Part shown: positions 1 through 64,000 of the stretch, one piece after another
How positions within the stretch are numbered: position 1 is the first letter of the stretch
Layout of the letters: every line of letters begins with the position of its first letter
From: Anaerolineae bacterium
GTDB lineage: Bacteria > Chloroflexota > Anaerolineae > Aggregatilineales > Aggregatilineaceae
Direction: 5' to 3'
NCBI GenBank assembly: GCA_016926875.1
Contig: JAFGNU010000017.1
Span: forward strand, 62,001 to 126,000
DNA: 64,000 bases
Notes under the pieces: model-generated
What the model saw: the letters and a program-made list of their open reading frames with translations, nothing else
What the model was told of the DNA's origin: nothing
Databases searched by the model: none
Position numbers and translations under genes: made by a program

Positions 1-2
1 AA

Positions 3-1148
3 GACGGTCACCTGTACCTGGATACAGGGACGCCCGATAACCTGGTCTGGTCGTATCCCAACGCGGCAGATGTGGGAGCGCCCGCGTTTTATGCCGAAGT
101 GACCGGCCAACCGGCCCGGCAGCCCAATTACTTCGAGTACGGGCTGGCGTTCCGCGTCAGTTCGAACCAGGACTTTTACTACTATGTCGTCAACCACCGG
201 CAGGAGTACGTGCTGTACAACGTGAGCGGCGGCAGTTACACCGAAATCGCCGGGCCGGTCCCCAGCTACCTGATCCAGACCGGGCCGGGTGCCAAAAACA
301 CGCTGGGCGTGCTGGTCATCGGGGACTACATCGAATTGTATCTTAACGGGCAACTGGCGCACATCGTGATCGACAGCACGCACCAGACCGGCCAGACGCA
401 CGCCGTCGCCTACACCTTCTCCGACGCCGACGGCTCGCTGGCGATGCAGTTTGACGATTTTGTCTTCGCACCGCTGCTCGTTCAGGGTGACCCGCTGTTG
501 ATCCAGAACGCCCAGGCGGTCATCGGGCGCGTGACGGCGTCACAGGTCGTGCTGCAAGCAGGCATCGAACCCGGCACCGAGGCGCTGGTAACACTGGCAC
601 AGGGCGATACGCTCGTTGTGCTGGCACGCACCGAAAACAGCCAGCAGTTGTTTGGCTACAGCCAGGGCGTCACCGGCTGGATGAATCAAAGCGATGTGCA
701 GTTGGCACGCGGCGGCGCGCTGGTGAATATCGACCGGCTGCCGGTGATCGATCCGAGCGTGTCCGGTGAACACCTCCCGGTGACAGATCACTCCACACCG
801 GATGCCGGGCCGCCGCCCGGCGTGGATGTTTCGCTGTCTTACGGGCAGTCCGCCACTAGCACGCTGGCAGCGGAAAGCGCGGCAACGTGGACGTTCTACG
901 GCACTGCCAATGACATGGTCACTGCCAACGCGACGGCCATCAGCGTCAACCTGGACCTGGTGATTACGCTGATCGGACCGGACGGCACGGCGCTTATATC
1001 GGATGATGACAGCGGTTTTGGTGTGAACCCGGAGATCGCGGGCTACAACCTGCCCGCCGATGGCGTCTACACCATCAAGGTCAGCATCAGCGACGGCAGC
1101 TTCGCGCGTGAGGGCGATCTGTCGGTCAGCTTGAGTAAGACCAACTAA
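3..1148 (+). CDS. Partial secreted protein with SH3-like and PPC-like domains (5' end outside window)
   Basis: The reading frame is open from the first complete codon at position 3, so the real start lies upstream; a GTG at 72 is probably internal. The visible first part looks like a beta-sandwich domain of the concanavalin-like type (inferred from Tyr/Phe/Asn-rich strands). Next comes an SH3-like stretch (around ALVTLAQGDTLVVLART and GWMNQSDVQL). The last ~105 residues look like a bacterial pre-peptidase C-terminal (PPC) domain, with the LDLVITLIGPDG and YTIKVSIS strands typical of that fold. Such modules are extracytoplasmic. No catalytic motif is visible, so the function is unknown. Confidence 0.7.
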   Translation, partial: DGHLYLDTGTPDNLVWSYPNAADVGAPAFYAEVTGQPARQPNYFEYGLAFRVSSNQDFYYYVVNHRQEYVLYNVSGGSYTEIAGPVPSYLIQTGPGAKNTLGVLVIGDYIELYLNGQLAHIVIDSTHQTGQTHAVAYTFSDADGSLAMQFDDFVFAPLLVQGDPLLIQNAQAVIGRVTASQVVLQAGIEPGTEALVTLAQGDTLVVLARTENSQQLFGYSQGVTGWMNQSDVQLARGGALVNIDRLPVIDPSVSGEHLPVTDHSTPDAGPPPGVDVSLSYGQSATSTLAAESAATWTFYGTANDMVTANATAISVNLDLVITLIGPDGTALISDDDSGFGVNPEIAGYNLPADGVYTIKVSISDGSFAREGDLSVSLSKTN

Positions 1149-1232
1149 CGGGGTGTGCAAGTAGACGTGCACAACGATCCATCGGGGCGCTGCGGCGCCC
1201 TGTTGGTTGATACGCGGCTGTCATATTGGCCG

Positions 1233-1238
1233 TATAAT
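1233..1238 (+). promoter_or_regulatory. Putative -10 element upstream of the Pro/Ala-rich protein gene
   Basis: A perfect TATAAT lies about 36 bases before the ATG at 1275. A TTGATA at 1207 would be a -35 only with an unusually long 20-base spacer, so the promoter call is tentative. Confidence 0.4.
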
Positions 1239-1274
1239 AAGGCAGGAAGCCTATCACCAGTAAAAGGACAACCG

Positions 1275-2693
1275 ATGACCCCGGATAAGCTGAACAACAC
1301 CACGCCTGAAAACGACGAACCGGTCCTTGAGCCGGATGAATTCGAAGAACATGACGTGATCGTCAGGTTCGACCAGGACGGCGACACCGTCCCTGCCGAG
1401 GCAGCAACCGCCGTCGAATCACCCGACGAACCCGGCCCTGTCTCAGCCGCCCCGCCGCGCATCATTGCGGAAACGCCAATTGGCGGCAAGCTGCCTCTCA
1501 CAGCCGCCGGGATCGAGCCGCTGCCGGAACCACTCGACGACGATCTCGCCGCCCCGGTCGAAGACGAGTTACCTGTTGTGCCGGAATCCGAGGCTGACAC
1601 CGGATCGCCGGACGTCGTGGAGCACTCGCTCATCGATACGGAAGCGGATACGCTGGTTGAAGTGGCGCCGGTCGACGAAGAAGCGGTCGAGGAGGCCGAC
1701 ATCGAAGCGCCTGCCATCGGGGAACTGCTCGCACAGGCGGAATCGATGGCCGACGAAACCGGGGTGCCCGCCACGCCGGAAACACCCGCAGACGTCGAAC
1801 CGCCCGCCGCGCCGCCCGTTGACATCGAAGCAGATACAGCCGCCCCGGAAGATACACCCATCCCGGCGCCCGCAGCAGAAGCACCTGCCCTACCATCCGA
1901 GCCTGCCGCGCCCGACATCACGGCGCCATCTCAGGCGGCACCGGCCCCCGTACTCAGCCCGGATGAGTGGGACGACGACATCTCGCCGGAGCTGGCCTCG
2001 GTGCTGTTTGGCGCTCAGCGCGCAGCGACCGCCGCGCCGCCCGCTGATGCCGCAGTCCGGCCTGTCTCAGCCGCGTCCGCTGTCGCGATACAGCGACCGG
2101 CGCCGGAGATCAAGCCGGTGCCCGCTGCCGAACCGGTCGAACTGACGGATACCGCCCAGGCGCGCACGCTGCCCATCGTGGCGCAGGGCCTGAACGCGCC
2201 TGCGCCCGCCGAACAACCGGCAGGCACCGCCCGCTACCAGCGGATCGAAGACCCGCTCCCAGCCGACCGGGGCCAGCGCATCACCGAGCGCTGGGATTAT
2301 CGCGGCCCGGATCGCCCGGCGCTGAATGGGCGGCAGATCAAGCGGGTTGACATTGGGGAATTCAATTATGCCGATGGATCGTGGGACTGGACCTTCAAGC
2401 GCCAGTACACCGACGGGGGATTTGACCGCCGCCAGGTTCGGGCCAACACCAACCGCACGTATATCGAACGCACCGACGAGATCAAAGCGCGCGATCCGGC
2501 CACCAACAAGCGCGTCCGGCGCCAGGAGCAAGCGAACCTGATCCTGGCCGGGCCGATGCAAGAGGAAAATCGCGGCCTGCTCAGCCGCCTGCGGAAGCGA
2601 ATCAGCGGGGAGGATGACGGGTCAAAGTCCTGGCGACCGGCCACACCAACCGAAACACGCCGTGCTCGCAAACGCGGTGGAGACGCGTTCTGA
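1275..2693 (+). CDS. Pro/Ala/Glu-rich acidic hypothetical protein
   Basis: I chose the ATG at 1275 because AAAGGA lies 8-13 bases upstream and a -10 element precedes it; the frame is open further upstream. The protein is 472 residues. Residues ~1-330 are a long low-complexity acidic region rich in Pro, Ala, Glu, Asp and Val with no signal peptide, probably disordered. The C-terminal ~140 residues are more structured and end in a basic tail (RRARKRGGDAF). They contain Trp/Tyr/Arg-rich stretches such as GSWDWTFKRQYTDGGFDRRQ. I do not recognise the family. A disordered tether carrying a small C-terminal domain is the most that can be said. Confidence 0.6.
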   Translation: MTPDKLNNTTPENDEPVLEPDEFEEHDVIVRFDQDGDTVPAEAATAVESPDEPGPVSAAPPRIIAETPIGGKLPLTAAGIEPLPEPLDDDLAAPVEDELPVVPESEADTGSPDVVEHSLIDTEADTLVEVAPVDEEAVEEADIEAPAIGELLAQAESMADETGVPATPETPADVEPPAAPPVDIEADTAAPEDTPIPAPAAEAPALPSEPAAPDITAPSQAAPAPVLSPDEWDDDISPELASVLFGAQRAATAAPPADAAVRPVSAASAVAIQRPAPEIKPVPAAEPVELTDTAQARTLPIVAQGLNAPAPAEQPAGTARYQRIEDPLPADRGQRITERWDYRGPDRPALNGRQIKRVDIGEFNYADGSWDWTFKRQYTDGGFDRRQVRANTNRTYIERTDEIKARDPATNKRVRRQEQANLILAGPMQEENRGLLSRLRKRISGEDDGSKSWRPATPTETRRARKRGGDAF

Positions 2694-2742
2694 TCGCGTG
2701 CGCCGGGGTGTGGTTATATCACGCACCGCCAACCCGACGATT

Positions 2743-2772
2743 AACCGGGCTGCCAGCATCGCCCGGTTTTGT
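2743..2772 (+). terminator. Rho-independent terminator
   Basis: An AACCGGGC / GCCCGGTT stem with a 10-base loop is followed by TTTGTG, about 50 bases after the stop codon of the preceding gene. Confidence 0.65.
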
Positions 2773-2819
2773 GTTATCCTGAAGTTTGGAAGAATCCGTC
2801 ATCCAGGGAGGAAACCGCG

Positions 2820-3080
2820 ATGACACACCACACATCACTGGAAATCACCATCAACCTCGCCATTCGCCAACCAACAGGTGAGACGGCAGAAGTAGAGATC
2901 ATCGACTGGCAGTTCGACGCCCGGCCCCCAGAGCGCTTCCGCGAGCTGCCCGCGCCGGTGCGTGCTGCGATCTGGAGCAAGCTGCGCGACGAGATCGATG
3001 AATTCTGGTTCAGCGCTGCGTTAGAAGATCACAACCGGGCGGCCTGGAACCGCCTGTTGGAAGATGTAGACCTCGACTGA
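2820..3080 (+). CDS. Small hypothetical protein (86 aa)
   Basis: The ATG at 2820 follows a strong ribosome site (GGGAGGAAA). The 86-residue product is acidic and soluble, beginning MTHHTSLEITINLAIRQPTG. It seems to be a short beta-rich N-terminal half followed by an amphipathic helix (FRELPAPVRAAIWSKLRDEI). No family is recognised and no membrane segment is present. It sits between a terminator and a convergent HEAT-like gene, so it appears to be its own transcription unit. Reality of the gene is supported by the ribosome site and the amino-acid composition. Confidence 0.6.
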   Translation: MTHHTSLEITINLAIRQPTGETAEVEIIDWQFDARPPERFRELPAPVRAAIWSKLRDEIDEFWFSAALEDHNRAAWNRLLEDVDLD

Positions 3081-3119
3081 GCAATCAGCTCCAAACCTGA
3101 GCGCCGCCGGGCACAGCCA

Positions 3120-4313
3120 TCAATCCGCCCTATCGTCTGATGCCCGTAGTTTATCCAGCAGCGCCCGCAGTTCTTCCCGCGAGTCCGGCAGACCGTAGAA
3201 GTAGGAAAACAGGTTGGTAGGGGCTTCCCACACCTTGTCGGCATCGACGATTGTTTGCAGCATTTGCCGATCATTCCGGAAACCGCGAATCGCCAGGTTC
3301 CCGGCTGCCGGGTACGCGCGGGTATAGCTGCTGTTGTCCCAGTCGGGGTAAACATCTATATGCCAGTGGGACCTGTTCCCGCCGTGCCACAGGAACGTGT
3401 GAGCCAGCAGGCCCCGCGCCACCAGATGCGCATCTTCAGGACTGAGATCGGGATGGTTCAGCAGTTCTATCAGCGGCTCTGGCTTCAGCCACGACAGATC
3501 GCGCACAATTTGCTGCCGGTGAAGTGTTTTTTCCTGTTCGTAATAATGCATCGGGCAGCGCCGCTCCCAGAATTCCCTGGTGAGGAGCGCCGGGACCTGC
3601 GGTGACAGCCGGTCATCTTCCTTTGTGCGGTAGGTATAGGGATTCAGGGTTTCGACCGAGGCACGCGCAGCCGCTACCCGTATGGTATGAGCAGGGTCGT
3701 TCTCGACCAGTTCTCTCAGGAAGGGCGCAGCCTCGGCTTTTAGCGCGTAGTGGGGCCACTCCAATGAACTCAAGAGCGTTTTCAGGCTGCCCAGCAGCGC
3801 CACCCGGACCTCTTCATCCGGCTCGTGATGGACACGCTCGATCAGGGCCGGGATCAGGGTTTCGACATCATCGGTCATATACTGCAACAGCACGGCGCAG
3901 TTCAGTTGCACCGGTTTGGCTGCGTGCGCCAGCAGATCGATCAGGTTGTCGATGCCGCTCTTGAATGCCTCATACGTCTGGACGCACAGCCGCATCATGT
4001 GAACGGACAGCGGTTTGGAGTACCGGTGAAAAAAGATGTATTCCGCCACCCCCGACAAATCCAGCAGCAGTTCTTCCTTACCCGGCGTGTCCTCGCGCGC
4101 GAGCAGTTCGAGCAAAAAAGGAATGATGTGGGGAGTCGTGTCGTAAATATCGCCATGATCCTGCCCCGAACCCAACAAAAAACCGCGTGCGTACTCGCGT
4201 GTTTCAGGATCGGGCGACAGTAGATCGCGCAAACTCTGCGGGATCTGTTCGTGCTTACCGTAGACGTGGAAACCCAACCGTTCCCAGTTGATTTGATCTG
4301 CTTCGTCCAACAT
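3120..4313 (-). CDS. HEAT-repeat-like hypothetical protein
   Basis: The likely start is the ATG at 4313 (MLDEADQINWERLGFHVYG), which gives 397 residues; the frame is open for a few codons upstream. The protein is almost all alpha-helical with HEAT-like pairs, for example THIIPFLLELL, LIPALIERVHHEPDEEVRVA and EAAPFLRELVENDPAHTIRV. It resembles bacterial HEAT proteins annotated as hypothetical or immunity-like; that assignment is an inference. There is no signal peptide or catalytic motif. It is a stand-alone minus-strand gene, convergent with the small gene before it. Confidence 0.6.
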   Translation of the reverse strand: MLDEADQINWERLGFHVYGKHEQIPQSLRDLLSPDPETREYARGFLLGSGQDHGDIYDTTPHIIPFLLELLAREDTPGKEELLLDLSGVAEYIFFHRYSKPLSVHMMRLCVQTYEAFKSGIDNLIDLLAHAAKPVQLNCAVLLQYMTDDVETLIPALIERVHHEPDEEVRVALLGSLKTLLSSLEWPHYALKAEAAPFLRELVENDPAHTIRVAAARASVETLNPYTYRTKEDDRLSPQVPALLTREFWERRCPMHYYEQEKTLHRQQIVRDLSWLKPEPLIELLNHPDLSPEDAHLVARGLLAHTFLWHGGNRSHWHIDVYPDWDNSSYTRAYPAAGNLAIRGFRNDRQMLQTIVDADKVWEAPTNLFSYFYGLPDSREELRALLDKLRASDDRAD

Positions 4314-4440
4314 TGTTTTGCCCCAGTTTGATCTTGCACAGCCCAAGCCCGGCAGGCCGGGATGTCGCCCGCCGCCTCACGGGTTATGAAGTTATGCCGA
4401 ACGAGGAAGTTACGGCAAACCGGAAACCGGTCCGGTTGAC

Positions 4441-5046
4441 TCAACCGCCGCTTTCGGCCAGCATCCGCGCGGCCTGGTTGCAGAAGACATCAAACACCCC
4501 CCGGTGCAGGCGGCTGCGCGCCGGGTTATCCAGGTAAAGCACGCCGATCACCTCGTCCTCGATCCACAGCGGCCCACACAACACCGGCGCCGGTGTTTCG
4601 TCGGGCAGGGTGTGGACAAACAACTGCGACTCGCCTGAGTCCAGCGCCAGGAACAACGCGCGGCGGTCGAGGTTTACGTCGGTGGCCAAGACATGACGCC
4701 CCTGGAGGTCGCGCCCGGTGCAGTAGCGCATCTGCCCGTCGGCTTCGGAGCGAATGACATACCCCTGCTGCGCCTCAAACTGCTGCACAGCCCGCATGAT
4801 CAGTGCATCCAGGCGCGACGCCTGCCCCGGCACCTGGCCGCCATTGTCCTCAATCGGGCCATCATACGCTACCAGATGGTCATCAGGTTTCCCAGGCTGC
4901 GCAACAGCCCCCGGCGGATGTGTGATGTCCTGGGACGTGTAATCGTCATATGGATTGTGAACCGGCGATTCACCATCATAGTCCAGGGAGCCGGGTTTTT
5001 TGAGAAACGCGATCAGTCGCTGAACCAGCGTGTTTTCACCAGGCAT
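4441..5046 (-). CDS. GAF domain protein
   Basis: Residues ~70-200 form a GAF domain: a leading helix (LDALIMRAVQQF), strands LFVHTLP and VLCGPLWIEDEVIGVLYLDN, and a closing helix (DVFCNQAARMLAES). The GPLW.EDEVIGVLYLD segment is the usual GAF signature. The start at ATG 5046 gives 201 residues; a GTG at 5061 is also possible. There is no output domain (kinase, cyclase or HTH), so it is a stand-alone sensor or partner protein. The N-terminal ~65 residues are acidic and probably flexible. GAF domains bind small ligands or dimerise; the ligand cannot be told from sequence. Confidence 0.75.
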   Translation of the reverse strand: MPGENTLVQRLIAFLKKPGSLDYDGESPVHNPYDDYTSQDITHPPGAVAQPGKPDDHLVAYDGPIEDNGGQVPGQASRLDALIMRAVQQFEAQQGYVIRSEADGQMRYCTGRDLQGRHVLATDVNLDRRALFLALDSGESQLFVHTLPDETPAPVLCGPLWIEDEVIGVLYLDNPARSRLHRGVFDVFCNQAARMLAESGG

Positions 5047-5219
5047 GATCGTCAATCCCACATATACGGCATGAATAGGCCAGGCATTCTCAGGCTAAGT
5101 ATACCATTGTTATGCCCGGCGATGCCACGAGCTTCAAACTTACCAAAACCCTCGTCAAGCCAGTATTTCACCCCAGGCTTGCAGCGCGTTCGATTCCGAG
5201 CAAACTCGCGCTTACCTTA

Positions 5220-5225
5220 TATAAT
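5220..5225 (+). promoter_or_regulatory. Putative -10 element
   Basis: TATAAT lies 36 bases before the ATG at 5261; no convincing -35 is seen. Confidence 0.35.
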
Positions 5226-5260
5226 AGTATCAAATTCTTAGCCCGTATACGGAATTCCGC

Positions 5261-5482
5261 ATGAAAATGGCGGCTGCATTGGACAACTCGCGGAACATGC
5301 GCACTATCCTGCTGGTGATCGATGGGCTGGCGCTGGTTGGCGTGATCGTTTTTAGCGTACTAGGGGCGCTCTCGCCCGACAAACAAGGCTACGTGATCGG
5401 GCAGATCGTGTGCGCGGTCATCATCCTGGGATCGGTGCTGCTGCTGCGCCGGATGCGGCAGGACAACCCGCCCTTCGAATAG
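5261..5482 (+). CDS. Small membrane protein, two predicted TM segments
   Basis: The 73-residue product has two hydrophobic stretches (ILLVIDGLALVGVIVFSVLG and VIGQIVCAVIILGSVLLL) separated by a short polar loop, and a basic C-terminus (RRMRQDN). No family is recognised. It stands alone between a divergent GAF gene and a bidirectional terminator. No clear ribosome site is visible, so the exact start (5261, or the ATG encoding residue 3) is uncertain. Confidence 0.55.
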   Translation: MKMAAALDNSRNMRTILLVIDGLALVGVIVFSVLGALSPDKQGYVIGQIVCAVIILGSVLLLRRMRQDNPPFE

Positions 5483-5528
5483 CCAGGACCGGCAGCCGGC
5501 GTCACCACACTGGCAACCGCATAAAATA

Positions 5529-5558
5529 CGGCGAGCCTCCCTGTTTGGAGACTCGCCG
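5529..5558. terminator. Bidirectional terminator hairpin
   Basis: A 12-bp stem (CGGCGAGCCTCC / GGAGACTCGCCG, one mismatch) lies between two convergent genes. T-rich sequence follows it on the minus strand. Confidence 0.5.
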
Positions 5559-5609
5559 CTATGTCACAGATCAACAACGATCAGGAACATTGGTGCACAT
5601 CGGCGGAAT

Positions 5610-5707
5610 TATCGCCAGCGTTTTGTAGGGGCAGAGCAAGCCCTGCCCTGGGCGACCCACCGGGTCGCCCCTACCAAAAAACACCTGTTTACTTCTGCCA
5701 GATTGTA
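5610..5707 (+). repeat. 98-bp palindromic repeat, copy 1
   Basis: The element contains two nested hairpins (GGGCAGAG...CCTGCCC and GGGCGACCC...GGGTCGCCC) inside an outer GTAGGGGC/GCCCCTAC pair. The same element occurs in inverted orientation at 60935-61031, with matching outer sequence (TATCGCCAG at one end, CTGCCAGAYTGTA at the other). A short core copy lies at 21209-21237. It ends directly at the stop codon of the neighbouring LysM-glycosidase gene. It is probably a non-autonomous MITE/REP-type element. Confidence 0.75.
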
Positions 5708-7165
5708 CTAGGGCATCACGGCGTCCAGCGTGGAGCAGGCCGGGCATGTATTGTCGGGCCGGATGATAGCGTAGCCCGCCGCCGGGTCAGCCCCGTAGGC
5801 CGTGAAGTCCATGTTCCAGACGATCATCAAGCGCACTTTGCCGCTGTTGCGTGACAGTTCCGCCGCGCGGCCCAACCACTGCGCCTGCTGTGCGACCGTC
5901 GTGTTGTTGCCCCATTCAAACCCGGCAGGCAGCGCGCCGAGACCCTCCGGTGTAACATAACCAAGTTCGGTAAAGCACAGCGGGCGCGCGCCGCCAAAGG
6001 CGTTGTAGTAGGTATTCACCATGCCCCAATAGTAGCGCGTGTAGTAGTTATCGCCGCGCGGGTCGCCGCTGGTCTGGTCCGGCGAGACGATGCCCTCGTT
6101 ATAGTGCAGGCCGAGGCAGTCCATGTAGTTTGCCGCGCCAGCCGATGCCATGCCCGCCACGTAGCGGTCATCGTTCCACACCCGCGCCGAGCCAAACGCT
6201 CCTTCGGCCCCGGTGGGCGAAGGTGCGCCGCTGATAACCATCACGCTTGGGTTGGCGCCCTTGATCGCGTTATAGGCTTTAGCCAACATGCGGGTGTACA
6301 TCGCCGGGTCGATCTGGCCGGTCGGCCATTCGCGGTCAAGGTTTGGTTCGTTCCAGACTTCAATCGCATCTGGGCCGAGCGCGGCCACTCCGCCCAGGTA
6401 GCCTGCAAACTGATCCATGTAGCCATCGCCACCGGACCCTAACTGTCCCGGATCGCCCACAATGCCCAGCAGGATGCGGAAGCCCTGGCTGTGTGCCTGG
6501 TTGATCGCCCCGGCAGCGTTAGCCGGATCGTCGCCCAGGTTATAGCGAATCTGCCGCTTGGCCCATGTCATGCCCGCCTGCCGCATCAGGTCCGGATAGG
6601 CGAAGCTGTCCACGTGCGAGCCCAACTCAAACGAGCCGGTTGGTTGCGGCTGCGGTTGGGGTTGGGGTTGCGGCTGGGGCTGCGTGGTTGGCTGGGGTTG
6701 GGGCTGTGTGGTCGGCTGCGGTTGGGGCTGGGGCTGCGGCTGCACCCCCGGAATCTTGAGCACCTGGCCGACATAGATCAGGTTTGGATTGACGATGTTA
6801 TTCGCCGCCACCAGATCGCTGACCGTCGTGCCGAACTTCGCCGCGATTGCGGTCAGGTTGTCACCGGCCACGACCGTATATTCACCGGTCACCGGGACGG
6901 TGGTTGGCTGGGGCTGCGGCTGGTCACCTTCACCCGGAATCTTGAGCACCTGACCGGCATAGATCAGGTTCGGGTTGGTGATACCGTTGGCCGCGGCCAG
7001 CGCGCTGACCGTTGTGCCGTATTTCAACGCGATGCGGAACAGGTTTTCGCCCGGCTGGACGACATGTGTCGTGCCGCCCTGCGCGAGCGCCGTTGTCGCC
7101 GGGAAGACCGCCGGGGCCAGTAAGGCGATCAGCAAAAGTCCAATTATGATCAATCTAGAACGCAT
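5708..7165 (-). CDS. Secreted LysM-LysM glycoside hydrolase
   Basis: The start at ATG 7165 has an AGGAG ribosome site and leads into a signal peptide (MRSRLIIIGLLLIALLAPAV). Two LysM domains follow (VQPGENLFRIALKYGTTVSA and VVAGDNLTAIAAKFGTTVSD), then a Gln-Pro/Thr linker. The C-terminal ~270 residues are a TIM-barrel hydrolase of the clan A type: the acid/base Glu is in EVWNEPNLDREW and the likely nucleophile Glu in CFTELGY. It is 485 residues. LysM domains bind peptidoglycan or chitin-like glycans, so the enzyme is probably anchored at the cell surface. The GH family number (5- or 39-like) cannot be fixed. It is divergent from the HtrA gene. Confidence 0.85.
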   Translation of the reverse strand: MRSRLIIIGLLLIALLAPAVFPATTALAQGGTTHVVQPGENLFRIALKYGTTVSALAAANGITNPNLIYAGQVLKIPGEGDQPQPQPTTVPVTGEYTVVAGDNLTAIAAKFGTTVSDLVAANNIVNPNLIYVGQVLKIPGVQPQPQPQPQPTTQPQPQPTTQPQPQPQPQPQPQPTGSFELGSHVDSFAYPDLMRQAGMTWAKRQIRYNLGDDPANAAGAINQAHSQGFRILLGIVGDPGQLGSGGDGYMDQFAGYLGGVAALGPDAIEVWNEPNLDREWPTGQIDPAMYTRMLAKAYNAIKGANPSVMVISGAPSPTGAEGAFGSARVWNDDRYVAGMASAGAANYMDCLGLHYNEGIVSPDQTSGDPRGDNYYTRYYWGMVNTYYNAFGGARPLCFTELGYVTPEGLGALPAGFEWGNNTTVAQQAQWLGRAAELSRNSGKVRLMIVWNMDFTAYGADPAAGYAIIRPDNTCPACSTLDAVMP

Positions 7166-7342
7166 ATCGTAAGCTCCTGGGTCAGAGTCATCAAAGTGCC
7201 TTTCTACCATGATATAGAATTTCGCAATTTGCACAACTACGCTCAACCTGCGCCAACAGTCCGGTGCTGAAGTTGCAGCCCGGCGCGCCCTGCGATAGAG
7301 TTTGGCTGATTGGTGAGGGGATAGTGGTACGAGGATTATACG

Positions 7343-8515
7343 ATGAGACACAACCGTGTATTGATCGGACGATTGGGTATGCTGCCCCTGCTGGCAGCGC
7401 TCGCACTGGGGATCGTGTTGGGCATTTCCTGGCAGCTTCCCGCCACAGCCGGACCAGTGCTACAAGACCATCCCACGCCCACACCCGGCGCGCCGCTGGG
7501 GTCGCTGCCGGAAGATTCACTCAGCCTGCTGGACGCCGAAGAAACCGTCGTCGCCTACATTTACGAGCAAACCAGCCCGTCCGTGGTGCATATCACCAGC
7601 GTCACGCAGGTGTACGACTTCTGGCGGGGCGCGGTGCCGCAGGAAGGCACCGGCTCCGGCTTCATCTACGATACCGACGGGCATATCGTGACCAACAACC
7701 ACGTAATCGCAGGCGCGGATGAGATCGAGGTCGTGCTGGCCGACGGGACACACCTCCCGGCGACGGTTGTCGGCGCAGATGCCTTTTACGACCTGGCGAT
7801 CATCCACGTTGACCCGGCCCGCGTAGGCGCCCCCCCGCTGCCGCTGGCCGAACCGGGCGCGTTACGGGTGGGGCAGCGCGTGCTGGCTATCGGCAACCCG
7901 TTTGGACTGGACCGCACGCTGACGACCGGCGTGATCAGCGCCCTGGACCGCACCATCGAATCGGAAGCGGGATCGACCATCGGCAACGCGATCCAGACCG
8001 ACGCGGCGATCAACCCCGGCAATTCCGGCGGGCCACTGCTGAATACGCGCGGACAGGTGATCGGCGTCAACACGGCCATTCAATCAACGTCCGGCGGCGG
8101 GTCGGTCGGCATCGGCTTTGCCGTCCCGATCAGCACCGTGATGCGCGTCATACCGGAGCTGATGGCCAATGGCTACTTCCGGCACCCATCGCTTGGGCTG
8201 ACGGCGGCTGAATTGGGCTATGAACTGACGCCGTCCGAATCCGGTCCGCAAAACGGGCTGTTGATCGTTGAACTGGCGCCCGGCGGCACGGCAGCGCAGG
8301 CAGGTCTGGTCGCGGCCCAGGCTCAGCGGCAGGGACGGCGCTATATCTTTGTGGGCGGCGACATCATCACCGCCATCAACGGCGAGCCGGTGCTCACCCG
8401 CGATGACCTGACGCTGTACCTGGAAAACTACACGCATATCGGCGGCAGCGTCACGCTGACGATCAACCGTGATGGTCAAACGCAGGACGTGACCGTCAGC
8501 GTTGGGGAGCAGTAA
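7343..8515 (+). CDS. HtrA/DegP-type serine protease (S1C) with PDZ domain
   Basis: The 390-residue protein has an N-terminal hydrophobic anchor or signal (residues ~10-37) and a Pro-rich linker. A trypsin-like domain follows with the triad His120 (TNNHV), Asp150 (YDLAII) and Ser228 (NPGNSGGPL). One PDZ domain at residues ~285-388 includes GGDIITAINGEPV. Length and order match the single-PDZ HtrA family of periplasmic or cell-surface quality-control proteases. All catalytic residues are present. It is divergent from the LysM-glycosidase with 177 bases between them. Confidence 0.93.
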   Translation: MRHNRVLIGRLGMLPLLAALALGIVLGISWQLPATAGPVLQDHPTPTPGAPLGSLPEDSLSLLDAEETVVAYIYEQTSPSVVHITSVTQVYDFWRGAVPQEGTGSGFIYDTDGHIVTNNHVIAGADEIEVVLADGTHLPATVVGADAFYDLAIIHVDPARVGAPPLPLAEPGALRVGQRVLAIGNPFGLDRTLTTGVISALDRTIESEAGSTIGNAIQTDAAINPGNSGGPLLNTRGQVIGVNTAIQSTSGGGSVGIGFAVPISTVMRVIPELMANGYFRHPSLGLTAAELGYELTPSESGPQNGLLIVELAPGGTAAQAGLVAAQAQRQGRRYIFVGGDIITAINGEPVLTRDDLTLYLENYTHIGGSVTLTINRDGQTQDVTVSVGEQ

Positions 8516-8685
8516 AGCTGTCGCTGTCGCGCTCCATGTACGCGACACAAGATAAGCTAAACCGCACTACAGTACGTACTATGATACTGTGGAAAAACTG
8601 AAGCGCTTGTCCCGGCGTTCTATCTGACCTGTATCCCAACTTTGATGGAGTACCCAGTGAGAGTCAATGTGGTCAGGAAAAGAAA

Positions 8686-9561
8686 ATGACAGGTTTTGAT
8701 ATTCGCGGACTGGTGGACTTCAATCCACCACAATATCTATGCCAGAAATGCTACGCGCTGCTACGTGGGGCTGACCTTAAGCCGTATTTCGAGAAAGATG
8801 TGTGGGCTAGTCTCACGTGCCCTATTTGCGAATTGCTCACATATGAGGCAGGTTTGCACATATCAGAGACTGTAACGGAACAATGGGAAGTATTCAGGAC
8901 GTATTTGCGAGAAAAAGGTTTGACGTTGACAGATGTAACCACGATTGAACACGCACGGGCTCTCGCACAAATTGCAATCGCACTGCAAAATGGCCAATCA
9001 CCATTACGTTCACTATTTCTTGCCTTATCCAGTGCAAAGCAGTTTGTTCATTTTGTGACATGGGGTATCTCAAACGAGATGATTGGGGCGCTCAAGGTAA
9101 TAGCCCAACGAGTCGCCGTGAGAGGTGTGGTGTCAGGATTGGATCGTAGAAACACATGGGATAAACAAAAGATCAATACACTGATCAAGCACTCTGACGA
9201 AGCCCCGTTGCTACAGATAGCTATCATGACCAAAAGCGAATCATGGATAGACCTTCCACACCAAAAAGTAGTTATTGTTGACGGATTGCTAGCGTTCAAG
9301 GGATCGGCAAACCTAACGGTACAGGCATGGCGCAAAACTGCCAAGAATCTAGAGGATTTGGAAGCAATCACAGATACAGAACGTGTGATTGATCTAAACA
9401 ATCGGCTTTTTAGCACCGTATGGGGTACTCGCCCCGCAGTTGTGAAGTATAAAATGGCTGATATTGCCGATGGACGCTTGTTCTACGAGAGTGAGACGGA
9501 GGATGATTTATTCTACTACGAGGACAACACAACTGAGAAACCGCCCTGGGTACCTGACTAA
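8686..9561 (+). CDS. Zinc-ribbon plus PLD-like (HKD) protein
   Basis: The N-terminal ~55 residues carry two CxxC pairs (CQKC and CPIC), suggesting a zinc ribbon. Near residues 195-225 there is one HKD-type motif (HQKVVIVDGLLAFKGSANLT, HxKx4D followed by GSANLT). This is the phospholipase D/nuclease superfamily signature. Only one motif is present, as in small PLD nucleases that act as dimers. Composition is clearly lower in GC than its neighbours, which suggests acquisition by transfer. A ribosome site (AGGAAAAG) precedes the ATG. It is isolated, with no partner gene on the same strand nearby that suggests a pathway; a DNA or phospholipid substrate is equally open. Confidence 0.75.
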   Translation: MTGFDIRGLVDFNPPQYLCQKCYALLRGADLKPYFEKDVWASLTCPICELLTYEAGLHISETVTEQWEVFRTYLREKGLTLTDVTTIEHARALAQIAIALQNGQSPLRSLFLALSSAKQFVHFVTWGISNEMIGALKVIAQRVAVRGVVSGLDRRNTWDKQKINTLIKHSDEAPLLQIAIMTKSESWIDLPHQKVVIVDGLLAFKGSANLTVQAWRKTAKNLEDLEAITDTERVIDLNNRLFSTVWGTRPAVVKYKMADIADGRLFYESETEDDLFYYEDNTTEKPPWVPD

Positions 9562-9684
9562 ACTTGGCTTATTGCTTTGTGCGGGTTTGAGACACATGCT
9601 TTGAATTCTGGGCACAGCAAGCAGCGTCCTTACGACAAAACATTCAGACGATAAGGTTATTCGTGCGCTAGAAAGAAAATCAAG

Positions 9685-11121
9685 ATGAGCATTCGCTTTG
9701 GCACCGACGGCTGGCGGGCCGTCATCGCAGAAACATTCACCTTTGCTAACCTGCGGCTGGTCGCGCAGGCCGTCGCCGACTACGTGAATACCGAGTTTGG
9801 CGGCAACGGCCAGCCCGAAGTCGTGATCGGGTTTGACACGCGCTTCCTGTCGGACCGCTTCGCCATCGAAACGGCGCGCGTGCTGGCAGCTAACGGGATC
9901 ATCACGTGGCTGTCACGCACCGACGCCCCTACCCCCGCGATCAGCTATAACATCGTGCATAAAAAAGCGACGGCGGGCGTGGTGATCACCGCGTCGCATA
10001 ACCCACCGCGCTACAACGGCTTTAAGCTCAAAGCGGCCTACGGTGGGTCGGCGCTGCCGCAGCACTGCCAGTTGGTCGAAGAATACCTCGAAGCGCAGCA
10101 GCGCGAGGCGCGCGGGCCAAACCTGATGGACTATGAGCGCGCGCTGGAGCAGGGCATCATCAAGCGCTTTAATCCCACCAATGCCTACTACGAACACCTG
10201 GAAACGCTGGTGGACATCGACAAAATCTCGGCGGCGGAACTGCGCATCGTGGCCGACCCAATGCACGGCTCCGGGCGCACGGCCATTCGCGCCGTCTTGT
10301 CGCGCACGCGCTGCCATGTGACCGAGATTCGCGGCGATATGAATCCCGGTTTTGGCGGCATCCACCCGGAACCGATCCGTAAATACATGGACATGACGGC
10401 GGCGGCCATCCAGACCAACCACGCCGATGTGGCCATCGTGACCGACGGCGACGCCGACCGCATCGGCGCGATGGATGGGCAGGGTAATTTTGTCGATCCG
10501 CACACCATCCTGTCGCTGGCGCTGCGCTACCTGGCTGAAGGGCGCGGCTGGACCGGCGACGTGGTCAAGACGGTTTCTACCACGATGATGATCAACCGCA
10601 TCGCGGCGCAGCACGATCTGACCGTGCATGAAACGCCCGTTGGCTTTAACTACATCGCGGATTACATGCTCAACGGCGACGTATTGATCGGCGGGGAAGA
10701 ATCCGGCGGGATCAGCATCAAGGGGCACATTCCCGAAGGCGACGGCATTTTGATGGGACTGCTGCTGCTCGAAATCATCGCGGATGCGGGCGTCCCGCTG
10801 GTTGAGATGGTCGCGGATTTGCAGACCCGGTACGGCCCGGCCTGCTACGAGCGCACCGATTTTCACCTGAGTACGCCGGTCCCCAAAAAACAGATGGTCC
10901 AACGGCTGAGCACCCAGGCCCCGGCGTCGATGGCCGGGCAGACGGTGCGCGACGTCCAGACCTCTGACGGGATCAAGTTTGTGCTGGCTGACGATAGCTG
11001 GCTGCTGATCCGGCCCAGCGGCACCGAGCCGGTGCTGCGCGTATACGCCGAAGCCCCTTCGGAGGACGCGGTCAAGGCGCTGTTGGATGCCGGGCGCCAC
11101 ATGGTAGGGCTGGACACCTGA
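9685..11121 (+). CDS. Phosphoglucomutase/phosphomannomutase family enzyme
   Basis: The 478-residue protein has all four alpha-D-phosphohexomutase signatures. These are the phosphoserine loop TASHNPPRYNGFK, the metal loop TDGDADRIGA, the sugar-binding loop GGEESGGISI and the phosphate-binding loop RPSGTEPVLRVYAE. The enzyme interconverts hexose 1- and 6-phosphates in the cytoplasm, feeding nucleotide-sugar synthesis. A GDP-fucose synthase-like gene 157 bases downstream supports a role in the GDP-mannose/fucose route (inference). Specificity (glucose, mannose or glucosamine) cannot be assigned from motifs alone. Confidence 0.93.
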   Translation: MSIRFGTDGWRAVIAETFTFANLRLVAQAVADYVNTEFGGNGQPEVVIGFDTRFLSDRFAIETARVLAANGIITWLSRTDAPTPAISYNIVHKKATAGVVITASHNPPRYNGFKLKAAYGGSALPQHCQLVEEYLEAQQREARGPNLMDYERALEQGIIKRFNPTNAYYEHLETLVDIDKISAAELRIVADPMHGSGRTAIRAVLSRTRCHVTEIRGDMNPGFGGIHPEPIRKYMDMTAAAIQTNHADVAIVTDGDADRIGAMDGQGNFVDPHTILSLALRYLAEGRGWTGDVVKTVSTTMMINRIAAQHDLTVHETPVGFNYIADYMLNGDVLIGGEESGGISIKGHIPEGDGILMGLLLLEIIADAGVPLVEMVADLQTRYGPACYERTDFHLSTPVPKKQMVQRLSTQAPASMAGQTVRDVQTSDGIKFVLADDSWLLIRPSGTEPVLRVYAEAPSEDAVKALLDAGRHMVGLDT

Positions 11122-11200
11122 TCGCCCGGCGCACCGGTTGGCCCTGCCCTGTCAGGTGAGCACGGGCAATCCGTAGGTGGCAACCCGTCACCGCGTTTTG

Positions 11201-11206
11201 TATAAT
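11201..11206 (+). promoter_or_regulatory. Putative -10 element of the epimerase gene
   Basis: TATAAT lies 72 bases before the ATG at 11279; the -35 region is weak. Confidence 0.4.
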
Positions 11207-11272
11207 TCGAGCATACTCAGGCATAACACATCGAGGTAAACGCTGGGGCGCTGTTCCCCGTGAAGGAGATAA

Positions 11273-12250
<978 letters not shown>

Positions 12251-12383
12251 GCAAAGAGCAGTCAGCAGCCAGTGATCGGCGGTCAGCCGGAAACCAGCCG
12301 CTACAGGCTTACGGAGAAACCAGGTCAAACTCGCATCATTATGTATGGGCAGTGCTTGCTCTGCCCGGGCAATCGGTACCAAC

Positions 12384-12414
12384 AGGGCGACCAACATACG
12401 GATCGCCCTTTTTT
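12384..12414 (+). terminator. Rho-independent terminator
   Basis: An AGGGCGA...TCGCCCT stem with a short loop is followed by TTTTTT, about 135 bases after the epimerase gene. Confidence 0.7.
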
Positions 12415-12522
12415 GCCGTCCTGTTCACCTGTTTAATCCCAACCTCCCATTGGCTCATTTGGCATCTCGGCTTATACTTGATCTCGCCAACACCCGGTTT
12501 CTCATCCTGGGGAGGAAAGCCG

Positions 12523-14124
12523 ATGTCCAAACGTTTACTCTACGTGCTTATTCCATTGATTGTGATCATAGCCCTGCTCATCCTCATCGTGGTAGCGAGC
12601 CGCAGCGGCGATGATGACGGTGATCAACAAGACGGCGAGCGCCCGGTCACCACCCAACAGGCAGATAACGGACCGCGCCCTGCCGCCACGCCGGACGAAG
12701 CCGCACAATCAGGCGGTGAACCGTCTGCCGACACAGGCAGTGACGAGGGCACCGGCCCGCGTGTCCTCGGCTGGCTGCTCAGCGGCGGCACCGGCAGGCG
12801 CCTGATGTTATTCCAGGAAGGCACCCGGCCCAACAGCCTGTTTGTCTACACGCAGGCCGAATCCGGCAGCCGCCTCCAGCGCTGCGGCCATTTCTACCGT
12901 ATGCCGGATCAAAGCGGCGTGATCGTGTTTATCGGGCGCGAGCGCGGCGACCTGGTCTATGTCCCGCTGGATGGCAGCGAACCGCTTTCCTTTGGACAGA
13001 CCGGGCGGCTGACCTGCGCCGCACCGGACGCGATGCAAGTCTTCGCCGACAGCGACCAGATCGCCTACATCGACTTTGGCGACAGCCCGCGCACGCAAGA
13101 TTTCCAGACCGGCAATCTGATCGTCTACAACCTGAGCCAGAGCACCGAGCGTGCCCGGATCAGTGATGCCACAGCGTTTACCATCAACCGGGAAGAAATA
13201 CTGGTTTTGCGCTTGTTCCCTGACGGCGCGGGCAACGCGACCGAGGCCGACCTGGATTTGTGGAGCAGCGCAGGCATTCAAAACATCATCACGCTGGCGC
13301 CAGCATCGCCTCCCGACCGCGACAACATCGAATGTACGTTCACCAGCGGCGCGGTAACCCGCACGCTGAACACCGCCCATGTGCTGTTGGGGCAGCGCTG
13401 CCAGCCGGGCGGCAGCCAGTGGCGGCTGCTCAACGTCCCACTGGCGGGCGGCGACGCGGTTGAGATCGCCTCCGGCGAGCCGGGCGGCGGCTTCTTTACC
13501 GAGAATTTCACCACCCAGATTTTCCCCGCCACCGATGGATCGGCAGCCTTGATCGCCGTCCCAAGCGGGTTGGAGCGCCACATCGCCACGCTGCAATGGG
13601 TGAATATGGACGGCGCCATCACGCCGGTAGCCGAGTTCGTGCCCGCCGACCGGCTGGACGACCTGAGCACCGAAGGCTGGCATATCCAGCTTTCGCCGGA
13701 TGGGCAGTGGCTGGCGTTCGTCCAGGAATCACGCAACCGGGAATACTCGCTCTGGCTGCTTGACCTGTCACAGCCGGGCAGCACCGGGCAGGCGCTGATC
13801 ACACTTGGTGCCAATGAACGCGTCTTTGATTATCGCTGGGGGCCGGGCAACAGGCTGTACTACATTGCCGGGAACGATCAAAGCAACGCGCTGTTTGTTG
13901 TCACCCCCGGCCAGGACCCGCTGCGCATTATCCGGGGACGCTTCACCGGGCTGGAACCCGATTCGCGCGGGGAAATGGTGACCGTGACCGCGTGGATTCC
14001 CGATCCCGACGATCCAAACTGGTCGCTCAGCCAGATCGAGTTGATCGACATGAACGGCGAGGAAACTCAACTCTGGACCGCCGTCAACGCAAGCCAGGAA
14101 GTCCTGCCGCTGGGCGTGGAGTAA
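12523..14124 (+). CDS. Membrane-anchored beta-propeller (TolB-like) protein
   Basis: The ATG at 12523 follows GGAGGAAAG, which fixes the start although the frame is open far upstream. The 533-residue protein has one N-terminal transmembrane segment (LLYVLIPLIVIIALLILIVV) and an acidic linker. The long domain that follows has repeated blades of the WD40-like/TolB type, such as QLSPDGQWLAFVQESRNREY followed by LWLLDL. It is probably exposed outside the cytoplasm. No enzymatic motif is visible, so a binding or sensing role is inferred. It is convergent with the phage-type genes downstream. Confidence 0.7.
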   Translation: MSKRLLYVLIPLIVIIALLILIVVASRSGDDDGDQQDGERPVTTQQADNGPRPAATPDEAAQSGGEPSADTGSDEGTGPRVLGWLLSGGTGRRLMLFQEGTRPNSLFVYTQAESGSRLQRCGHFYRMPDQSGVIVFIGRERGDLVYVPLDGSEPLSFGQTGRLTCAAPDAMQVFADSDQIAYIDFGDSPRTQDFQTGNLIVYNLSQSTERARISDATAFTINREEILVLRLFPDGAGNATEADLDLWSSAGIQNIITLAPASPPDRDNIECTFTSGAVTRTLNTAHVLLGQRCQPGGSQWRLLNVPLAGGDAVEIASGEPGGGFFTENFTTQIFPATDGSAALIAVPSGLERHIATLQWVNMDGAITPVAEFVPADRLDDLSTEGWHIQLSPDGQWLAFVQESRNREYSLWLLDLSQPGSTGQALITLGANERVFDYRWGPGNRLYYIAGNDQSNALFVVTPGQDPLRIIRGRFTGLEPDSRGEMVTVTAWIPDPDDPNWSLSQIELIDMNGEETQLWTAVNASQEVLPLGVE

Positions 14125-14133
14125 TCACCAACA

Positions 14134-14161
14134 CGGGGACGGTTTTTGCACGCCGTCCCCG
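14134..14161. terminator. Bidirectional terminator hairpin at the end of the capsid/tail unit
   Basis: A perfect 9-bp stem (CGGGGACGG / CCGTCCCCG) lies between the convergent propeller gene and the last phage-type gene. It probably ends transcription from both sides. Confidence 0.55.
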
Positions 14162-14168
14162 CTTCATT

Positions 14169-14540
14169 CTATACCCCCAGCCCGATCTGACCGGCCAGGA
14201 TGCGCAGCAGCGTGTCCTTGTCCGCTTCTATCCACGCATCCCAGGGTTTATCGAGCGTTTCGACCAACTGCTGCCGCTCCGCTGCCGCCTGCTGGGCAGC
14301 GGTCAGCCCGTTTGCATCGTGTGCCGCGATCACCGGCCCGATCCGATCCCTGATTTCCTCGCTGATCGCTGCATCGACGATCACGCGCACTTTGCCCGGC
14401 TCAATGCACACCCCGGCCAACACATCCTCACCGACCGCTGCGTTTAGCTCCTGTTGCAGCAGGGGATGGTTGACCGGCTGATCCGTTTCGAACACAACTT
14501 CGATTGTGTCCTGAATGGGGATTTCGTCTGTGATGGTCAT
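14169..14540 (-). CDS. Small phage-associated hypothetical protein
   Basis: The start at ATG 14540 overlaps the stop of the upstream gene (TGATG) and follows AGGTGA, so the two are translationally coupled. The 123-residue protein is acidic (MTITDEIPIQDTIEVVFETD at its start). It ends in a helical region rich in Ala, Gln and Glu. I do not recognise a family. Its place at the end of the tail-gene run suggests a virion or tail-associated accessory protein (inference). It is the last gene before the terminator hairpin. Confidence 0.65.
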   Translation of the reverse strand: MTITDEIPIQDTIEVVFETDQPVNHPLLQQELNAAVGEDVLAGVCIEPGKVRVIVDAAISEEIRDRIGPVIAAHDANGLTAAQQAAAERQQLVETLDKPWDAWIEADKDTLLRILAGQIGLGV

Positions 14541-15031
14541 CAGGTCACCTCGCGCGCCAGGAAGCTGTACTGGTAGATATAGGCTGTTGCCGCCGCGTCG
14601 TTTACGCGCCACTGCGGCTTAAATTCGTGCGTGCCCGCTTCCAGGCCGGTCACCAGGTAAAAAAGCGTGATGCCCTTTCGATTGCCGCTGTAGCGGTTCA
14701 TCTTCAATATCCCGATGCTGACCTCACTCACGCGATCACCGTCTACATCAAAGTCCAGGTAGATGTAGTACGCATCGCTTGCTGCGTCCAACTCAACCGC
14801 CGCCTCAAACAGCAGCAGCACATCACCACCCGATGTCGTCAGCTCGCGCACCATGCCAGCCGTGAGGTCCGTCCAGGTGGTGCTGGTTGTGCTGATCGTC
14901 GTGTTGAAGTTCTGAAGCCTGGACGAGGGCGGCGCTTTCAGCGCGTTCAGGTTGTCGCGCAGGTGCGTATTGAGCATCGCCGCCGTGACCAGCTCGCTTG
15001 TGCTCCATGTCTTCGGCGTTGTCCATGCCAT
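14540..15031 (-). CDS. Phage tail-fibre/virion-type protein
   Basis: The 163-residue protein starts MAWTTPKTWSTSELVTAAML and continues with NTHLRDNLNALK, a pattern often seen at the start of small phage tail or virion proteins. The rest is beta-rich (VLLLFEAAVELDAASDAYYI, GTHEFKPQWRVND) and looks like a receptor- or surface-binding domain. It is in one minus-strand run with the larger tail protein upstream (22-base gap) and coupled to the gene downstream. The phage link is established by the N-terminal pattern and context; the exact role is inferred. Confidence 0.7.
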   Translation of the reverse strand: MAWTTPKTWSTSELVTAAMLNTHLRDNLNALKAPPSSRLQNFNTTISTTSTTWTDLTAGMVRELTTSGGDVLLLFEAAVELDAASDAYYIYLDFDVDGDRVSEVSIGILKMNRYSGNRKGITLFYLVTGLEAGTHEFKPQWRVNDAAATAYIYQYSFLAREVT

Positions 15032-15053
15032 ACCAAAATCCTCCCGCTAATCG

Positions 15054-16535
15054 CTAGAATCCAAGCCGCGTTTGGCTGCCCAGTGCGCCATAGCCGTTCA
15101 CCCCCAACAGCCAGTACTGGGTATCGTCAGCCCGCTCCAGGTGCAGCACGATCTCAAAACCCTGGGCGCTGGCCCGGTATTCAACTGCCCGTATCCAGTG
15201 CCCCAGCGCGTTCGCCCCGGTCTGCTCGTCGCTGACCTCGATCTTGTCCAGAATGCCGAGATTCCACAGGCGCACCCCGTTTATAACGTCACGGTTGCGG
15301 ATCACGACCCGGTCAGCGTACAGGAACGGCTCCTTGTAGCGGCCTATCACGTACCCGGCCAGCGCCTGGCCGAAGGCGAGATCGGACTGCATCGGCAGAT
15401 CAAAAACGCGCTGGCGTACCTGGTAGCTGCCCTGGCTGCCCGTGTCTTCTTCCTCGATCACGATCGGATCGTAGGTGATGACCGGCTTGCCGCGTACTTG
15501 CAGCTTGGTTACATACAGCGGCCCGATGGCGGTGCTGCTGAGTGTGATCCTGGTCCGGGTGGCTTCCTTTTCTACGTCGATGTCGAAGCTGGACGAGTAG
15601 GTATAGTTAAAGCCCGAACCATTCGAATACTCGTTGACCTCGTAGTCGGTGCCCGCGACCGGCGTTACCACGTTCACCGCGCCGCAGCGCTCGCCCGCGT
15701 CATCGTGGTAGTTGGCGTAGATCACGCGCGACTCGCCCGGCTCGATTTTGTACGATACGTGCGACTGCCACAGCACCTGCGCCGTCCCGATGGTTTCAAC
15801 CGGGTAGATTTTCACCTGCGCCTGGTTAACCACCGTCTCGATGCCGATCTGCATGACCAGGTCATCAACCGGGTGATTATTCAACGCCAGGGCCGCGCTG
15901 GCGCTCGCATCCTGAAAATCGCCGCGCGCCCGGTAGATCATCACGCCATTACCGGCGATGAAAAACCGGCCATACACCGCCCGGCATACTTCGCCGACGG
16001 CCTGCACGACGGTTGTATGCTCCGGTGTCCAGGTGCGCCCGTAGTGTTCCAGCGCATCGCCGTTGTCGGTGAAGTCGTGGCCCACACTGTAGGCTAGGTT
16101 TGCCAGCGCGGTCAGCGCGGCGTCAACGTCTTTGCTGTCCTCGTGCGCCACGTCAACGCGTGCCCCGGCCAGCAGCGCGATCCCGTCTACACATTCGATC
16201 ACGACTTCGCGCCTGCCCAGACCGCCCGCCCCAGGGACGATCCGCTCGATCCAGCCGCTAAACAACTGCGCGTTCTCGGCCCCGCCTGTTTCCCGGACGA
16301 ACACCTTGCGCCTGGGCAGCAGGTCGCCGTACAGATCGCCCCCGCTGCAACCAGGGCTGAACCGCTGATCGCTGTTATCCAGCACCAGGCGGCAGCGCCC
16401 GACTGCCGCCACCGGGTCGCCCGGCTGCGCAAAGCCGCGCCAGATGTACATCGACAGCACGCGCGCGGTTTCGATCTCGCCGTCTTCAAAGCTGCCGTCG
16501 CCATCCCAGTCAATATCTACGCGGAACGTTGCCAT
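15054..16535 (-). CDS. Phage tail/baseplate-type protein
   Basis: The 493-residue protein begins MATFRVDIDWDGDGSFEDGE, with a leading domain containing RCRLVLDNSDQRFSP and VFVRE. A segment around LFSGWIERIVPG and REVVIECVDGIALLAGARV follows; this pattern is found in phage tail hub or baseplate proteins. The C-terminal half is beta-rich, with WIRAVEYRASAQGFEIVLHL near the end. A strong AGGAGA ribosome site precedes the ATG at 16535. It is the largest tail gene here and the nearest thing to a baseplate or tail-tip protein. No tape-measure protein is present in the window. Confidence 0.7.
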   Translation of the reverse strand: MATFRVDIDWDGDGSFEDGEIETARVLSMYIWRGFAQPGDPVAAVGRCRLVLDNSDQRFSPGCSGGDLYGDLLPRRKVFVRETGGAENAQLFSGWIERIVPGAGGLGRREVVIECVDGIALLAGARVDVAHEDSKDVDAALTALANLAYSVGHDFTDNGDALEHYGRTWTPEHTTVVQAVGEVCRAVYGRFFIAGNGVMIYRARGDFQDASASAALALNNHPVDDLVMQIGIETVVNQAQVKIYPVETIGTAQVLWQSHVSYKIEPGESRVIYANYHDDAGERCGAVNVVTPVAGTDYEVNEYSNGSGFNYTYSSSFDIDVEKEATRTRITLSSTAIGPLYVTKLQVRGKPVITYDPIVIEEEDTGSQGSYQVRQRVFDLPMQSDLAFGQALAGYVIGRYKEPFLYADRVVIRNRDVINGVRLWNLGILDKIEVSDEQTGANALGHWIRAVEYRASAQGFEIVLHLERADDTQYWLLGVNGYGALGSQTRLGF

Positions 16536-16559
16536 CGAATCTCCTTTGCCCGGCGTGCG

Positions 16560-17000
16560 TTAATCCACGTGCAGCGTCCAGGTGTGGGTGAACGCCGCGC
16601 CGTGATAATCCACGCCCCCATAACGCACGACCCCGGCCCGCATACTGAAGCGCAGCGCCGTTGCCAGCGCCCCATCCAGCAGCGGGTCGGCAGCCATCGC
16701 GTCAACGTACAAGTCGATATAGTCGGCCAGGTCCACCAGCGCGCCCCGCAGCCCGATCCCACCCGTAACCGGCACGATCAGCAGCAGGTGCGTCACCCGC
16801 ACGGCCAGTTTGCCGTCGCCCGCGCTAAAGCCGCTTGGTTCCAGCCCCGGCGACTCGCCGCCCAACTCCGGCATGATCACCAGCGCCGGAAGCTGCGCAC
16901 GCGCCAGCGCGTCGGGCGTTTCATCCACTGCATAGGACGTGACACCGGTCACGGATACGTTCGCCAGGTTCGCCAGCGCCCCGGCCAGAATGCCTGCCAT
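16560..17000 (-). CDS. Tail terminator/completion-like phage protein
   Basis: The 146-residue protein has an alpha/beta pattern with a conserved closing strand (FTHTWTLHVD). This is consistent with the size and layout of phage tail terminator or neck proteins (gpU-like); the assignment is an inference. The ATG at 17000 follows AAGGAGATA. It lies between the connector gene upstream (with an inserted MITE-like element between them) and the tail protein 24 bases downstream, which is the expected place for such a protein. Confidence 0.55.
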   Translation of the reverse strand: MAGILAGALANLANVSVTGVTSYAVDETPDALARAQLPALVIMPELGGESPGLEPSGFSAGDGKLAVRVTHLLLIVPVTGGIGLRGALVDLADYIDLYVDAMAADPLLDGALATALRFSMRAGVVRYGGVDYHGAAFTHTWTLHVD

Positions 17001-17064
17001 TAGCCTATCTCCTTGTTGAAAAACAAGCTATCAGCTTTCATTTGCAGATACGACGGCCTGGCAG

Positions 17065-17215
17065 TTGGCCTCACCCCCCGACCCCCTCTCCATTCGAAAT
17101 GGCGAGGGGGAGCATAGCAGCGAGCGTGTGTAGTCCCGCCGCGCGGCTCCCCTTTTCCCCTCTATAGCTGCGCTGGAGAGGGGAGAAGGGGCTGGGGGAT
17201 GAGGGGTGAGGCCAA
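17065..17215. mobile_element. 151-bp MITE-like element with perfect 13-bp terminal inverted repeats
   Basis: The left end TTGGCCTCACCCC is exactly matched by GGGGTGAGGCCAA at the right end. Inner arms are also complementary (CCCCTCTCC against GGAGAGGGG). There is no coding capacity and no clear target-site duplication. It sits between the connector and tail-terminator-like genes and would fold into a large hairpin on the operon transcript. Confidence 0.75.
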
Positions 17216-17266
17216 TCCAAAGCGGCGTAAGCCACTGATCGCTGACCGCCAGCCGCCAACCCGCTG

Positions 17267-18106
17267 CTACGCTACCTGCACGCGCACGTAGGGCGATAGA
17301 ATCTGCTCCACGTCATCCGGCAGCGCAGGCGGCACCGTGACCTGCCCGCGCAGCCCGCCCGTCACCTGGACAAAGCCCGCGTCTTTCTGCTTGTACAGCC
17401 AGCTTGCCACGCGCAAACACGCCTGCCGGATGTCGTCGGGCGGCTGGTAGACCTCGATGGTCGTGTCCTGGACATGGCTGGTTGCGGTCGTGCCGTTCAC
17501 GCCGCGCGCAACCGTCAGCCGGTTCAGCGTCGTGTTGATCGCCAGCACATGCAGGTATTCATCCTCGATGCGGATCAACTGGCCGACCGCGAACCGCTCA
17601 AACTGGCCGGTTGCGTCCGCCCCGTCGGCGTCCTCGACCAGCAGCAGGATCGCGCCCGCGTTCAACGGGTCGTTCTGCACGCTGTCCTGCGAATCAGCCC
17701 AGGCGTCCGGCCAATCCAGGTGATAGCCCCATGTGCCGTCTACTTCGATAGCTTCGATGGGATCGCCGTCATGGGTGAAGGCCGCCTGCGTCCGGTCCAG
17801 CAGCACGCTCGATACCACCGCCGCCCCGGACGGGTGCAGGTGGTAAGCCGAAGCCGGGATCGTGCTGCCGTCGCCGTTGGTCAGCGTGTGCAGCGCCAGC
17901 AGATCGCCGCGCAGCGAGAGCGCCGCCGGGTTATCGCAGTCATACGCCTGTGCTGCCCGTTCCGGGTAAAAGCGCCGCCCGGTATAACCCTCGATCAGCC
18001 GGGATGCCGCGCCCAGCACCCGCAGCAGCAGGTCGTCGTCGCCGGTCTGCGAATCAGACAGGCCCAGGTAGCGCCGTACATCGGTGAGTGTTGCGTAGAT
18101 ATTCAT
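17267..18106 (-). CDS. Phage head-tail connector (gp6-like) protein
   Basis: The 279-residue protein starts MNIYATLTDVRRYLGLSDSQ and continues with a helical N-terminal region (LLRVLGAASRLIEGYTGRRF) typical of gp6-like head-tail connectors. The family also shows the closing helices seen here (IRQACLRVASWLYKQKDAGF). It is longer than the usual ~100-200 residues because of a beta-rich middle insertion (~residues 90-225). The insertion includes a segment like those of virion decoration domains (LIRIEDEYLHVLAINTTLN). The AGGAGG ribosome site supports ATG 18106. The protein would join the portal ring to the tail. Confidence 0.75.
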   Translation of the reverse strand: MNIYATLTDVRRYLGLSDSQTGDDDLLLRVLGAASRLIEGYTGRRFYPERAAQAYDCDNPAALSLRGDLLALHTLTNGDGSTIPASAYHLHPSGAAVVSSVLLDRTQAAFTHDGDPIEAIEVDGTWGYHLDWPDAWADSQDSVQNDPLNAGAILLLVEDADGADATGQFERFAVGQLIRIEDEYLHVLAINTTLNRLTVARGVNGTTATSHVQDTTIEVYQPPDDIRQACLRVASWLYKQKDAGFVQVTGGLRGQVTVPPALPDDVEQILSPYVRVQVA

Positions 18107-18147
18107 ACTCCCTCCTTTTTAGCTGTCAGCGCCCGGCTTTCAGCTAT

Positions 18148-18190
18148 CAGCGGCCAGCCCAACGCCGACCGCCCGGCGTTGATTATTCCA
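18148..18190. repeat. 43-bp leader repeat, copy upstream of the connector gene
   Basis: 39 of 43 bases match 20879-20921, which lies directly beside the SOS-like promoter of the capsid gene. The promoter and box themselves are not copied here. Confidence 0.7.
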
Positions 18191-18343
18191 CGAGCCGCCA
18201 GGGCACATCACCGCCGTGTTGGCCGCTCGATTGGAACCGTTGAGAAAGCACACACTGCACACTTTTCACAATCTCTTCAGATGGTTTTCATGAAAAATGT
18301 GGATTTTTTAACGCCGTTTTGATCTGGCAGACGACAGCCGGGT

Positions 18344-18349
18344 TATAAT
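18344..18349 (+). promoter_or_regulatory. Putative -10 element of the FHA gene
   Basis: TATAAT lies 44 bases before the ATG at 18393, in a locally AT-rich stretch. Confidence 0.45.
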
Positions 18350-18392
18350 TTTATTAAGACGTTTTAACGTTAGAGATATTTGCGGAGACATT

Positions 18393-18938
18393 ATGACCGA
18401 CCCGGAGCAGACAACTGTTGGCTTAACCGAGCATCCCCAGCCGTGTCCAAACTGTGGGCATTACTGCCATCCACACGCCGACCACTGCCCGTGCTGCAAC
18501 CACCCACTGCAAGATGCCAGCCCGCTAACTACCCGTCCGCTACAACGACTTCCCCATGCCATGCCGGGTGGCCGAAAAGGGCGGGATTACCTGGCCCCAG
18601 GCGCCGGGTTGATTCTCCAATTCCTGCCGTCCGGCTATGCGGTCCCGCTGGCGCTAGACAAGCCTGTGATCCTGGGACGCGGCGAGTTCTCCGGCCCGGA
18701 GGATTACCTCAACCTGATCGACCTTAACGGCTTGCAGCACGGGGTTTCACGCCAGCACTGCCGGTTCCTCCGGAGCGGTACACAGTTGATCGCCATCGAC
18801 CTGAACAGTTCCAACGGCACCTACCTGAACGACGAGAAACTCACCCCGCATCAACGCTATGTTGTGTCCGACGGTGACAGACTGATTCTCGGCACGCTGC
18901 ACGTCAATGTCTTTTTCAACGTCTCCACTACGCCGTAG
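18393..18938 (+). CDS. Zinc-ribbon plus FHA domain protein
   Basis: The 181-residue protein has an N-terminal zinc ribbon with two CxxC pairs (CPNCGHYC and CPCCNHPL). A C-terminal FHA domain carries all signature motifs: LGRGEF, GVSRQHCRF and LNSSNGTYLN. FHA domains bind phosphothreonine peptides, so this is probably a cytoplasmic adaptor in Ser/Thr kinase signalling. It has the same architecture as the FHA protein at 45.7-46.5 kb. It lies on the opposite strand within the capsid/tail unit, between the capsid and connector genes, with its own -10 element. Confidence 0.88.
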   Translation: MTDPEQTTVGLTEHPQPCPNCGHYCHPHADHCPCCNHPLQDASPLTTRPLQRLPHAMPGGRKGRDYLAPGAGLILQFLPSGYAVPLALDKPVILGRGEFSGPEDYLNLIDLNGLQHGVSRQHCRFLRSGTQLIAIDLNSSNGTYLNDEKLTPHQRYVVSDGDRLILGTLHVNVFFNVSTTP

Positions 18939-19003
18939 CGATTGATGGGTCGGGGCGCATGATGACCACGCGCCCCACCCTCCAAGAAATACCTGCACAG
19001 CCC

Positions 19004-20830
19004 CTACACGGTCAGGTTGTATAGGACGCTCGCCACCTCGGTATCAAAGCGCGCAAACGCCAGCCGCACGGTTGCCACCATCTGGTAAGCATCGTAGTAC
19101 GGCAGGTAGTCCATCGTGGCCGCGACCCGGCGGCGGTAGCCCACCACCCAGCCGGGCCGGTAGACGCACACCGCCTGCCCCTTGGTATTGCCGGTGGCGT
19201 TGGCCTTGCCGTCCGCCTGCGTGAGCGGCATCTCCGCGCTGACCAGCACCGGCACGCCGTCCACCTTGGCGATCTCGCCGGTCAACACGGTGGCGTGCGG
19301 ACCAAACTTGTCGACCGTCGCCACGTCATCCAGGCTCAGCAGCTTGGCATACGTGCTACCATCCACGATCCAGGCGCAGTCCGTCGGGCGCAGGGCATAG
19401 CGGGGCAGCATCAAAAAGCGCGTGGTGCGCAGCAGCGCCACCGTCGGCGCACCGTTGGCGTCCTGGGCGTTGTCGGTATTGGTCACCAGCGGCAGTTTGC
19501 GCAGCCCATCAAAGGCCAGGTATTTCACCGTGCTGTCCGGCGCGCCGTCGTCGCTGTTGATGTTGCCGGTCGCGCCGGTTTCGGTATCGCCGTTGAGCAG
19601 CACGTGATCGATGGCGTCCGCCATGACGCACAGCGCCTGCTCGCGGTAGAGCGGGATCAGCGGGATGGTCGTATCTTCGACCAGTTCCGCCGAAAAACCC
19701 ACGCGCAGCGCCAGCTTTTTGGCGGTCAGCGTGACCTTGCCGCTCCCGACCGGGCTGTCGGGGATCGGGTTGGCGCTGCCCAGCGTCAGATCGGCCTCGT
19801 CCTGCGTTTCCGGCACGTAGTACACCGCCGGATCGGTCCCGGCGATGGGCAGTTCAAACGGGTTGGACGGCATCTCGATCACGCGAAACAGCGGCAGGAC
19901 CACGTTTTCCGCGCGCGCCTTGCGCCACAGTTCGCTGGACCAGATGTCCGGCACCCATTCCGCGCCGTAGCCGGTGTTGTCAGTGTGCATCAACTCGTCG
20001 GATTTGACCGGCAGCGCGCGCAGCGCCCCCGCGTCAAGCTGGCCCTGGTCAACCGCCTGAAACGCCTTGTAGGCCAGTTCGCGCATAAAGGCATTGGTCG
20101 GCGCCCACTGCCCGCTGCGGCTCAGCCAAGTGTGCATGAACGCCATATCGACCGCATCCAGCCCGGCGTACTTGCTGTGCACCTCGATGTGCGGCGCGCT
20201 CGGACGGGGCGCCGTCTGCGCCGCCGGGAGCCGTTTGATCGCGTCGCCGCCCTGTGCATTGTGTTGGTTGCTCATCATCCCTCCATCCACCTCGCGTATA
20301 CATTGCCCGTCGATTGGTTCAATCCGGTCGGTCGACAGGCCCAACGCCCGGAACGCCGCCTTGACCGCTACCGCGTCGGTGTAACGCGGTTCGGCGGGCG
20401 TGGGCGTCAGGCTGCCCTCGACAATCGGCCAGCGCCGAATGTGCCCGTTGGCGGCCACCTCGACCAGGTGCGGCAAACTGCCGCTGCTCCAGCCGAGCGC
20501 CTCCTGCCCGACCAGGTCCAGCACCGCCCGCGTCCAGCGATCCCGCAGGTCAAGCTGCGCCTCGACCCACACGCCGACCTCGTCCGGTTGCAGCGCGGTG
20601 ATCTGCCCGATCATGACCGGGCCGAGCGCACCGTCCAGCCCGTGCTGGTAGAGCACCGGGCGGCGCGGGTACCAGTCCAGGCCCAGGTCGGTGCCCGGCG
20701 TGAAGTACTCGCCCTGCAAATCCGGGCGCGACCGGTCGCCCCACACCACCAGGTAGCCGCCGATCCGCCCGTTCGCGTCCAGCGTTTTGACCGCCGTTGT
20801 GACCGGCGCGCGGACTGCGTGTTGTGCCAT
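19004..20830 (-). CDS. Fused prohead protease-major capsid protein (HK97 type)
   Basis: The ATG at 20830 has a clear AGGAGG site; the open frame extends further up but lacks such a site. Residues ~15-160 match the S78/HK97 prohead protease: a His in VLYQHGLDG (His63) and a Ser in ALGWSSGSLPH (Ser115/116). After a ~80-residue linker, residues ~240-608 match an HK97-fold capsid protein: the N-arm, then the segments YYVPETQDEADLT and LRVGFSAELVEDTTIPL, with a closing RRRVAATMDYLPYYDAYQ. The protease would cut itself off as the shell matures. The catalytic residues are retained. The gene is first in its unit and follows the SOS-like promoter. Confidence 0.85.
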   Translation of the reverse strand: MAQHAVRAPVTTAVKTLDANGRIGGYLVVWGDRSRPDLQGEYFTPGTDLGLDWYPRRPVLYQHGLDGALGPVMIGQITALQPDEVGVWVEAQLDLRDRWTRAVLDLVGQEALGWSSGSLPHLVEVAANGHIRRWPIVEGSLTPTPAEPRYTDAVAVKAAFRALGLSTDRIEPIDGQCIREVDGGMMSNQHNAQGGDAIKRLPAAQTAPRPSAPHIEVHSKYAGLDAVDMAFMHTWLSRSGQWAPTNAFMRELAYKAFQAVDQGQLDAGALRALPVKSDELMHTDNTGYGAEWVPDIWSSELWRKARAENVVLPLFRVIEMPSNPFELPIAGTDPAVYYVPETQDEADLTLGSANPIPDSPVGSGKVTLTAKKLALRVGFSAELVEDTTIPLIPLYREQALCVMADAIDHVLLNGDTETGATGNINSDDGAPDSTVKYLAFDGLRKLPLVTNTDNAQDANGAPTVALLRTTRFLMLPRYALRPTDCAWIVDGSTYAKLLSLDDVATVDKFGPHATVLTGEIAKVDGVPVLVSAEMPLTQADGKANATGNTKGQAVCVYRPGWVVGYRRRVAATMDYLPYYDAYQMVATVRLAFARFDTEVASVLYNLTV

Positions 20831-20878
20831 TGGCCCTCCTTTTGAAGCGTTTAGCTGTTGGTAATTGGCTGTTGGCTT

Positions 20879-20921
20879 CAGCGGCCAGCCCAACGCCGAC
20901 CGCCCCACGTTGACAATTCCA
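20879..20921. repeat. 43-bp leader repeat, copy beside the capsid promoter
   Basis: See 18148-18190 (39 of 43 bases identical). This copy abuts the 30-bp SOS-like promoter element. Confidence 0.7.
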
Positions 20922-20948
20922 GTTTAGCACAAATGTTCTGTTTGTCTA
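20919..20948 (-). promoter_or_regulatory. SOS-like box and promoter of the capsid unit
   Basis: These 30 bases are identical to 33622-33651 upstream of the terminase unit. On the minus strand they give TAGACA (20948-20943), a 16-base spacer, then TAAACT (20926-20921). The spacer holds GAACATTTGTGC (20938-20927), one base away from the GAAC-N4-GTTC box of Gram-positive-type LexA. The box lies ~97 bases before the capsid start. The remaining sequence to 21297 contains no gene: only a hairpin (21032-21058) and a short palindromic repeat (21209-21237). Confidence 0.65.
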
Positions 20949-21031
20949 CGTCGCTAACTATCATTTTTTAGTGTCATTTTTAACGGTGATTGTTATGTCT
21001 GACTGTTATGTTCGAACCGGCGGGGGACAAT

Positions 21032-21058
21032 AAAAAATCGCCGCGTGGCGGGGCGGCG
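21032..21058 (-). terminator. Putative terminator
   Basis: On the minus strand a CGCCGC / GCGGCG stem is followed by ATTTTTTATT. It is ~240 bases past the ActP-like gene stop. Confidence 0.45.
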
Positions 21059-21208
21059 GCGGGGTAAGCGGAGCACTTCTTGTTTGAGCTTGTTGCTATA
21101 TCAACTACGCCTCCTCATTGGCTGATCCCCTTTCTTTCCAAAATCTACGAAACAGTTTGTATCTCCGCAGATTCAGGGTCAGCCAACATCAGCGTGTTGG
21201 TGTTTTGG

Positions 21209-21237
21209 GTAGGGACGACTCGGTGAGTCGCCCCTAC
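21209..21237. repeat. Short core copy of the GTAGGGGC palindrome
   Basis: A GTAGGG...CCCCTAC hairpin with CGACTC/GAGTCG arms matches one of the two hairpins of the 98-bp element. Confidence 0.6.
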
Positions 21238-21297
21238 GCAGTATGCAGGTTTTAGTTGGTTTCTCCGTAGTTCGCTATTGATATTTGCCCTGTGCAC

Positions 21298-23229
21298 CTA
21301 ATCTGCTGCTACGATCTCCACGTGGGCCGGGCTGCTGGCTTCTTTGGGCTGCGTCAGCAGCGATACCACGATCAACACCACAAAGCTCAGCGGAATGGAG
21401 ACAATGCCAGGGTTATCCAGCGGGAACGGGGCTTCGGCGTCAATGCCGTAGCGCTCATACATGGCTGGCGAGAGCAGAATCAGCACCAGGGCCGTTACCA
21501 TTCCGGTGAAGATCGAGGCAGCGATACCTTTGGCCGTCGTCTTTTTCCAGAACAGCAGCATCAGGATAGCGGGCAGGTTGGCCGAAGCCGCTACCGCAAA
21601 CGCCAGTCCCACCAGGAACGAGACGTTTACTCCTTTGAAGTAAATGCCGAGCAGGATGGCTACACCTCCTACCAGGACCGCTGTGATCTTGCCAACGACC
21701 ACCTGCTGCGTATCCGACAGGTTGATGCGCATGAAGTTGCTGGTCAGGTCATGAACAACCGCACCCGACGCAGCCACGATTAACCCGCTGACCGTGCCTA
21801 ACACAGTCGCGAACGCCAGCGCCGAGATGATGGCGAACAGCGCTGTGCCAAAATGCTTGGCCAGCAGCGGGGCCGACATATTGTCACTCGCCACGTCCAA
21901 AACACCGTTGATCATTGCACCGAGACCCATATAGAGCGTCAAGATATAGAAAAACCCGATGGTTGCAATCGCCACAATGGTCGATTTGCGGGCTGCCTGT
22001 TGGCTGGGTACGGTGTAATAACGGATCAGGATGTGAGGCAGAGCGGATGTCCCAAAAAACAGCGCCAGCATCAGCGAGATGAAGTTGAGACGCGAGGACG
22101 TGGTAGCGCCCTCATCCACCTTGAACTTGACACCGGGCCGTAACAGCTTTTCGCCGGAAGTGATGTTCTGGTACCACAACTGCACGTCGTCGCTCTCGAA
22201 GGTGAACGACTCCTTGCTGAAGCGTACGATGGTGCTGTCCTCGATGATCGACAAGAACTCAGCCGGATTGAGGCTACCGGTCGAATCGACCGGCTGGCCA
22301 TCGACGATGATCTGATTGAAGCTGCCGACCTGGTAAAATTCCTTATTTTCCTGCGGCTCACCGTTGTAGAGTTTTTCTTTGCCGGTATCCACGATAGACA
22401 GCGTTTCGCGCAGGACGGGCGGTTCGACGCCGGTATCCAGCGCCCACCACGTGGCGATGCCTTCGCGGCTGAGTTCAGCGAAGTGCAGATCGCCCTCGGT
22501 GTGCTGGCCGGAAAGCTCATATTCGCTTCCCTCGGCCAGCGTGATCCGGTTATCTGCGTCGAACGTGACCGGCAGCGTTTGAAACTCGTGGTAATCCTCG
22601 CTGGGCTTGAGGTCAAAGCCGTTCCTCAGCACCAGGATCGCCAGGATGGTTGAGAAGACAATCAGCAAACCACCCTTGAGGAACTGCACGTAGGTGGTCG
22701 AGGCCATCCCGGCGGCGGCCACGATCACGATCACGATGGCACCCACGATGATCACGCCAACGTAGTGCGGCATCCCCAGCAGCGGACGGACCAGCGCACC
22801 AGCTCCGACCATCTGCGGGATCAGGTAGCACAGCGAGACAACCAGCGTACTGATACCGGCCATCAACTGGATACCACGTGAATTGAACTTGGCGTCGAGC
22901 GCGTCTGAGAAGGTGTATTTGCCCAGTCGTTTTAGCGGTTCGGCCACCACGAACAGGGCAACAATCCACCCGGCCAGGTAGCCGATGGAGTAGAGGAACC
23001 CATCGTAGCCGACGGTGGCGATCATGCCAGCGATTCCCAGGAAGGAAGCGGCTGACAGGTAATCGCCTGCGAAAGCGATGCCGTTGACGCCCCAGTGGAT
23101 GCGACCACCGGCTGCGTAAAAGCCGCTGGCGGTATGGGTGCGTCGGGCAAAGTAGAATGAGATACCCAGTACGGACGCCGCGAACATTACGAACAGGGCG
23201 ATCACGCCCGGTGAGGGATCGTAGATCAT
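21298..23229 (-). CDS. Sodium:solute (cation-acetate, ActP-like) symporter with large inserted domain
   Basis: The 643-residue protein is a polytopic member of the sodium:solute symporter family. The motif RIHWGVNGIAFAGDYLSAAS resembles ActP. Residues ~205-380 are a hydrophilic insertion, probably on one side of the membrane, which explains why it is longer than the ~550-residue E. coli ActP. After it the transmembrane core resumes with MLALFFGTSALPHILIRYYT. The start codon overlaps the stop of the YjcH/DUF485-like gene by four bases (ATGA), so the two are coupled. Its substrate is probably acetate or another short carboxylate (inferred from the partner). Confidence 0.88.
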   Translation of the reverse strand: MIYDPSPGVIALFVMFAASVLGISFYFARRTHTASGFYAAGGRIHWGVNGIAFAGDYLSAASFLGIAGMIATVGYDGFLYSIGYLAGWIVALFVVAEPLKRLGKYTFSDALDAKFNSRGIQLMAGISTLVVSLCYLIPQMVGAGALVRPLLGMPHYVGVIIVGAIVIVIVAAAGMASTTYVQFLKGGLLIVFSTILAILVLRNGFDLKPSEDYHEFQTLPVTFDADNRITLAEGSEYELSGQHTEGDLHFAELSREGIATWWALDTGVEPPVLRETLSIVDTGKEKLYNGEPQENKEFYQVGSFNQIIVDGQPVDSTGSLNPAEFLSIIEDSTIVRFSKESFTFESDDVQLWYQNITSGEKLLRPGVKFKVDEGATTSSRLNFISLMLALFFGTSALPHILIRYYTVPSQQAARKSTIVAIATIGFFYILTLYMGLGAMINGVLDVASDNMSAPLLAKHFGTALFAIISALAFATVLGTVSGLIVAASGAVVHDLTSNFMRINLSDTQQVVVGKITAVLVGGVAILLGIYFKGVNVSFLVGLAFAVAASANLPAILMLLFWKKTTAKGIAASIFTGMVTALVLILLSPAMYERYGIDAEAPFPLDNPGIVSIPLSFVVLIVVSLLTQPKEASSPAHVEIVAAD

Positions 23230-23534
23230 GCTGCGACCTCCTCGTTGTCCGCTGTGTTAGCGGCTGTTTCTTTGGCGAAACGTTCCACACGGGTGCAGAT
23301 CGAATTGTAAATCAGCCCCAACACCAGGGCCAGTACGATGAGGCCAAACCCGTAAACAACTGCCAGGTTGAGGCCAAAGACGATGGATTCGCCCATAGTT
23401 TCAGGGCTGATGGTATTGATGACTACGAAACCGGCGTAAATCAGGCCGTAAACGAAAAACAGTATTAATCCAACACGGGCTTTGTAGGTTGAAGCTTTGT
23501 CCTCGGGGAGTTGACTAGCCGGACTATGCCTCAT
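23226..23534 (-). CDS. YjcH/DUF485-like small membrane protein, symporter partner
   Basis: The 102-residue protein has two transmembrane segments (RVGLILFFVYGLIYAGFVVI and LAVVYGFGLIVLALVLGLIY) and cytoplasmic ends. This is the usual DUF485 layout of the small protein found next to ActP. The ATG at 23534 follows TTGGAGGA. It overlaps the symporter gene by four bases, forming a two-gene operon. The exact function of DUF485 proteins is not known. Confidence 0.85.
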   Translation of the reverse strand: MRHSPASQLPEDKASTYKARVGLILFFVYGLIYAGFVVINTISPETMGESIVFGLNLAVVYGFGLIVLALVLGLIYNSICTRVERFAKETAANTADNEEVAA

Positions 23535-23746
23535 AAATCATCCTCCAATTCAAGAGTAATCTTGACGCTCCGCAACTATAGCCTAAATTGTACTTGTGCC
23601 GCAACCGTTTTATATGTACAGGCTATACAAGGCAGGGTAACCCAGCATGTCGATTAACGGTGCTGGGGGTGTACCAACACACCCGACTGAAACCTGCTAT
23701 TTTTTTAAGCGTGACGCTTATTCGTGAAAAAACGGGGATCAAACAC

Positions 23747-23767
23747 CGCCGCGTGGAGGGGCGGCGG
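23747..23767 (-). terminator. Putative terminator after the Uma2/DUF433 region
   Basis: On the minus strand CCGCCGC / GCGGCGG (7 bp) is followed by a short T-rich stretch, ~25 bases past the DUF433-like remnant. Confidence 0.45.
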
Positions 23768-23789
23768 GGTGAGTGGCAGGGGATGCGCG

Positions 23790-23912
23790 TTATTCGTCGG
23801 CGGACTGGTTTTTCTGCTGCATGCGGGCGATGTTTTCGACTTTGAAGCGCGTCCCGGCAATGACGGGCTTGCTGTCCCGTATTTCGATGTAGTTGATTGG
23901 TATGACGGTCAT
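23790..23912 (-). pseudogene. Truncated DUF433-type antitoxin remnant (40 codons)
   Basis: On the minus strand an ATG with an AAGGAT ribosome site starts a 40-codon frame. It reads YIEIRDSKPVIAGTRFKVEN and then ARMQQKNQSADE before TAA. This matches the N-terminal half of DUF433 proteins, which are normally ~75-110 residues and often antitoxins of PIN-like toxins. The frame stops where the family continues with a helix after SADE. It lies 67 bases after the Uma2 gene. The rest of 23535-23979 contains only a terminator hairpin. Confidence 0.55.
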
Positions 23913-23979
23913 GTTTGATCCTTCAGCGGATTCGTTTCTCCACCATCAGCCCGTTATCGAGCAGCACAGTGTACGCGCC

Positions 23980-24528
23980 CTACTCCGGGAATACCGCGCT
24001 GACGGCTACCTCGAAGCCGGGCAGCACCTCGCCGCCGCCCAACGTCGCGTCGCTGCCCAGGCGTTGGACCGGCTGGCCGGGGACGTACACCTCGATGTTC
24101 TGTGGTTCCGGGCGCACGACCCACACCACCGTACCCGCCGCCAGGTAATTCGCCACCTTGACCCGCAGCAGATTCAGGTCATCGGACGGGGACAGCACTT
24201 CGACCGCCAGGTCGGGAGCGTTGGGGTTGTATGCATCGTGCGAGGGGTCGGGTTGGCGTGCCTTCGAGATGAACGCCGCGTCGGGGATGTAGCGCTCGCC
24301 GGATACCTGGTAGCCGCCGTCCGCCCCGGTGACGTAGCCCAGTTCATGACGCTGGACATGTACCACTATCTGCGCCAGAATCAGCGCCGCGATCATTGAT
24401 GCATAGTTATTCGATACCACCTCGACCACCTCCCCTCCAACGTATTCCAGCCGCCGGTCGGCGTTCTCCGGCAGCGGCACCATCTGATCAAATTCTTCGA
24501 CCGTATACCGCTTCGTTGCTACGACCAT
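23980..24528 (-). CDS. Uma2-family PD-(D/E)XK nuclease-like protein
   Basis: The 182-residue protein has the Uma2 (DUF820) layout: an opening YTVEEFDQMV, the core strands IPDAAFISK and PDLAVEVLSPSDD, and a later KVANYLAAGTVVWVV. The spaced Asp, Glu and Lys fit the restriction-endonuclease-like active site. It ends with the usual LPGFEV. The frame would continue for 18 more codons after the TAG stop, which may be a remnant of an older end. These genes are abundant in Chloroflexota and cyanobacteria; their role is unknown. The gene appears to be monocistronic or paired with the DUF433 remnant. Confidence 0.8.
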   Translation of the reverse strand: MVVATKRYTVEEFDQMVPLPENADRRLEYVGGEVVEVVSNNYASMIAALILAQIVVHVQRHELGYVTGADGGYQVSGERYIPDAAFISKARQPDPSHDAYNPNAPDLAVEVLSPSDDLNLLRVKVANYLAAGTVVWVVRPEPQNIEVYVPGQPVQRLGSDATLGGGEVLPGFEVAVSAVFPE

Positions 24529-24578
24529 AGCTCAACTCCCTGATGCTCTTTGCTCCTCATTGTACCGCAATAAGACGT

Positions 24579-24621
24579 GAAACCGCCGGGCGGCGATCTG
24601 ATCACCACACCCGGCGGTTTC
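24579..24621 (-). terminator. Terminator of the TIR-HEAT gene
   Basis: A perfect 12-bp stem (GAAACCGCCGGG / CCCGGCGGTTTC) lies ~85 bases past the minus-strand stop at 24706. Confidence 0.6.
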
Positions 24622-24705
24622 CTCTTCCCACACCCTGAATCCAGGGCGCCCTACCCGTCCGGCCAGCCGCTCTCCAGGCCCGCCGGACGACCCGATCGTT
24701 TCCGG

Positions 24706-26277
24706 CTAATTCTGCTCAGCCGTATCGATCTCGACCTCTGTACTGACCTCTGCCTCGTCGGCATCCGGCTCCGGTTCGCCGCGCCACAACTTGACTGCGG
24801 CCTGCGCTTCCGGTGTATCGATGCGCCTCAGCGCTTCGGCGGCGGCCCAGCTTGCCTGCCAGCCCGTGTTGTGCAGCGCTTCCATCAGCGCCGGGACTGC
24901 CAGCTTGCCCATGCCTTGCAGCGCTTCCGCCGCCGCATAGCGCACATCCCAGTCCGCATCATCCAGCATAACAACCAGTCCCGGAATCGCAGGCTCTCCG
25001 ATCTCGACCAGCGCGTGGATCGCCACCGGGCGCACCCGTTCATCGTTTTCGCGCAGGGCAGCCAGCAAGGGCGCAACGGCAGCTTCCCCGATCCGCCATA
25101 ACGCCTCGGCTGCGGCCCAACGCGCGCGCCAGTCGCGGTCACGCAGCTTATCGATCAAGCCCGGCACCGCCGCCGCATCGCCGATCCGGCCTAACGCCGA
25201 AGCAGCCGAGATACGGACTTCATGTTCGGAGTCACGCAGCGCCCTGACCAGGTCGGGCACCGCCGAAATGTTTCCTGTATTGGCGAGCGCTTCGGCTGCT
25301 CGCCAGCGCACGCGCGCTTCGGGATCGTGCAGCGAATCGATCAGCGCCGGGACCACGTCCTCGCCGCCGATGTCGCCCAGCACGTCCGTAGCGTGCAGCC
25401 GGATCTGCCAGTCGGCATCGTCCAGCGCATCGATCAGCACCGGGATGGCTGGTTCGCCAATGTCGCGGAGCGCGGCGGTGATAACCATCACGTTCCCCCC
25501 ACCGCCAAACGGGCCGGGCGCCCGCACGCGCAGCGTATCCAGCAAGACCGGGACCGCTGCCACCGCTTTGATCTGGCCCAGCGCCCGCGCTGCCACGTCC
25601 CGCGCGCGCCAATCATTGCCGCGCAGCAGCTTGATCAGCGCCGGGATGGCCGCCTTGTCGCCCAACTCACCCAACCGCTGGATGGCAGCAATACATGCTT
25701 CCCGGTTATCCCCGCGCTCCAACCGCTCGATCAGCTTCTCGACCGTCTCCGTCTGAATCCCCTGATCGGGACGGCGGTTGTTGTTCGCGTCCTCGCGGCG
25801 TTTGATGCGCTCCAACAGGCTGCCGGATGGTTGCTGCAACGGCGATCCAAACGGCACCGCATTGCGAGACGGCCTGGCCGGTACCGACGGCCCGCTGCGG
25901 CAGGCATTCTGCACCTGCCGGATCAGCTTGCCCCAGGGCTGAGCGTCCGGGTCGCTGAAATCCAGGCGCGGCAGCGCTTCCAGGCGTGGGTGGATGTCGG
26001 CGGGTTTCAGCACAATTGGGATGACGGATACCCCCACACCCAACGCGAACGTCCACTCGTACATCATGTGCTCAGACGCGCTGGCGTCCGATGGTTGGAT
26101 CACGAGCAGGGCAAACGCATCGCGGATCGCCTGATCGATCGATTCGCGCCACTGCCCGTCCGCACGCAGCCGTTCAGTGTCCGACCAGACCCGGAACCCG
26201 GCATCCTCAAGCTGGCGGATCAGGTCGGCAGCAAACGCTGCGTCTTTAGGTTTATACGAGATATACACATGGCCCAT
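24706..26277 (-). CDS. TIR domain protein with HEAT repeats
   Basis: Residues 1-~135 are a TIR domain: MGHVYISYKPKDAAFAADL, then a cysteine-free core with Glu74 in MMYEW at the place of the catalytic Glu of NAD-cleaving TIRs. Residues ~185-500 are about ten HEAT/PBS-lyase-type repeats of ~31 residues (for example DWRARWAAAEALWRIGEAAV). The 523-residue protein ends in a short acidic tail. TIR plus a repeat scaffold is typical of bacterial immune or signalling proteins, where repeats sense a partner and TIR acts on NAD. That role is an inference. It is a single-gene unit with a terminator. Confidence 0.88.
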   Translation of the reverse strand: MGHVYISYKPKDAAFAADLIRQLEDAGFRVWSDTERLRADGQWRESIDQAIRDAFALLVIQPSDASASEHMMYEWTFALGVGVSVIPIVLKPADIHPRLEALPRLDFSDPDAQPWGKLIRQVQNACRSGPSVPARPSRNAVPFGSPLQQPSGSLLERIKRREDANNNRRPDQGIQTETVEKLIERLERGDNREACIAAIQRLGELGDKAAIPALIKLLRGNDWRARDVAARALGQIKAVAAVPVLLDTLRVRAPGPFGGGGNVMVITAALRDIGEPAIPVLIDALDDADWQIRLHATDVLGDIGGEDVVPALIDSLHDPEARVRWRAAEALANTGNISAVPDLVRALRDSEHEVRISAASALGRIGDAAAVPGLIDKLRDRDWRARWAAAEALWRIGEAAVAPLLAALRENDERVRPVAIHALVEIGEPAIPGLVVMLDDADWDVRYAAAEALQGMGKLAVPALMEALHNTGWQASWAAAEALRRIDTPEAQAAVKLWRGEPEPDADEAEVSTEVEIDTAEQN

Positions 26278-26594
26278 AGGATCAACACTCCCTGCTTACC
26301 CTCGCGCCCCAATGGCGCACCGTATCCAATGCTTCTAGAGTGTATAGCTGGGAGAGCACGGCAGCCGCAGTCCGGCCCAGAACTGCGCTGGCCGCCGCCA
26401 TAAAGGGGACTGTCACATTGAAACAGGGAATGTCCCGCTTACCATACACCCTAGCACAAGCCCCAATTTGGATAAGTAGAAAAATACCGGTAACTGGTTG
26501 GGTATATAGATAAGCGTGACGAAACTCATTATACTACTGGTTGTGAACTTTGTATACTACCTTAAGGCCGATTGGCAGAAACATCAATTGTTCT

Positions 26595-27692
26595 ATGACA
26601 GTTCGCCCACTTTTTGCTAACACATCAAGGCAACAGTCCCCTACAGGGGGCGTCAAACACCTGAGCAGCATGGCGCTGATCCTGTTGATCGTCGCCGCGC
26701 TGGACCTGGCATACATCACGCGCCCGCTGAAATATGACGAGCGCTTCACGCTGGAACACTATGCCATCACGCCGGACCGGGCGCTGTTCAGCTATTCCAC
26801 GCCCAACAACCACATGCTGCATTCGCTGCTGGTGTGGAGTATGACGGCGCTGGCAGGCGATTCGCGGGTGGCGGCGCGCTTCCCGACTTTTGCGTTGGCG
26901 CTGATCTCGGTGGCGCTGACTTACCGGCTGGCCCGCCGGATGCTCGATCCGCCAACCGGGCACGCGGCGGCGGCGCTGCTCGGCTCTACGCTGGCCTTCG
27001 CGGAGTATTCGATCAACGCGCGCGGCTATACGCTGACGCTGGTCCTCACGCTGCTGCTGGCCGAACGCCTGCTGTATCCCGATCACGCGCTGACCCGCTG
27101 CTGTCGCCGGGCGGTGCTGTTTATCTGCGGGGCGCTGGTCCTGACGCTGCCCTCGATGATCGTGCTGATTGGGGCGGCGGCGCTGTGGCTGGCGTGGGAT
27201 GCGGGACGCCTGCCGCTCCGGGCTTACGTGCACCGCTGGCGCCCGCTGATCGTGGGAGCAGGAATTGGCGGGCTGTTCTACGTGCCGCCGCTGATCGTCG
27301 GGGACATGCAGAGCCATATGCAGCGCTTTGGTTACACCGACCCGCTGGAAACATTCACCGGTTGGCTGGGCATGGTCTTCAGCACGGACGGGGCAAGCGT
27401 AGTGTTCGCGGTGGGGTGCCTCGTGGGCGGGGTGGCGCTGTGGACCCGGCCCCGGCTGCGACCGGTTCGCCGCTGGACGCTGGCCGCGCTGGGCTGCGCG
27501 CTGGTCCTGGGGCTGGCGCAGTGGGCGCTGACGGGCAGGCTGTTTTACCCGCGCAACTATTTATACCTGCTGGCGGTGCTGTGCCCGGTGGGCGGGCTGG
27601 GCCTGCGGATCATCTTCGGACGGCACGTGACGTGGGTCGCCGCCGGGCTGCTGCTGGTGAGCGCGATCCCGTTTCAGGCGCTGGGGGGATAA
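26595..27692 (+). CDS. Polytopic membrane glycosyltransferase-like protein (GT39/ArnT type)
   Basis: The protein has about nine hydrophobic segments and an early loop with KYDERFTLEHY. The acidic Asp/Glu pair in the first extracytoplasmic loop is a mark of GT-C enzymes such as PMT and ArnT. These use lipid-linked sugars to glycosylate surface molecules. It is shorter (365 residues) than most family members, so it may be a minimal version. I chose ATG 26595; TTG 26550 and ATG 26670 are alternatives, as no strong ribosome site is visible. Confidence 0.7.
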   Translation: MTVRPLFANTSRQQSPTGGVKHLSSMALILLIVAALDLAYITRPLKYDERFTLEHYAITPDRALFSYSTPNNHMLHSLLVWSMTALAGDSRVAARFPTFALALISVALTYRLARRMLDPPTGHAAAALLGSTLAFAEYSINARGYTLTLVLTLLLAERLLYPDHALTRCCRRAVLFICGALVLTLPSMIVLIGAAALWLAWDAGRLPLRAYVHRWRPLIVGAGIGGLFYVPPLIVGDMQSHMQRFGYTDPLETFTGWLGMVFSTDGASVVFAVGCLVGGVALWTRPRLRPVRRWTLAALGCALVLGLAQWALTGRLFYPRNYLYLLAVLCPVGGLGLRIIFGRHVTWVAAGLLLVSAIPFQALGG

Positions 27693-27720
27693 AAAACGGG
27701 GACGTTCCGCGAACGCCCCC
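27690..27720 (-). terminator. Terminator of the GH17-like gene
   Basis: On the minus strand a GGGGGCGTTC / GAACGTCCCC stem is followed by GTTTTTT. It overlaps the last codons of the convergent membrane gene. Confidence 0.7.
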
Positions 27721-27732
27721 ATCAACCAGCGC

Positions 27733-29178
27733 CTACTCCTCGGACCATTCAAAGCGGATGTCATCCAGGTAGATGGTAGTAGTGGGTTCGGTGGTATTGG
27801 TCACCCACACAAAGCCGCCCATGATGTGGCTGAGGTCCTGCCGGTACAGCGAGATCGTATACTGCTGCCACTCCGCCGAGAGCCTCATCATGTCGGTTTC
27901 TTTGGGATTCTCCATCGAATCGCACACATCGCCAGCAGCCGTTCGCAGCCCGCCGACTTTAAATTGCGCGATCTCGCCGCCGTTCTCGCCCCTGGCCCAG
28001 AATGTAAGCCTGGTCCAGCCGCGCAGATTATAGCCGCCTTTTTCTTCACACCAATCGCTGCCTGGGGGATACCACCAATATATTCCGGCCCAACCGGCGT
28101 TACAGGAAGCCGATGGCGTGTAGGTGATGCGAATCGCATCGCTGCCCGAATGGGGATTGCTCTGATCCTCCTCATCGACGTCGATGTCATTGTAGCAACC
28201 CATCCAGCCCTCTGGCACAAAGTGGTTATCCGGAGCCTCGAAATCAGCATACACGTAAAAAGGCGGGTAGCCTTTGGTGATATAGTTGGCCGCAGCCTTT
28301 GGCGTCCGGTCGCTGGCGAACAACCCCCAATGCTCGCCTACACCGTCTTCAACCTTCCAGGGCTGATCGAACGCCTCGAAGTACACAAACCGTATACCGC
28401 TGTCACGCATATACAGATAGTACTCCGCCTGCTGGTACTCGCTAAGGTCTTCATCGCCTGCCGTTGGCAGCCCGACCTCCTTCAAAACAACGGCAATATC
28501 CCCGGTCAACGCCTGCAAGCCGTCGTATTTTTCCTGCGTCCAGTCAAACGCCTCAACCGGATCAAGATAGTTCTGCCAGTAAGGATGCACCGTTGGGAAA
28601 ATCCAGTCACCAACAGTTAACAGCGCCTCGTCGGTGGAATACAACGACACAACATCGGTTGTGGTAACGGGCTTTCCGGTCTGCTCGCGCAGATCGATGA
28701 TCGCGGCCTTCAACGTGTCGAAGTCGTAGCGGCCAAAATTGATCCCCTCGTTGCCAACCACGTAGCCGTCCACGTCCGCCGCCGCCGTTACTGCCGCCAT
28801 TGTTTCATCGGGATCACCGGGCGTCCAGATGCCCATCACCACGCCCTCGAAACCGGCTTCACGCGCCAGCCGGGGCACGTTGGACAGGACACCGCCCGCG
28901 CCATACGTCACGATCCCCCGAAAACCCGCCTCGTACAGCACGCGTAAATCCTCGGCCATATCGGCGTCGGCAGGCACCACAGGCGGGTCAGATTCCGGGT
29001 TGTAGTTGGTCGGGGAATAAGCTACCCAGGGAAAGCTGTCGAACTTCTGGATCAGTGCCGCCGTCAAATCGTCCTGCGCATGACCGCCCGGCAGACAAGG
29101 CGCGGTCATCGCCCAAACCAGGGTGATGATCACACACACCAACAAATTTCGTTTCCCAAAACGCTTTAGTCCCATCAT
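27733..29178 (-). CDS. Secreted GH17-like glucanase with C-terminal jelly-roll domain
   Basis: A signal peptide (NLLVCVIITLVWAMTAPCLP) precedes a TIM-barrel region of residues ~40-320. GYVVGNEG carries the likely acid/base Glu and VVLKEVGLPTAG the likely nucleophile Glu, as in exo-beta-1,3-glucanases of GH17. Residues ~330-481 form a beta-sandwich carbohydrate-binding-like domain with RLTFWARGENGG and a closing IYLDDIRFEWSEE. This domain resembles the C-terminal domain of the TIR protein just upstream. The ATG at 29178 has an AGGAGAT site. It would act at the cell surface or outside. Confidence 0.8.
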   Translation of the reverse strand: MMGLKRFGKRNLLVCVIITLVWAMTAPCLPGGHAQDDLTAALIQKFDSFPWVAYSPTNYNPESDPPVVPADADMAEDLRVLYEAGFRGIVTYGAGGVLSNVPRLAREAGFEGVVMGIWTPGDPDETMAAVTAAADVDGYVVGNEGINFGRYDFDTLKAAIIDLREQTGKPVTTTDVVSLYSTDEALLTVGDWIFPTVHPYWQNYLDPVEAFDWTQEKYDGLQALTGDIAVVLKEVGLPTAGDEDLSEYQQAEYYLYMRDSGIRFVYFEAFDQPWKVEDGVGEHWGLFASDRTPKAAANYITKGYPPFYVYADFEAPDNHFVPEGWMGCYNDIDVDEEDQSNPHSGSDAIRITYTPSASCNAGWAGIYWWYPPGSDWCEEKGGYNLRGWTRLTFWARGENGGEIAQFKVGGLRTAAGDVCDSMENPKETDMMRLSAEWQQYTISLYRQDLSHIMGGFVWVTNTTEPTTTIYLDDIRFEWSEE

Positions 29179-29220
29179 GATCTCCTGTAACAGACTAACT
29201 TTAGCGTTATCTCAACACGC

Positions 29221-30354
29221 TCAAGGCGTGCCAAAACCGAACCCGCCGATACACACACTGCCCTCTTGATCAAGGTGATAACTGGCCCCAATGGTCAGGT
29301 ATTCCAGGTTGTCCAGATCAACTTCGTGTTCCTCAAACGTAGACAAGGGAATAACGATCCGCTGCGCTCCCTCGAACAACGGTTGGATGTTTTCACGCCA
29401 CTCATTACCGCCCGCGTCTATCAGGCTGACCCGAAACTGCTCGCCGCCCGTTTCTCCCTGTGCCCAGAACACCAGATGGGTAGCACCGCCCACCACCTGT
29501 AAATCCGGCGGCAGTTGGATTTTGCACCCGGCAAAACTGTTGCGCCGCGACACGTCCCACGTGAGACGGGCGGCATCCGGCACGCCAGGCAGATCACACT
29601 GTTCATCCGGCAGAAACAGCAGGCCCCCCTCGCCCTCAAACTTACTCGCCTTGCACAGCGATTTGAGCTGCCCCGCCGGGAACAATGTTTGTTGGGGAGT
29701 GGGCATGGGCGCCGGTGTTTGCTGCGGTGTAGGAATCAGCGTCTCGGTTGGGGAAAGCGAAGTAGATACGACCGTCGGTGTCGCAGTTGATAGTTCGGCA
29801 GCCTTGATGGGATTGTTGATGGGGCAGGCTGCATCACAAAACAGGCCGGTCACCACCGCCAGAACGACAACAAATGCTATCTTCAACGGTAAACCGATAT
29901 GCTTTGGGAGTTTTGATCTGGGTGGGGGTGGCGGGCATAACTTCTCCGGTCCCACGCCCATTAGTTCAGCTATTGCACGCCTTAATTCTATGAATCCGTG
30001 TTCCTCATCCTCAACAAAACTGATGCGTTGGATACGACCATAGCGAAAAGGGATATCCTTTTCGGGCACCGATCGCAGCATTAGCAACATGAGGGATTTC
30101 GCTGTACGGTCGGCATAGTCCCATTCGTCGAGTACGTTCTTGCTCGTGACGCTTTCCGGGGTCATGACGCCGATAACCACGTCCGACGCTTTCAATCCCG
30201 CGAAAACGGCATCGTCCCAGCCCTTTTTTCCCGGCGTGGCATAAGGAATGTCATCCACATCGAGCCATGTTTCACAGCCCCACGTCCGCAGTCGTTCATC
30301 CAAACGCCGGGCGAACGCCAAATCTTCACGCTTGTAGCTGATAAAAACTTGCAT
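29221..30354 (-). CDS. TIR domain protein with one TM segment and an outer jelly-roll domain
   Basis: Start ATG 30354 follows GGGGGAAG. Residues 1-~135 are a TIR domain (MQVFISYKREDLAFARRL), with Glu77 in LDEWDY at the catalytic position. A Pro-rich stretch leads to one transmembrane helix at ~157-173 (LKIAFVVVLAVVTGLFC), then a Thr/Pro/Gln linker. Residues ~230-377 form a beta-sandwich with HLVFWAQGETGG. The domain order predicts TIR inside and a sugar-binding-like domain outside, like a receptor. The outer domain resembles that of the GH17-like neighbour (42-base gap), suggesting an operon or shared ligand (inference). Confidence 0.85.
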   Translation of the reverse strand: MQVFISYKREDLAFARRLDERLRTWGCETWLDVDDIPYATPGKKGWDDAVFAGLKASDVVIGVMTPESVTSKNVLDEWDYADRTAKSLMLLMLRSVPEKDIPFRYGRIQRISFVEDEEHGFIELRRAIAELMGVGPEKLCPPPPPRSKLPKHIGLPLKIAFVVVLAVVTGLFCDAACPINNPIKAAELSTATPTVVSTSLSPTETLIPTPQQTPAPMPTPQQTLFPAGQLKSLCKASKFEGEGGLLFLPDEQCDLPGVPDAARLTWDVSRRNSFAGCKIQLPPDLQVVGGATHLVFWAQGETGGEQFRVSLIDAGGNEWRENIQPLFEGAQRIVIPLSTFEEHEVDLDNLEYLTIGASYHLDQEGSVCIGGFGFGTP

Positions 30355-30431
30355 CGCTTCCCCCAACAGCAGTATCAGAGAATATGACCATTGTATCATA
30401 AGTATTTATAGTTTTATGAATACTTAGAGAA

Positions 30432-30468
30432 TCAAAACAGCGCCAATCACTGCCTGGGATTGACGCTG
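30432..30468 (-). terminator. Terminator of the terminase-portal unit
   Basis: On the minus strand CAGCGTCAATC / GATTGGCGCTG (11 bp, one mismatch) is followed by TTTTGATT, 25 bases past the portal stop codon. It makes the unit self-contained. Confidence 0.7.
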
Positions 30469-30492
30469 CTGTTAGCCGTGATACAAGCTCGC

Positions 30493-31779
30493 TTATTCTC
30501 CCGCGGCCACCTCACCGGGCGGCGGCTCGACTTCAACCGGCACGCCTTCATCCTCCGGCGCGGGATCGCGCACCGGTTCATTTTCCGCCCCTGTGTCCGT
30601 CTCAGCCTCCGGCCCATCGCCCCAGGGCACTGGCCCAAGCTGGAAGTAGCGCGCCCGGATTTCGTTCACGCTCAGCACGCCGCGCGCCGCGCGGATTTCC
30701 TCGAAGGTGGCCGATTTGTCCTGCGGGCGGATGTCGTCAAAGCACCCAACGAGATCGCCCGCATAAAACGGCAGCAGGTCGGTCGTGATCTTCTCCGCGA
30801 TACGCACCAGCTTCGGCCACAGCGTCCGCTCGATGAACACCCGCTCGCCGACCAGCGCGTTCGCCTCGGTCGCGTTCTCGCTGAACATGCCGACCGGGAT
30901 GCCGAATATCTGGAAGATTTCCTCGCGGTTGAAGCGCCGCGCGTTCAGAAAGTCCATGTCCTGCTGGCTTAGCCCGACGTTGTGCCACTCCACCGACGCG
31001 CCGCGCAAAAAGGCCGTCTTGCGCTCGCGTCCACCGTAGGCCGTGCGCCACTCGCGCTTGAGCCGCTCAAAGTCGGCGTCACTCACCCGCTCGCGGATCG
31101 CCACGATGCCCGCCGGGACGGCCATTCCCTCGCCAAAGTAGCGCCGGTTCCAGTCGGCCATCGCCCGGTCGGACTCGACCGCCAGCCGCGCCGCTTCGAG
31201 CGCGCTCAGGCCGTAGTAGTCGTTGGCCGGGTGCCAGCGCCGGAAGTGCACCACCTCGGATGCGTCCAGCGGCACGCGCCGCCCGTCCACCTCGTAGATA
31301 TAGCCGCGCACGCCGCGCACCGGGTCCGGCACGATGCTGACGCGATCCGGGCGCAGCGGCCACAGTTCCAGCGGCGGACCGCCCGCCTGCCCCGCCAGGA
31401 ACCAGTAGGCGTTGCCGTGAATTTCCAGGTGCCCAACCGTGTGTTCGAGCAGCTCAAAGCGGCTCATCAACGGATTCGGACGCCGCAGCAGGCGCTCAAA
31501 AGGATGATCCGCGATCTCGATGGTCTGCTCGCCCACGCGCGCCAGCACCCGGAAGGGCACCAGCGCCGCCGCCTCGGCGATGCGGTTGACCGCCACGTAC
31601 ACCCACGGACTACCCATGTACACGCCCGCGTACCGGCTCGCCTGTCCAAACTCCGGCGGCGTTTCCGGCAGCGGTTCCCCGATCACCGCCGACTCGACGC
31701 GCTGGATCACGCTGGCCGGTCGCCATTTCACATAGCCGATCCGCCGCAGCACCCGTTCGATTAGCGTTGTATTCGCCAT
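30493..31779 (-). CDS. Phage portal protein (HK97 type)
   Basis: The 428-residue protein matches the HK97 portal family in length and layout: WVYVAVNRIAEAAALVPFRV, then HPFERLLRRPNPLMSRFELL, then HGNAYWFLAG, ELWPLRPDRVSIV and the later NREEIFQIFGIPVGMFSEN helix region. The acidic, Pro-rich C-terminal tail is typical. Portals form the 12-subunit ring at one capsid vertex for DNA packaging. The ATG at 31779 follows AAAGGGACAGG. It lies 90 bases after the large terminase, in standard phage order. Confidence 0.88.
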   Translation of the reverse strand: MANTTLIERVLRRIGYVKWRPASVIQRVESAVIGEPLPETPPEFGQASRYAGVYMGSPWVYVAVNRIAEAAALVPFRVLARVGEQTIEIADHPFERLLRRPNPLMSRFELLEHTVGHLEIHGNAYWFLAGQAGGPPLELWPLRPDRVSIVPDPVRGVRGYIYEVDGRRVPLDASEVVHFRRWHPANDYYGLSALEAARLAVESDRAMADWNRRYFGEGMAVPAGIVAIRERVSDADFERLKREWRTAYGGRERKTAFLRGASVEWHNVGLSQQDMDFLNARRFNREEIFQIFGIPVGMFSENATEANALVGERVFIERTLWPKLVRIAEKITTDLLPFYAGDLVGCFDDIRPQDKSATFEEIRAARGVLSVNEIRARYFQLGPVPWGDGPEAETDTGAENEPVRDPAPEDEGVPVEVEPPPGEVAAGE

Positions 31780-31869
31780 GTGTCCTGTCCCTTTCTACTA
31801 CCAATCAGGTTTGATGCTCATCCGGTGCTTAGCCATCAATGAGCCGGTAAAGCTGGCCTCACCACCCGC

Positions 31870-33060
31870 CTATACAAAACTGATGCCCGGCGCGGCGTTG
31901 GTCGCCCCGTGCCATGCCAGCGCCAGCGCGATCACCGTGTCGTCGTGATCGCCCGGCGGCGCGCTGTAGCGAAAGCACCCACTCGGCAGGCGTTCCAATG
32001 CATACGCCTGGAGTTCGCCCATCAGCACCGGGTCGGGCAGGATCGCCAGTTCGCCGCGTTCGAGCGCCAGCGCCAGCGATTCGATCAGCGGCCCCTTGCT
32101 GCTGGCCGTCATGGTGAAGGGCATCACTGGCAGGCCCTCGGTTTGCAGCGCCTCGATGTTTGGCCCGCCGATGCTGTTTGCCTCCGCCCAGATGGCATCC
32201 GGCTGCCACCGCTCCGCCACCGCTGCCAGCCGCCCGCGCTGCAAGCCCCAGCCGATCTCATTGAAGCGGTCCAGCGCCACCAGCCGCCGCTCCGTGACCG
32301 ACAGCACCGCAATGGCCGTGAAATCGTTGTCCCGCCCCCAGTCCACGCCGAACACGACCCGCTCGCCGGGCAGCGGCGCCGAGCGCGCGTCCGCCGTTGC
32401 CGCCGCTTCCACGCGCCGGAACACGCCGCCCGTATCGGCCAGGAACTCCGCGAGATATTCTTGGCGGAACAGCCGCTCCGGCAGCAGGGCGCGCGCCGCC
32501 TCGATCTCCGCCGGGTCGATCAGCGGGTTAGCCGACGTCGGGAAGCGCCAGCTTTGCCACTGGGACTGCGCCGGGTTCTGGCCCAGCATGTACAGCCCCC
32601 AAAACCAGTTGCGCCCGCGCGGCGTGCTCAGGAACAAGCCTTCCCCGCGCCGGTCGGCCAGCGCCGGGCGGATGGCCGCCGCCCACACGTCCGGGTGCAG
32701 GTAGGCTGCCTCGTCCAGCACGGCCACGTCCAGCCCGGACCCGCGCAGATCGTCGGGGTTGTGCCCGCTGCGCACCACGATCACGCCGCCGCCCGGCAGT
32801 TCGATGCGCCGCATATCTTCACACTTGACCCGCCACACCCCGGACAGGCTCGCTTTCAGCCCCCGCCACACATCGTCGGCCATGCGATACGTCGGGCTGA
32901 TCCACCAGCCGGTCAGCCCGTCCAGCGCACGCTCAATCAGCAGAATCTTGCCCGTCTCCGTCTTCCCGAAGCGGCGACCGCAGGCTACCACTTTGAAGCG
33001 GGCCGGGTGCCGCAGGATGTCGATCTGCCCAGGGTGTGGTTGATACAGGTTGACCGTCAC
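31870..33060 (-). CDS. Phage terminase large subunit
   Basis: The 396-residue protein keeps both activities. The ATPase has Walker A ACGRRFGKTE (residues 26-35) and Walker B VAVLDEAAY (Asp116, Glu117). The RuvC-like nuclease has VVFGVDWGRDNDFTA (Asp240, Asp244) and PPGDHDDTVIAL (Asp371, Asp373/374) near the end. It would cut and pump DNA into capsids. The GTG start at 33060 has GGAG ten bases upstream and lies inside the previous gene, an overlap of 128 bases. All active-site residues are intact, which argues against simple decay. Confidence 0.9.
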   Translation of the reverse strand: MTVNLYQPHPGQIDILRHPARFKVVACGRRFGKTETGKILLIERALDGLTGWWISPTYRMADDVWRGLKASLSGVWRVKCEDMRRIELPGGGVIVVRSGHNPDDLRGSGLDVAVLDEAAYLHPDVWAAAIRPALADRRGEGLFLSTPRGRNWFWGLYMLGQNPAQSQWQSWRFPTSANPLIDPAEIEAARALLPERLFRQEYLAEFLADTGGVFRRVEAAATADARSAPLPGERVVFGVDWGRDNDFTAIAVLSVTERRLVALDRFNEIGWGLQRGRLAAVAERWQPDAIWAEANSIGGPNIEALQTEGLPVMPFTMTASSKGPLIESLALALERGELAILPDPVLMGELQAYALERLPSGCFRYSAPPGDHDDTVIALALAWHGATNAAPGISFV

Positions 33061-33463
33061 GGCTCACATACTCCACGCGAATTGTTTGATCGGACGAAAA
33101 ATCGATCTGCCCCTTGTTCAGCACGCCGGTGCGCCGGATCAATCCCACCCGGTCCAGCACATCGCGCGCCGCCTGTACCGCCACCCGCGTATCGTCGCCT
33201 TCCAGCGCCCGCCGCAGCACGGCGACAGCTTCCGGCGTCAGCGCGTTCAGCGCCGCCAGCGTATCCTGCACCTGCCCGTTCTGCTGCATACAGCGCAGCA
33301 GCGCTGCAAAATCTTCGCTTGCCTGCCACGCGGCCAGCGTCGCCGGACGGACGCGCACCATCTGTGCCACCTCGTCCGCGCTGTGCCCCTCGGCCAGCAG
33401 CCGGATCGCGCGGCACACCCGCTGCTCAACCGGCGGGCGGTCGCGCTGTTTGCCCCCACTCAT
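32933..33463 (-). CDS. HTH protein, small terminase-like
   Basis: The ATG at 33463 follows GGAGGTGAG. The 176-residue protein has an N-terminal homeodomain-like HTH (VEQRVCRAIRLLAEGHSADE, then VAQMVRVRPATLAAWQ), as in many phage small terminase subunits. It is followed by a helical region (TLAALNALTPEAVAVLRRAL) for oligomerisation and a VLNKGQIDF segment. The last ~43 codons overlap the large terminase in another frame, so the natural C-terminus may be shorter, or a frameshift may exist. It is first in its unit, 160 bases after the SOS-like promoter. Confidence 0.7.
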   Translation of the reverse strand: MSGGKQRDRPPVEQRVCRAIRLLAEGHSADEVAQMVRVRPATLAAWQASEDFAALLRCMQQNGQVQDTLAALNALTPEAVAVLRRALEGDDTRVAVQAARDVLDRVGLIRRTGVLNKGQIDFSSDQTIRVEYVSRDGQPVSTTPWADRHPAAPGPLQSGSLRSPLREDGDGQDSAD

Positions 33464-33621
33464 ACGACTCACCTCCACTCGCCATCCAGGCAGGCGCCCC
33501 CACCATCGACCGGCACGCCCGGCCACCTGCACAGGACTCACCCTCGCGGCTCTCGTTAACGGCACCTGCTGCCCACCCGCTGATTTTCAGGTCCGCGCCC
33601 GCCCAGGTGACCGGGATGATC

Positions 33622-33651
33622 CCAGTTTAGCACAAATGTTCTGTTTGTCTA
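33622..33651 (-). promoter_or_regulatory. SOS-like box and promoter of the terminase-portal unit
   Basis: The 30 bases are identical to 20919-20948. On the minus strand they give TAGACA (33651-33646), a 16-base spacer holding GAACATTTGTGC (33641-33630), and TAAACT (33629-33624). Similarity continues weakly ~20 bases further upstream. The rest of 33464-33884 has no gene that I can support. Confidence 0.65.
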
Positions 33652-33884
33652 TCGTCGTTAACTGTGATTTTTATGTCTCATTCTTAAGTGCGAGAGATAT
33701 CAGCACAGTGGGAAAACAGCGTTGTACGCATATTTCACACTCGCAAGGTGTCTTTCTTGAATTGAGCACAAAACCTCTGCGCGGCAGTTTGTGATACGGT
33801 GTAGAATGAATCCATCACACCCGTCTGATACACTGCTGCACTATCGTCGCGCCTACTCGCAGGTTTGATCGCCGGGAGGAACGA

Positions 33885-35447
33885 ATGCCGAGGAAACCAA
33901 CCGTTCTTTTGCTGACCCTGTCCTTGATGCTGGCAGCGCTTGGCCCGGTCATGCCTGTCGCCGCCCAGGGCGGGCCGGACTACTGGCCCACCGATGGTTG
34001 GCAGTTCTCCACACCGGAGGAACAGGGCATGGACTCCGACAAGCTGGCCGATGCGCTCGCATTTTTATTGGAACAGGACGATTACACTATCCACAGCCTG
34101 ACCGTCGTCCGCAACGGGTACATGGTGGTTGACGCTTATTTCTATCCTTTTGAACCGGACGCGCTCCACGATATCGCCTCTGTGACCAAGAGCTTTACCG
34201 CGACACTGATCGGCATTGCCATCCAGCAGGGCTATCTCCCAGGCGTGGAAGAACCGGTACTGAGTTTTTTCATTGATCGCGAGATCGCCAACGTGGACGC
34301 CAATAAAGAAGCACAGACCATAAAAGACCTGCTGACCATGCGCACCGGCTTTGCCTGTGATGCTTCGAACGGTGAGATCACCTTGCAGCAAATGCTCGCC
34401 AGCCCGGAGTGGGTGCAGTTCACACTCGACCTGCCAATGCTGGGCGCACCGGGCGAGGTATGGGAGTATTGCAGTCCCGGCGTACACCTCCTGAGCGCCA
34501 TTGTGACCTATGCCAGCGGCCTGCCCCTGTGGGACTTCGCGCAGATGACCCTGTTTGATCCACTGGGTTTTGATGACTCGCTGTGGCCCGCCGATGCCTA
34601 CGGGTATACCTACGGTTGGGGCGACCTGCGCATCACGCCGCACGACATGGCGAAACTCGGCTTCCTGTATCTCAATGACGGCGTGTGGGCCGGCACACGG
34701 CTCCTGCCGGAAGACTGGGTAGCAACCGCTACCAGCCCGGCAGGTAACGGCACCGATCACTACGGCTACCTGTGGTGGCTGGAAAACGACGGCTATTCCG
34801 CGCATGGGCGAGGCGGGCAGTCCATCTTTGTCATCCCGGAGGATGAACTGATCGTGGTCACCACCGCCGGTGGTGGGAACACGGGAGTAGCGCGGGACGT
34901 CCTGGACGATTTTATTCGACCCGCTATCCAGAGTAATGATCCGCTGCCGCCCAACCCGGACGGCTATAACCGCTTGCAGGCTTTGCACGGCGAGGCGTTA
35001 CAACCAGTCGAAGTCTTGCTCGCCGAACCACAGCCCATCCCTCCACTGCCTGACATCGCCGCCAACATCTCCGGAAAAACCTACCTGCTGGAGGATAACT
35101 TTTTTGGCTTGCGAGCCGTTGTGTTGAGCTTTGACCGGCCAGACGAAGCCACGCTGATCGTCCCCACCACCGAACACCCCTCTGGCGATCCGTTGTTCGA
35201 GTGGCAGATCGGGCTGGACGGCCTGCCGCGCATCACTCCCGGACGGATGAACATGCCCGCCGCAGCCATCGGCGGCTGGGTATCGGATGATACCTTTGAG
35301 ATAGAGATTGACGAAATCGGCAACAATTTCTGCTGGCGGATCAGCTTGACCTTTGACGGTGACCACGTGATCGTCACTATGCAAGACCTGACCGGCTTTT
35401 ATGGTCAGCCGCTGGTTATTCAGGGCTGCCTGGAAGGCAGCCGCTAA
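33885..35447 (+). CDS. Secreted class C beta-lactamase-like serine hydrolase
   Basis: A signal peptide (LLLTLSLMLAALGPVMPVAA) precedes a serine hydrolase domain. It has SVTK at residues 99-102 (SxxK, catalytic Ser99), YCS in the position of YxN, and HGRGGQ in the position of KTG/HxG. At 520 residues it has an extra C-terminal beta-rich domain (~390-520), as in many class C-like esterases and peptidases. True resistance is not implied: the family covers beta-lactamases, DD-peptidases and esterases. GGGAGGAACGA supports the ATG. It is divergent from the terminase unit. Confidence 0.85.
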   Translation: MPRKPTVLLLTLSLMLAALGPVMPVAAQGGPDYWPTDGWQFSTPEEQGMDSDKLADALAFLLEQDDYTIHSLTVVRNGYMVVDAYFYPFEPDALHDIASVTKSFTATLIGIAIQQGYLPGVEEPVLSFFIDREIANVDANKEAQTIKDLLTMRTGFACDASNGEITLQQMLASPEWVQFTLDLPMLGAPGEVWEYCSPGVHLLSAIVTYASGLPLWDFAQMTLFDPLGFDDSLWPADAYGYTYGWGDLRITPHDMAKLGFLYLNDGVWAGTRLLPEDWVATATSPAGNGTDHYGYLWWLENDGYSAHGRGGQSIFVIPEDELIVVTTAGGGNTGVARDVLDDFIRPAIQSNDPLPPNPDGYNRLQALHGEALQPVEVLLAEPQPIPPLPDIAANISGKTYLLEDNFFGLRAVVLSFDRPDEATLIVPTTEHPSGDPLFEWQIGLDGLPRITPGRMNMPAAAIGGWVSDDTFEIEIDEIGNNFCWRISLTFDGDHVIVTMQDLTGFYGQPLVIQGCLEGSR

Positions 35448-35569
35448 AACAACATGCAAGAACTGCGCACGGAGAGGCATACCTGGACGAGTATGCCTCG
35501 CGCTGATCCGGCCCGGCGCCTTCCTGTCCTGGTCGTGTTGTTCGGTTCGAGCAGATGCAGAATACAGGT

Positions 35570-35575
35570 TATAAT
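35570..35575 (+). promoter_or_regulatory. Putative -10 element
   Basis: TATAAT lies 66 bases before the chosen EamA start (35642). Confidence 0.4.
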
Positions 35576-35641
35576 CAGCGCGTTGATACTCTGACGTATG
35601 CCGTTCGCGCTTTACATGAGCCACAGGCAGCCCGTTTTCTC

Positions 35642-36622
35642 ATGACATCGTTCAAAAATACCATCTACCGCCACCGCGCCGACGCTGCCATGTCGATCAT
35701 GGTCTTCATCTGGGGCTTTCACTTCATCGTGCTGAAAGATGGCCTGGAAACCCTGCCGCCGTTGGCCTATAACGCCCTGCGCTTCCTCATCGGCCTGCCG
35801 GTCATGATCGGGATGGTGCTTCACAACCCGGACCTGCTTAAGCTCTCCCGGCGGGATTTGGCGGTTGTGGTCCTGCTGGCTATGACCGGCTCGGTGCTTT
35901 TCCAGGCGCTCCAGTTGATGGGCTTGCAGCGCACCACCGCCACCAACAGTTCGTTGTTTGTCGCCACCATGCCCGCCTGGACCGCGCTGCTTTGCATCCT
36001 GGCCGGGTCTGTGGCCCTGCACCGGCGGTTGGTGACCGGAGTCGCCATCACGCTGGCCGGGGTGGCGCTGGTCATACTGGGCAAATCCAGCTCAGGCCTG
36101 TCGCTGACCTCTGACGATCTGCTGGGCAGCGGCATGATCCTGGTGGCTGCCGTAGCCCTGGGCGCAACCAACATGCTCAAAGAACCGCTTGTTAACCGGC
36201 TGGGATCGATGCGAGTGGCCGTGTGGTCCTACTGGGCGACAGTCGCCGGGCTGGTGGTGCTGGCCGCGCCGGAGTTGATCACGCTGTCCGGCGATCACCT
36301 GGTTCAGACGCTGCCTAACCTGCTGTACAGCGGGCTGCTGGCCGGTACCGGCGGCGCTTTGTCATTAACCTACGCAATTGGCGTGCTTGGTCCAACCCGC
36401 GCGTCAAGCTACTTCAACTTTCCGCCGGTAGTGGCGGCTCTTGGGGGAATCCTGCTCCTGGGCGAACCGTTCACGCTGCCACTGTTGATCGGCGGCTGTT
36501 TGACGCTGCTGGGCGTGATCACCGTGCGCCGCAACACGTTTATCCGCCTGCCCGCTGTCGAAGCCACGCGGGAGTCCTGCCACGAGTTACAGCCGGAATC
36601 GGTGCATACAATCGCGCGGTGA
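35642..36622 (+). CDS. EamA/DMT-family transporter
   Basis: About ten transmembrane helices in two repeated halves, each with the EamA pattern: first VFIWGFHFIVLKDGLETLPP and LALRFLIG-like NALRFLIGLPVMIG; second YSGLLAGTGGALSLTYAIGV and a final GEPFTLPLLIGGCLTLLGVI. This is the drug/metabolite transporter superfamily; the substrate cannot be told. ATG 35642 is preferred because it precedes the membrane core directly; an upstream in-frame start at 35555 would add 29 residues overlapping the promoter. Confidence 0.85.
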   Translation: MTSFKNTIYRHRADAAMSIMVFIWGFHFIVLKDGLETLPPLAYNALRFLIGLPVMIGMVLHNPDLLKLSRRDLAVVVLLAMTGSVLFQALQLMGLQRTTATNSSLFVATMPAWTALLCILAGSVALHRRLVTGVAITLAGVALVILGKSSSGLSLTSDDLLGSGMILVAAVALGATNMLKEPLVNRLGSMRVAVWSYWATVAGLVVLAAPELITLSGDHLVQTLPNLLYSGLLAGTGGALSLTYAIGVLGPTRASSYFNFPPVVAALGGILLLGEPFTLPLLIGGCLTLLGVITVRRNTFIRLPAVEATRESCHELQPESVHTIAR

Positions 36623-36670
36623 GCTACACAAGAACAAACAGGGGTTACAAATTATGCGGGTGGGGAATCA

Positions 36671-37549
36671 ATGTACCCAAGATATGCCGATACAATCGAA
36701 CGCATTTGTGTATGGTCCCAACAAACGGAAGAAATAAAAGGGACGATTATCATCGGCTCACAAGCCAGGGACATATCGCGGGCCGATCAATGGTCAGACC
36801 TGGACCTGATGGTGTTGGTCCAAACCCCCGATCTTTTTCTGAAAAAGAACCAGTGGCTGGGACGTTTTGGGAACGTGGTGTGCGCGTATAATCACATCAC
36901 TCCGTTGTATTCCAGCAGTTGGGATTGGTGTGTAAAACGTGTCCTGTTTGATGACAATCGCGACATCGATTTTTCGATTCTACCCTACGAGCATTTAGAT
37001 GAAATAGTCGCAATAAACCAAACCATCATGCTGAAAGGTCACCAGGTAATCTATGACGCGCACGCGCCCCTCCTGGAATCAAGCTTTGGCGCGTTGAAAA
37101 CAGCCGATCAGGATTCCGCCGCCACCCTACCCACGGAGGACGAGTGGCGCAATACGATCAACGACCTGCTCTATCACATCATCTGGGCTTTCAAAAAAAT
37201 CAAGCGGCAAGAACTGTGGGTAGCAGTCAGCGACATCAACCAGCATATCAGCAGCCTGTTACTGCGACTCATTGAATGGCATACAGAATCCATCACCCAT
37301 CAGCCAACCACCATCGCATATCATGGTCGCTTTCTGGAAATGCGCGCTACCGGGGAAGTTATCAGCAGGCTGCGGCACTGTTTCACCACGTATGACTCAG
37401 AAAACGCCATCGAAACCCTGGGCCACCTCATCGACTTCACGCTTTTTATTTCACAAGAACTACATGAATCTAGCGGCTATGAGCTGAACACCGATCAGTT
37501 TGCCATGATCAGGAACCTGTATCGTGGCATGAAAGAGCACGTGCCGTAA
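36671..37549 (+). CDS. Aminoglycoside 6-adenylyltransferase-like nucleotidyltransferase
   Basis: The 292-residue protein has a nucleotidyltransferase core. GSQARDISRADQWSDLDLMV supplies the GSxAR and DxD metal motifs and RDIDFSILP a third Asp. The rest is helical, as in ANT(6)/AadK proteins of similar length (~285). These transfer AMP to streptomycin-type drugs, but chromosomal relatives may have other substrates. GC content is lower than that of its neighbours, which hints at acquisition. It starts 48 bases after the EamA gene and may share its transcript. Confidence 0.8.
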   Translation: MYPRYADTIERICVWSQQTEEIKGTIIIGSQARDISRADQWSDLDLMVLVQTPDLFLKKNQWLGRFGNVVCAYNHITPLYSSSWDWCVKRVLFDDNRDIDFSILPYEHLDEIVAINQTIMLKGHQVIYDAHAPLLESSFGALKTADQDSAATLPTEDEWRNTINDLLYHIIWAFKKIKRQELWVAVSDINQHISSLLLRLIEWHTESITHQPTTIAYHGRFLEMRATGEVISRLRHCFTTYDSENAIETLGHLIDFTLFISQELHESSGYELNTDQFAMIRNLYRGMKEHVP

Positions 37550-37626
37550 CAACCGCGTTGATTTTTCCACCGAGAAAAGGCTGTTTTGCACAGGCGCCAG
37601 GCAGCCCACGCGCCCGCAGCAAGGCG

Positions 37627-40056
37627 CTAGCGGTGCGCGTGCAGATCGATCACGGTGTCCACCGTCTTGGACGCGACATCGATTCCCGTGATGTTGTCCG
37701 ACCGGACGTTAAGCGCATAGATGGTGCTGGCGTCATCGTTCGCAAATACGCACGCCGGAAACGATCCCTGCACCCCAATTGCCAGCGGCAAAAACTGGCC
37801 TGCGTTCAAATCGTACACGCTGACATAGCTCCGGTCCAGGTGCGCGATATAGAGGCTGTTTTCCTGCGGCTGGTAAACCAACCCGACCGCGTTGATATAC
37901 GTCAACTGCCAGGGTTCCAGGCCCAGCGCGCGCGCCGAGTCTTCCAGGTTTATCACCTGTGTGATCGTGTCGGTGTCGGTGTTGATGCCCAGTACCACGT
38001 AGGTAGCCCCAACATACAGCGTATGGGAGCCGGGATCGTATGCAAACGGATAGTACGGTCCGGCGCTGATCCCCGGCCTGGCCGGGTCATCGAACGTGAT
38101 CGTCGTGTGCAGCGTGTACTGCTCCGTTTCGATCACATGCACGCTGACGGCTGCGTTCTGCCACCCGCCCAGGACATACAGCTTCGACCCGCCGGGCAGC
38201 GCATACGGGCGTTCATTGAACGCGCCCCCGTCGAGATGCAACGATGTCACCACCTGATAATCCGCCCGGTCGATCACCAGCAACGTATCTGGCTGGTACT
38301 GCTCTGCGCCGCGCGCCTGTGACACGCTAAACAACTTGGTTTGATCCGGCGACAGGGTGAAGCGCCACACAGACGGGATATCCGGCGGCAGATCGTGGGA
38401 GGCAATGAGGCTCATATCGCTGCTATCCACCTCTAACACCGACTCACCCTGGGCAATGAGCATATGTCCCTGGTCATCGATGACCGCATCATACACATAG
38501 GCATCGTCGCGGATATGGGGTAGTTCAACCACGCCTTCGATGGTCGATTCGTCCAGGTTCAGCTTGTAGGCGTTTGCGCTGTTTTGCACCAGCACATAGC
38601 CGGTTGGCGTGCCCGGTAGCCGGACAAATAAATGCGGGGCGATGTCCTCCCGGTTAAACACCAGCCTGTCCTCAACGGTCCGCGCGTCCAGGTTTACCCG
38701 CGCCAGCGCTTCGGCATCGCCGCAAATAGCATACGCTGTCTCTGGCGCAGCAGGGGCCAGCGCCACGTCATCCATTTCGGTACAGGCCCAGCCGGTCGGT
38801 GATACACCCAGGTTGATCTGCTCAACAACAGCATCCGTCTGCGTATCCACCACCAGCAGGTTATTATTATTGGGCAGCGGCCAGGCGGTCGCCACGTATA
38901 CCCACCGGCTGTCCGGGCTGGCGTCCAACGCCATCGCGCCGCCGTCAATGGGCAGAATGCTGACATCCTGGCTGTTCAAGTCAACGGCGTACAGCCAGCC
39001 GTAAGCGTGATATTCCGGATACCAACCCCCAATGGTCGCCATATATAACTTCTGCTCATCCGGCAGCACCACTAGGTCGTGAAACCCTTCTCCTTCTTCT
39101 TGCACGGGAACCCGGATCGAGTAATCCCAGGTTTTGCTGCCGGTGTTATACAGGCCCACAATCGAACTCTGCTCGTCACCCGTCTGGACATACCAGTGCG
39201 TGGGACCCTGTTCGCTTTCACGGATGTGCACAAACCCAACCCGCTCGTCGGTGAATTCGCGGACCGCATATGTTTCGGTGTTAATGATGTTGACCGTGTT
39301 GCCACCATTCCATGTGATCAACTCCGGCGCCGTCTGTGAAAGCACCATGCCGGTGATGGTGAGGTCGTCAATAACGTGAATCACGTCCATGCTCTGGGTA
39401 TCGATCACAAACAACTTGCGCCACGTGTCACTTGGAACAAACAGTTTCTCTTCGCTGGCATCCAGCGCAATATGCCAGCAGGCCAGGGGAAAATACTCGT
39501 ACAACTCGGTGGCCCCGACAACGGCCAGATCGTCCAGCCGCACCTTGAGCACCACTTCGGCCAGGCTGAACCCCACGTATGCGTACTGCCCATCCTGGGT
39601 GAGCGCGATGCTGGCGGGACCGAACGCCTGCGGCACCGGATCGGTTTCTGGATCGATCAGCACGCCCCCACCGCCGGCTGGCATATATACCGGCATCTGT
39701 TCCACCTCAACCAATCCCGACCAGACATACCCTTCCAGCTCGTCTCCGCCGGTGTTGGCCCGTACGCGGTACCATTCGCTGCTGCTCACGCTGCCAAGCG
39801 TGATCGCCTGGCCCGTTTCAACGGCCAGGATCGTGACAAATGTCCCCGCTGGCAGCATGCCCACAACCGCCGCATTGGTATCGGTTCCTTTTCGCAGGCG
39901 TGCATCAGCCGTGATCGTCCCCTGTCCCGGCTGCGGGGTGGGCGTCTCCTGCCAGCGCACCCCGTCCACAGCCATCACCGGCTGACCGGTCAGCCCGATC
40001 AAGCCCACGATCAGCACTACCGCACAGCCACCCAACAACACAACGAGCCATCGCAT
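37627..40056 (-). CDS. Secreted SH3-domain and YVTN beta-propeller protein
   Basis: Start ATG 40056 follows GAGGTGG and begins a signal or anchor (RWLVVLLGGCAVVLIVGLIG). Residues ~45-120 are a bacterial SH3 domain (DARLRKGTDTNAAVVGMLPA, then YVWSGLVEVE). Residues ~140-809 are many YVTN/40-residue blades, for example VYVATAWPLPNNNNLLVVDT and LYVLGGWQNAAVSVHVIETE. The gene is 809 codons. Propellers of this type bind surface polymers or proteins; no catalytic motif is seen. It is divergent from the flavoprotein gene. Confidence 0.8.
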   Translation of the reverse strand: MRWLVVLLGGCAVVLIVGLIGLTGQPVMAVDGVRWQETPTPQPGQGTITADARLRKGTDTNAAVVGMLPAGTFVTILAVETGQAITLGSVSSSEWYRVRANTGGDELEGYVWSGLVEVEQMPVYMPAGGGGVLIDPETDPVPQAFGPASIALTQDGQYAYVGFSLAEVVLKVRLDDLAVVGATELYEYFPLACWHIALDASEEKLFVPSDTWRKLFVIDTQSMDVIHVIDDLTITGMVLSQTAPELITWNGGNTVNIINTETYAVREFTDERVGFVHIRESEQGPTHWYVQTGDEQSSIVGLYNTGSKTWDYSIRVPVQEEGEGFHDLVVLPDEQKLYMATIGGWYPEYHAYGWLYAVDLNSQDVSILPIDGGAMALDASPDSRWVYVATAWPLPNNNNLLVVDTQTDAVVEQINLGVSPTGWACTEMDDVALAPAAPETAYAICGDAEALARVNLDARTVEDRLVFNREDIAPHLFVRLPGTPTGYVLVQNSANAYKLNLDESTIEGVVELPHIRDDAYVYDAVIDDQGHMLIAQGESVLEVDSSDMSLIASHDLPPDIPSVWRFTLSPDQTKLFSVSQARGAEQYQPDTLLVIDRADYQVVTSLHLDGGAFNERPYALPGGSKLYVLGGWQNAAVSVHVIETEQYTLHTTITFDDPARPGISAGPYYPFAYDPGSHTLYVGATYVVLGINTDTDTITQVINLEDSARALGLEPWQLTYINAVGLVYQPQENSLYIAHLDRSYVSVYDLNAGQFLPLAIGVQGSFPACVFANDDASTIYALNVRSDNITGIDVASKTVDTVIDLHAHR

Positions 40057-40180
40057 GTTAGCCACCTCTCTCACAGTCCCGCGTTTTGAGTTCAAGTATA
40101 CAGCGTTAGCTACCAACAGTGATAACAAAAAACTGACAGCATTTAGCCCAAGTCCACAAACCCCGATCGCGTTTTGCGCT

Positions 40181-40186
40181 TATAAT
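40181..40186 (+). promoter_or_regulatory. Putative -10 element of the flavoprotein gene
   Basis: TATAAT lies 33 bases before ATG 40219. Confidence 0.45.
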
Positions 40187-40218
40187 AGAACTAAACAGTC
40201 AGGCAGGGAGAGCGCGTC

Positions 40219-41223
40219 ATGGTGGATAAACCCCATACAGACGCCCTGATCGTTGGCGCGGGGATGGCTGGCTTGATGGCCGCTAACAGTATGAGCGAGC
40301 AGGGACTGCGCGTCACAGTTGTGGAGCAGGGGCAGACCGTTGGCGGCAGGCTTGCAACGCGCAGCATTGGGCCGGGCCGGGCCGATCATGGCGCACAGTT
40401 TTTCACCGTGCGCACTACCGATTTCCGGCAGTACCTCAACCGCTGGCTGGACAAAGGGCTGGTCTATGAATGGTCGCGCGGCTGGAGCGACAGCAGTCTG
40501 GGCGCAACGCCGCCGGACGGCCAACCCCGGTATGCAGTCCGCGGCGGGATGCACGCCCTGGCGGCTCACCTGGCGCAAGGCTTAGACATCCGCCTGAACA
40601 CGCGCATCGTCTCGCTGACAACCAGCGTGCAGGGCTGGCACGCCCGCGACGACAAAGGTCGTGTCCATACCGTTCCGGCAATCCTGCTGACACCGCCTGT
40701 GCCCCACGTGCTCGACATCCTGAACGCAGGCGAGGTTAAATTGACCCCTGCCAACCGAGGCGCCCTCGAAGCGATCCAGTACGCGTCATGTCTGGTTGGC
40801 CTGTTCTGGATCGGCGGCGAGATCAGCCTGCCGGAACCGGGCGCGATCCACCATCCCAATGCGCCAATCACCTGGATTGCCGACAACCGGCGCAAGGGAA
40901 TCTCGCCTGACGCCACATTGATCACCGTCCACGCCGGGCCGGAGTACAGCCGCCAGTTGTGGGATATGCCGGATTGGCAGGTGTTGGTTGCGCTTGAATC
41001 CGGGCTGCGGCTGTTTCGCGACTACCGCGCGCATACCGTCGAATCGCACCTGGTACGCTGGCGCTATGCCATGCCGATCACGATACACCCAGGCGGGTAC
41101 CTGATAGCCGATGATCTGCCGTCGCTGGTCTTCGCCGGGGATGCGTTCGGCGGGCCGCGTATCGAAGGCGCCGCGCTGTCCGGGCTGGCAGCGGGCGGCG
41201 TGTTGGGCGCTCAGGTTACCTGA
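40219..41223 (+). CDS. Renalase-like FAD-dependent oxidase
   Basis: The 334-residue protein starts with the FAD-binding LIVGAGMAGLMAANSM and the second dinucleotide motif VEQGQTVGGRLATRS. Near the C-terminus it has FAGDAFGGPRIEGAALSG, the closing FAD motif of the amine oxidase fold. ADHGAQFFTVR is typical of the renalase-like branch, which oxidises off-isomers of NAD(P)H. That precise substrate is an inference from the family. It is cytoplasmic, with no signal peptide. It is convergent with the small LexA-type gene, with 9 bases between the stops. Confidence 0.85.
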   Translation: MVDKPHTDALIVGAGMAGLMAANSMSEQGLRVTVVEQGQTVGGRLATRSIGPGRADHGAQFFTVRTTDFRQYLNRWLDKGLVYEWSRGWSDSSLGATPPDGQPRYAVRGGMHALAAHLAQGLDIRLNTRIVSLTTSVQGWHARDDKGRVHTVPAILLTPPVPHVLDILNAGEVKLTPANRGALEAIQYASCLVGLFWIGGEISLPEPGAIHHPNAPITWIADNRRKGISPDATLITVHAGPEYSRQLWDMPDWQVLVALESGLRLFRDYRAHTVESHLVRWRYAMPITIHPGGYLIADDLPSLVFAGDAFGGPRIEGAALSGLAAGGVLGAQVT

Positions 41224-41232
41224 TCCTGCTAT

Positions 41233-41478
41233 TCACCCGGTATCATCTTCATCCGGCAGGTTCCACACACCGCCGATCACCTCAATCGACCGGCGGCCTG
41301 AGATCAGGATGCGCCGTTCGATCTGAAGCTTCATCAAGTGGTAGCTGACGGTGGATGTGCTGAGCATACACTCCTTTGCAATTTCCGTGACCGTTGGCGC
41401 CAGCCCGTCATGCTCGCGTTTGTAATCGACAATGAATTGAAAAATCTGCTCGCGGTTCGGTGAGTGATCACCACGCAT
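41233..41478 (-). CDS. LexA-type winged-helix protein without peptidase domain
   Basis: ATG 41478 follows GGAGGG. The 81-residue protein is a single winged helix of the LexA N-terminal type (IFQFIVDYKREHDGLAPTVT, then EIAKECMLSTSTVSYHLMKL, then GRRSIEV). Full LexA is ~200 residues, with an S24 self-cleaving domain that is absent here; the frame ends with an acidic tail. It cannot therefore be inactivated by RecA-driven self-cleavage. The upstream region carries a strong promoter with a perfect GAAC-N4-GTTC palindrome, suggesting autoregulation. It may compete with or replace full LexA at such boxes, including those of the phage-type units (inference). Confidence 0.75.
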   Translation of the reverse strand: MRGDHSPNREQIFQFIVDYKREHDGLAPTVTEIAKECMLSTSTVSYHLMKLQIERRILISGRRSIEVIGGVWNLPDEDDTG

Positions 41479-41615
41479 TGTGATCCCTCCGTCCAGGCTG
41501 GTCCCGACCGCGCAGCCAAAACCGGGCACGGCTCCCCGACCGCATCGCCCGGCGGGCTGCACACCCGCTGTATCCGTCCGAGATCATCTCATCACCCCTG
41601 TATGTGTCACAAATA

Positions 41616-41669
41616 GAACACATGTTCGACAGCAGGATCAGTATATACGATACGTCACAGGCTTGTCAA
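41616..41669 (-). promoter_or_regulatory. Promoter with a perfect SOS-like operator before the LexA-type gene
   Basis: On the minus strand TTGACA (41669-41664), an 18-base spacer and TATACT (41645-41640) are followed 12 bases later by GAACATGTGTTC (41627-41616). This is a complete GAAC-N4-GTTC palindrome. The operator lies where transcription would start, as expected for self-repression. It is ~138 bases before the ATG. Confidence 0.7.
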
Positions 41670-41785
41670 CACGAATACAAACATAGCAGACGGTTCTAAC
41701 CGGATTCGACCGCTTTCCTAACTCCACTCCGACCGGCCCGCCCGGCAACCCGGCGGGTCACCGGGAACAGTGCTTGCAGCCTGCG

Positions 41786-42262
41786 CTAGTACACACGCTC
41801 TATAGTGAAGGCGTCTCCGCTCTCAACCAACAGATCGACCACGATTTCACTCCCGCCGTAGCCATCGACGATGTCATGCGCCCGCACGATCACATACGTC
41901 ACATCCGCCGGGATGATGATACCGCTCTGGCTGCGCGTAAATGGCTGCTCGTTCACGTGGGGATGCAGCAGCACCCGCGTGAAGGGATCGTCCGGTTCCG
42001 GCCTGATCGCGGAGCCATCCGGCAGCACTACGTCCCAGCCGTCGGCGTAATCGTCCCAGCCGGTATCGGGATGCTGGACTGTAACATAAAACGTCCAGGT
42101 TTGTTCACTGGTCTGCACCGCCCGCACAAACGTTACATCGGCGTTCCCCGCCTGTTCCACCATCGTACCCTCCTGGGCAACAAAGCCCGCATATCCGGTC
42201 AAGCCGCATATTACCATCATCAGCACCACCCACCAGGCTGCTGCCGGGCCGTTTTCTGGCAT
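41786..42262 (-). CDS. Single-pass membrane-anchored hypothetical protein
   Basis: ATG 42262 follows GGAGGG. The 158-residue protein has one N-terminal transmembrane segment (AAAWWVVLMMVICGLTGYAG) and a ~130-residue outer beta-rich domain with YVTVQHPDTGWDDYADGWDV and SGIIIPADVTYVIVRAHDIV. The family is not recognised. It is divergent from a four-segment-like membrane gene with 83 bases between. Function unknown. Confidence 0.65.
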   Translation of the reverse strand: MPENGPAAAWWVVLMMVICGLTGYAGFVAQEGTMVEQAGNADVTFVRAVQTSEQTWTFYVTVQHPDTGWDDYADGWDVVLPDGSAIRPEPDDPFTRVLLHPHVNEQPFTRSQSGIIIPADVTYVIVRAHDIVDGYGGSEIVVDLLVESGDAFTIERVY

Positions 42263-42345
42263 GTCTGCACCCTCCGGATAGTCATCTGTACGCTGTATCC
42301 ATAGTATAATGCATATACCAGCAGCCATCTTACAGGGGCCGCGCA

Positions 42346-42939
42346 ATGGCAACCGACCTGTGGAATACAGCCTGTGAGTACAATATCGTCCTGGTGTTTG
42401 TCGTGCTTTTAGTCGGGATGCTTGGGTTGTTTGGTGCCGCCACGTATGCCGCCAATACAACGGGCATCCTGCGGCAGATCATGCGGGTTCTCAAATACCT
42501 GTTCGGCGCGGCGCTGCTGGGCAACGCTGCCCTGGCGATCCTGCTCTGGGCGTACCCGCAGCCCGCCCTCGCCGACGATCACATGGTGGTTGATGGGCGC
42601 TGTGATGTTTCCGGCGGACGGACGACCGTTGTGCTCGTGCGGCATTTCAACACCGTATGGGTCCAGGGCGACCCGATGCCGGACTCCGAATACAGGGTGC
42701 TGCGGACCGACGATCCCGCCATTCTCGATGAATACTCGTACATCTGGCACGAGTACGGCGCCCGCTACGAGTGGGCTGCCTATCAACGTTTGATCCGGGA
42801 GAACACCCTGCTGGTGGTGGGGCTGATCGGCATGGCGGCGCTGTCCGTACTCGTTGCGCTGATCGGCCTGCTGTCATCCGAGGATGCATGGCGGCAGTCG
42901 GCCCCCGACCACGCCCCGCCGCCGACCGCCGACAATTGA
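42346..42939 (+). CDS. Membrane hypothetical protein
   Basis: The 197-residue protein has hydrophobic segments at ~14-35, ~50-68 and ~157-176, with an extracytoplasmic loop of ~85 residues between the second and third (DDHMVVDGRCDVSGGRTTVV onwards). The loop has one Cys and several acidic patches. No family is recognised. The gene runs towards the next plus-strand gene but that has its own -10 element. Confidence 0.6.
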   Translation: MATDLWNTACEYNIVLVFVVLLVGMLGLFGAATYAANTTGILRQIMRVLKYLFGAALLGNAALAILLWAYPQPALADDHMVVDGRCDVSGGRTTVVLVRHFNTVWVQGDPMPDSEYRVLRTDDPAILDEYSYIWHEYGARYEWAAYQRLIRENTLLVVGLIGMAALSVLVALIGLLSSEDAWRQSAPDHAPPPTADN

Positions 42940-42971
42940 GCCGCTGCCTTTTGTTTTCCCCGTGCCTGCCG

Positions 42972-42977
42972 TATAAT
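42972..42977 (+). promoter_or_regulatory. Putative -10 element
   Basis: TATAAT lies 38 bases before ATG 43016. Confidence 0.4.
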
Positions 42978-43015
42978 CGAGCCAGAACAGATCGCAGATG
43001 GAGCAGCAGGTTCTC

Positions 43016-43891
43016 ATGTCCGACCAGGCTAACGACACCGATTCCGACAGCATCAAGCCCCCAACGACATCGCTCGACGAAATCCCGGTTGAGGAGTTGA
43101 TCCGACTCACGCGCGCCTTTACGCGCCGGATCACCAACCAGGACCGCCAGCGGCTTGCGCGGGACCTGCGCGAAACCGGGCACCAGCGCAGCATCCAGAT
43201 CACCGCACCGGTCGCCCTGCAGCGGTTTTTCTCCGGTGAGATCGACCTGGACAGCGAACTGGTCCAGCGCTTTCTAAATGCGCCGCTGCTCTCGCACGTC
43301 CGCTATATCCCCAAGCCCGATGAACCGCTGCGCTCCCAGGCGAGCGCTCTCTTTAGCAGCCAGGATGATTCCGCGATCCTGTCGGTCGATGTCCATCTCC
43401 ATACCGATCCAGATGCCTCGATGGAATTCACTTTTACGATGTTCAGCGCGCTGGCGTTGAGCTTTAGCCTGAAGCCCCTGCTGAGAGTAGAACGCCGCCG
43501 TTTTATCGACCTGATGCGCCGCGAAAACGGGATCGCGTTCCTGTGGACGCGCGACCGCTGGGAGCAGCCCTATGTGATCTTTGTTGTGCGTGAAGGCTTC
43601 GCCCGTGTATACGCCTTCTCACCGCACGGACCACAGGCCGCGGTACGCATGACGCCCGATATGGTCCTGGCACTGACCGACTGGTTGGAATGGCTGTGGT
43701 TCCCACCGGAACCCGTCGAAGACGACTGGCCCAAACCGGAACCCGCGCCGCTTTCCCAACGTCCCACCCTGACCCGGCGGCCAGACGGGCTGCCGCCCCC
43801 ACCCCCGCCCCAACCGGAACCCGCGCCGGACAACCAGCGGGATGACCAGGGCGCAGCGGACAGCCAGCCGCCAGATGATCTGGAGTGGTAG
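43016..43891 (+). CDS. Hypothetical soluble protein with Pro-rich tail
   Basis: Two starts are possible (42998 and 43016); I prefer 43016 because AGCAGG lies at the right spacing. The 291-residue protein has an N-terminal helical part (PVEELIRLTRAFTRRITNQD), a central alpha/beta region with IDLMRRENGIAFLWTRDRWE and VIFVVREGFARVYAFSP, then a Pro/Glu-rich disordered tail of ~65 residues. The family is not recognised. No membrane segment or enzymatic motif is seen. Confidence 0.6.
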   Translation: MSDQANDTDSDSIKPPTTSLDEIPVEELIRLTRAFTRRITNQDRQRLARDLRETGHQRSIQITAPVALQRFFSGEIDLDSELVQRFLNAPLLSHVRYIPKPDEPLRSQASALFSSQDDSAILSVDVHLHTDPDASMEFTFTMFSALALSFSLKPLLRVERRRFIDLMRRENGIAFLWTRDRWEQPYVIFVVREGFARVYAFSPHGPQAAVRMTPDMVLALTDWLEWLWFPPEPVEDDWPKPEPAPLSQRPTLTRRPDGLPPPPPPQPEPAPDNQRDDQGAADSQPPDDLEW

Positions 43892-44136
43892 CGCCCATGT
43901 GGGTGTTTTGTATAAAAAAACCCTAAAAATAGTGTCGCAAACTTCCCGGCTCTTGGATACAATGTGGTAAACATCTTACCCGCTCACCCAGACTCGTGCT
44001 TCGATCCGCTGCGCGGGTCGTTGTGATGGTATTGCAGGCTGTCGGATGCCTGCCGTGACTTAATCGTTGTCCGTCCATCCGTATGCCAACTGGCCAATGA
44101 ACTGTGCACAGCGAACATAGAAGGGATCAGTTGATC

Positions 44137-45342
44137 ATGGACCTGTTCGAAAAAACACGGACCTTTACCCGCGCCAAAGAAGCAACTGAGCTGGGGCTTT
44201 ATCCCTATTTCCAACCGCTGAGTGGCTCCGAAGGCGTCACCGCAACATTCAAAGGGAAAGAAGTGGTGATGATCGGGTCCAACAACTACCTGGGCCTGAC
44301 CACTCATCCCAAAGTCTGCCAGGCAGCTATCGAAGCGATTGAAAAGTACGGCACAGGCTGCACCGGCAGCCGCTTCCTGAACGGCAACCTGATGTTCCAT
44401 GAAGAACTAGACCGTCGCCTGGCCGCGTTTGTCGGCAAGGAAGCCGGGCTGGTCTTCCCCACCGGCTACCAGACCAACGTGGGCACCATCTCCGCGCTGG
44501 TGCAAAAAGGCGACTTTGTGATCATCGACAAAGAAGATCACGCCAGCATCGTTGACGGCTGCTTCATGAGCCGGGGCGAGATGCGCCGCTTCAAGCATAA
44601 CGATCCCGACAGCCTGGACGACGCGCTGAGCAAGATACCGGAAGATGCCGGTAAGCTGGTGGTGGTAGACGGCGTGTACAGCATGGGTGGTGACATCGCC
44701 CCCCTGCCAGAGCTGGCTGAAATCTGCCGCAAGTACGGCGCGCGCATCATGGTAGACGACGCGCACAGCATAGGCGTGCTGGCCAACGGGCGCGGCACTG
44801 CTGCCCACTTTGGCCTGACCGACGAAATCGACCTGATCATGGGTACATTCAGCAAATCGCTGGCTTGTATCGGCGGATTTATCGCGGGCAGCGCCAAGAC
44901 CATGCACTATGTCCAGCACCATGCGCGCGCGTTTATGTTCAGCGCCAGTTCGCCGCCGTCGGTGGCTGCGACTGCCCTGGCCGCGCTCGACGTCATCGAA
45001 ACCGAGCCGGAGCACGTCCAGCGCCTGTGGGACAACACCGACTATATGCGGGCCGGGCTGCACCGCCTGGGCTACGATACCGGCGCCAGCAACACGCCGA
45101 TTATCCCGCTGTATATCTACGACCAGTACCGGACCGTGCTCGCCTGGCACGCGCTGATCGAAGAAGGCGTCTATACCAATCCGGTTGTACCGCCCGGCGT
45201 GCCGCCGAATGGCAGCCTGCTGCGCACCAGCTATATGGCGACCCATACAACAGAACACCTCGACCGGGCGCTCAAGGGGCTGGAAACGGTCGGCCATAAC
45301 CTGGACCTGATCCCGGAAACAGCCACGCTTGCCAGCGTCTGA
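44137..45342 (+). CDS. Alpha-oxoamine synthase (PLP), serine palmitoyltransferase/BioF/Kbl family
   Basis: Start ATG 44137 follows AAGGGA. The 401-residue protein has the PLP fold. Lys240 in LIMGTFSKSLACIGGF forms the Schiff base. VVVDGVYSMGGDIAPL and MVDDAHSIGVLANGRG supply the cofactor-binding Asp207/208 and His210. EKYGTGCTGSRFLNGN is the family signature. The enzyme joins an amino acid to an acyl-CoA. KEAGLVFPTGYQTNVGTISA and the long substrate groove region favour a serine palmitoyltransferase-like or similar role, but BioF or Kbl cannot be excluded. No biotin genes are nearby. Confidence 0.87.
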   Translation: MDLFEKTRTFTRAKEATELGLYPYFQPLSGSEGVTATFKGKEVVMIGSNNYLGLTTHPKVCQAAIEAIEKYGTGCTGSRFLNGNLMFHEELDRRLAAFVGKEAGLVFPTGYQTNVGTISALVQKGDFVIIDKEDHASIVDGCFMSRGEMRRFKHNDPDSLDDALSKIPEDAGKLVVVDGVYSMGGDIAPLPELAEICRKYGARIMVDDAHSIGVLANGRGTAAHFGLTDEIDLIMGTFSKSLACIGGFIAGSAKTMHYVQHHARAFMFSASSPPSVAATALAALDVIETEPEHVQRLWDNTDYMRAGLHRLGYDTGASNTPIIPLYIYDQYRTVLAWHALIEEGVYTNPVVPPGVPPNGSLLRTSYMATHTTEHLDRALKGLETVGHNLDLIPETATLASV

Positions 45343-45377
45343 CCCGGCGCAGCGCCGTTACCCGGCCATCATTACCA

Positions 45378-45417
45378 ACACGACGCGGGCGGCCCCTGAG
45401 CAGAGGGCTGCCCGTGT
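45378..45417 (+). terminator. Terminator of the oxoamine synthase gene
   Basis: A GC-rich stem (CGGGCGGCCC / GGGCTGCCCG) with outer ACACG/CGTGT arms is followed by TTTGATCT. A second palindrome (ACGGGCCACACG...CGTGTGACCCGT) lies at 45470-45498. Nothing else is seen in 45343-45656. Confidence 0.6.
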
Positions 45418-45656
45418 TTGATCTCCTATCATGCCGCTGGCCGGTACGCGCCAGCCCCCAAAAGGCGGCACGGGCCACACGATGAGCGTGTGACCCGTAC
45501 TTCTCTGTCCCCGTTGACCGGCCCTACCCCCTGGTCATGTCGGTTGGAAGGGCGGGCAGCGGACTCCTTGCGCCAGAAAGAATTCCGCCGCCCAGATAAA
45601 ATGGGAAGAACAGGACCTGAAAACCGGTCGGAACCTGCTCTCTTACAAGCGATCTG

Positions 45657-46475
45657 TTATGTCCCCTGTTTGTCCTTAAAATAAATCCTGGTAATCAGGT
45701 TTCCGAACTGCACTTCGTCGCCGTCATGCAATACCCGTACCTCGTGCTCGTGCACGCGCTGGCCGTTGATGCGGGTGTGGTTCACGCTGCCCAGGTCCGT
45801 CAGCACGACAGTATTGCCGTGGCGGCGCAGCCCGGCGTGCAGCCGCGATACACCCATCACCGCGGCTTGATAATCCGACAGGTCAATATCGGGCAGCATC
45901 ACGTTGTTCGGGGATCGCCGCCCGATCACCATTTCGCTCTCGCGTGGCCGGGTCTGGATGACCTGGTCCGAGCCTTTGACCTGCACGCACAACACCATCT
46001 CATCGCCAAAAAAGGCCGGGTCGCCCGGCTGCTCTATCTCCGACGAATCGACGCTTACCAGGCGCCGGGTGCTGCCAGCCTGTACCAGCAGCGTCCCGCA
46101 GTGATAACAATAAACCTCGCCGTCCGGGTTCTTATGGTGACACGCCGGGCACTCGATCTGCTGCTGAGCAGACTGTGCCCGCGGTGGAGGTGCAATCCGC
46201 CGGATCGAGTTCCGCTTGGGTTTGGTTTCCACGCGCAGCGCGTGGGTTTCTTCCTGGTGAATAACCAGCGGCACGACGGGCAGCTCAATCCCGTTACCAC
46301 GACCCTCGGTATCTTCCCAATGGCGCATCAACGCCACCAGCCGCTCACGTTCGGCTGGGGTTAAACAACCAACCTCAGACTGGATGGAATTCCAGGTATC
46401 TTCCCGGTTGTGTCCAGCTCGACGTAGTCGAACAAAGGTGGCGAAAACCTCTACAACATCGCCACTACGAGCCAT
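45657..46475 (-). CDS. Zinc-ribbon plus FHA domain protein (larger)
   Basis: ATG 46475 follows GGGAGGAA. The 272-residue protein has an N-terminal helical domain (~1-65). A zinc ribbon follows (CPACHHKNPDGEVYCYHCGT). A C-terminal FHA domain carries MVIGRRSPNNV, GVSRLHAGLR and DLGSVNHTRINGQ. In the last motif His replaces the usual Gly of NGT. It is probably a cytoplasmic phosphothreonine-binding adaptor. It shares layout with the FHA protein at 18.4-18.9 kb. Confidence 0.88.
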   Translation of the reverse strand: MARSGDVVEVFATFVRLRRAGHNREDTWNSIQSEVGCLTPAERERLVALMRHWEDTEGRGNGIELPVVPLVIHQEETHALRVETKPKRNSIRRIAPPPRAQSAQQQIECPACHHKNPDGEVYCYHCGTLLVQAGSTRRLVSVDSSEIEQPGDPAFFGDEMVLCVQVKGSDQVIQTRPRESEMVIGRRSPNNVMLPDIDLSDYQAAVMGVSRLHAGLRRHGNTVVLTDLGSVNHTRINGQRVHEHEVRVLHDGDEVQFGNLITRIYFKDKQGT

Positions 46476-46659
46476 GTCTGTTCCTCCCAAGAAACAATCT
46501 GTACCGATATTCTGGCTGTGGCGCACCTGCCAGACGAGATGATATGTTCCCTACTTACATATGTACACTATTCAAATTAAAGTCGACTATAAATAAAATT
46601 AAATCTGCGTAAAAATCGCGCATTTTGTCCTTTGATATTGAAAATCTTCAAGAATCTAA

Positions 46660-46695
46660 ACAGGTTCCCTGAAAAAAACTATGCAGAGAACCTGT
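46660..46695 (-). terminator. Putative terminator after the first paralogue
   Basis: ACAGGTTC / GAACCTGT stem ~50 bases past the stop at 46743; a short TTTAG follows on the minus strand. Confidence 0.5.
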
Positions 46696-46742
46696 GAAAA
46701 CCCGCACGAAGTTGCCGGGAGCAATCCGGCAAAGCCTGGCGG

Positions 46743-48203
46743 CTACTGCGCCATATTGACGGTCAGCTCATACTCCATGTCCCAGTACCCGTCAACCACG
46801 ACCAGGTACATCCCGCCTTCCCTGGCGGTGTAGGCCAGCGGTTCATCAAAATAGGCGTCATACTCTTCGACCAAAAAACCATCCGGCCCGTACAAGCTCA
46901 CATAGGGATAACCGTCCGTCTCGATCAGAACTTCAATCGTGTCACCCGCCGTCAGGTCCAGCGAATAGATGTGCTGATCCGTTGAGTCGTCGAACTCGCC
47001 CGTCACCGGCACGCCAACCGCCAGCGCATCTATGATCAGGCTCGGATCACCGGCCAGGAAATCGCCCGAACTATCCATATCAAAGTATTCGACCGGCGGC
47101 GTGACCGCGTCCGGCGTGACGGCGTTGATATCGGCCAGTTCAACCGCAAAGCTGGCGTCGAGCAGGACTTCCTCAACTTCCGCCTCATCGCCCAGCAGCG
47201 CCAGATCGATCTGCATCCGCATTTCACCCGCGGCCTTGTGCGTGTACAGGTCATCTGCGCCGATCCACTGTTCCATCCTGAACGTACTGTCCTTGAGCAG
47301 CAGGTTCAGTGTCATCAGCAAGAACTCGGCCTGCGTCTCGTTGAGGTCTTCGAGGTCTTCCAGGTCTAATCCCTCAAGCGCCTCGCTGCTCACCATCTCC
47401 ACGATCAGGGCAGGCAGTTCTGGCGCATTCAGGAAGCCGTGCAGGTCAAACTCGGTCGAGAAAACAATCATGTCCTGGCCGTGCAGGGATTGATCGGCTT
47501 CGCGCGTCAGCACCACGTACTGGTTCATCAAGGCGGTAAGCTCTTCAAACGGGCCTGTCATCTCGCCCAACTGGCTCATCAGCCCGGCTATCTCGCCCTC
47601 TTCCAACTCCAGCTGCAGGTCATCAAGCGTTTGGTTCAGCTCGTCCAGGTCTCCGGCAGTCATCTCCAGCGACTGGCCGAACCACGCCTCGGCCCCGTTG
47701 GGCGCAGACGACCCCAGGTAAAGCACGCTGTCTTTGATCAGCAAGTCCATGCCGAGCGCCATCGACTCATCGGGCGAGTCAATCACCAGCTTATCGATGG
47801 TGAGCTGCATGACCATCTCTTTCAGCAGCCGCTCGATAAACGTTGCATCCAACCGCCCCAACAGCGAGAGCACCGGCCCAAGATCGGCCATATTGGCAAC
47901 CGGCGGCAGATCGCTGATCATCGCCACCAGCCCTGGCGGCAGCAGCATCACCGCCGACCCGCTGCCCTCTAGCAGCATACTTTCTTCGCCCGCTTCGAGG
48001 TTCAAGTTCATCGACCAGGCGGACAGGTTAAACGACTGGATATTCTCCATCGCCGCTGCCGAGTCCTTCAATATCTGGCAGTCGGCCTCGCTCAGCCCAT
48101 CACAGAAGACTCCGTCGTCCTGGGCGAATACCGTCAACGCCGGTCCCACCGCCAATACCGCGATCAAAACTGCCATTATCGACAGCCTGGTAAGATACTT
48201 CAT
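46743..48203 (-). CDS. Secreted acidic protein with PPC domain (paralogue 1)
   Basis: The 486-residue protein has a signal peptide (LSIMAVLIAVLAVGPALTVF) and a short Cys-containing start (CDGLSEADCQILKDS). A Met/Leu/Glu-rich middle follows (~residues 60-370). The PPC-like domain at residues ~395-486 includes DQHIYSLDLTAGDTIEVLI and YVSLYGPDGFLVEEYD. The first ~370 residues resemble the two minus-strand genes upstream, so this is one of three tandem paralogues. Function is not recognised. The composition suggests a lipid-carrier or surface protein, but that is only a guess. Confidence 0.7.
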   Translation of the reverse strand: MKYLTRLSIMAVLIAVLAVGPALTVFAQDDGVFCDGLSEADCQILKDSAAAMENIQSFNLSAWSMNLNLEAGEESMLLEGSGSAVMLLPPGLVAMISDLPPVANMADLGPVLSLLGRLDATFIERLLKEMVMQLTIDKLVIDSPDESMALGMDLLIKDSVLYLGSSAPNGAEAWFGQSLEMTAGDLDELNQTLDDLQLELEEGEIAGLMSQLGEMTGPFEELTALMNQYVVLTREADQSLHGQDMIVFSTEFDLHGFLNAPELPALIVEMVSSEALEGLDLEDLEDLNETQAEFLLMTLNLLLKDSTFRMEQWIGADDLYTHKAAGEMRMQIDLALLGDEAEVEEVLLDASFAVELADINAVTPDAVTPPVEYFDMDSSGDFLAGDPSLIIDALAVGVPVTGEFDDSTDQHIYSLDLTAGDTIEVLIETDGYPYVSLYGPDGFLVEEYDAYFDEPLAYTAREGGMYLVVVDGYWDMEYELTVNMAQ

Positions 48204-48294
48204 AGTAACCCCGTTCCTCTCTGGACACGAAGTCCAATAACGTCGCGTGCCGTCATTATATCACAGGTAAAAGTCCCAAAATGTAACAAACCGG

Positions 48295-48328
48295 CAAAAA
48301 ATCCCCCCGTGCCGCGCGGCGCGAGGGG
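48295..48328 (-). terminator. Terminator between paralogues 1 and 2
   Basis: A GC-rich stem (CCCCTCGCGCCG / CGGCACGGGG) is followed by GGATTTTTTG on the minus strand. Confidence 0.65.
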
Positions 48329-48383
48329 AACATTTTTCTATCGATATGATCCGGCGTGCAGGACGCTACTCAGCCTCTTTGGC

Positions 48384-49412
48384 TTACATGCCCATATCCA
48401 TACCGAATGTTTTCCATGACTCGTAGCTTTCGGGCGCCTCAACCTCGTACCCGGCGTTCATGCCGCTAATCTCGGACATGAAGTGCAGTTCGCCGGAAAT
48501 CGGTTGGGCTTCGGGGTCGAACAGCGAAATATCCAGGTTCAGGGTGGCATCCATCATGATCTTGTGGATATAGCCGTCTTCCAGGCCGACCCACTGCCCC
48601 ATGCTGAAGGTTGTGCCGGTCAACAGCGGGGCTATCAGCGCGCCGATCAACTGCATATCCTCAGGCGCCATTTCGCCCAGGTCCAGCATCTCGGTCATGT
48701 CGCCCATCTCGCCCATGTCGCCCATTTCACCACTGAGGGCGCCCAGCATCCCCATCGCTTCACCCAGGCCCGGCGCTGCCAGCACAGCGGGAATGAGCTT
48801 GACGATATCCATGTCGGTCGTGAAGCTCGCCATCGCCTGGCCGTCCATCTCGCCATCGTCGCCGCGTGTGGTTGTCACCACGCCGGTCAGGTCAATGCCC
48901 ATGTCGGCCATGTCCATGCTGGGCATCTCGGTCAGCGCGCCCATTTCCCCACCCAATGGCAGGTCCATGCCCAGGTCACCATACTCGCCGCCATACCACT
49001 GATCGTCTATGAAGAAGTACACCATGCCATCTTTTATCAGCAGTTCAGCGCTGCCGGACTGGGTGCCATCCGGCCCGGTGGCCGCTGCTTCTTCGATCAC
49101 CAGGTGGAAGACCAGCCCTGCTATCGGGTCCGCCGGATCAGGTGGGGCGATAATGCCGCCGCTGCCCGCAGCCTCGAACGCGACAGGCGCGTCTTCACCG
49201 ATGTCCATTGTAAACGCGATCGACCAGGCTGGCATAGTAAACGATGTAACACCGTCCATCTTCGCCTGGGCATCCAAAATCATCTGGCAGTCGGCGTCTT
49301 CCAGGCCGTTGCACATCGGGTCGCCGCCCTGTGCAAGTGCTGTCAGCGCCGGTGTCAGTGCCACCAGCACAACCAGCGCCGTCATTGACAAAAACCGCAC
49401 GATTTTACTCAT
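48384..49412 (-). CDS. Secreted acidic protein (paralogue 2)
   Basis: The 342-residue protein has a signal peptide (MTALVVLVALTPALTALAQG) and the shared start CNGLEDADCQMILDAQAKMD, matching paralogue 1. A stretch of low-complexity Gly/Asp/Met/Glu (EMGDMGEMGDMTEMLDLGEM) lies near the middle. The C-terminus has strands TLNLDISLFDPEAQPI and GELHFMSEISGMNA that match paralogue 3 (ALDSSAFDPEAQPM). It lacks the PPC domain. Each paralogue has its own terminator, so they may be separate units. Confidence 0.7.
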   Translation of the reverse strand: MSKIVRFLSMTALVVLVALTPALTALAQGGDPMCNGLEDADCQMILDAQAKMDGVTSFTMPAWSIAFTMDIGEDAPVAFEAAGSGGIIAPPDPADPIAGLVFHLVIEEAAATGPDGTQSGSAELLIKDGMVYFFIDDQWYGGEYGDLGMDLPLGGEMGALTEMPSMDMADMGIDLTGVVTTTRGDDGEMDGQAMASFTTDMDIVKLIPAVLAAPGLGEAMGMLGALSGEMGDMGEMGDMTEMLDLGEMAPEDMQLIGALIAPLLTGTTFSMGQWVGLEDGYIHKIMMDATLNLDISLFDPEAQPISGELHFMSEISGMNAGYEVEAPESYESWKTFGMDMGM

Positions 49413-49545
49413 AGTGATTCTGCTCTCCTCATAACACGCATGTACAAAAAAACACGAACTATACGTTGCAATGTACTATTATATCACTACGTACAGGCGA
49501 TCAAAACGTTCCAACCCACACTCGCCGGGGGCACACGCCTGGAGT

Positions 49546-49579
49546 CAAAAAACAGGCCACCCGGCAGCCGGGCGACCTG
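49546..49579 (-). terminator. Terminator between paralogues 2 and 3
   Basis: On the minus strand a CAGGTCGCCCGGC / GCCGGGTGGCCTG stem is followed by TTTTTTG. Confidence 0.75.
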
Positions 49580-49621
49580 CTGAATCAACCCACCTGTTAC
49601 AGGATGGGCACAAGCCAGGCG

Positions 49622-50659
49622 TTATTCACCACCGCCGCCGAACAAGCCGCCGCTGTCACCGAACAGGCCAGCCCCTTCGGTTGCACTGGTTGGCTCAGTG
49701 ATCGTCAGCGCCGCGTTGTGCTGGGTGATATGGCCGGCCAGGGTGTAGCGCATCGCCATCGGCTGCGCCTCAGGATCAAAGGCCGATGAATCGAGGGCCA
49801 GCACGTAGTTGTCGGCTATGTAGTAGATATAGCCATCGTTCTTGCCGATATGGATCGTGGTGCTGAACTCGGTGCCTTGCAGCATCGGCAGCAGCATCGC
49901 GCTCACCATCGCCAGGTCTTCCGGCGTTATTTCGTCCAGGCCCAGATCAGCCGTCTCTTCCTCTCCCATGCCCAACATACCGGTTAGCGACGAGCCTGAA
50001 TCCATCATGCCCATCAGCGCATCCACCGATCCCAGCATCCCGCCGAGATCAACCGCCAATGTCTGGACCTGCAACGGCTGGCCTTCGTACTCTTGGTCTG
50101 CGCCAACCGTCACAGTAAAGATCCCCGGATCGGAGAATATGTCAAACCCGGAAGCTTCCGCGCCGCCCAGGCCGAGCATCACACCGACACCCAACAGCGC
50201 GTCGCCTCCCAGGTCCTCGACAACCCAGGTTGCGCCGCCGTCCTTGCTGGTATAGCCCTTGCTGCCGATAACCACGACTTCCCAACCGGCCAGGGATTCC
50301 GTCATTTGTGGCGAAACCAGTTCACCCTCGGTGAACATAGCATGAATATTGGCGCCCAACCCTTCATCGGAGTCGGCCAGCACGTATTCATACGATCCCT
50401 TAAGCGTTACCTCGGTTACCTCACCTTCCGTATCGATGTACAGCGACATCTCAAGATCGGGAATCACCGCCGACTGCAAGCTGTCCATCAACTGGTAGGC
50501 GTCCTGGCGAGCCTGGCACGTATCCGCCGTCTCGGTGGCAGCGCAAATGGCCTTGCTCACATCCATCGTCTGTGTACCTGCCGGTAAGGGGAACCCACAG
50601 GCCAACATGGGCGCTGCCAGCATGGCTGCCAGCATCACAAGCAAACCCCACTTTTTCAT
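49622..50659 (-). CDS. Secreted acidic lipoprotein-like protein (paralogue 3)
   Basis: Start ATG 50659. An N-terminal signal (GLLVMLAAMLAAPMLACGFP) has a Cys in a near-lipobox, so it may be lipid-anchored. The 345-residue protein shares the layout of the other two (CAATETADTCQARQDAYQLM at the start and FDPEAQPMAMRYTLAGHI near the end), again with Gly/Met/Glu-rich stretches. It ends in a Gly-rich tail. The function is unknown. The three genes look like one gene that duplicated twice. Confidence 0.7.
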   Translation of the reverse strand: MKKWGLLVMLAAMLAAPMLACGFPLPAGTQTMDVSKAICAATETADTCQARQDAYQLMDSLQSAVIPDLEMSLYIDTEGEVTEVTLKGSYEYVLADSDEGLGANIHAMFTEGELVSPQMTESLAGWEVVVIGSKGYTSKDGGATWVVEDLGGDALLGVGVMLGLGGAEASGFDIFSDPGIFTVTVGADQEYEGQPLQVQTLAVDLGGMLGSVDALMGMMDSGSSLTGMLGMGEEETADLGLDEITPEDLAMVSAMLLPMLQGTEFSTTIHIGKNDGYIYYIADNYVLALDSSAFDPEAQPMAMRYTLAGHITQHNAALTITEPTSATEGAGLFGDSGGLFGGGGE

Positions 50660-50911
50660 CGCAGCATCATTCCTTTCTATAATATGCAAAATGCGTTCAT
50701 GATAGTGGCAGCACCCCAACCCGCGCCAACCGACGAGCCAACGTCAACTACGCGGCATGTGTTGCATACCATCTATCAAGTAAGATTATAGGCTTTTTGT
50801 AATTCCGTACAACGCGGATTCCTAAAAAATGGGTATACGTATAACATGGAACAGGTTAAGATAAGGTAACGACGTAACACTATTCGCGCAGTCTGCTGGT
50901 TCAACCGGATC

Positions 50912-51760
50912 ATGACACCTGAACTAATCGTCCTGCTGGTAGGTTCGTTGGGCCTGGGTGGCCTGGGCGCACGCTGGGCAACCGGGCGCCGCGCCCGGCA
51001 GCGCTATGTGCTGCATACGCGGACCGAGTGGGCACGCGCAGGCCGGACTGTCCATTACGGCCCGGTTGGCGCAACCTGTTTTGGCAGCCGCCCACGCCGG
51101 ACCTACAGGCAGGGTATTTTTGGCGCGCTGGGACTGGTTGATGGTCGGGTCGTATTCGACGGATACCAGCAAGGCATCTATGATGCCAGCATCCCACTTG
51201 ACAATATCCACTGGATCAGGGTACATAACATTCCAGTTATGCACGGGCGGACAGCCGCGCCCAGGCGAGGGTTGGTTCTACACGCCGAAGATGCCGACGG
51301 CTGGCATGTGCATTCCTTTTTGCTCGAAGCGCCAGACGAGTTTGCACGCCAGATCAGCCATCACAGCCCCTCCCGAACCCGGCAAGATACCAGCTATCAT
51401 GCCGAGCGCGACGATTTTGGCCCGGCGCGCGCCGTCCGTATGCGCCAGGATATTTACGGGCAGTGGGAGCCAGATCGCCAGGGCAGCCTGTACCTTGCGC
51501 CGGATCGCCTGCTGTTTGACTGGCACCACTCGATCCTGCTCGCACACATCCAGCGCCTGGACGTGTTCTCTAAGGGCGGTCTGCACGATCTACTGCCCTA
51601 TGCGACCGACTTGCTGCGGATTGAAACCGGACCGCCGGATGGCGAACCGCTTGTGGTAGGATTCCTGGTTCGCCAGGCACAGCAGTGGGCCGAGGCCATC
51701 GCTCAGAAGGCCCAGGCACCCCTGGTGATTCACCAGGGCCGTAAGAAAAAAGAGGTCTAG
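50912..51760 (+). CDS. Membrane-anchored hypothetical protein (tandem pair A)
   Basis: The 282-residue protein has one N-terminal hydrophobic segment (ELIVLLVGSLGLGGLGA) and then two similar ~110-residue halves. The second includes DFGPARAVRMRQDIYGQWEP and LYLAPDRLLFDWHHSILLAH. The repeated pattern of short strands around a LYLAPDRLLF core suggests PH/GRAM-like domains (inference). It is 10 bases from its paralogue, so the two are an operon. No clear enzymatic motif. Confidence 0.65.
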   Translation: MTPELIVLLVGSLGLGGLGARWATGRRARQRYVLHTRTEWARAGRTVHYGPVGATCFGSRPRRTYRQGIFGALGLVDGRVVFDGYQQGIYDASIPLDNIHWIRVHNIPVMHGRTAAPRRGLVLHAEDADGWHVHSFLLEAPDEFARQISHHSPSRTRQDTSYHAERDDFGPARAVRMRQDIYGQWEPDRQGSLYLAPDRLLFDWHHSILLAHIQRLDVFSKGGLHDLLPYATDLLRIETGPPDGEPLVVGFLVRQAQQWAEAIAQKAQAPLVIHQGRKKKEV

Positions 51761-51770
51761 GAAACCGGTC

Positions 51771-52652
51771 ATGTTATCTTTATCGCTCATACTCCCTATC
51801 TTGATCATCGCCGTCATTACGCTGGGTGCGCTGCTGGTAGTCATCGGTGCGATCTACTACATTCAGCAAATGTATAGATACTCTCACAACGTGTGGTCAC
51901 GCTGGACGCGCTCAGGTCGTGCAGTACATTACATGCCGGTCAGGGCGGTCTGTTATGGCAATCGCCCAACTCCCGACGACAACTTTGATATGGCGGCGCG
52001 CGGCGCGCTTGGTCTGGCCGACAGCAGCCTGATCTTCACCGACAACCGCCGCAGCATTCTGAATACCATGATCAGCCTCGATTCGATCCGCCAGATTGTG
52101 CTGCGGCGTACCGACGGCCTGCCGACTCGCTTCAGAAAAAAACAGTCGATACTGGTCATCCATGCCGAACTCCCCGTCGGTTGGCGCGTGTATACCTTCA
52201 AGTGTGCCAAACCAGCCGTGCTGGCCAATCAGATTAGTCAACTCTCCAAGCAGCCGGTTGAAGACTATGCCGCCGCACGCGAGGATTTTGGACCGGCGGA
52301 CGTCACCTGCATGATCCAGGATGTTGGCGGCAAAGTGCTGTTCGAGGGCCAGATCACGCTCTATCTCGCCCCAGATCGCCTGCTGCTGAACTGGCAAAAT
52401 GCCATCCCGCTGGCACAGATTCACCGGGTAGACACGTTCCCTGCGGGCAGCCTCACCGCGCTGAACAATGCCGCCACCGACCTGCTGCGCATCGAATACC
52501 GGACGCCAAACGGAACACGGCGCACTGCCGGGTTTTTACTGGATAACGCGCAGGTATGGGCCGACAGTATTCACGCGGCCACCCGCGCGCCCACCGGCAG
52601 GCACCAGCCGCAGCAGGCGCAGCGCCAACCGTCAGACGCAAAAAATATATAA
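51771..52652 (+). CDS. Membrane-anchored hypothetical protein (tandem pair B)
   Basis: The 293-residue protein is a paralogue of the gene before it. It has a longer N-terminal membrane segment (ILPILIIAVITLGALLVVIG), then the motifs VHYMPVRAVCYGNRPTPDDN and DFGPADVTC, then LYLAPDRLLLNWQNAIPLAQ and HRVDTF. The shared motifs fall in the same order as in pair A. The C-terminal ~30 residues are Gln/Ala/Pro-rich. Function unknown; two copies suggest a heteromeric pair. Confidence 0.65.
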   Translation: MLSLSLILPILIIAVITLGALLVVIGAIYYIQQMYRYSHNVWSRWTRSGRAVHYMPVRAVCYGNRPTPDDNFDMAARGALGLADSSLIFTDNRRSILNTMISLDSIRQIVLRRTDGLPTRFRKKQSILVIHAELPVGWRVYTFKCAKPAVLANQISQLSKQPVEDYAAAREDFGPADVTCMIQDVGGKVLFEGQITLYLAPDRLLLNWQNAIPLAQIHRVDTFPAGSLTALNNAATDLLRIEYRTPNGTRRTAGFLLDNAQVWADSIHAATRAPTGRHQPQQAQRQPSDAKNI

Positions 52653-52755
52653 AATTCTTCCTAAAAAAGGAGAAAACGGTTGAAATCTTCGCCAAAACAG
52701 GTCACAATAATGAATAGAAAATGAAGGTGCCGGTCAGCCGGAGGAGAAAGAGAAC

Positions 52756-53115
52756 GTGACCGAACATGACTTCCCAGGCCCGGGCGAACACGTTGGGCAG
52801 CCCCTGAACACCGAAGGCAGTGATGGCCCAACCCCTGACGGAGAAAGTCTGCGGACGGATCCGGTCCAGGATCGCCGCCGCCGCGTATTGAATCTACCGG
52901 CAGTTGATCCGCGCCAGGTTGACCAGTGTCCTGAGCTTGGTGAGCAGCAGATGTTGGTTCGCCGCACGAGCACCGACCGGCACGCCCCGCTGGCCGTTCG
53001 AGTCGATGCCAAAGCGATCGAACAGCGCCTGGATCGTAGTGTGAACAATGACCAGCGCGAAATTGTATTTGACCCCATCCAGGACGACGCCGATCCGAAC
53101 TCGGACCAGGTGTAA
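52756..53115 (+). CDS. Small acidic hypothetical protein
   Basis: A GTG start follows GGAGGAGAAAG. The 119-residue protein has a Pro/Gly/Asp-rich, probably disordered start and a middle with VDPRQVDQCPELGEQQMLVR. There is no membrane segment or known motif. It follows the tandem pair after 103 bases and is followed by a strong terminator. No family is recognised. Confidence 0.5.
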   Translation: MTEHDFPGPGEHVGQPLNTEGSDGPTPDGESLRTDPVQDRRRRVLNLPAVDPRQVDQCPELGEQQMLVRRTSTDRHAPLAVRVDAKAIEQRLDRSVNNDQREIVFDPIQDDADPNSDQV

Positions 53116-53141
53116 CGCTCCGTATCCCCATCTACCAGCAC

Positions 53142-53180
53142 ACCACCGCGCCCAACCTGCGACGCGGTGGTTTTGTTTTA
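53142..53180 (+). terminator. Rho-independent terminator
   Basis: A perfect ACCACCGCG / CGCGGTGGT stem is followed by TTTGTTTT. Confidence 0.75.
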
Positions 53181-53206
53181 TCGAGTTGTGAGAGAAACTG
53201 TGCCGC

Positions 53207-54022
53207 TCACTCCACCGGCGCGTACCCGGCGGCAGCTATCTTCACTTCCTGCACGCGGTCCGGCTCGACGGCGACGAAGGTGAACGGCGCTTCAAAGACC
53301 GCTGCCTGCCCGGCGGACCATGTCCCGTCGGCGGTGCCGGTATCCACTACGCCATGCGACAGCCCGACCAGTTCGTCATCCGGCCCGGTCAGCGCCACGT
53401 CGATCACCGGCAGCATCAGGTCTTGGCCGGTATTGTTCTCGGCGCTGCCGCGCACCACGTAGGGCATCGTTTCGCCCGGCCCCTGGTACTCGACCGTCAC
53501 CGGCAGCCCGTAGAATCCACGCAGCGGCCCCGGCTCGCCGGTTTCATACTCCACGCGGAAAAACACGTCCGCAAACAGTTCTGGCGTAGCAAACTCCGAC
53601 GCCACATAAAACGCCTGCCCGGCTGGGATGTCATTCAACAGCGAACTGGCATCCATCAACGGCCCCAACGGGTAGCCGTCCTGGTCCAGGGCGTACAGGT
53701 GCGCCAGGGCGCGGTTCAGCGCGTGGCCGGTATCGTTGCGCACTTCGGCAAAAAAGTGCGTGGTTTCGTCGCCGGGATACACGCTGTAGGTCAGCAGCGT
53801 CAGCCCGGTCTGCATATCCGGCCCTGGATCATAGGCCACCGACAGCACCGCCGCGCTGCTCGCTTCTTCGGTCGCGTCGGTATCCGGCGCCACGGGCACC
53901 GTCTCGTTTTCAGTTTCCGGCGGGCCGCCATCGCTGTCTTTGTCGTCATCTCCATCACCGCCGCAGGCCGCCAGCGCAAGCACCAGCGCCAGCAGGATCG
54001 CCAACAGCATCCATTTCCGCAT
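53207..54022 (-). CDS. Lipoprotein with duplicated FxLYD-like domains
   Basis: The 271-residue protein begins with a lipoprotein signal (WMLLAILLALVLALAACGG) with the lipobox LAAC and an acidic spacer. Two similar domains follow: FAEVRNDTGHALNRALAHLY with LGPLMDASSLLNDIPAGQAF, and VVRGSAENNTGQDLMLPVID with EVKIAAAGY near the end. The pattern (N-T-G, then a change of polar to hydrophobic strands) matches FxLYD-type domains. It is on the outer face of the cell. Function unknown. Confidence 0.75.
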   Translation of the reverse strand: MRKWMLLAILLALVLALAACGGDGDDDKDSDGGPPETENETVPVAPDTDATEEASSAAVLSVAYDPGPDMQTGLTLLTYSVYPGDETTHFFAEVRNDTGHALNRALAHLYALDQDGYPLGPLMDASSLLNDIPAGQAFYVASEFATPELFADVFFRVEYETGEPGPLRGFYGLPVTVEYQGPGETMPYVVRGSAENNTGQDLMLPVIDVALTGPDDELVGLSHGVVDTGTADGTWSAGQAAVFEAPFTFVAVEPDRVQEVKIAAAGYAPVE

Positions 54023-54300
54023 CGTGTTCTCTCCGTGACTAACTGCGTGCGTTCATTATACGCCCCGCGCGCCGCCGCGCCACAGCGTATGCTGGAAGAA
54101 ACCCGGCATGTTGATTGCCGCCGGAGCATTCGCGCTGTATGATAAATCACGTATCATTTCCGGTAGCAGCCGTGATCACCGGCGCTGTACGCCAGCAGGA
54201 AACGCGCCCGCCCGTACTCAGCGTATCACAACTACCGGAACGAACCTGCCTGTTCAAGCGTAAAGGTATACAGTAGGGAAGCATACCACGAGGAATCCTC

Positions 54301-54813
54301 ATGTGCGACAAAGACGACGATACACGCACCGAACGCGTGGCCCTCTTCAGCGGCGCCTTATTCCTGTTTGGGCTGGCTTTTCTGTTTGCAACCGATCTCT
54401 TCTGGCCCTGGGTGCTTGTCCTGTTGTTCCTGGTCGCTATCCCGATCATGCTGATCGAAGAAGGCTGGCTGGGCGCATGGGTGTTGCTACAGGGGGCGTT
54501 GTGGGGCGCCGGGCTGGCGCTGTTGATCACGCTGGGCGCTGTCTGGCCCTATATCCTGGTCCTGGCCGGGATCAGCACCCTGATCATGGCCTTTGCGCTG
54601 CCGGATAACCTTGAAGACCGCCCGATCGTGTTCCAACGCGGCAAACGCAAGCGTAAGCGGGTTGTGCCGCTGCCTGGCAGCGGTGAATACCTGGACGACG
54701 AACCGGAGATGGACTTCCACGACGATGATGACGATGACGACGACCTGAATGAAGATGAACACACCCAACACGCTGCCAGCCAACGCCGGTCAGCCAACCG
54801 GGACAGGTCTTAA
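54301..54813 (+). CDS. Small membrane protein with acidic tail
   Basis: The 170-residue protein has about four hydrophobic segments in two pairs (LFSGALFLFGLAFLFATDLF and WVLVLLFLVAIPIMLI, then GALWGAGLALLITLGAVW and YILVLAGISTLIMAF). It ends in a basic patch (KRKRKR) and an acidic Asp-rich tail (DDDDDDDL). The hairpin pairs resemble the LiaF-type/DUF5668 membrane module. Ribosome site CGAGGAA. It is 29 bases upstream of a related gene, forming an operon. Confidence 0.65.
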   Translation: MCDKDDDTRTERVALFSGALFLFGLAFLFATDLFWPWVLVLLFLVAIPIMLIEEGWLGAWVLLQGALWGAGLALLITLGAVWPYILVLAGISTLIMAFALPDNLEDRPIVFQRGKRKRKRVVPLPGSGEYLDDEPEMDFHDDDDDDDDLNEDEHTQHAASQRRSANRDRS

Positions 54814-54842
54814 CGCGCTATATTGAAAAAGGAGAAACGAAC

Positions 54843-55217
54843 ATGGGAAAGCACAAACATAAAGACAAGCTCGAAGGAGCAACCGGCGGGATCATGCTGA
54901 TCGGCATCGGGCTGATCTTCCTGCTGGAGATTGGTTTTTGGCCCTGGATTCTGGTGGTCGTCGGGCTGGCAAGCCTGCCTACCAGTGTTGCCAATGACGG
55001 CCTGTGGGCCGGGATGCAAGGCTCTTTGTGGCTGATCGGCATCGCGTTGCTGTTCGCGCTGGACGTCTTCTGGCCTGGCATCCTGATCCTGGTCGGGCTG
55101 AGCGTGCTGATCGGGGCGATATTCCGCCCGCCGATGCTCGAAGGCGAGAAAAAGAAAAAGGGCCTGCCCACCTCGGATGCCGCCGGGTATGACGACGAAT
55201 ACGAGGACGAAGTATAA
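54843..55217 (+). CDS. Small membrane protein related to its upstream neighbour
   Basis: The 124-residue protein has about four hydrophobic segments in hairpin pairs (GIMLIGIGLIFLLEIGFWPW and ILVVVGLASLP, then LIGIALLFALDVFWPGILIL) and a basic then acidic tail. AAAGGAGAA precedes the ATG. A start-less relative of this gene lies at 56389-56565, beyond the LRR gene. Confidence 0.65.
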   Translation: MGKHKHKDKLEGATGGIMLIGIGLIFLLEIGFWPWILVVVGLASLPTSVANDGLWAGMQGSLWLIGIALLFALDVFWPGILILVGLSVLIGAIFRPPMLEGEKKKKGLPTSDAAGYDDEYEDEV

Positions 55218-55220
55218 CCT

Positions 55221-55286
55221 ACATTCCGTACCGCCAGAAAACAAAATCGAAATAAATGATTTTTGGTTCGAACAGGTGCGGAATGT
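55221..55286 (+). repeat. 66-bp imperfect palindrome, upstream copy
   Basis: Ends ACATTCCGTACC and GGTGCGGAATGT are inverted repeats, with an inner AAAATC/GATTTT hairpin. A second copy in the same orientation lies at 56316-56380; the two flank the LRR gene. Confidence 0.7.
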
Positions 55287-55327
55287 GGGACTAACACATA
55301 TTCGCATATCGATGGCGGGAACTAGTT

Positions 55328-56284
55328 ATGCGTGCAGGACGGACGCCAGGCTCAGCTTATCAGGAAACGCTAACTCGCATTGAGGTTGCGCAGGAAAGCG
55401 GCGTGACTGAGTTGGATTTGAGTCAGTTGGCGTTAACAGAGCTACCGCCGGAAATCTGGCAACTGACCAATCTGGAAGAGCTTGGGCTACAGAGTAACCT
55501 TCTAGTGGATCTGCCACCAACAATCGGCCAATTGGCCCATTTGCAGCGGCTTTGGCTGGGGGGCAACGAATTGACCAGTCTACCACCGGAGATTGGTCAA
55601 CTGGTTAACCTGGAAATACTTGAACTGGGAGGCAACGCCCTGACGGATTTGCCACCAGCGATCGGTCAATTAACCAACCTACAACGGCTTTGGCTTCAGG
55701 GTAATGCTCTGACGGACCTACCACCGGAAGTCTGGCAACTGACCAATTTACACATTCTTTCGCTAGAGAGCAACGAATTGACCAGGCTACCACCGGAGAT
55801 TGGCCAACTGATTAACCTGGAAGTGCTTGAGCTATGGGGTAACGCCCTGACGGATTTGCCACCAGCGATCGGCCAATTGACCAATTTGCAGCGGCTTGAA
55901 CTACATGAAAACGCCCTGGCTGACCTGCCGCTGGAGATCGGCCAACTGACTAACCTACAATTGCTTGACCTATCCGACAACGCACTGACCGATCTGCCGC
56001 CGGAGCTTTGGCAACTGACTAACTTGCAACGGCTTTTGCTAGGGGGCAACGAGTTGATCGAGTTACCACCGGAGATTGGCCAACTGACTAACCTGGAAGA
56101 ACTTTGGCTATGGGGTAACGCCCTGACGGATCTGCCGCTAGCGATCGGCCAATTGATTAACTTGAAAAAACTTGAGTTGTCGGGCAATCCGCTGGAGTCG
56201 CTGCCACCTGATATTGTGCAGCAAGGTTTCGACGCAATACTGGGCTATCTGCGAGAAAAGCAAGATGCAGTTAGCAGCGAGTGA
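55328..56284 (+). CDS. Leucine-rich repeat protein
   Basis: The 318-residue protein is nearly all LRRs of 23 residues (LTNLEELGLQSNLLVDLPPT, LTNLQRLWLQGNALTDLPPE), about eleven copies. The closing part (PPDIVQQGFDAILGYLREKQ) resembles the segment that links LRRs to a ROC-COR GTPase in ROCO proteins, but no GTPase follows. It lacks a signal peptide and is probably cytoplasmic. It is lower in GC than its neighbours and is flanked by two copies of a 66-bp palindrome, so it may have moved as a unit. Start 55328; the ribosome site is weak. Confidence 0.85.
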   Translation: MRAGRTPGSAYQETLTRIEVAQESGVTELDLSQLALTELPPEIWQLTNLEELGLQSNLLVDLPPTIGQLAHLQRLWLGGNELTSLPPEIGQLVNLEILELGGNALTDLPPAIGQLTNLQRLWLQGNALTDLPPEVWQLTNLHILSLESNELTRLPPEIGQLINLEVLELWGNALTDLPPAIGQLTNLQRLELHENALADLPLEIGQLTNLQLLDLSDNALTDLPPELWQLTNLQRLLLGGNELIELPPEIGQLTNLEELWLWGNALTDLPLAIGQLINLKKLELSGNPLESLPPDIVQQGFDAILGYLREKQDAVSSE

Positions 56285-56315
56285 GGGTGGCCACATTCTG
56301 CACTGGCTTTAGTCC

Positions 56316-56380
56316 ACATTCCGCACCGTCAAAATCAAAATCGGAGTAAATGATTTTGGGTTCGAACAGGTGTGGAATAT
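56316..56380 (+). repeat. 66-bp imperfect palindrome, downstream copy
   Basis: Matches 55221-55286 with a few differences (ends ACATTCCGCACC and GGTGTGGAATAT). Confidence 0.7.
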
Positions 56381-56388
56381 GGGTATAA

Positions 56389-56565
56389 TCCGGCTTCGGC
56401 AAGGCAACACCTATACAACGACGACATCCACCCGCCATCGTTAGCGGCGCGATCATGCTGGCCGGTATCGGGCTGATTTTTCTGCTGGATATCGACCTCT
56501 GGCCGGGCATCTTGATCGTGGCTGGGCTGATCGCTATCGTTAGCGCGTTCATTCGTTTTCGATAA
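56389..56565 (+). pseudogene. Start-less remnant of the small membrane protein
   Basis: A frame without an upstream ATG encodes GAIMLAGIGLIFLLDIDLWP and ILIVAGLIAIVSAF, clearly matching GGIMLIGIGLIFLLEIGFWP in the gene at 54843. It is shorter and has no start codon before the internal Met. It lies directly after the second 66-bp palindrome. It appears to be a broken paralogue. Confidence 0.6.
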
Positions 56566-56656
56566 CGGGTAGGAGCGACAGTGTAATAATCCGATTATTC
56601 GTTGGCCCAATGCAGCTTTCATCGTGGCATGAGATACAAGAAAGAGGCACACTCAC

Positions 56657-58303
56657 ATGAAAAGGTTGGCGATCTTTAGCTTCCTCAGCTTCCTACTCAT
56701 CAGCCTGATTGGTGCCCCCCTTGCCCCGGCATCCCAACCACCAGACGCGCAGGCGGCAGCCCAGACCACGCCGGTCATGATGCTGGCCGGGCACGCGACC
56801 GGACTCACACGAGACTGGACGCCCGTATTTCCGCAGGCAGCCTTTCCGACCGGTACACCCACCATCTACACCAGCGTTTACTACGCCAATATGACCGACG
56901 GCACAGAGTGGTCCTATCGCTGGTACCTCGACGGCAGCCTGTACGAGGACTCCGGGCCTATCGAGTGGAGCTACGGCCCGACCGGGTATATGGCGGTCTG
57001 GTACCACGACGACGGAGCCGGTATGTCCAGGGGCACGTATGAAGTCCAGGTGGTAGTCGAGGATAAAGTAGTTCTTTCCGAACCGTTTGTCATCCTCGAT
57101 CCTGGCGACGTGCTCAACGCCCTGGAACAGGCCAGCATCCCTGAAGACATGATGGTCGCCATCCAGTGCGGCCTGTCTATCGGCGGGTTGGAGCTGTTCC
57201 TGGACGGCCAGCAGCACGACGCATGGCGTGCCGTTGCCGAACTCCAGCTTGCAGGCGAGACGACGACCCCGGCGGACATCTTCCAGGCGCTCGTGGACCT
57301 GCCCGACGAAGATACCGGGGAAATGCTCAATTTCGAACTCAGCCTGGAAGAAATGCTCGCTGTGCTGGCGGACGAATCGGCGGCAGCGCTGGCGCAGCCC
57401 GATAATCCCAACAGCGCTTTTTACGTGCTGCTCAACGGCGGGTACGAACCAGCCCAGTTCCGACCGGGCAGCGCGCTGTCGCCCTTTGAAGCGTACCTGA
57501 TGACGACCTGGCTGGTCGGCGGCTATCCGGGCCTCGGCCAGCGGGCGGAATTCACCGCCGCGCATGGCGCAGGAACCGGCGTGCACCCTGCCCCCCCCAC
57601 CCCCACCCCTACCCCGGTGCCCAAGATAAACGCCTACATCTTTATCGGCAGCATGAAAGGGTTGTCTGGCTTTACCGGCTACGTCGATGATGCGCGCGAC
57701 GCCCTGGAACGCCACTTCATGGCCAATGGTTGGATAGTTACCAGGTTATCGGGCGCCGCCGCCAACGATTCTGAATTCATGCGGGTGGTTCAAGACCCCG
57801 CTACGGCAGCGGTGGGTTTTATCGGCCATGCCGATACGGGCGCGATCATGTGGGACAGCGGCCTGACGGAAGCCCACAACGTGCCCGACGTGAAAACGCT
57901 GCACGGCGGGCTGGAAGAAGTCATCCTGTTGGGCTGCAAAGCAGGGCGCGCCGAATACAAGTCCGGCGTCGGACTTGCCCGGTTCGCGGACCGGTTGGTC
58001 GTTAATCCGGCTGCACAGTTTGTCGCCAGCGAATATAGTCTGGCGCCGTGGGACCTGTCGCGCATCGCCAAAGAAGTCGAAACAAAATCGCCCTTGAGCG
58101 ATGTCGATACCGTCCCCAGCTTTTTGACCCGGGTATGCTTCACCATACAAAATATCTTCGGCGCAGATCGCACGCTGCCTGAAGCACCGAAAATTGATAT
58201 TCATGCCACTCCTATCATGCCAGACATCAGCCCGGTTGGTTGGGCCGAAATGCGGATGGCCGAGCAGTATATGATGATGGGGATATCTCCACCAGCCAAG
58301 TAA
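56657..58303 (+). CDS. Secreted protein with caspase-like (HC dyad) C-terminal domain
   Basis: A signal peptide (AIFSFLSFLLISLIGAPLAP) precedes a beta-sandwich region with YRWYLDGSLYEDSGPIEWSY. A helical middle and a Pro/Thr linker follow. Residues ~325-500 look like a caspase-type fold: NAYIFIG opening strand, VGFIGHADTG (His391) and EVILLGCKAGRAEY (Cys427). The spacing and flanking hydrophobic strands resemble CHAT/caspase-like cysteine peptidases. The peptidase activity is inferred from this dyad only. It would act outside the cytoplasm. 548 residues. Confidence 0.6.
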   Translation: MKRLAIFSFLSFLLISLIGAPLAPASQPPDAQAAAQTTPVMMLAGHATGLTRDWTPVFPQAAFPTGTPTIYTSVYYANMTDGTEWSYRWYLDGSLYEDSGPIEWSYGPTGYMAVWYHDDGAGMSRGTYEVQVVVEDKVVLSEPFVILDPGDVLNALEQASIPEDMMVAIQCGLSIGGLELFLDGQQHDAWRAVAELQLAGETTTPADIFQALVDLPDEDTGEMLNFELSLEEMLAVLADESAAALAQPDNPNSAFYVLLNGGYEPAQFRPGSALSPFEAYLMTTWLVGGYPGLGQRAEFTAAHGAGTGVHPAPPTPTPTPVPKINAYIFIGSMKGLSGFTGYVDDARDALERHFMANGWIVTRLSGAAANDSEFMRVVQDPATAAVGFIGHADTGAIMWDSGLTEAHNVPDVKTLHGGLEEVILLGCKAGRAEYKSGVGLARFADRLVVNPAAQFVASEYSLAPWDLSRIAKEVETKSPLSDVDTVPSFLTRVCFTIQNIFGADRTLPEAPKIDIHATPIMPDISPVGWAEMRMAEQYMMMGISPPAK

Positions 58304-58325
58304 CTCGCCCAGATCGATGACGCGG

Positions 58326-58363
58326 TAGAGGGCGATCTCCGCTGCGCGCCTGATCGCCCTCTA
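58326..58363 (+). terminator. Rho-independent terminator
   Basis: A perfect 12-bp stem (TAGAGGGCGATC / GATCGCCCTCTA) is followed by TTCT. Confidence 0.65.
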
Positions 58364-58448
58364 TTCTAAGACTTGCCCATTTGGGCCGGGATCAATACAC
58401 TAACCCACAGTTAAGCCTGTCTTGTCTACCGATTGCGACAATACCACC

Positions 58449-60920
58449 ATGAGCACTGTCCAGCGTATCGAACTAGGTTCAGAGATCACGGCCCTGCACC
58501 AGGGGCGCAGCCCTCACGGGCGCTGGCGCTATGCCTACCACCGCGCCGAGCCGCCCGCCGGTCAAGAACCGTCCCCACCCGCCGCCCTGGTCTTGATCCA
58601 GGATGCCGAGCGCCTGGCCTTCGCCCTGGCTGACGGCCCCGCCGCCGAACTGCTGGCCGGACAGGTGGCCGACTACCTGTGGACGCGCGAAACGGTTGAC
58701 GACGACTGGCCGAACAACCTGCGCGACTGGCTGGCCGACGTTGACCAGTGGCCCGACGCCCCACCCGGCTGCACCGCGTTTGCCTGCGGGCGGCTGGAAC
58801 GCAGCGTCATCGGCGGGCAGATTCATCTCGCCTGGCTGGGTATCAACGGTGTGCGGCTGCTGGATCGCGCCGAACTACCGCTCACGCTGGATACCGTGCT
58901 CGAACCGGACGAATGCTGGACGCCCAAGCACGGCCCGGAGCCGGTCGGCATGGCGCTGCACGCCTATCACGGCAGCCTGTTCGATCTGAACCGGCTGATG
59001 GTCTATACCGCCAGCGCCGACCCGCTGAGCGATGACCTGCCCGACCTGAGCAACATCGACCTGGAACAAGCCGTTGCCGACTGGGGCGAAGAAGCCGGGC
59101 GCGACCTGGTCCTGCTGGACCTGCGGCTGAACCCGGTGCTGACCGAGCCGGACGAGATTGTATTGAGCTATCACTGGGTATCGGCCAACCTGTGCCAGCT
59201 TAGCTGGCCCTCGACCCCGGCAGCGACTGCTTACCGGATCGAGGAATCGGCCACGCCGGACTTCGAAGACCCGACGCTGCTCGCCGAGCTGACCGACGGG
59301 CGGCAGTTGCACTACCAGTTCACACCGCCCACCACCGCCCGCCGCTACTACCGCGTGATCCCGCTCAACCAGAGCATCCCCGGCCCGCCCAGCGATCCGC
59401 TCATCGTGGCGCCGATGACGCTCTCTCCGCCGGTCATGGACGAGGTGCAGTGGTCGGAGGACGGCGGCTATCTCTTGTGCTGGACACCTATTGCCCAGGC
59501 CACCGGCTACGAAGTCCAGATGTCAGCCGCGGCCAATTTCGAGCCGCGAGACAGCACCGTCGTGTACCGGGGCGATCTGTCCGAAACGTACCTGCCGCCC
59601 GATACACTGCCCAGGCGTTATTACCGCGTGCGGGCGATCAACGCGCTTTATACGCCGAACAGCCCGTCCGCCTGGAGCCAGCCCCGCCAGTCACCCGCCC
59701 GCCTGGAAACACCGCGCTTTAAGCAGGTAACACAAAAGCGGCTGGTCTGGCACCCGGTGCCCGGCGCGCGCCAGTATGCGATCCATGTCACACCTAAAAA
59801 CGATCCTGAGTCCGAAGGTGAGATTACGTACACGACCGACACGTACTGCCTGACCGCCGACCAGCCCGCCAACTACCGCGTGCGGGCCTTTCGCCGCCCG
59901 GACGATACCCGGACCGTCAGCGAATGGAGCGAAGCGGTCACCGTGTCGCCTGCCGAACTCGTGGCCGAGCGGCGGCTGCCTGGTGGGCGTTTGCTGATCT
60001 CGGCGCTGGCGGCTGCCGCAGCCGTGCTTATTATCGCAGGTGCAGGGCTGGGGCTGGCCGGGTTGGAAGTATTCGAAACGCTAAATGCCTCCAACACGCC
60101 GACGGCAATCCCACAGGCAATGATCGACGCAACGGCCACCGCCCGGCAGAACAGTCTGGATAATGCGACGACCGTCCCGCTCAATGCGACCCGTATCACC
60201 GGGCTGCTGACCGATAACCAGCGCTTGCGCGCCACGCGCCAGGCGCAGATCGACGCCGAAGCCACGCGCGCCCGCATTCCAACCGCGACCCCCTCGATAA
60301 CACCCAACCTGACCGAAACTATCGAGGTTGCGTTTGTCGGCGCCCAAACCGCCACCGCCGCGCTGTGGACGACCACCCCCACGCCGACCTACACCGTCAC
60401 GCCAAGCGATACCTTTACGCCGTCCAGTACGCCCAACCTGACCGAAACCATTGAGGTCGCGTTTGTCGGCGCCCAAACCGCCACCGCCGCCGGGTGGACC
60501 GCCACGCCCACGCCGACCTACACCGTCACGCCAAGCGATACCCCCGACCTGCCCGCTACCGTCAACGCCGCCATCGACTCGGCGCTGTCGGCCACGATCA
60601 GCGCACAGACTCCCACCGTCGACTGGATCGCCACCGCAGACGCGGGCTTTATCGCCGGGCTGCCGGAGGGGTGCTATGTTGTGCAGCCGCCGGAAGCGGT
60701 GCCCGTCTATGAAACACCGTCCGCCGGTGCCGCCGTGATCCGTGCATCTGTCCCGCGCGGCGCGCGATTAGTCGCCAGCCAGGAACGGACCGGCAGCCCG
60801 GTCACATGGTACAAGGTGGACTTTGACGAAGAAGGAAAAACGGTAAGCGGCTGGATCGTACTGCCGGACGGCACGGGGTTTGACGGGGTATTCGGCGGGT
60901 CGGCGTGCGGTGGCGGCTGA
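58449..60920 (+). CDS. PP2C-like / FnIII-like / TM / SH3 protein
   Basis: ATG 58449 starts an 823-residue protein. The N-terminal ~210 residues resemble a PP2C-type phosphatase fold (RWRYAYHRAEPP, ALVLIQDAERLAFALADGPA, HLAWLGINGVRLL). The usual acidic metal residues (DGxG) are changed, so it may be inactive. Two to three FnIII-like segments follow (PVMDEVQWSEDGGYLLCWTP). One transmembrane helix (~residues 515-535) and repeated Thr/Pro stretches (TIEVAFVGAQTATAA twice) lead to a C-terminal SH3 domain (VPVYETPSAGAAVIRASVPR). The layout suggests an inside-sensing, outside-binding surface protein. Confidence 0.65.
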   Translation: MSTVQRIELGSEITALHQGRSPHGRWRYAYHRAEPPAGQEPSPPAALVLIQDAERLAFALADGPAAELLAGQVADYLWTRETVDDDWPNNLRDWLADVDQWPDAPPGCTAFACGRLERSVIGGQIHLAWLGINGVRLLDRAELPLTLDTVLEPDECWTPKHGPEPVGMALHAYHGSLFDLNRLMVYTASADPLSDDLPDLSNIDLEQAVADWGEEAGRDLVLLDLRLNPVLTEPDEIVLSYHWVSANLCQLSWPSTPAATAYRIEESATPDFEDPTLLAELTDGRQLHYQFTPPTTARRYYRVIPLNQSIPGPPSDPLIVAPMTLSPPVMDEVQWSEDGGYLLCWTPIAQATGYEVQMSAAANFEPRDSTVVYRGDLSETYLPPDTLPRRYYRVRAINALYTPNSPSAWSQPRQSPARLETPRFKQVTQKRLVWHPVPGARQYAIHVTPKNDPESEGEITYTTDTYCLTADQPANYRVRAFRRPDDTRTVSEWSEAVTVSPAELVAERRLPGGRLLISALAAAAAVLIIAGAGLGLAGLEVFETLNASNTPTAIPQAMIDATATARQNSLDNATTVPLNATRITGLLTDNQRLRATRQAQIDAEATRARIPTATPSITPNLTETIEVAFVGAQTATAALWTTTPTPTYTVTPSDTFTPSSTPNLTETIEVAFVGAQTATAAGWTATPTPTYTVTPSDTPDLPATVNAAIDSALSATISAQTPTVDWIATADAGFIAGLPEGCYVVQPPEAVPVYETPSAGAAVIRASVPRGARLVASQERTGSPVTWYKVDFDEEGKTVSGWIVLPDGTGFDGVFGGSACGGG

Positions 60921-60934
60921 TCCCGGACGGTAAA

Positions 60935-61031
60935 TACAGTCTGGCAGAAGGTAGCATCTGGTTTTTTGTAGGGGCGACTCGGTGAGTCGCCCAGGGCAGA
61001 GCAAGCTCTGCCCCTACGAACCCTGGCGATA
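60935..61031 (-). repeat. 98-bp palindromic repeat, copy 2 (inverted)
   Basis: Reverse complement of 5610-5707 with about 80% match over its whole length. It ends one base before the stop codon of the following minus-strand gene. Confidence 0.75.
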
Positions 61032-61032
61032 T

Positions 61033-61710
61033 TTAGCCCCGCACGGCAGCCGACAGCCATTCCAGTGCCGCGCCGGTTTCGCGCCCGCCGCGCGCCCACA
61101 CGCCCCAGCGCCCGGTTCGCTCAACCGGTGACACGCCCATTCGCTCGCGGTTGAGCCGCAGCCGCACACCTGCCCTTTCCAGGTGCAGCACGATCTCGTT
61201 CACTTCCCCCGGCGCGTGCAGGCGCGGGTAATCCGTCCAGCGCCATTCCGGGCGCACCGCCGGACACGCTTCGATGGCCACTTCCGGCAGATCGCCTGCC
61301 GGGCAGCGCCGCGTAGTGACATACCCCTCCCCGCTGATGGCATAGATCACTCGTGTCCCGTCTGCCGCTTCCAGCCACACACCCCAGGCCGCCCCCGGAT
61401 CGGAATCCGCCGACAGACGCGCGCGCACGCCGAGCGTAAACGCTTCGCCGGGCAGGGCTGCTTCGGGTGGCCCGATCAGCCACCGGCCCGCGCCCGGTTC
61501 GAGCGTCAGGACCGGTCCCGCTGCCCATGCCAGCGCCGTATCCTCCCAGATCACCGGCCCTGCAACCGGCGGATCGGCAGCGCCCAGCCCCAGGATTATT
61601 GCGCCGCCAGCCACCACCAGGGCCACCGCGCCAACACCGGCCATTGTCGCCCGCCATGCCCATCCCGGCGGTGCGGTAGTGAAGTATTCCTTAATTCTTT
61701 TTGTACCCAT
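61033..61710 (-). CDS. Single-pass membrane hypothetical protein
   Basis: ATG 61710 is the likely start (MGTKRIKEYFTTAPPG). The 225-residue protein has one transmembrane segment (MAGVGAVALVVAGGAIILGL) and an outer beta-rich domain (PGEAFTLGVRARLSADSDPG, WGVWLEAADGTRVIYAISG, then VNEIVLHLERAGVRLRLNRE). This looks like a jelly-roll or laminin-G-type sandwich (inference). There is no enzymatic motif. Confidence 0.6.
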   Translation of the reverse strand: MGTKRIKEYFTTAPPGWAWRATMAGVGAVALVVAGGAIILGLGAADPPVAGPVIWEDTALAWAAGPVLTLEPGAGRWLIGPPEAALPGEAFTLGVRARLSADSDPGAAWGVWLEAADGTRVIYAISGEGYVTTRRCPAGDLPEVAIEACPAVRPEWRWTDYPRLHAPGEVNEIVLHLERAGVRLRLNRERMGVSPVERTGRWGVWARGGRETGAALEWLSAAVRG

Positions 61711-61798
61711 TCCACTATGAGAAGTATAGACAAGAGCGACAAAATCAAGGATAATGGAGTACAGTGCTGCCAGCACCACCCAACAATAGGATGTCGTT

Positions 61799-62203
61799 AT
61801 GCCAGATTACACTGTCGAGTTTCGCTGGGATATTTCACCCACCAGGGCAGTCCTATGGATCACACTCCAGGGCAATCTGCTGAGTGATCCCCAGTCAATT
61901 CCGACCATCATCGACCAGGCACACGCCTACGCAGACCGCTATGAGGGGCACAAGCCGGTCTGCCTGGCCTATGACTTGAGCAGCACCGAGCAGCAGCTCC
62001 CGCTGGCAGCCCTGATGCGCCGGACACGTATCAGCGCCAAAGTCAAACGCGTGGCGATCATTGGCGCGCGCGCGCGCACCGATGAGATGGCGGTGATCAT
62101 TATGGCCAACGCCAAGCGTATCCCGTTTGAGTTTAAATTCTTCAAAACGCGGGAAGCAGCCCATAATTACCTGCACGGCGTAAACCACCAGGGCACACGC
62201 TAA
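61799..62203 (+). CDS. SpoIIAA/STAS-like protein
   Basis: The 134-residue protein fits the STAS/SpoIIAA-like layout. A strand YTVEFRWDISP and a second ending AVLWITLQGNLLS come first. A helix IIDQAHAYADRYEGH, strands KPVCLAYDLS and RVAIIGARARTDEMA, and a final helix FKTREAAHNYLHGV follow. Such proteins bind partners or lipids in the cytoplasm. It stands alone, divergent from the membrane gene. Function inferred from layout only. Confidence 0.6.
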   Translation: MPDYTVEFRWDISPTRAVLWITLQGNLLSDPQSIPTIIDQAHAYADRYEGHKPVCLAYDLSSTEQQLPLAALMRRTRISAKVKRVAIIGARARTDEMAVIIMANAKRIPFEFKFFKTREAAHNYLHGVNHQGTR

Positions 62204-62325
62204 CTGCTCTGAACCGACGGTCTATTCTCTCCAGATTATCTCCTTCGAACAGGTAGATGCTGGCATTACGCCAACAAAAAAGGCCGCCTCCACCGCCCGG
62301 CGGGCAGTTTCTGCTGCCAGTCTCC

Positions 62326-62365
62326 CAAAAAGCTGGCCGCCTGGGCAGACCATCACCCAGGCGGC
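62326..62365 (-). terminator. Terminator of the TSP3-repeat gene
   Basis: On the minus strand GCCGCCTGGG / CCCAGGCGGC (perfect 10-bp stem) is followed by CAGCTTTTTGG, 24 bases past the stop. Confidence 0.7.
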
Positions 62366-62388
62366 AAACACTCATGAGCTAAACGAGA

Positions 62389-63483
62389 TTAGTAGCTGGG
62401 CACCAGTGCCAGGTCACCGACCACCGGGCCGAACAGGTCCATCGCTGCCCAACCTTCGATCAGATACCCGGCCAGAACATCACCCACCGATGCCGTAGCG
62501 TAAGCACGCACCACGAACTGCGAGTTCCCGGCACGCTTGGCAACCACGGGCGTCCAGCAGCCGCCGGTTGCCGCATCGGCGAACAGGCAGGTTGCGGGCA
62601 CCATGTAGCCGCCGTAGGTTTCGAGGGTAACGCCACCCGCCAGGATATTCACGCACACGCCGTGCGGGCTGGCCGCGATGCACTGATCCAGGATCGGATC
62701 ATGCGGGCAGCCGGTGTACGGGCGTGGACGCTCTGCTGCCGAGCCGGGCAGATACCCCGCCGGGGTGTTCGGGCAGTAATCCTGTGTATCGGGATAGCCG
62801 TCCAGGTCGCTGTCACGCGGGGGGCGCGCCGCAGTATGCGGGCAGCCGGTGTACGGACGCGGACGCTCTGCCAACGAGCCGGGCAGGTATCCAGCCGGGG
62901 TGTACGGGCAGAAGTCAGCATTGTCCGGATAGCCGTCCAGGTCACTGTCACGATCTGGCCTGACCCCTTCATGCGGGCAGCCGGTGTACGGACGCGGACG
63001 CTCTGCCAACGAGCCAGGGGCATATCCCGCCGGTGTGTTCGGGCAGAAGTCAGCATTGTCCGGGTAACCGTCCAGGTCGCTGTCGCGGTAGCCAAGATCG
63101 GGCGGCGGCACAGTTTCGGCTTCTGGCAGAATTGGTACTGTCTGGATCGGGATGTCACTGGCCGGTTGGTAAAGGCCACGATTCGACCAACCCACAGCAC
63201 CGGCGTAGCAAATCCGCAGCCATTCGCCGGTGTGATTCATTGCGGTCGCCTTGACGATGGCCCCAGCGGGCACAACTACAATCGAGGCGCTGAACGAGGT
63301 TGCATACTGGCGCATATGCGCGTTGTAAATGGCCTCAGCGTCAACCCCATTTGCGCAAGAAAGGGGCTGCGCCATGAGTGAAGTCTCCGGCGCTTGAGGT
63401 ACCGAGGCTTTGGCACTGGGCACGCCGATCAACCCGGCGGCCAAAGCAGCTGCTATGATGAAAAAAACTATAGCTTTCTTCAT
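62389..63483 (-). CDS. Secreted protein with SH3-like domain and three TSP3-like repeats
   Basis: The 364-residue protein has a signal peptide (AIVFFIIAAALAAGLIGVPS), then an SH3-like domain (YATSFSASIVVVPAGAIVKA, EWLRICYAGAVGWSNRGLY). Three 45-residue repeats follow at residues ~134-266, each starting DSDLDGYPDNADFCPNTPAG (third: DSDLDGYPDTQDYCPNTPAG). The DSDLDGYPD pattern is the calcium-binding thrombospondin type 3 motif. The last ~100 residues form a beta-rich domain with two Cys. It is exported; no enzyme motif is seen. Confidence 0.8.
   Translation of the reverse strand: MKKAIVFFIIAAALAAGLIGVPSAKASVPQAPETSLMAQPLSCANGVDAEAIYNAHMRQYATSFSASIVVVPAGAIVKATAMNHTGEWLRICYAGAVGWSNRGLYQPASDIPIQTVPILPEAETVPPPDLGYRDSDLDGYPDNADFCPNTPAGYAPGSLAERPRPYTGCPHEGVRPDRDSDLDGYPDNADFCPYTPAGYLPGSLAERPRPYTGCPHTAARPPRDSDLDGYPDTQDYCPNTPAGYLPGSAAERPRPYTGCPHDPILDQCIAASPHGVCVNILAGGVTLETYGGYMVPATCLFADAATGGCWTPVVAKRAGNSQFVVRAYATASVGDVLAGYLIEGWAAMDLFGPVVGDLALVPSY
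62686..63084 (-). repeat. Three in-frame tandem repeats of ~135 bp
   Basis: The DNA repeats are highly similar and encode the TSP3-like units. They differ mainly at the ends of each unit, so they arose by recent tandem duplication or are kept alike by gene conversion. Confidence 0.75.
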
Positions 63484-63950
63484 ACGAGAACATCCCTCCT
63501 ATATTGATGCACCTGATTCTATGGAAACGTACCATCCATGAATTATAAATGGTACTACCTGATTATATATCAGATATTGAAAGGCAGTCAACAACCTGGA
63601 AAACCCCGATTTTAGGCTATCCGCACCGTAATCACTATAGTTATTTTTCTAATATCATATATTAATGATATGTTATAATTGGTTTTTTTGAACAATAAAT
63701 AATCAATATATTTTCAATGCGTCAATAATATGCAGCATATAATGATTGAATAAAAACTGCCCCATCTGTTCTCAACAGAATATCAAGCAACCGCCACGGC
63801 CTGACACACGGAGCGCACATCATCCTGGAGCGCACCATGCCGGTTTGATGGCGCCGTTGCTGGCATCAGCCGGGGATTCGCGTCTGCCATCGCCCCACAC
63901 CGCCCTGCTCCCACGCCTTCTCAAAATTCGCCTGAAACTGCCGCTTGCGG
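63484..63950. other. AT-rich intergenic region without a supported gene
   Basis: Local GC drops sharply between 63530 and 63770. A palindrome-like ATTTATAATTCATGGATG region is near 63520. No reading frame with a credible ribosome site or protein-like composition was found. Confidence 0.5.
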
Positions 63951-63956
63951 TATAAT
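63951..63956 (+). promoter_or_regulatory. Putative -10 element for a gene beyond the window
   Basis: TATAAT preceded 27-32 bases earlier by the weak TTCGCC; the gene it would serve lies outside the window. Confidence 0.35.
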
Positions 63957-64000
63957 CTACCTATCAAAATGGCGGGGCAAGGAACCTGCCCATATAGCGG

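Follow-up and report, generated by a model that had tools for sequence, protein, structure and literature searches.

Putative LexA (SOS) promoter-operators precede a split, vertically inherited phage packaging and capsid module in Anaerolineae

In Gram-positive-type LexA regulons, the operator is a GAAC-N4-GTTC palindrome located between the −35 and −10 elements, and lexA itself is autoregulated. PBSX of Bacillus subtilis is an SOS-induced defective phage, encoded by a contiguous prophage with its own repressor, that packages host DNA and kills relatives, and it is not known to transfer DNA. Gene transfer agents (GTAs) are defined by caudoviricete-derived proteins that form caudovirion-like particles, by full endogenization, often at several loci, by mostly vertical inheritance with host co-diversification, by the packaging of mostly random host DNA in which their own genes are not fully packaged, and by the delivery of that DNA to other cells (PMC9662315). 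The RcGTA-type GTAs of Alphaproteobacteria (Rhodobacter, Dinoroseobacter, Caulobacter) combine caudoviricete-derived packaging and structural genes with vertical inheritance and several loci; their switches are quorum sensing, CtrA and Gaf activators. The GTA cluster of D. shibae has a LexA site predicted in silico (PMC6473078). In Caulobacter, GTAs help cells to survive DNA damage, the LexA-like RogA represses the GTA activators (PMC9632790), and a co-opted immune-like system, LypABC, controls GTA release (PMC13236601). A contribution of domesticated phage particles to DNA repair is still debated. Searches of the open-access literature found no relevant paper on a GTA or domesticated prophage in Chloroflexota or Anaerolineae, and no report of a domesticated GTA-like element under direct SOS control.

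The locus described here lies in a 64,000-nucleotide stretch of an Anaerolineae (Chloroflexota) assembly, referred to as the window, which was compared within its family and order. The window contains a split caudoviricete module, where unit A encodes the small and large terminase subunits (TerS and TerL) and the portal protein, and unit B encodes a protease-capsid fusion, an adaptor, a tail terminator, a hub and two small proteins. With a probability of roughly 0.77, the module is a domesticated one that is silenced by LexA, released by the SOS response, fired under two conditions and used for GTA-like packaging, a reading in which LexA binding, induction, particles, packaging, transfer and the role of a small helix-turn-helix (HTH) protein are inferred. 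The module differs from the RcGTA-type in phylum and gene set; recA-type LexA boxes are positioned on its structural promoters themselves, across an order, and a tail tube and tape measure were not found within it. BhGTA (VSH-1) differs in belonging to a spirochaete, Brachyspira, and the portion of its description available to us gives no operator basis for its damage response. PBSX is alike in its phage origin and in SOS induction and host DNA packaging, both predicted here, and unlike in its own repressor, its contiguity and its killing of relatives. Compared to Gram-positive-type LexA regulons, the recA and phage promoters here use a GAAC-N4-GTGC box that overlaps an extended −10 element.

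The two promoters, 12.7 kb apart, share a 30-mer that is identical at both positions (Table 1), as the original prediction held. On the minus strand, both copies read TAGACA-N16-TAAACT with GAACATTTGTGC inside the spacer, so that the −35, spacer and −10 stand as first assigned. A search that tolerated up to three mismatches matched both sites, versus 0.00 expected in shuffles. The check that had been asked for, in which the entire assembly (3,749,337 bases, 86% complete) was scanned with the same tolerance, returned just these two copies; a simple repeat or a chance match is rejected. From the end of the −10 element to the start codon, the distance is about 90 bp for the capsid gene (ATG at 20830) and about 160 bp for the terminase small subunit gene (ATG at 33463), and the likeness of the two promoters continues upstream of the 30-mer (TTAGCGACGTAGACA and TTAACGACGATAGACA on the minus strand). 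Only this genome shows the exact identity; in eight others, the two promoters are 61–82% identical over 28 bases. Such exactness in one genome alone could mean that duplication or gene conversion recently copied the 30-mer without any shared function. However, both promoters are boxed across the family and the order, and conversion may explain the identity, but not the motif; as a full explanation, copying is refuted and keeps next to no credence.

The prediction that a LexA-type operator precedes both phage-type units is supported by comparison, as the same box occurs at recA, at DNA-repair genes and at the phage units of relatives. The type of the box required refinement, from the perfect GAAC-N4-GTTC to the recA-type variant GAAC-N4-GTGC. 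In particular, a GAAC-N4-GTGCTA box is present at recA in all 14 family members examined, this genome included, mostly downstream of a TTGACn-like −35, while 16 of 17 lexA loci in the family carry GAAC-N4-GTTC between their −35 and −10 elements. This genome's lexA promoter (TTGACA-TCGAACATCGGTTCGCT-TTATAA) holds the palindrome within its spacer. The operators of recA (AGAACATACGTGCTACAAT), lexA (GAACATCGGTTC) and the phage units (AGAACATTTGTGCTAAACT) in this genome show the match at lexA and recA expected of an SOS regulon, as well as the expected overlap of operator and promoter, with the phage box, which is the recA-type box, lying inside the 16-base spacer. The base of GTGC that departs from GTTC coincides with the TG of the extended −10 (TGnTAAAnT; TGCTAAACT), and we infer that the variant was kept because replacing GTTC by GTGC produces this TG. 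In the phage promoters, a second conserved element overlaps the −35, which is weak.

Because relatives of the finding itself had been used to refine the regular expression, a weight matrix trained only on the recA promoters of 13 other family genomes, and independent of the finding, provides the cleaner test. According to this matrix, the two 30-mers are the two top-scoring positions of the whole window at 25.4 bits, followed by a third site at 12.0 bits; the best score averaged 11.1 bits over 20 base-shuffled windows, one of which held a 24.0-bit site. The pattern GAACNNNNGTGCTAWNNT has 90 sites in 18 family genomes versus 5 for a reversed control pattern, and the genes downstream of it include recA, uvrC, ftsK, methyladenine glycosylase, an AlkZ-like glycosylase (Pfam-confirmed) and the phage units. 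Most family genomes encode two RecA paralogues (L260 and L270; G000:C44 and C73), and the second serves as a negative control: the LexA box is present in 14 of 14 of one set and in 0 of 10 of the other. Read from their bases, and with LexA binding inferred in the absence of binding data, the two 30-mers are LexA (SOS) promoter-operators. In the proposed mechanism, these operators, built into extended −10 promoters, would place LexA between the −35 and −10 of both promoters in an undamaged cell, keeping the two units silent; DNA damage would then lead to RecA-stimulated LexA cleavage, releasing both units simultaneously, along with recA. The cell would make heads and packaging motor together and would probably package host DNA in a GTA-like manner.

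A small conserved protein of about 153 aa with no assigned function, as well as DUF3795 and VOC-like proteins, are also found downstream of SOS boxes in several family genomes (L246, L097, L243). Sites near gyrA, gyrB, polA and radA, returned by a first, loose pattern, were left unused as their orientation or distance was ambiguous.

Both phage promoters are boxed in most family genomes, with a few capsid promoters carrying the variants GAAT-N4-GTTC or GAAC-N4-GGTC. Across the order, a perfect box lies within 320 bp at 37 of 74 capsid loci, versus 0.94 expected, and 24 of 37 distinct TerL loci have an upstream box, nearly all of them in family f6 (shuffled null, 1.8 of 48). Several f6 portal loci have GAACATATGTTC upstream. 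Under the regular expression used, a perfect box is missing from a third to half of the order-wide loci. The simplest reading of boxes that follow scattered genes would be a shared control under selection. In three viral contigs (L220:970, L221:9889 and L224:9889), GAACAATTGTGCTACACT lies some 110 bp upstream of a related capsid gene, and LexA control may therefore predate domestication. As many genera, even those in which the genes are scattered, keep recA-type SOS boxes before the packaging genes of phage origin, the link between damage and particles is directly testable in Chloroflexota; the comparison also supplies a usable LexA motif for these Anaerolineae.

Table 1. Positions of the promoter elements and genes of the module in the window.
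Feature	Position	Strand	Remarks
Putative SOS promoter-operator of the capsid unit	20919..20948	-	LexA box 20927-20938; extended -10 TGCTAAACT
Identical putative SOS promoter-operator of the terminase-portal unit	33622..33651	-	LexA box 33630-33641
Second conserved element TTAGCGACGTAGACA, capsid promoter	20943..20957	-	Overlaps -35; common to terminase promoter, not recA
Second conserved element TTAACGACGATAGACA, terminase promoter	33646..33661	-	From promoter comparison
Terminase small subunit	32933..33463	-	HTH, PHROG 2538; GTG start at 33565 also possible
Terminase large subunit	31870..33060	-	Walker A (GRRFGKT) intact
Portal protein	30493..31779	-	Annotation of unit A
TIR-domain protein	29221..30399	-	Directly downstream of portal gene, 94 bp behind
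TIR-HEAT protein	24706..26277	-	Between portal and capsid genes
Prohead protease fused to HK97-type major capsid protein	19004..20830	-	Protease inferred from conserved H63 and S116 regions
Zinc-ribbon/FHA-like protein	18393..18938	+	Opposite strand inside capsid unit; position kept in relatives
Head-tail adaptor	17267..18106	-	PHROG 442
Tail terminator (lambda gpU fold)	16560..17000	-	Structure model, pLDDT 76.5
Tail/baseplate hub (Mu gp44 / T4 gp27 fold)	15054..16535	-	Structure model, pLDDT 87
Small tail-module protein	14540..15031	-	Conserved in family; distant match in viral contig L223
Final small gene of module	14169..14540	-	Conserved in several relatives
81-residue LexA-like HTH protein	41233..41478	-	LexA-type HTH; no peptidase domain
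LexA box GAACATGTGTTC	41616..41627	-	Just downstream of -10 of the 81-residue regulator

Among deposited phages, the genes of both units have no close relatives, the best matches being 35% identity for TerL and about 28% for the capsid. The viral contigs with related capsids carry tape-measure proteins, and the bacterial modules examined are without them. Within the module, to which the examination for such genes was confined, no tail tube, tape measure or lysis genes were seen; nor, with not every ORF annotated, were an integrase, replication genes or a complete tail set. An Rfam search of 14–42 kb gave no matches. The zinc-ribbon/FHA-like gene occurs in several tandem copies in one relative (L134). 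TIR-type genes lie between the portal and capsid genes throughout the family, and the one directly behind the portal gene is probably part of the same transcript. A death or release function for these proteins is possible; likening it to the immune-like control of GTA release in Caulobacter is speculation by analogy.

The TIR-domain genes, together with SOS control, the retained hub and terminator, and a tail tube and tape measure that were not found, would also suit an SOS-induced headed particle that, like PBSX, kills relatives or has another role rather than transferring genes. No killing function was seen, however, and the terminase, portal and capsid are the most constrained genes, which indicates DNA packaging; such a role is unlikely, though it remains the most serious competitor to gene transfer. 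In particular, dN/dS is 0.11–0.24 for TerL, portal and capsid, compared to 0.11–0.13 for the flanking phosphomannomutase, while TerS, adaptor, terminator and hub evolve faster (0.14–0.73).

The caudoviricete genes, and the viral contigs with related capsids, some of which (L220, L221, L224) have LexA-like boxes close to the capsid gene, could point to a recent, undomesticated prophage of the ordinary kind, possibly a defective one, whose promoters are sensitive to SOS. The distribution of the genes speaks against such an origin. TerL and capsid are each present in 15 of the family's 18 genomes, almost without exception as a single copy and with 72–83% identity, and their order and flanks (p355 and phosphomannomutase) are the same across the family's genera. 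The dS values of TerL, portal and capsid are close to those of phosphomannomutase (for TerL, 0.309 and 0.485 versus 0.324 and 0.487), and the phage protein distances agree with those of the host's RecA and LexA (Mantel r = 0.80, p = 0.002), with two genomes (G001 and G005) placed differently in the phage and host trees. Named relatives are almost all Anaerolineae or Chloroflexota assemblies. Across the order, the capsid is present in 113 and the portal in 112 of 154 genomes, or about three quarters, and both are absent from family f3; TerL is present in 88 of 98 genomes of f6. There, TerS-TerL, portal and capsid usually occupy separate loci scattered between host genes. In the single-contig genome G094, capsid and portal are 1.35 Mb apart. 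As the module also showed neither an integrase nor replication genes, subject to the incomplete annotation noted above, the prophage explanation is already disfavoured and very improbable.

Domestication, by contrast, agrees with these data: within the family, purifying selection and vertical inheritance are apparent from the gene comparisons, and the module fits a GTA-like element under direct SOS control, with packaging, transfer and induction inferred. The GTA definition is satisfied in full endogenization (fixed synteny in the family, separate loci in f6) and, apart from the two differently placed genomes, in mostly vertical inheritance with host co-diversification; the proteins are caudoviricete-derived by annotation and folds, but the particles that they would form have not been observed. 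Full GTA status is not claimed, as packaging and transfer are inferred. The evidence consists of sequence comparison alone, mostly of metagenome assemblies, without binding, expression or particle data; with LexA switches before inherited head and packaging genes, these bacteria would nevertheless probably make phage-like, DNA-carrying particles upon DNA damage.

Moreover, both phage promoters of the family share a second element, TAAARTT-N5-TTAGCGnCGAAGAC, that overlaps the weak −35 and is absent from recA promoters. This element probably needs a dedicated factor, for which the 81-residue LexA-like HTH protein is a plausible candidate, its role being inferred without binding data. The protein is conserved in 16 of 18 family genomes, its gene lies near TerS in several loci of both the genome's own family and f6, and a LexA box directly follows its −10 in all 14 readable family members. 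A requirement for both this factor and LexA release would make firing depend on two conditions. The conservation, TerS linkage and LexA-type HTH of the protein also allow that it, or another repressor, is the main occupant of the boxes in vivo instead of LexA. Yet the same box is found away from the module at recA, uvrC and ftsK, and the HTH gene is itself LexA-boxed, making this quite improbable; joint binding is not excluded. An extension of the LexA reading, in which an order-wide Chloroflexota GTA lineage has separate loci that are each wired to LexA, a two-key switch in which the SOS-boxed HTH protein reads a second, co-evolving promoter element, and perhaps a TIR role in death or release, is tentative, and we would lean somewhat against it as a whole.

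Further, over the 60 bases upstream, likeness is 0.56 between the two units of one genome versus 0.46 between genomes (permutation p = 0.0004), which would fit either a shared factor with a co-drifting site or gene conversion. In a lag analysis for tandem repeats in the upstream regions, the only excess was weak, at 13 bp for f1 and 11–12 bp for f6. In some f6 phage promoters (L146, L154, L197, L366, L368), the LexA box is preceded by direct repeats about 12 bases long (ACAAATGTTCAC).

Follow-up and report, generated by a model that had tools for sequence, protein, structure and literature searches.

A LexA-type winged-helix protein lacking an S24 domain, its conserved SOS-type box, and nearby phage-type genes with LexA-type boxes in a Chloroflexota lineage

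The mini-LexA gene, its protein and its promoter

The minus strand of the window (the whole 64-kb stretch of DNA that was analysed) encodes a small protein, here designated mini-LexA, which is preceded by a short leader open reading frame (ORF) and a promoter that includes a palindromic box. The features encountered at this locus are the following:

41233..41478, minus strand: mini-LexA, 81 aa, LexA-type winged helix only, with a conserved GGxW tail (ORF starting at ATG)
41468..41587, minus strand: leader ORF, 39 aa, overlapping the mini-LexA start, behind a Shine-Dalgarno-like motif (AGGGGTG)
41616..41627, minus strand: SOS box GAACATGTGTTC (GAAC-N4-GTTC), 12 nt past the -10, at a conserved position
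41640..41645, minus strand: -10 element TATACT of mini-LexA, conserved in 15 orthologs
41664..41669, minus strand: -35 element TTGACA of mini-LexA, conserved in 15 orthologs

A preliminary description of this DNA had proposed that the protein consists of a LexA-type winged helix alone, which was borne out by the profile match to LexA_DNA_bind (Pfam PF01726; 25.0 bits, cut-off 23.7), by the predicted fold, and by the end of the ORF, which stops after the wing, with an oxidoreductase gene in convergent orientation behind it. The TIGR00498 model of LexA scored below its threshold (18 bits, cut-off 110.95), and hhalign of mini-LexA against LexA gave 98%. The AlphaFold model (pLDDT 79, low in the tail) matched LexA first among known folds, with 3k2z and 3jso on top, and the comparison with the DNA-binding domain of Escherichia coli LexA (1lea) gave a TMt of 0.80 and an rmsd of 1.3. 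Matches obtained with PADLOC showed weak wHTH similarity and nothing else. An alternative GTG start would extend the protein to 109 aa, and the conserved part starts at the ATG.

Orthologs of mini-LexA were detected in 15 of the 18 genomes of the family, encoding proteins of 74-86 aa that are 42-60% identical over the full alignment and share the conserved tail IEVxGGxW, with dN/dS values of 0-0.13 for close pairs. No mini-LexA of any type was found in the family genomes G010 and G011 (75% and 87% complete, respectively). Neither an S24 peptidase domain, nor an Ala-Gly cleavage site, nor a Ser-Lys pair was found in the ORF or in any of the 15 orthologs, and mini-LexA contains no S24-like domain even in degenerate form, as is encountered in RogA. 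A sequencing error or mis-assembly that masks an S24 domain was ruled out, as the orthologs derive from independent assemblies and are equally short. The uncleavable nature that had been ascribed to mini-LexA thus appears genuine, and mini-LexA is encoded alongside a full-length LexA of 225 aa that includes the S24 domain.

The promoter comprises TTGACA, 18 nt, TATACT, 12 nt, and GAACATGTGTTC, and in its context the box forms the 14-mer CGAACATGTGTTCT, which is identical to the sequence given as the LexA box of Staphylococcus aureus yolD (PMC11442139). By count alone GAAC-N4-GTTC is at chance level in the 64-kb window (1 found, 0.92 expected). Within 250 nt upstream of the orthologs, the exact box was found in 15 of 15 cases, and 11 permuted control palindromes were not found at all (0). 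Moreover, the ortholog boxes are located at the same promoter position, 12-17 nt behind TATACT and with TTGACA/TATACT-like elements ahead, by which a chance box was rejected. It is this position and conservation, rather than the window count, on which the reality of the box is based, and the orthologs and their conserved box together remove both the sequencing-error and the chance readings. The promoter architecture noted earlier, i.e., TTGACA/TATACT with a palindrome just behind the -10, was consequently confirmed as a feature retained in 15/15 orthologs.

The leader of mini-LexA measures 137 nt. A leader ORF that ends at or overlaps the mini-LexA start is present in 9 of the 15 orthologs, and this retained position, despite a peptide sequence that is not conserved, suggests translational coupling to mini-LexA.

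Full-length LexA, the host SOS box and other mini-LexA types

A LexA match was obtained in 118 of 121 genomes of the order. The lexA promoter, TTGACATC[GAACATCGGTTC]GCTTTATAAT, carries the exact box TCGAACATCGGTTCGC, and an exact GAAC-N4-GTTC was found at lexA in 17/17 family genomes. At both lexA and uvrB this box is positioned immediately behind promoter elements or between them. Approximately 34 nt past this box lies a second one, GAACTATTGTGC; both were present in 15/15 family lexA promoters read for both. The second box was invariably GAAC-N4-GTGC in these 15 promoters, and this retained asymmetric GTGC half is also common to the capsid and terminase promoters described below.

The SOS regulon was read from selected stretches of the genome. 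Among these, uvrB carries GAAC-N4-GTTC directly behind the -10 (exact in 15 of 16 family loci, with a single mismatch in the remaining one), and the box is also found at several ssb promoters, while its flanks vary among uvrB, ssb, and lexA. For the two recA genes (G000:C73:9978-10763 and G000:C44:11592-12377) the upstream stretches examined contained no exact GAAC-N4-GTTC. On the basis of its conservation at lexA, uvrB, and ssb, GAAC-N4-GTTC is best read as the SOS box of this family, which makes mini-LexA, very probably, a member of the SOS regulon.

The same box recurs at VOC (glyoxalase/bleomycin-resistance-like) and lytic-transglycosylase-like genes (L087, L088, L217, and L225; L213, L224, L227, and L235), which are probable lineage-specific SOS genes. 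A mini-specific operator of the form GAAC-N2-ATGTTCTA was considered and rejected, as ssb, VOC-family, and transglycosylase genes carry it too.

Besides the type described here, two further types of proteins consisting of the LexA DNA-binding domain only (types 2 and 3) are common across the order. Upstream of type-2 genes the box was exact in 8 of 29 and within one mismatch in 25 of 29 cases, and for type 3 these numbers were 15/20 and 20/20, with control palindromes for both types yielding on average 0.09 exact matches and 1.4-1.7 within one mismatch. The recognition helices of the minis (STVxYHL, TVxRHL, and GVIRHL) differ from that of LexA (STSVVNYNL) and among themselves, and STVxYHL of mini-LexA is preceded by one residue less than the LexA helix. 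Ser and Val of the recognition helix are common to mini-LexA and GAAC-reading LexA proteins. All LexA proteins read from the order have the same LexA helix; the mini helices, by contrast, vary under the same, constant box, which favors LexA as the reader of the box and would place all minis in the SOS regulon, and we infer that LexA would also read the box in the mini-LexA promoter.

At three type-2 loci (L065, L066, and L067 in G012, G002, and G014, respectively), two fused boxes were observed approximately 20-50 nt downstream of the gene, which together form a 28-bp palindrome (GTGAACAAATGTTCGAACATTTGTTCAC), perfect or nearly so, and could represent either a terminator-like hairpin or a double operator for the next gene.

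Phage-type head and packaging units

The same strand of the window harbors two units of phage-type genes, together spanning positions 14169-33565 (minus strand), of which the identified features are:

17267..18106, minus strand: head-tail connector (PF05135, phrog_442)
19004..20830, minus strand: protease-capsid fusion, HK97-type (PF05065, phrog_10)
20919..20946, minus strand: capsid-unit promoter, with the variant LexA box GAACATTTGTGC (20927-20938) between -35-like and -10-like elements
30493..31779, minus strand: portal protein (PF04860, phrog_2662)
31870..33060, minus strand: terminase large subunit (phrog_2)
32933..33565, minus strand: terminase small subunit (phrog_2538)
33622..33649, minus strand: terminase-unit promoter, identical over its 28 nt to that of the capsid unit, with box GAACATTTGTGC at 33630-33641

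The capsid unit consists of the protease-capsid fusion, the connector, and uncharacterised genes, all on the minus strand, and the terminase-portal unit covers 30493-33565 on that strand. Small and large terminase subunits, portal, capsid, and connector could be identified, and the ORFs in 14169-17000 had no family match. The capsid is present in 15 of the 18 family genomes at 76-83% identity, and its dN/dS of 0.12-0.21 indicates purifying selection; a capsid match (E<=1e-10) was obtained in 84 of the 121 genomes of the order. Similarly, the terminase (small subunit) was found in 15/18 family genomes, the portal is 75-85% identical in 7 genomes, and a conserved open region at the place matching the connector was detected, via an overlapping frame, in 6 of 7 genomes. 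The locus is syntenic in 7 genomes.

Both units open with an identical stretch of 28 nt (GACAAACAGAACATTTGTGCTAAACTGG), and GAAC-N4-GTGCTA occurs in the window at these two unit promoters only (0.03 expected). In the better orientation GAACATTTGTGC matches the mini-LexA operator at 10 of 12 positions, a level of similarity that is common by chance in the window (57 found versus 42.5 +/- 7.4 expected). Within the family GAAC-N4-GTGC was found ahead of the terminase unit in 11 of 13 readable cases and ahead of the capsid unit in 9 of 15; most of the remaining units have a variant of the box with GGTC or GTTC. Outside the family GAAC-N4-GTGC precedes 12 of 16 capsid loci. The identical 28-nt promoters and the conservation of the GTGC form across genomes led to rejection of the possibility that these boxes are noise at the 9-of-12 level at which they had been noted originally. 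What stands from that earlier observation is that the boxes are real and conserved LexA-type elements, matching at 10/12 rather than 9/12 positions; their form is the variant GAAC-N4-GTGC, and not the GAAC-N4-GTTC of mini-LexA.

In viral contigs encoding a related capsid (48-64% identity) the portal adjoins the capsid, and none of the nine viral contigs has an exact GAAC-type box before the capsid, with a single contig having such a box elsewhere in the stretch read. From its gene content and promoters, the locus seems to be an old phage head and packaging locus that was domesticated, recurs across the order, and is subject to LexA-type control, and it is a candidate gene transfer agent (GTA).

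In 9 family genomes mini-LexA shares a contig with the capsid, the terminase, or both, at distances from less than 1 kb to approximately 37 kb and despite rearrangements. Broad synteny extends over the entire region within the family, and most minis of other families lie at least 90 kb from the capsid or on a different contig, so that a direct regulatory link can be put forward as a hypothesis only. Furthermore, the second lexA box has the same GTGC form as the box of the phage-type units, and LexA alone could thus control these units.

Proposed role of mini-LexA, alternatives and related systems

In the proposed mechanism, full-length LexA would occupy the box over the start of the mini-LexA promoter and keep the gene off, while also holding the repair genes and the phage-type units off. 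Upon DNA damage, RecA-triggered cleavage would remove LexA, whereupon mini-LexA would be produced alongside the repair genes, and the phage head and packaging units would be switched on as well from their weaker GAAC-N4-GTGC boxes. Mini-LexA lacks the S24 domain and could therefore not be inactivated by RecA; accumulating under these conditions, it would most likely rebind some of the GAAC-type boxes (the one at its own promoter, those of SOS genes, and those of the capsid and terminase units), and thereby cap or end their expression. We consider the chances of this explanation of an SOS-inducible, uncleavable, damping mini-LexA to be evenly balanced. Of its components, binding of mini-LexA to GAAC-type boxes appears slightly favored, and a damping role falls a little short of an even chance. 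Without the C-terminal dimerisation domain, DNA binding by mini-LexA may be weak, unless cooperativity is contributed by the GGxW tail or by the DNA. As a precedent, the N-terminal domain of cleaved LexA keeps some binding, and its degradation is needed for full induction in S. aureus and E. coli (reviewed in PMC11442139), which indicates that a bare LexA DNA-binding domain can matter at SOS boxes. Moreover, RogA of Caulobacter, an uncleavable LexA-like protein, restrains a gene transfer agent (PMC9632790).

The difference between the recognition helix of mini-LexA and that of LexA implies that its targets may be different sites, and mini-LexA could accordingly be a damage-induced member of the SOS regulon that acts at unrelated sites, and with a separate specificity, as a second-tier repressor or activator. 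The divergence of the three mini helices from LexA and from each other under a constant box agrees with this possibility, which we consider rather unlikely in view of the shared Ser and Val, the LexA-like appearance of the wing, and the fact that no alternative site was found. Slightly less probable still is a dedicated regulator of the neighboring phage-derived units with a role resembling that of Caulobacter RogA, as could be proposed from the shared contigs in 9 family genomes, the conserved GAAC-N4-GTGC boxes of both units, and the 34-51% identical relatives encoded by phages; the linkage may be passive in a broadly syntenic region, it is mostly absent in other families, and LexA alone can explain control of the units through the GTGC box that its own promoter shares. 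A shade more doubtful is the more elaborate possibility of an ancient, LexA-controlled capsid and packaging system (candidate GTA) in which the SOS-induced, uncleavable mini-LexA is the built-in brake or switch, setting for how long particle production continues in damaged cells once LexA is destroyed.

The preliminary description had considered mini-LexA to be self-regulated. Placement of a repressor's box over the +1 of its gene is indeed a classic autoregulatory layout, and autoregulation could coexist with control by LexA, but regulation chiefly through its own box and independently of LexA is improbable and not the best reading, as the same box with variable flanks precedes lexA (17/17), uvrB (15/16), and several ssb genes, which marks it as most probably the host LexA box, and as its core is unchanged when the mini recognition helix changes. 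Finally, a decayed or mis-assembled LexA devoid of function, which the presence of the N-terminal domain alone might suggest, is already refuted by the same short protein in 15 independent assemblies, the dN/dS of at most 0.13, and the conserved promoter, and retains a negligible probability. If the damping explanation is true, a repressor that is made only upon loss of its cleavable parent would provide the SOS response with a shut-off or delay arm that does not await LexA resynthesis.

Relative to LexA (TIGR00498; PF01726 + PF00717), mini-LexA shares the winged helix and the GAAC-N4-GTTC box at the promoter, but lacks the S24 peptidase, the cleavage site, and the C-terminal dimerisation domain, and has an altered recognition helix. 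The cleaved N-terminal domain of LexA, a ClpXP/ClpCP substrate in E. coli and S. aureus, is likewise a DNA-binding domain without the C-terminal domain and displays weak SOS-box occupancy (PMC11442139), whereas mini-LexA is a separate gene, proposed to be made when LexA is gone. RogA, compared by description, is similarly an uncleavable LexA-like regulator tied to a domesticated prophage, but it still has an S24-like domain, from which the catalytic residues are missing, and it represses gene-transfer-agent activators, its target being gafYZ (PMC9632790); in the case of mini-LexA there is no S24 domain and the boxes are directly at the capsid and terminase promoters. LexA control of GTAs in Alphaproteobacteria has been described for Rhodobacter capsulatus and Dinoroseobacter shibae (PMC6473078), and these share with the candidate Chloroflexota locus domesticated phage genes tied to the SOS regulator, although the latter belongs to another phylum and has boxes inside head-gene promoters that recur across the order.

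LexA-like GTA regulators in Alphaproteobacteria and phage proteins consisting of the LexA DNA-binding domain only are thus already known. The literature searched contained no description of a chromosomal, SOS-boxed, uncleavable mini-LexA across an order and near a LexA-boxed capsid locus, nor of genes for LexA-DBD-only proteins behind SOS boxes, encountered here in three types in an order of uncultured Chloroflexota, nor of a gene-transfer-agent-like element in this phylum. The presence across the order of capsid and packaging genes that carry LexA-type boxes suggests such an element, for which mini-LexA and LexA would be directly testable candidate regulators.

Stand-alone winged helices of similar size are encoded by phages (phrog_3502, of unknown function, and phrog_362, transcriptional repressor), and the phrog_3502 profile matched mini-LexA with an E of 7e-7 over 49 of its 131 residues. 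Mini-LexA itself was not detected in sequenced phage records by tblastn at E 0.01, and sequenced phages do encode LexA-DBD-only proteins that match the type-3 mini, e.g., orf42 of Shigella phage SfV and gp13 of Mycobacterium phage Cosmo. Ten viral contigs (IMG/VR; L258-L267) encode relatives of mini-LexA at 34-51% identity, and no SOS box was found upstream of these ten. Phage-encoded copies of the winged helix are located in early or replication operons. A phage origin of type-1 mini-LexA is possible on the basis of these relatives. Several of the viral relatives have the GGxW tail, and some are located beside RusA-like or methyltransferase-like genes.
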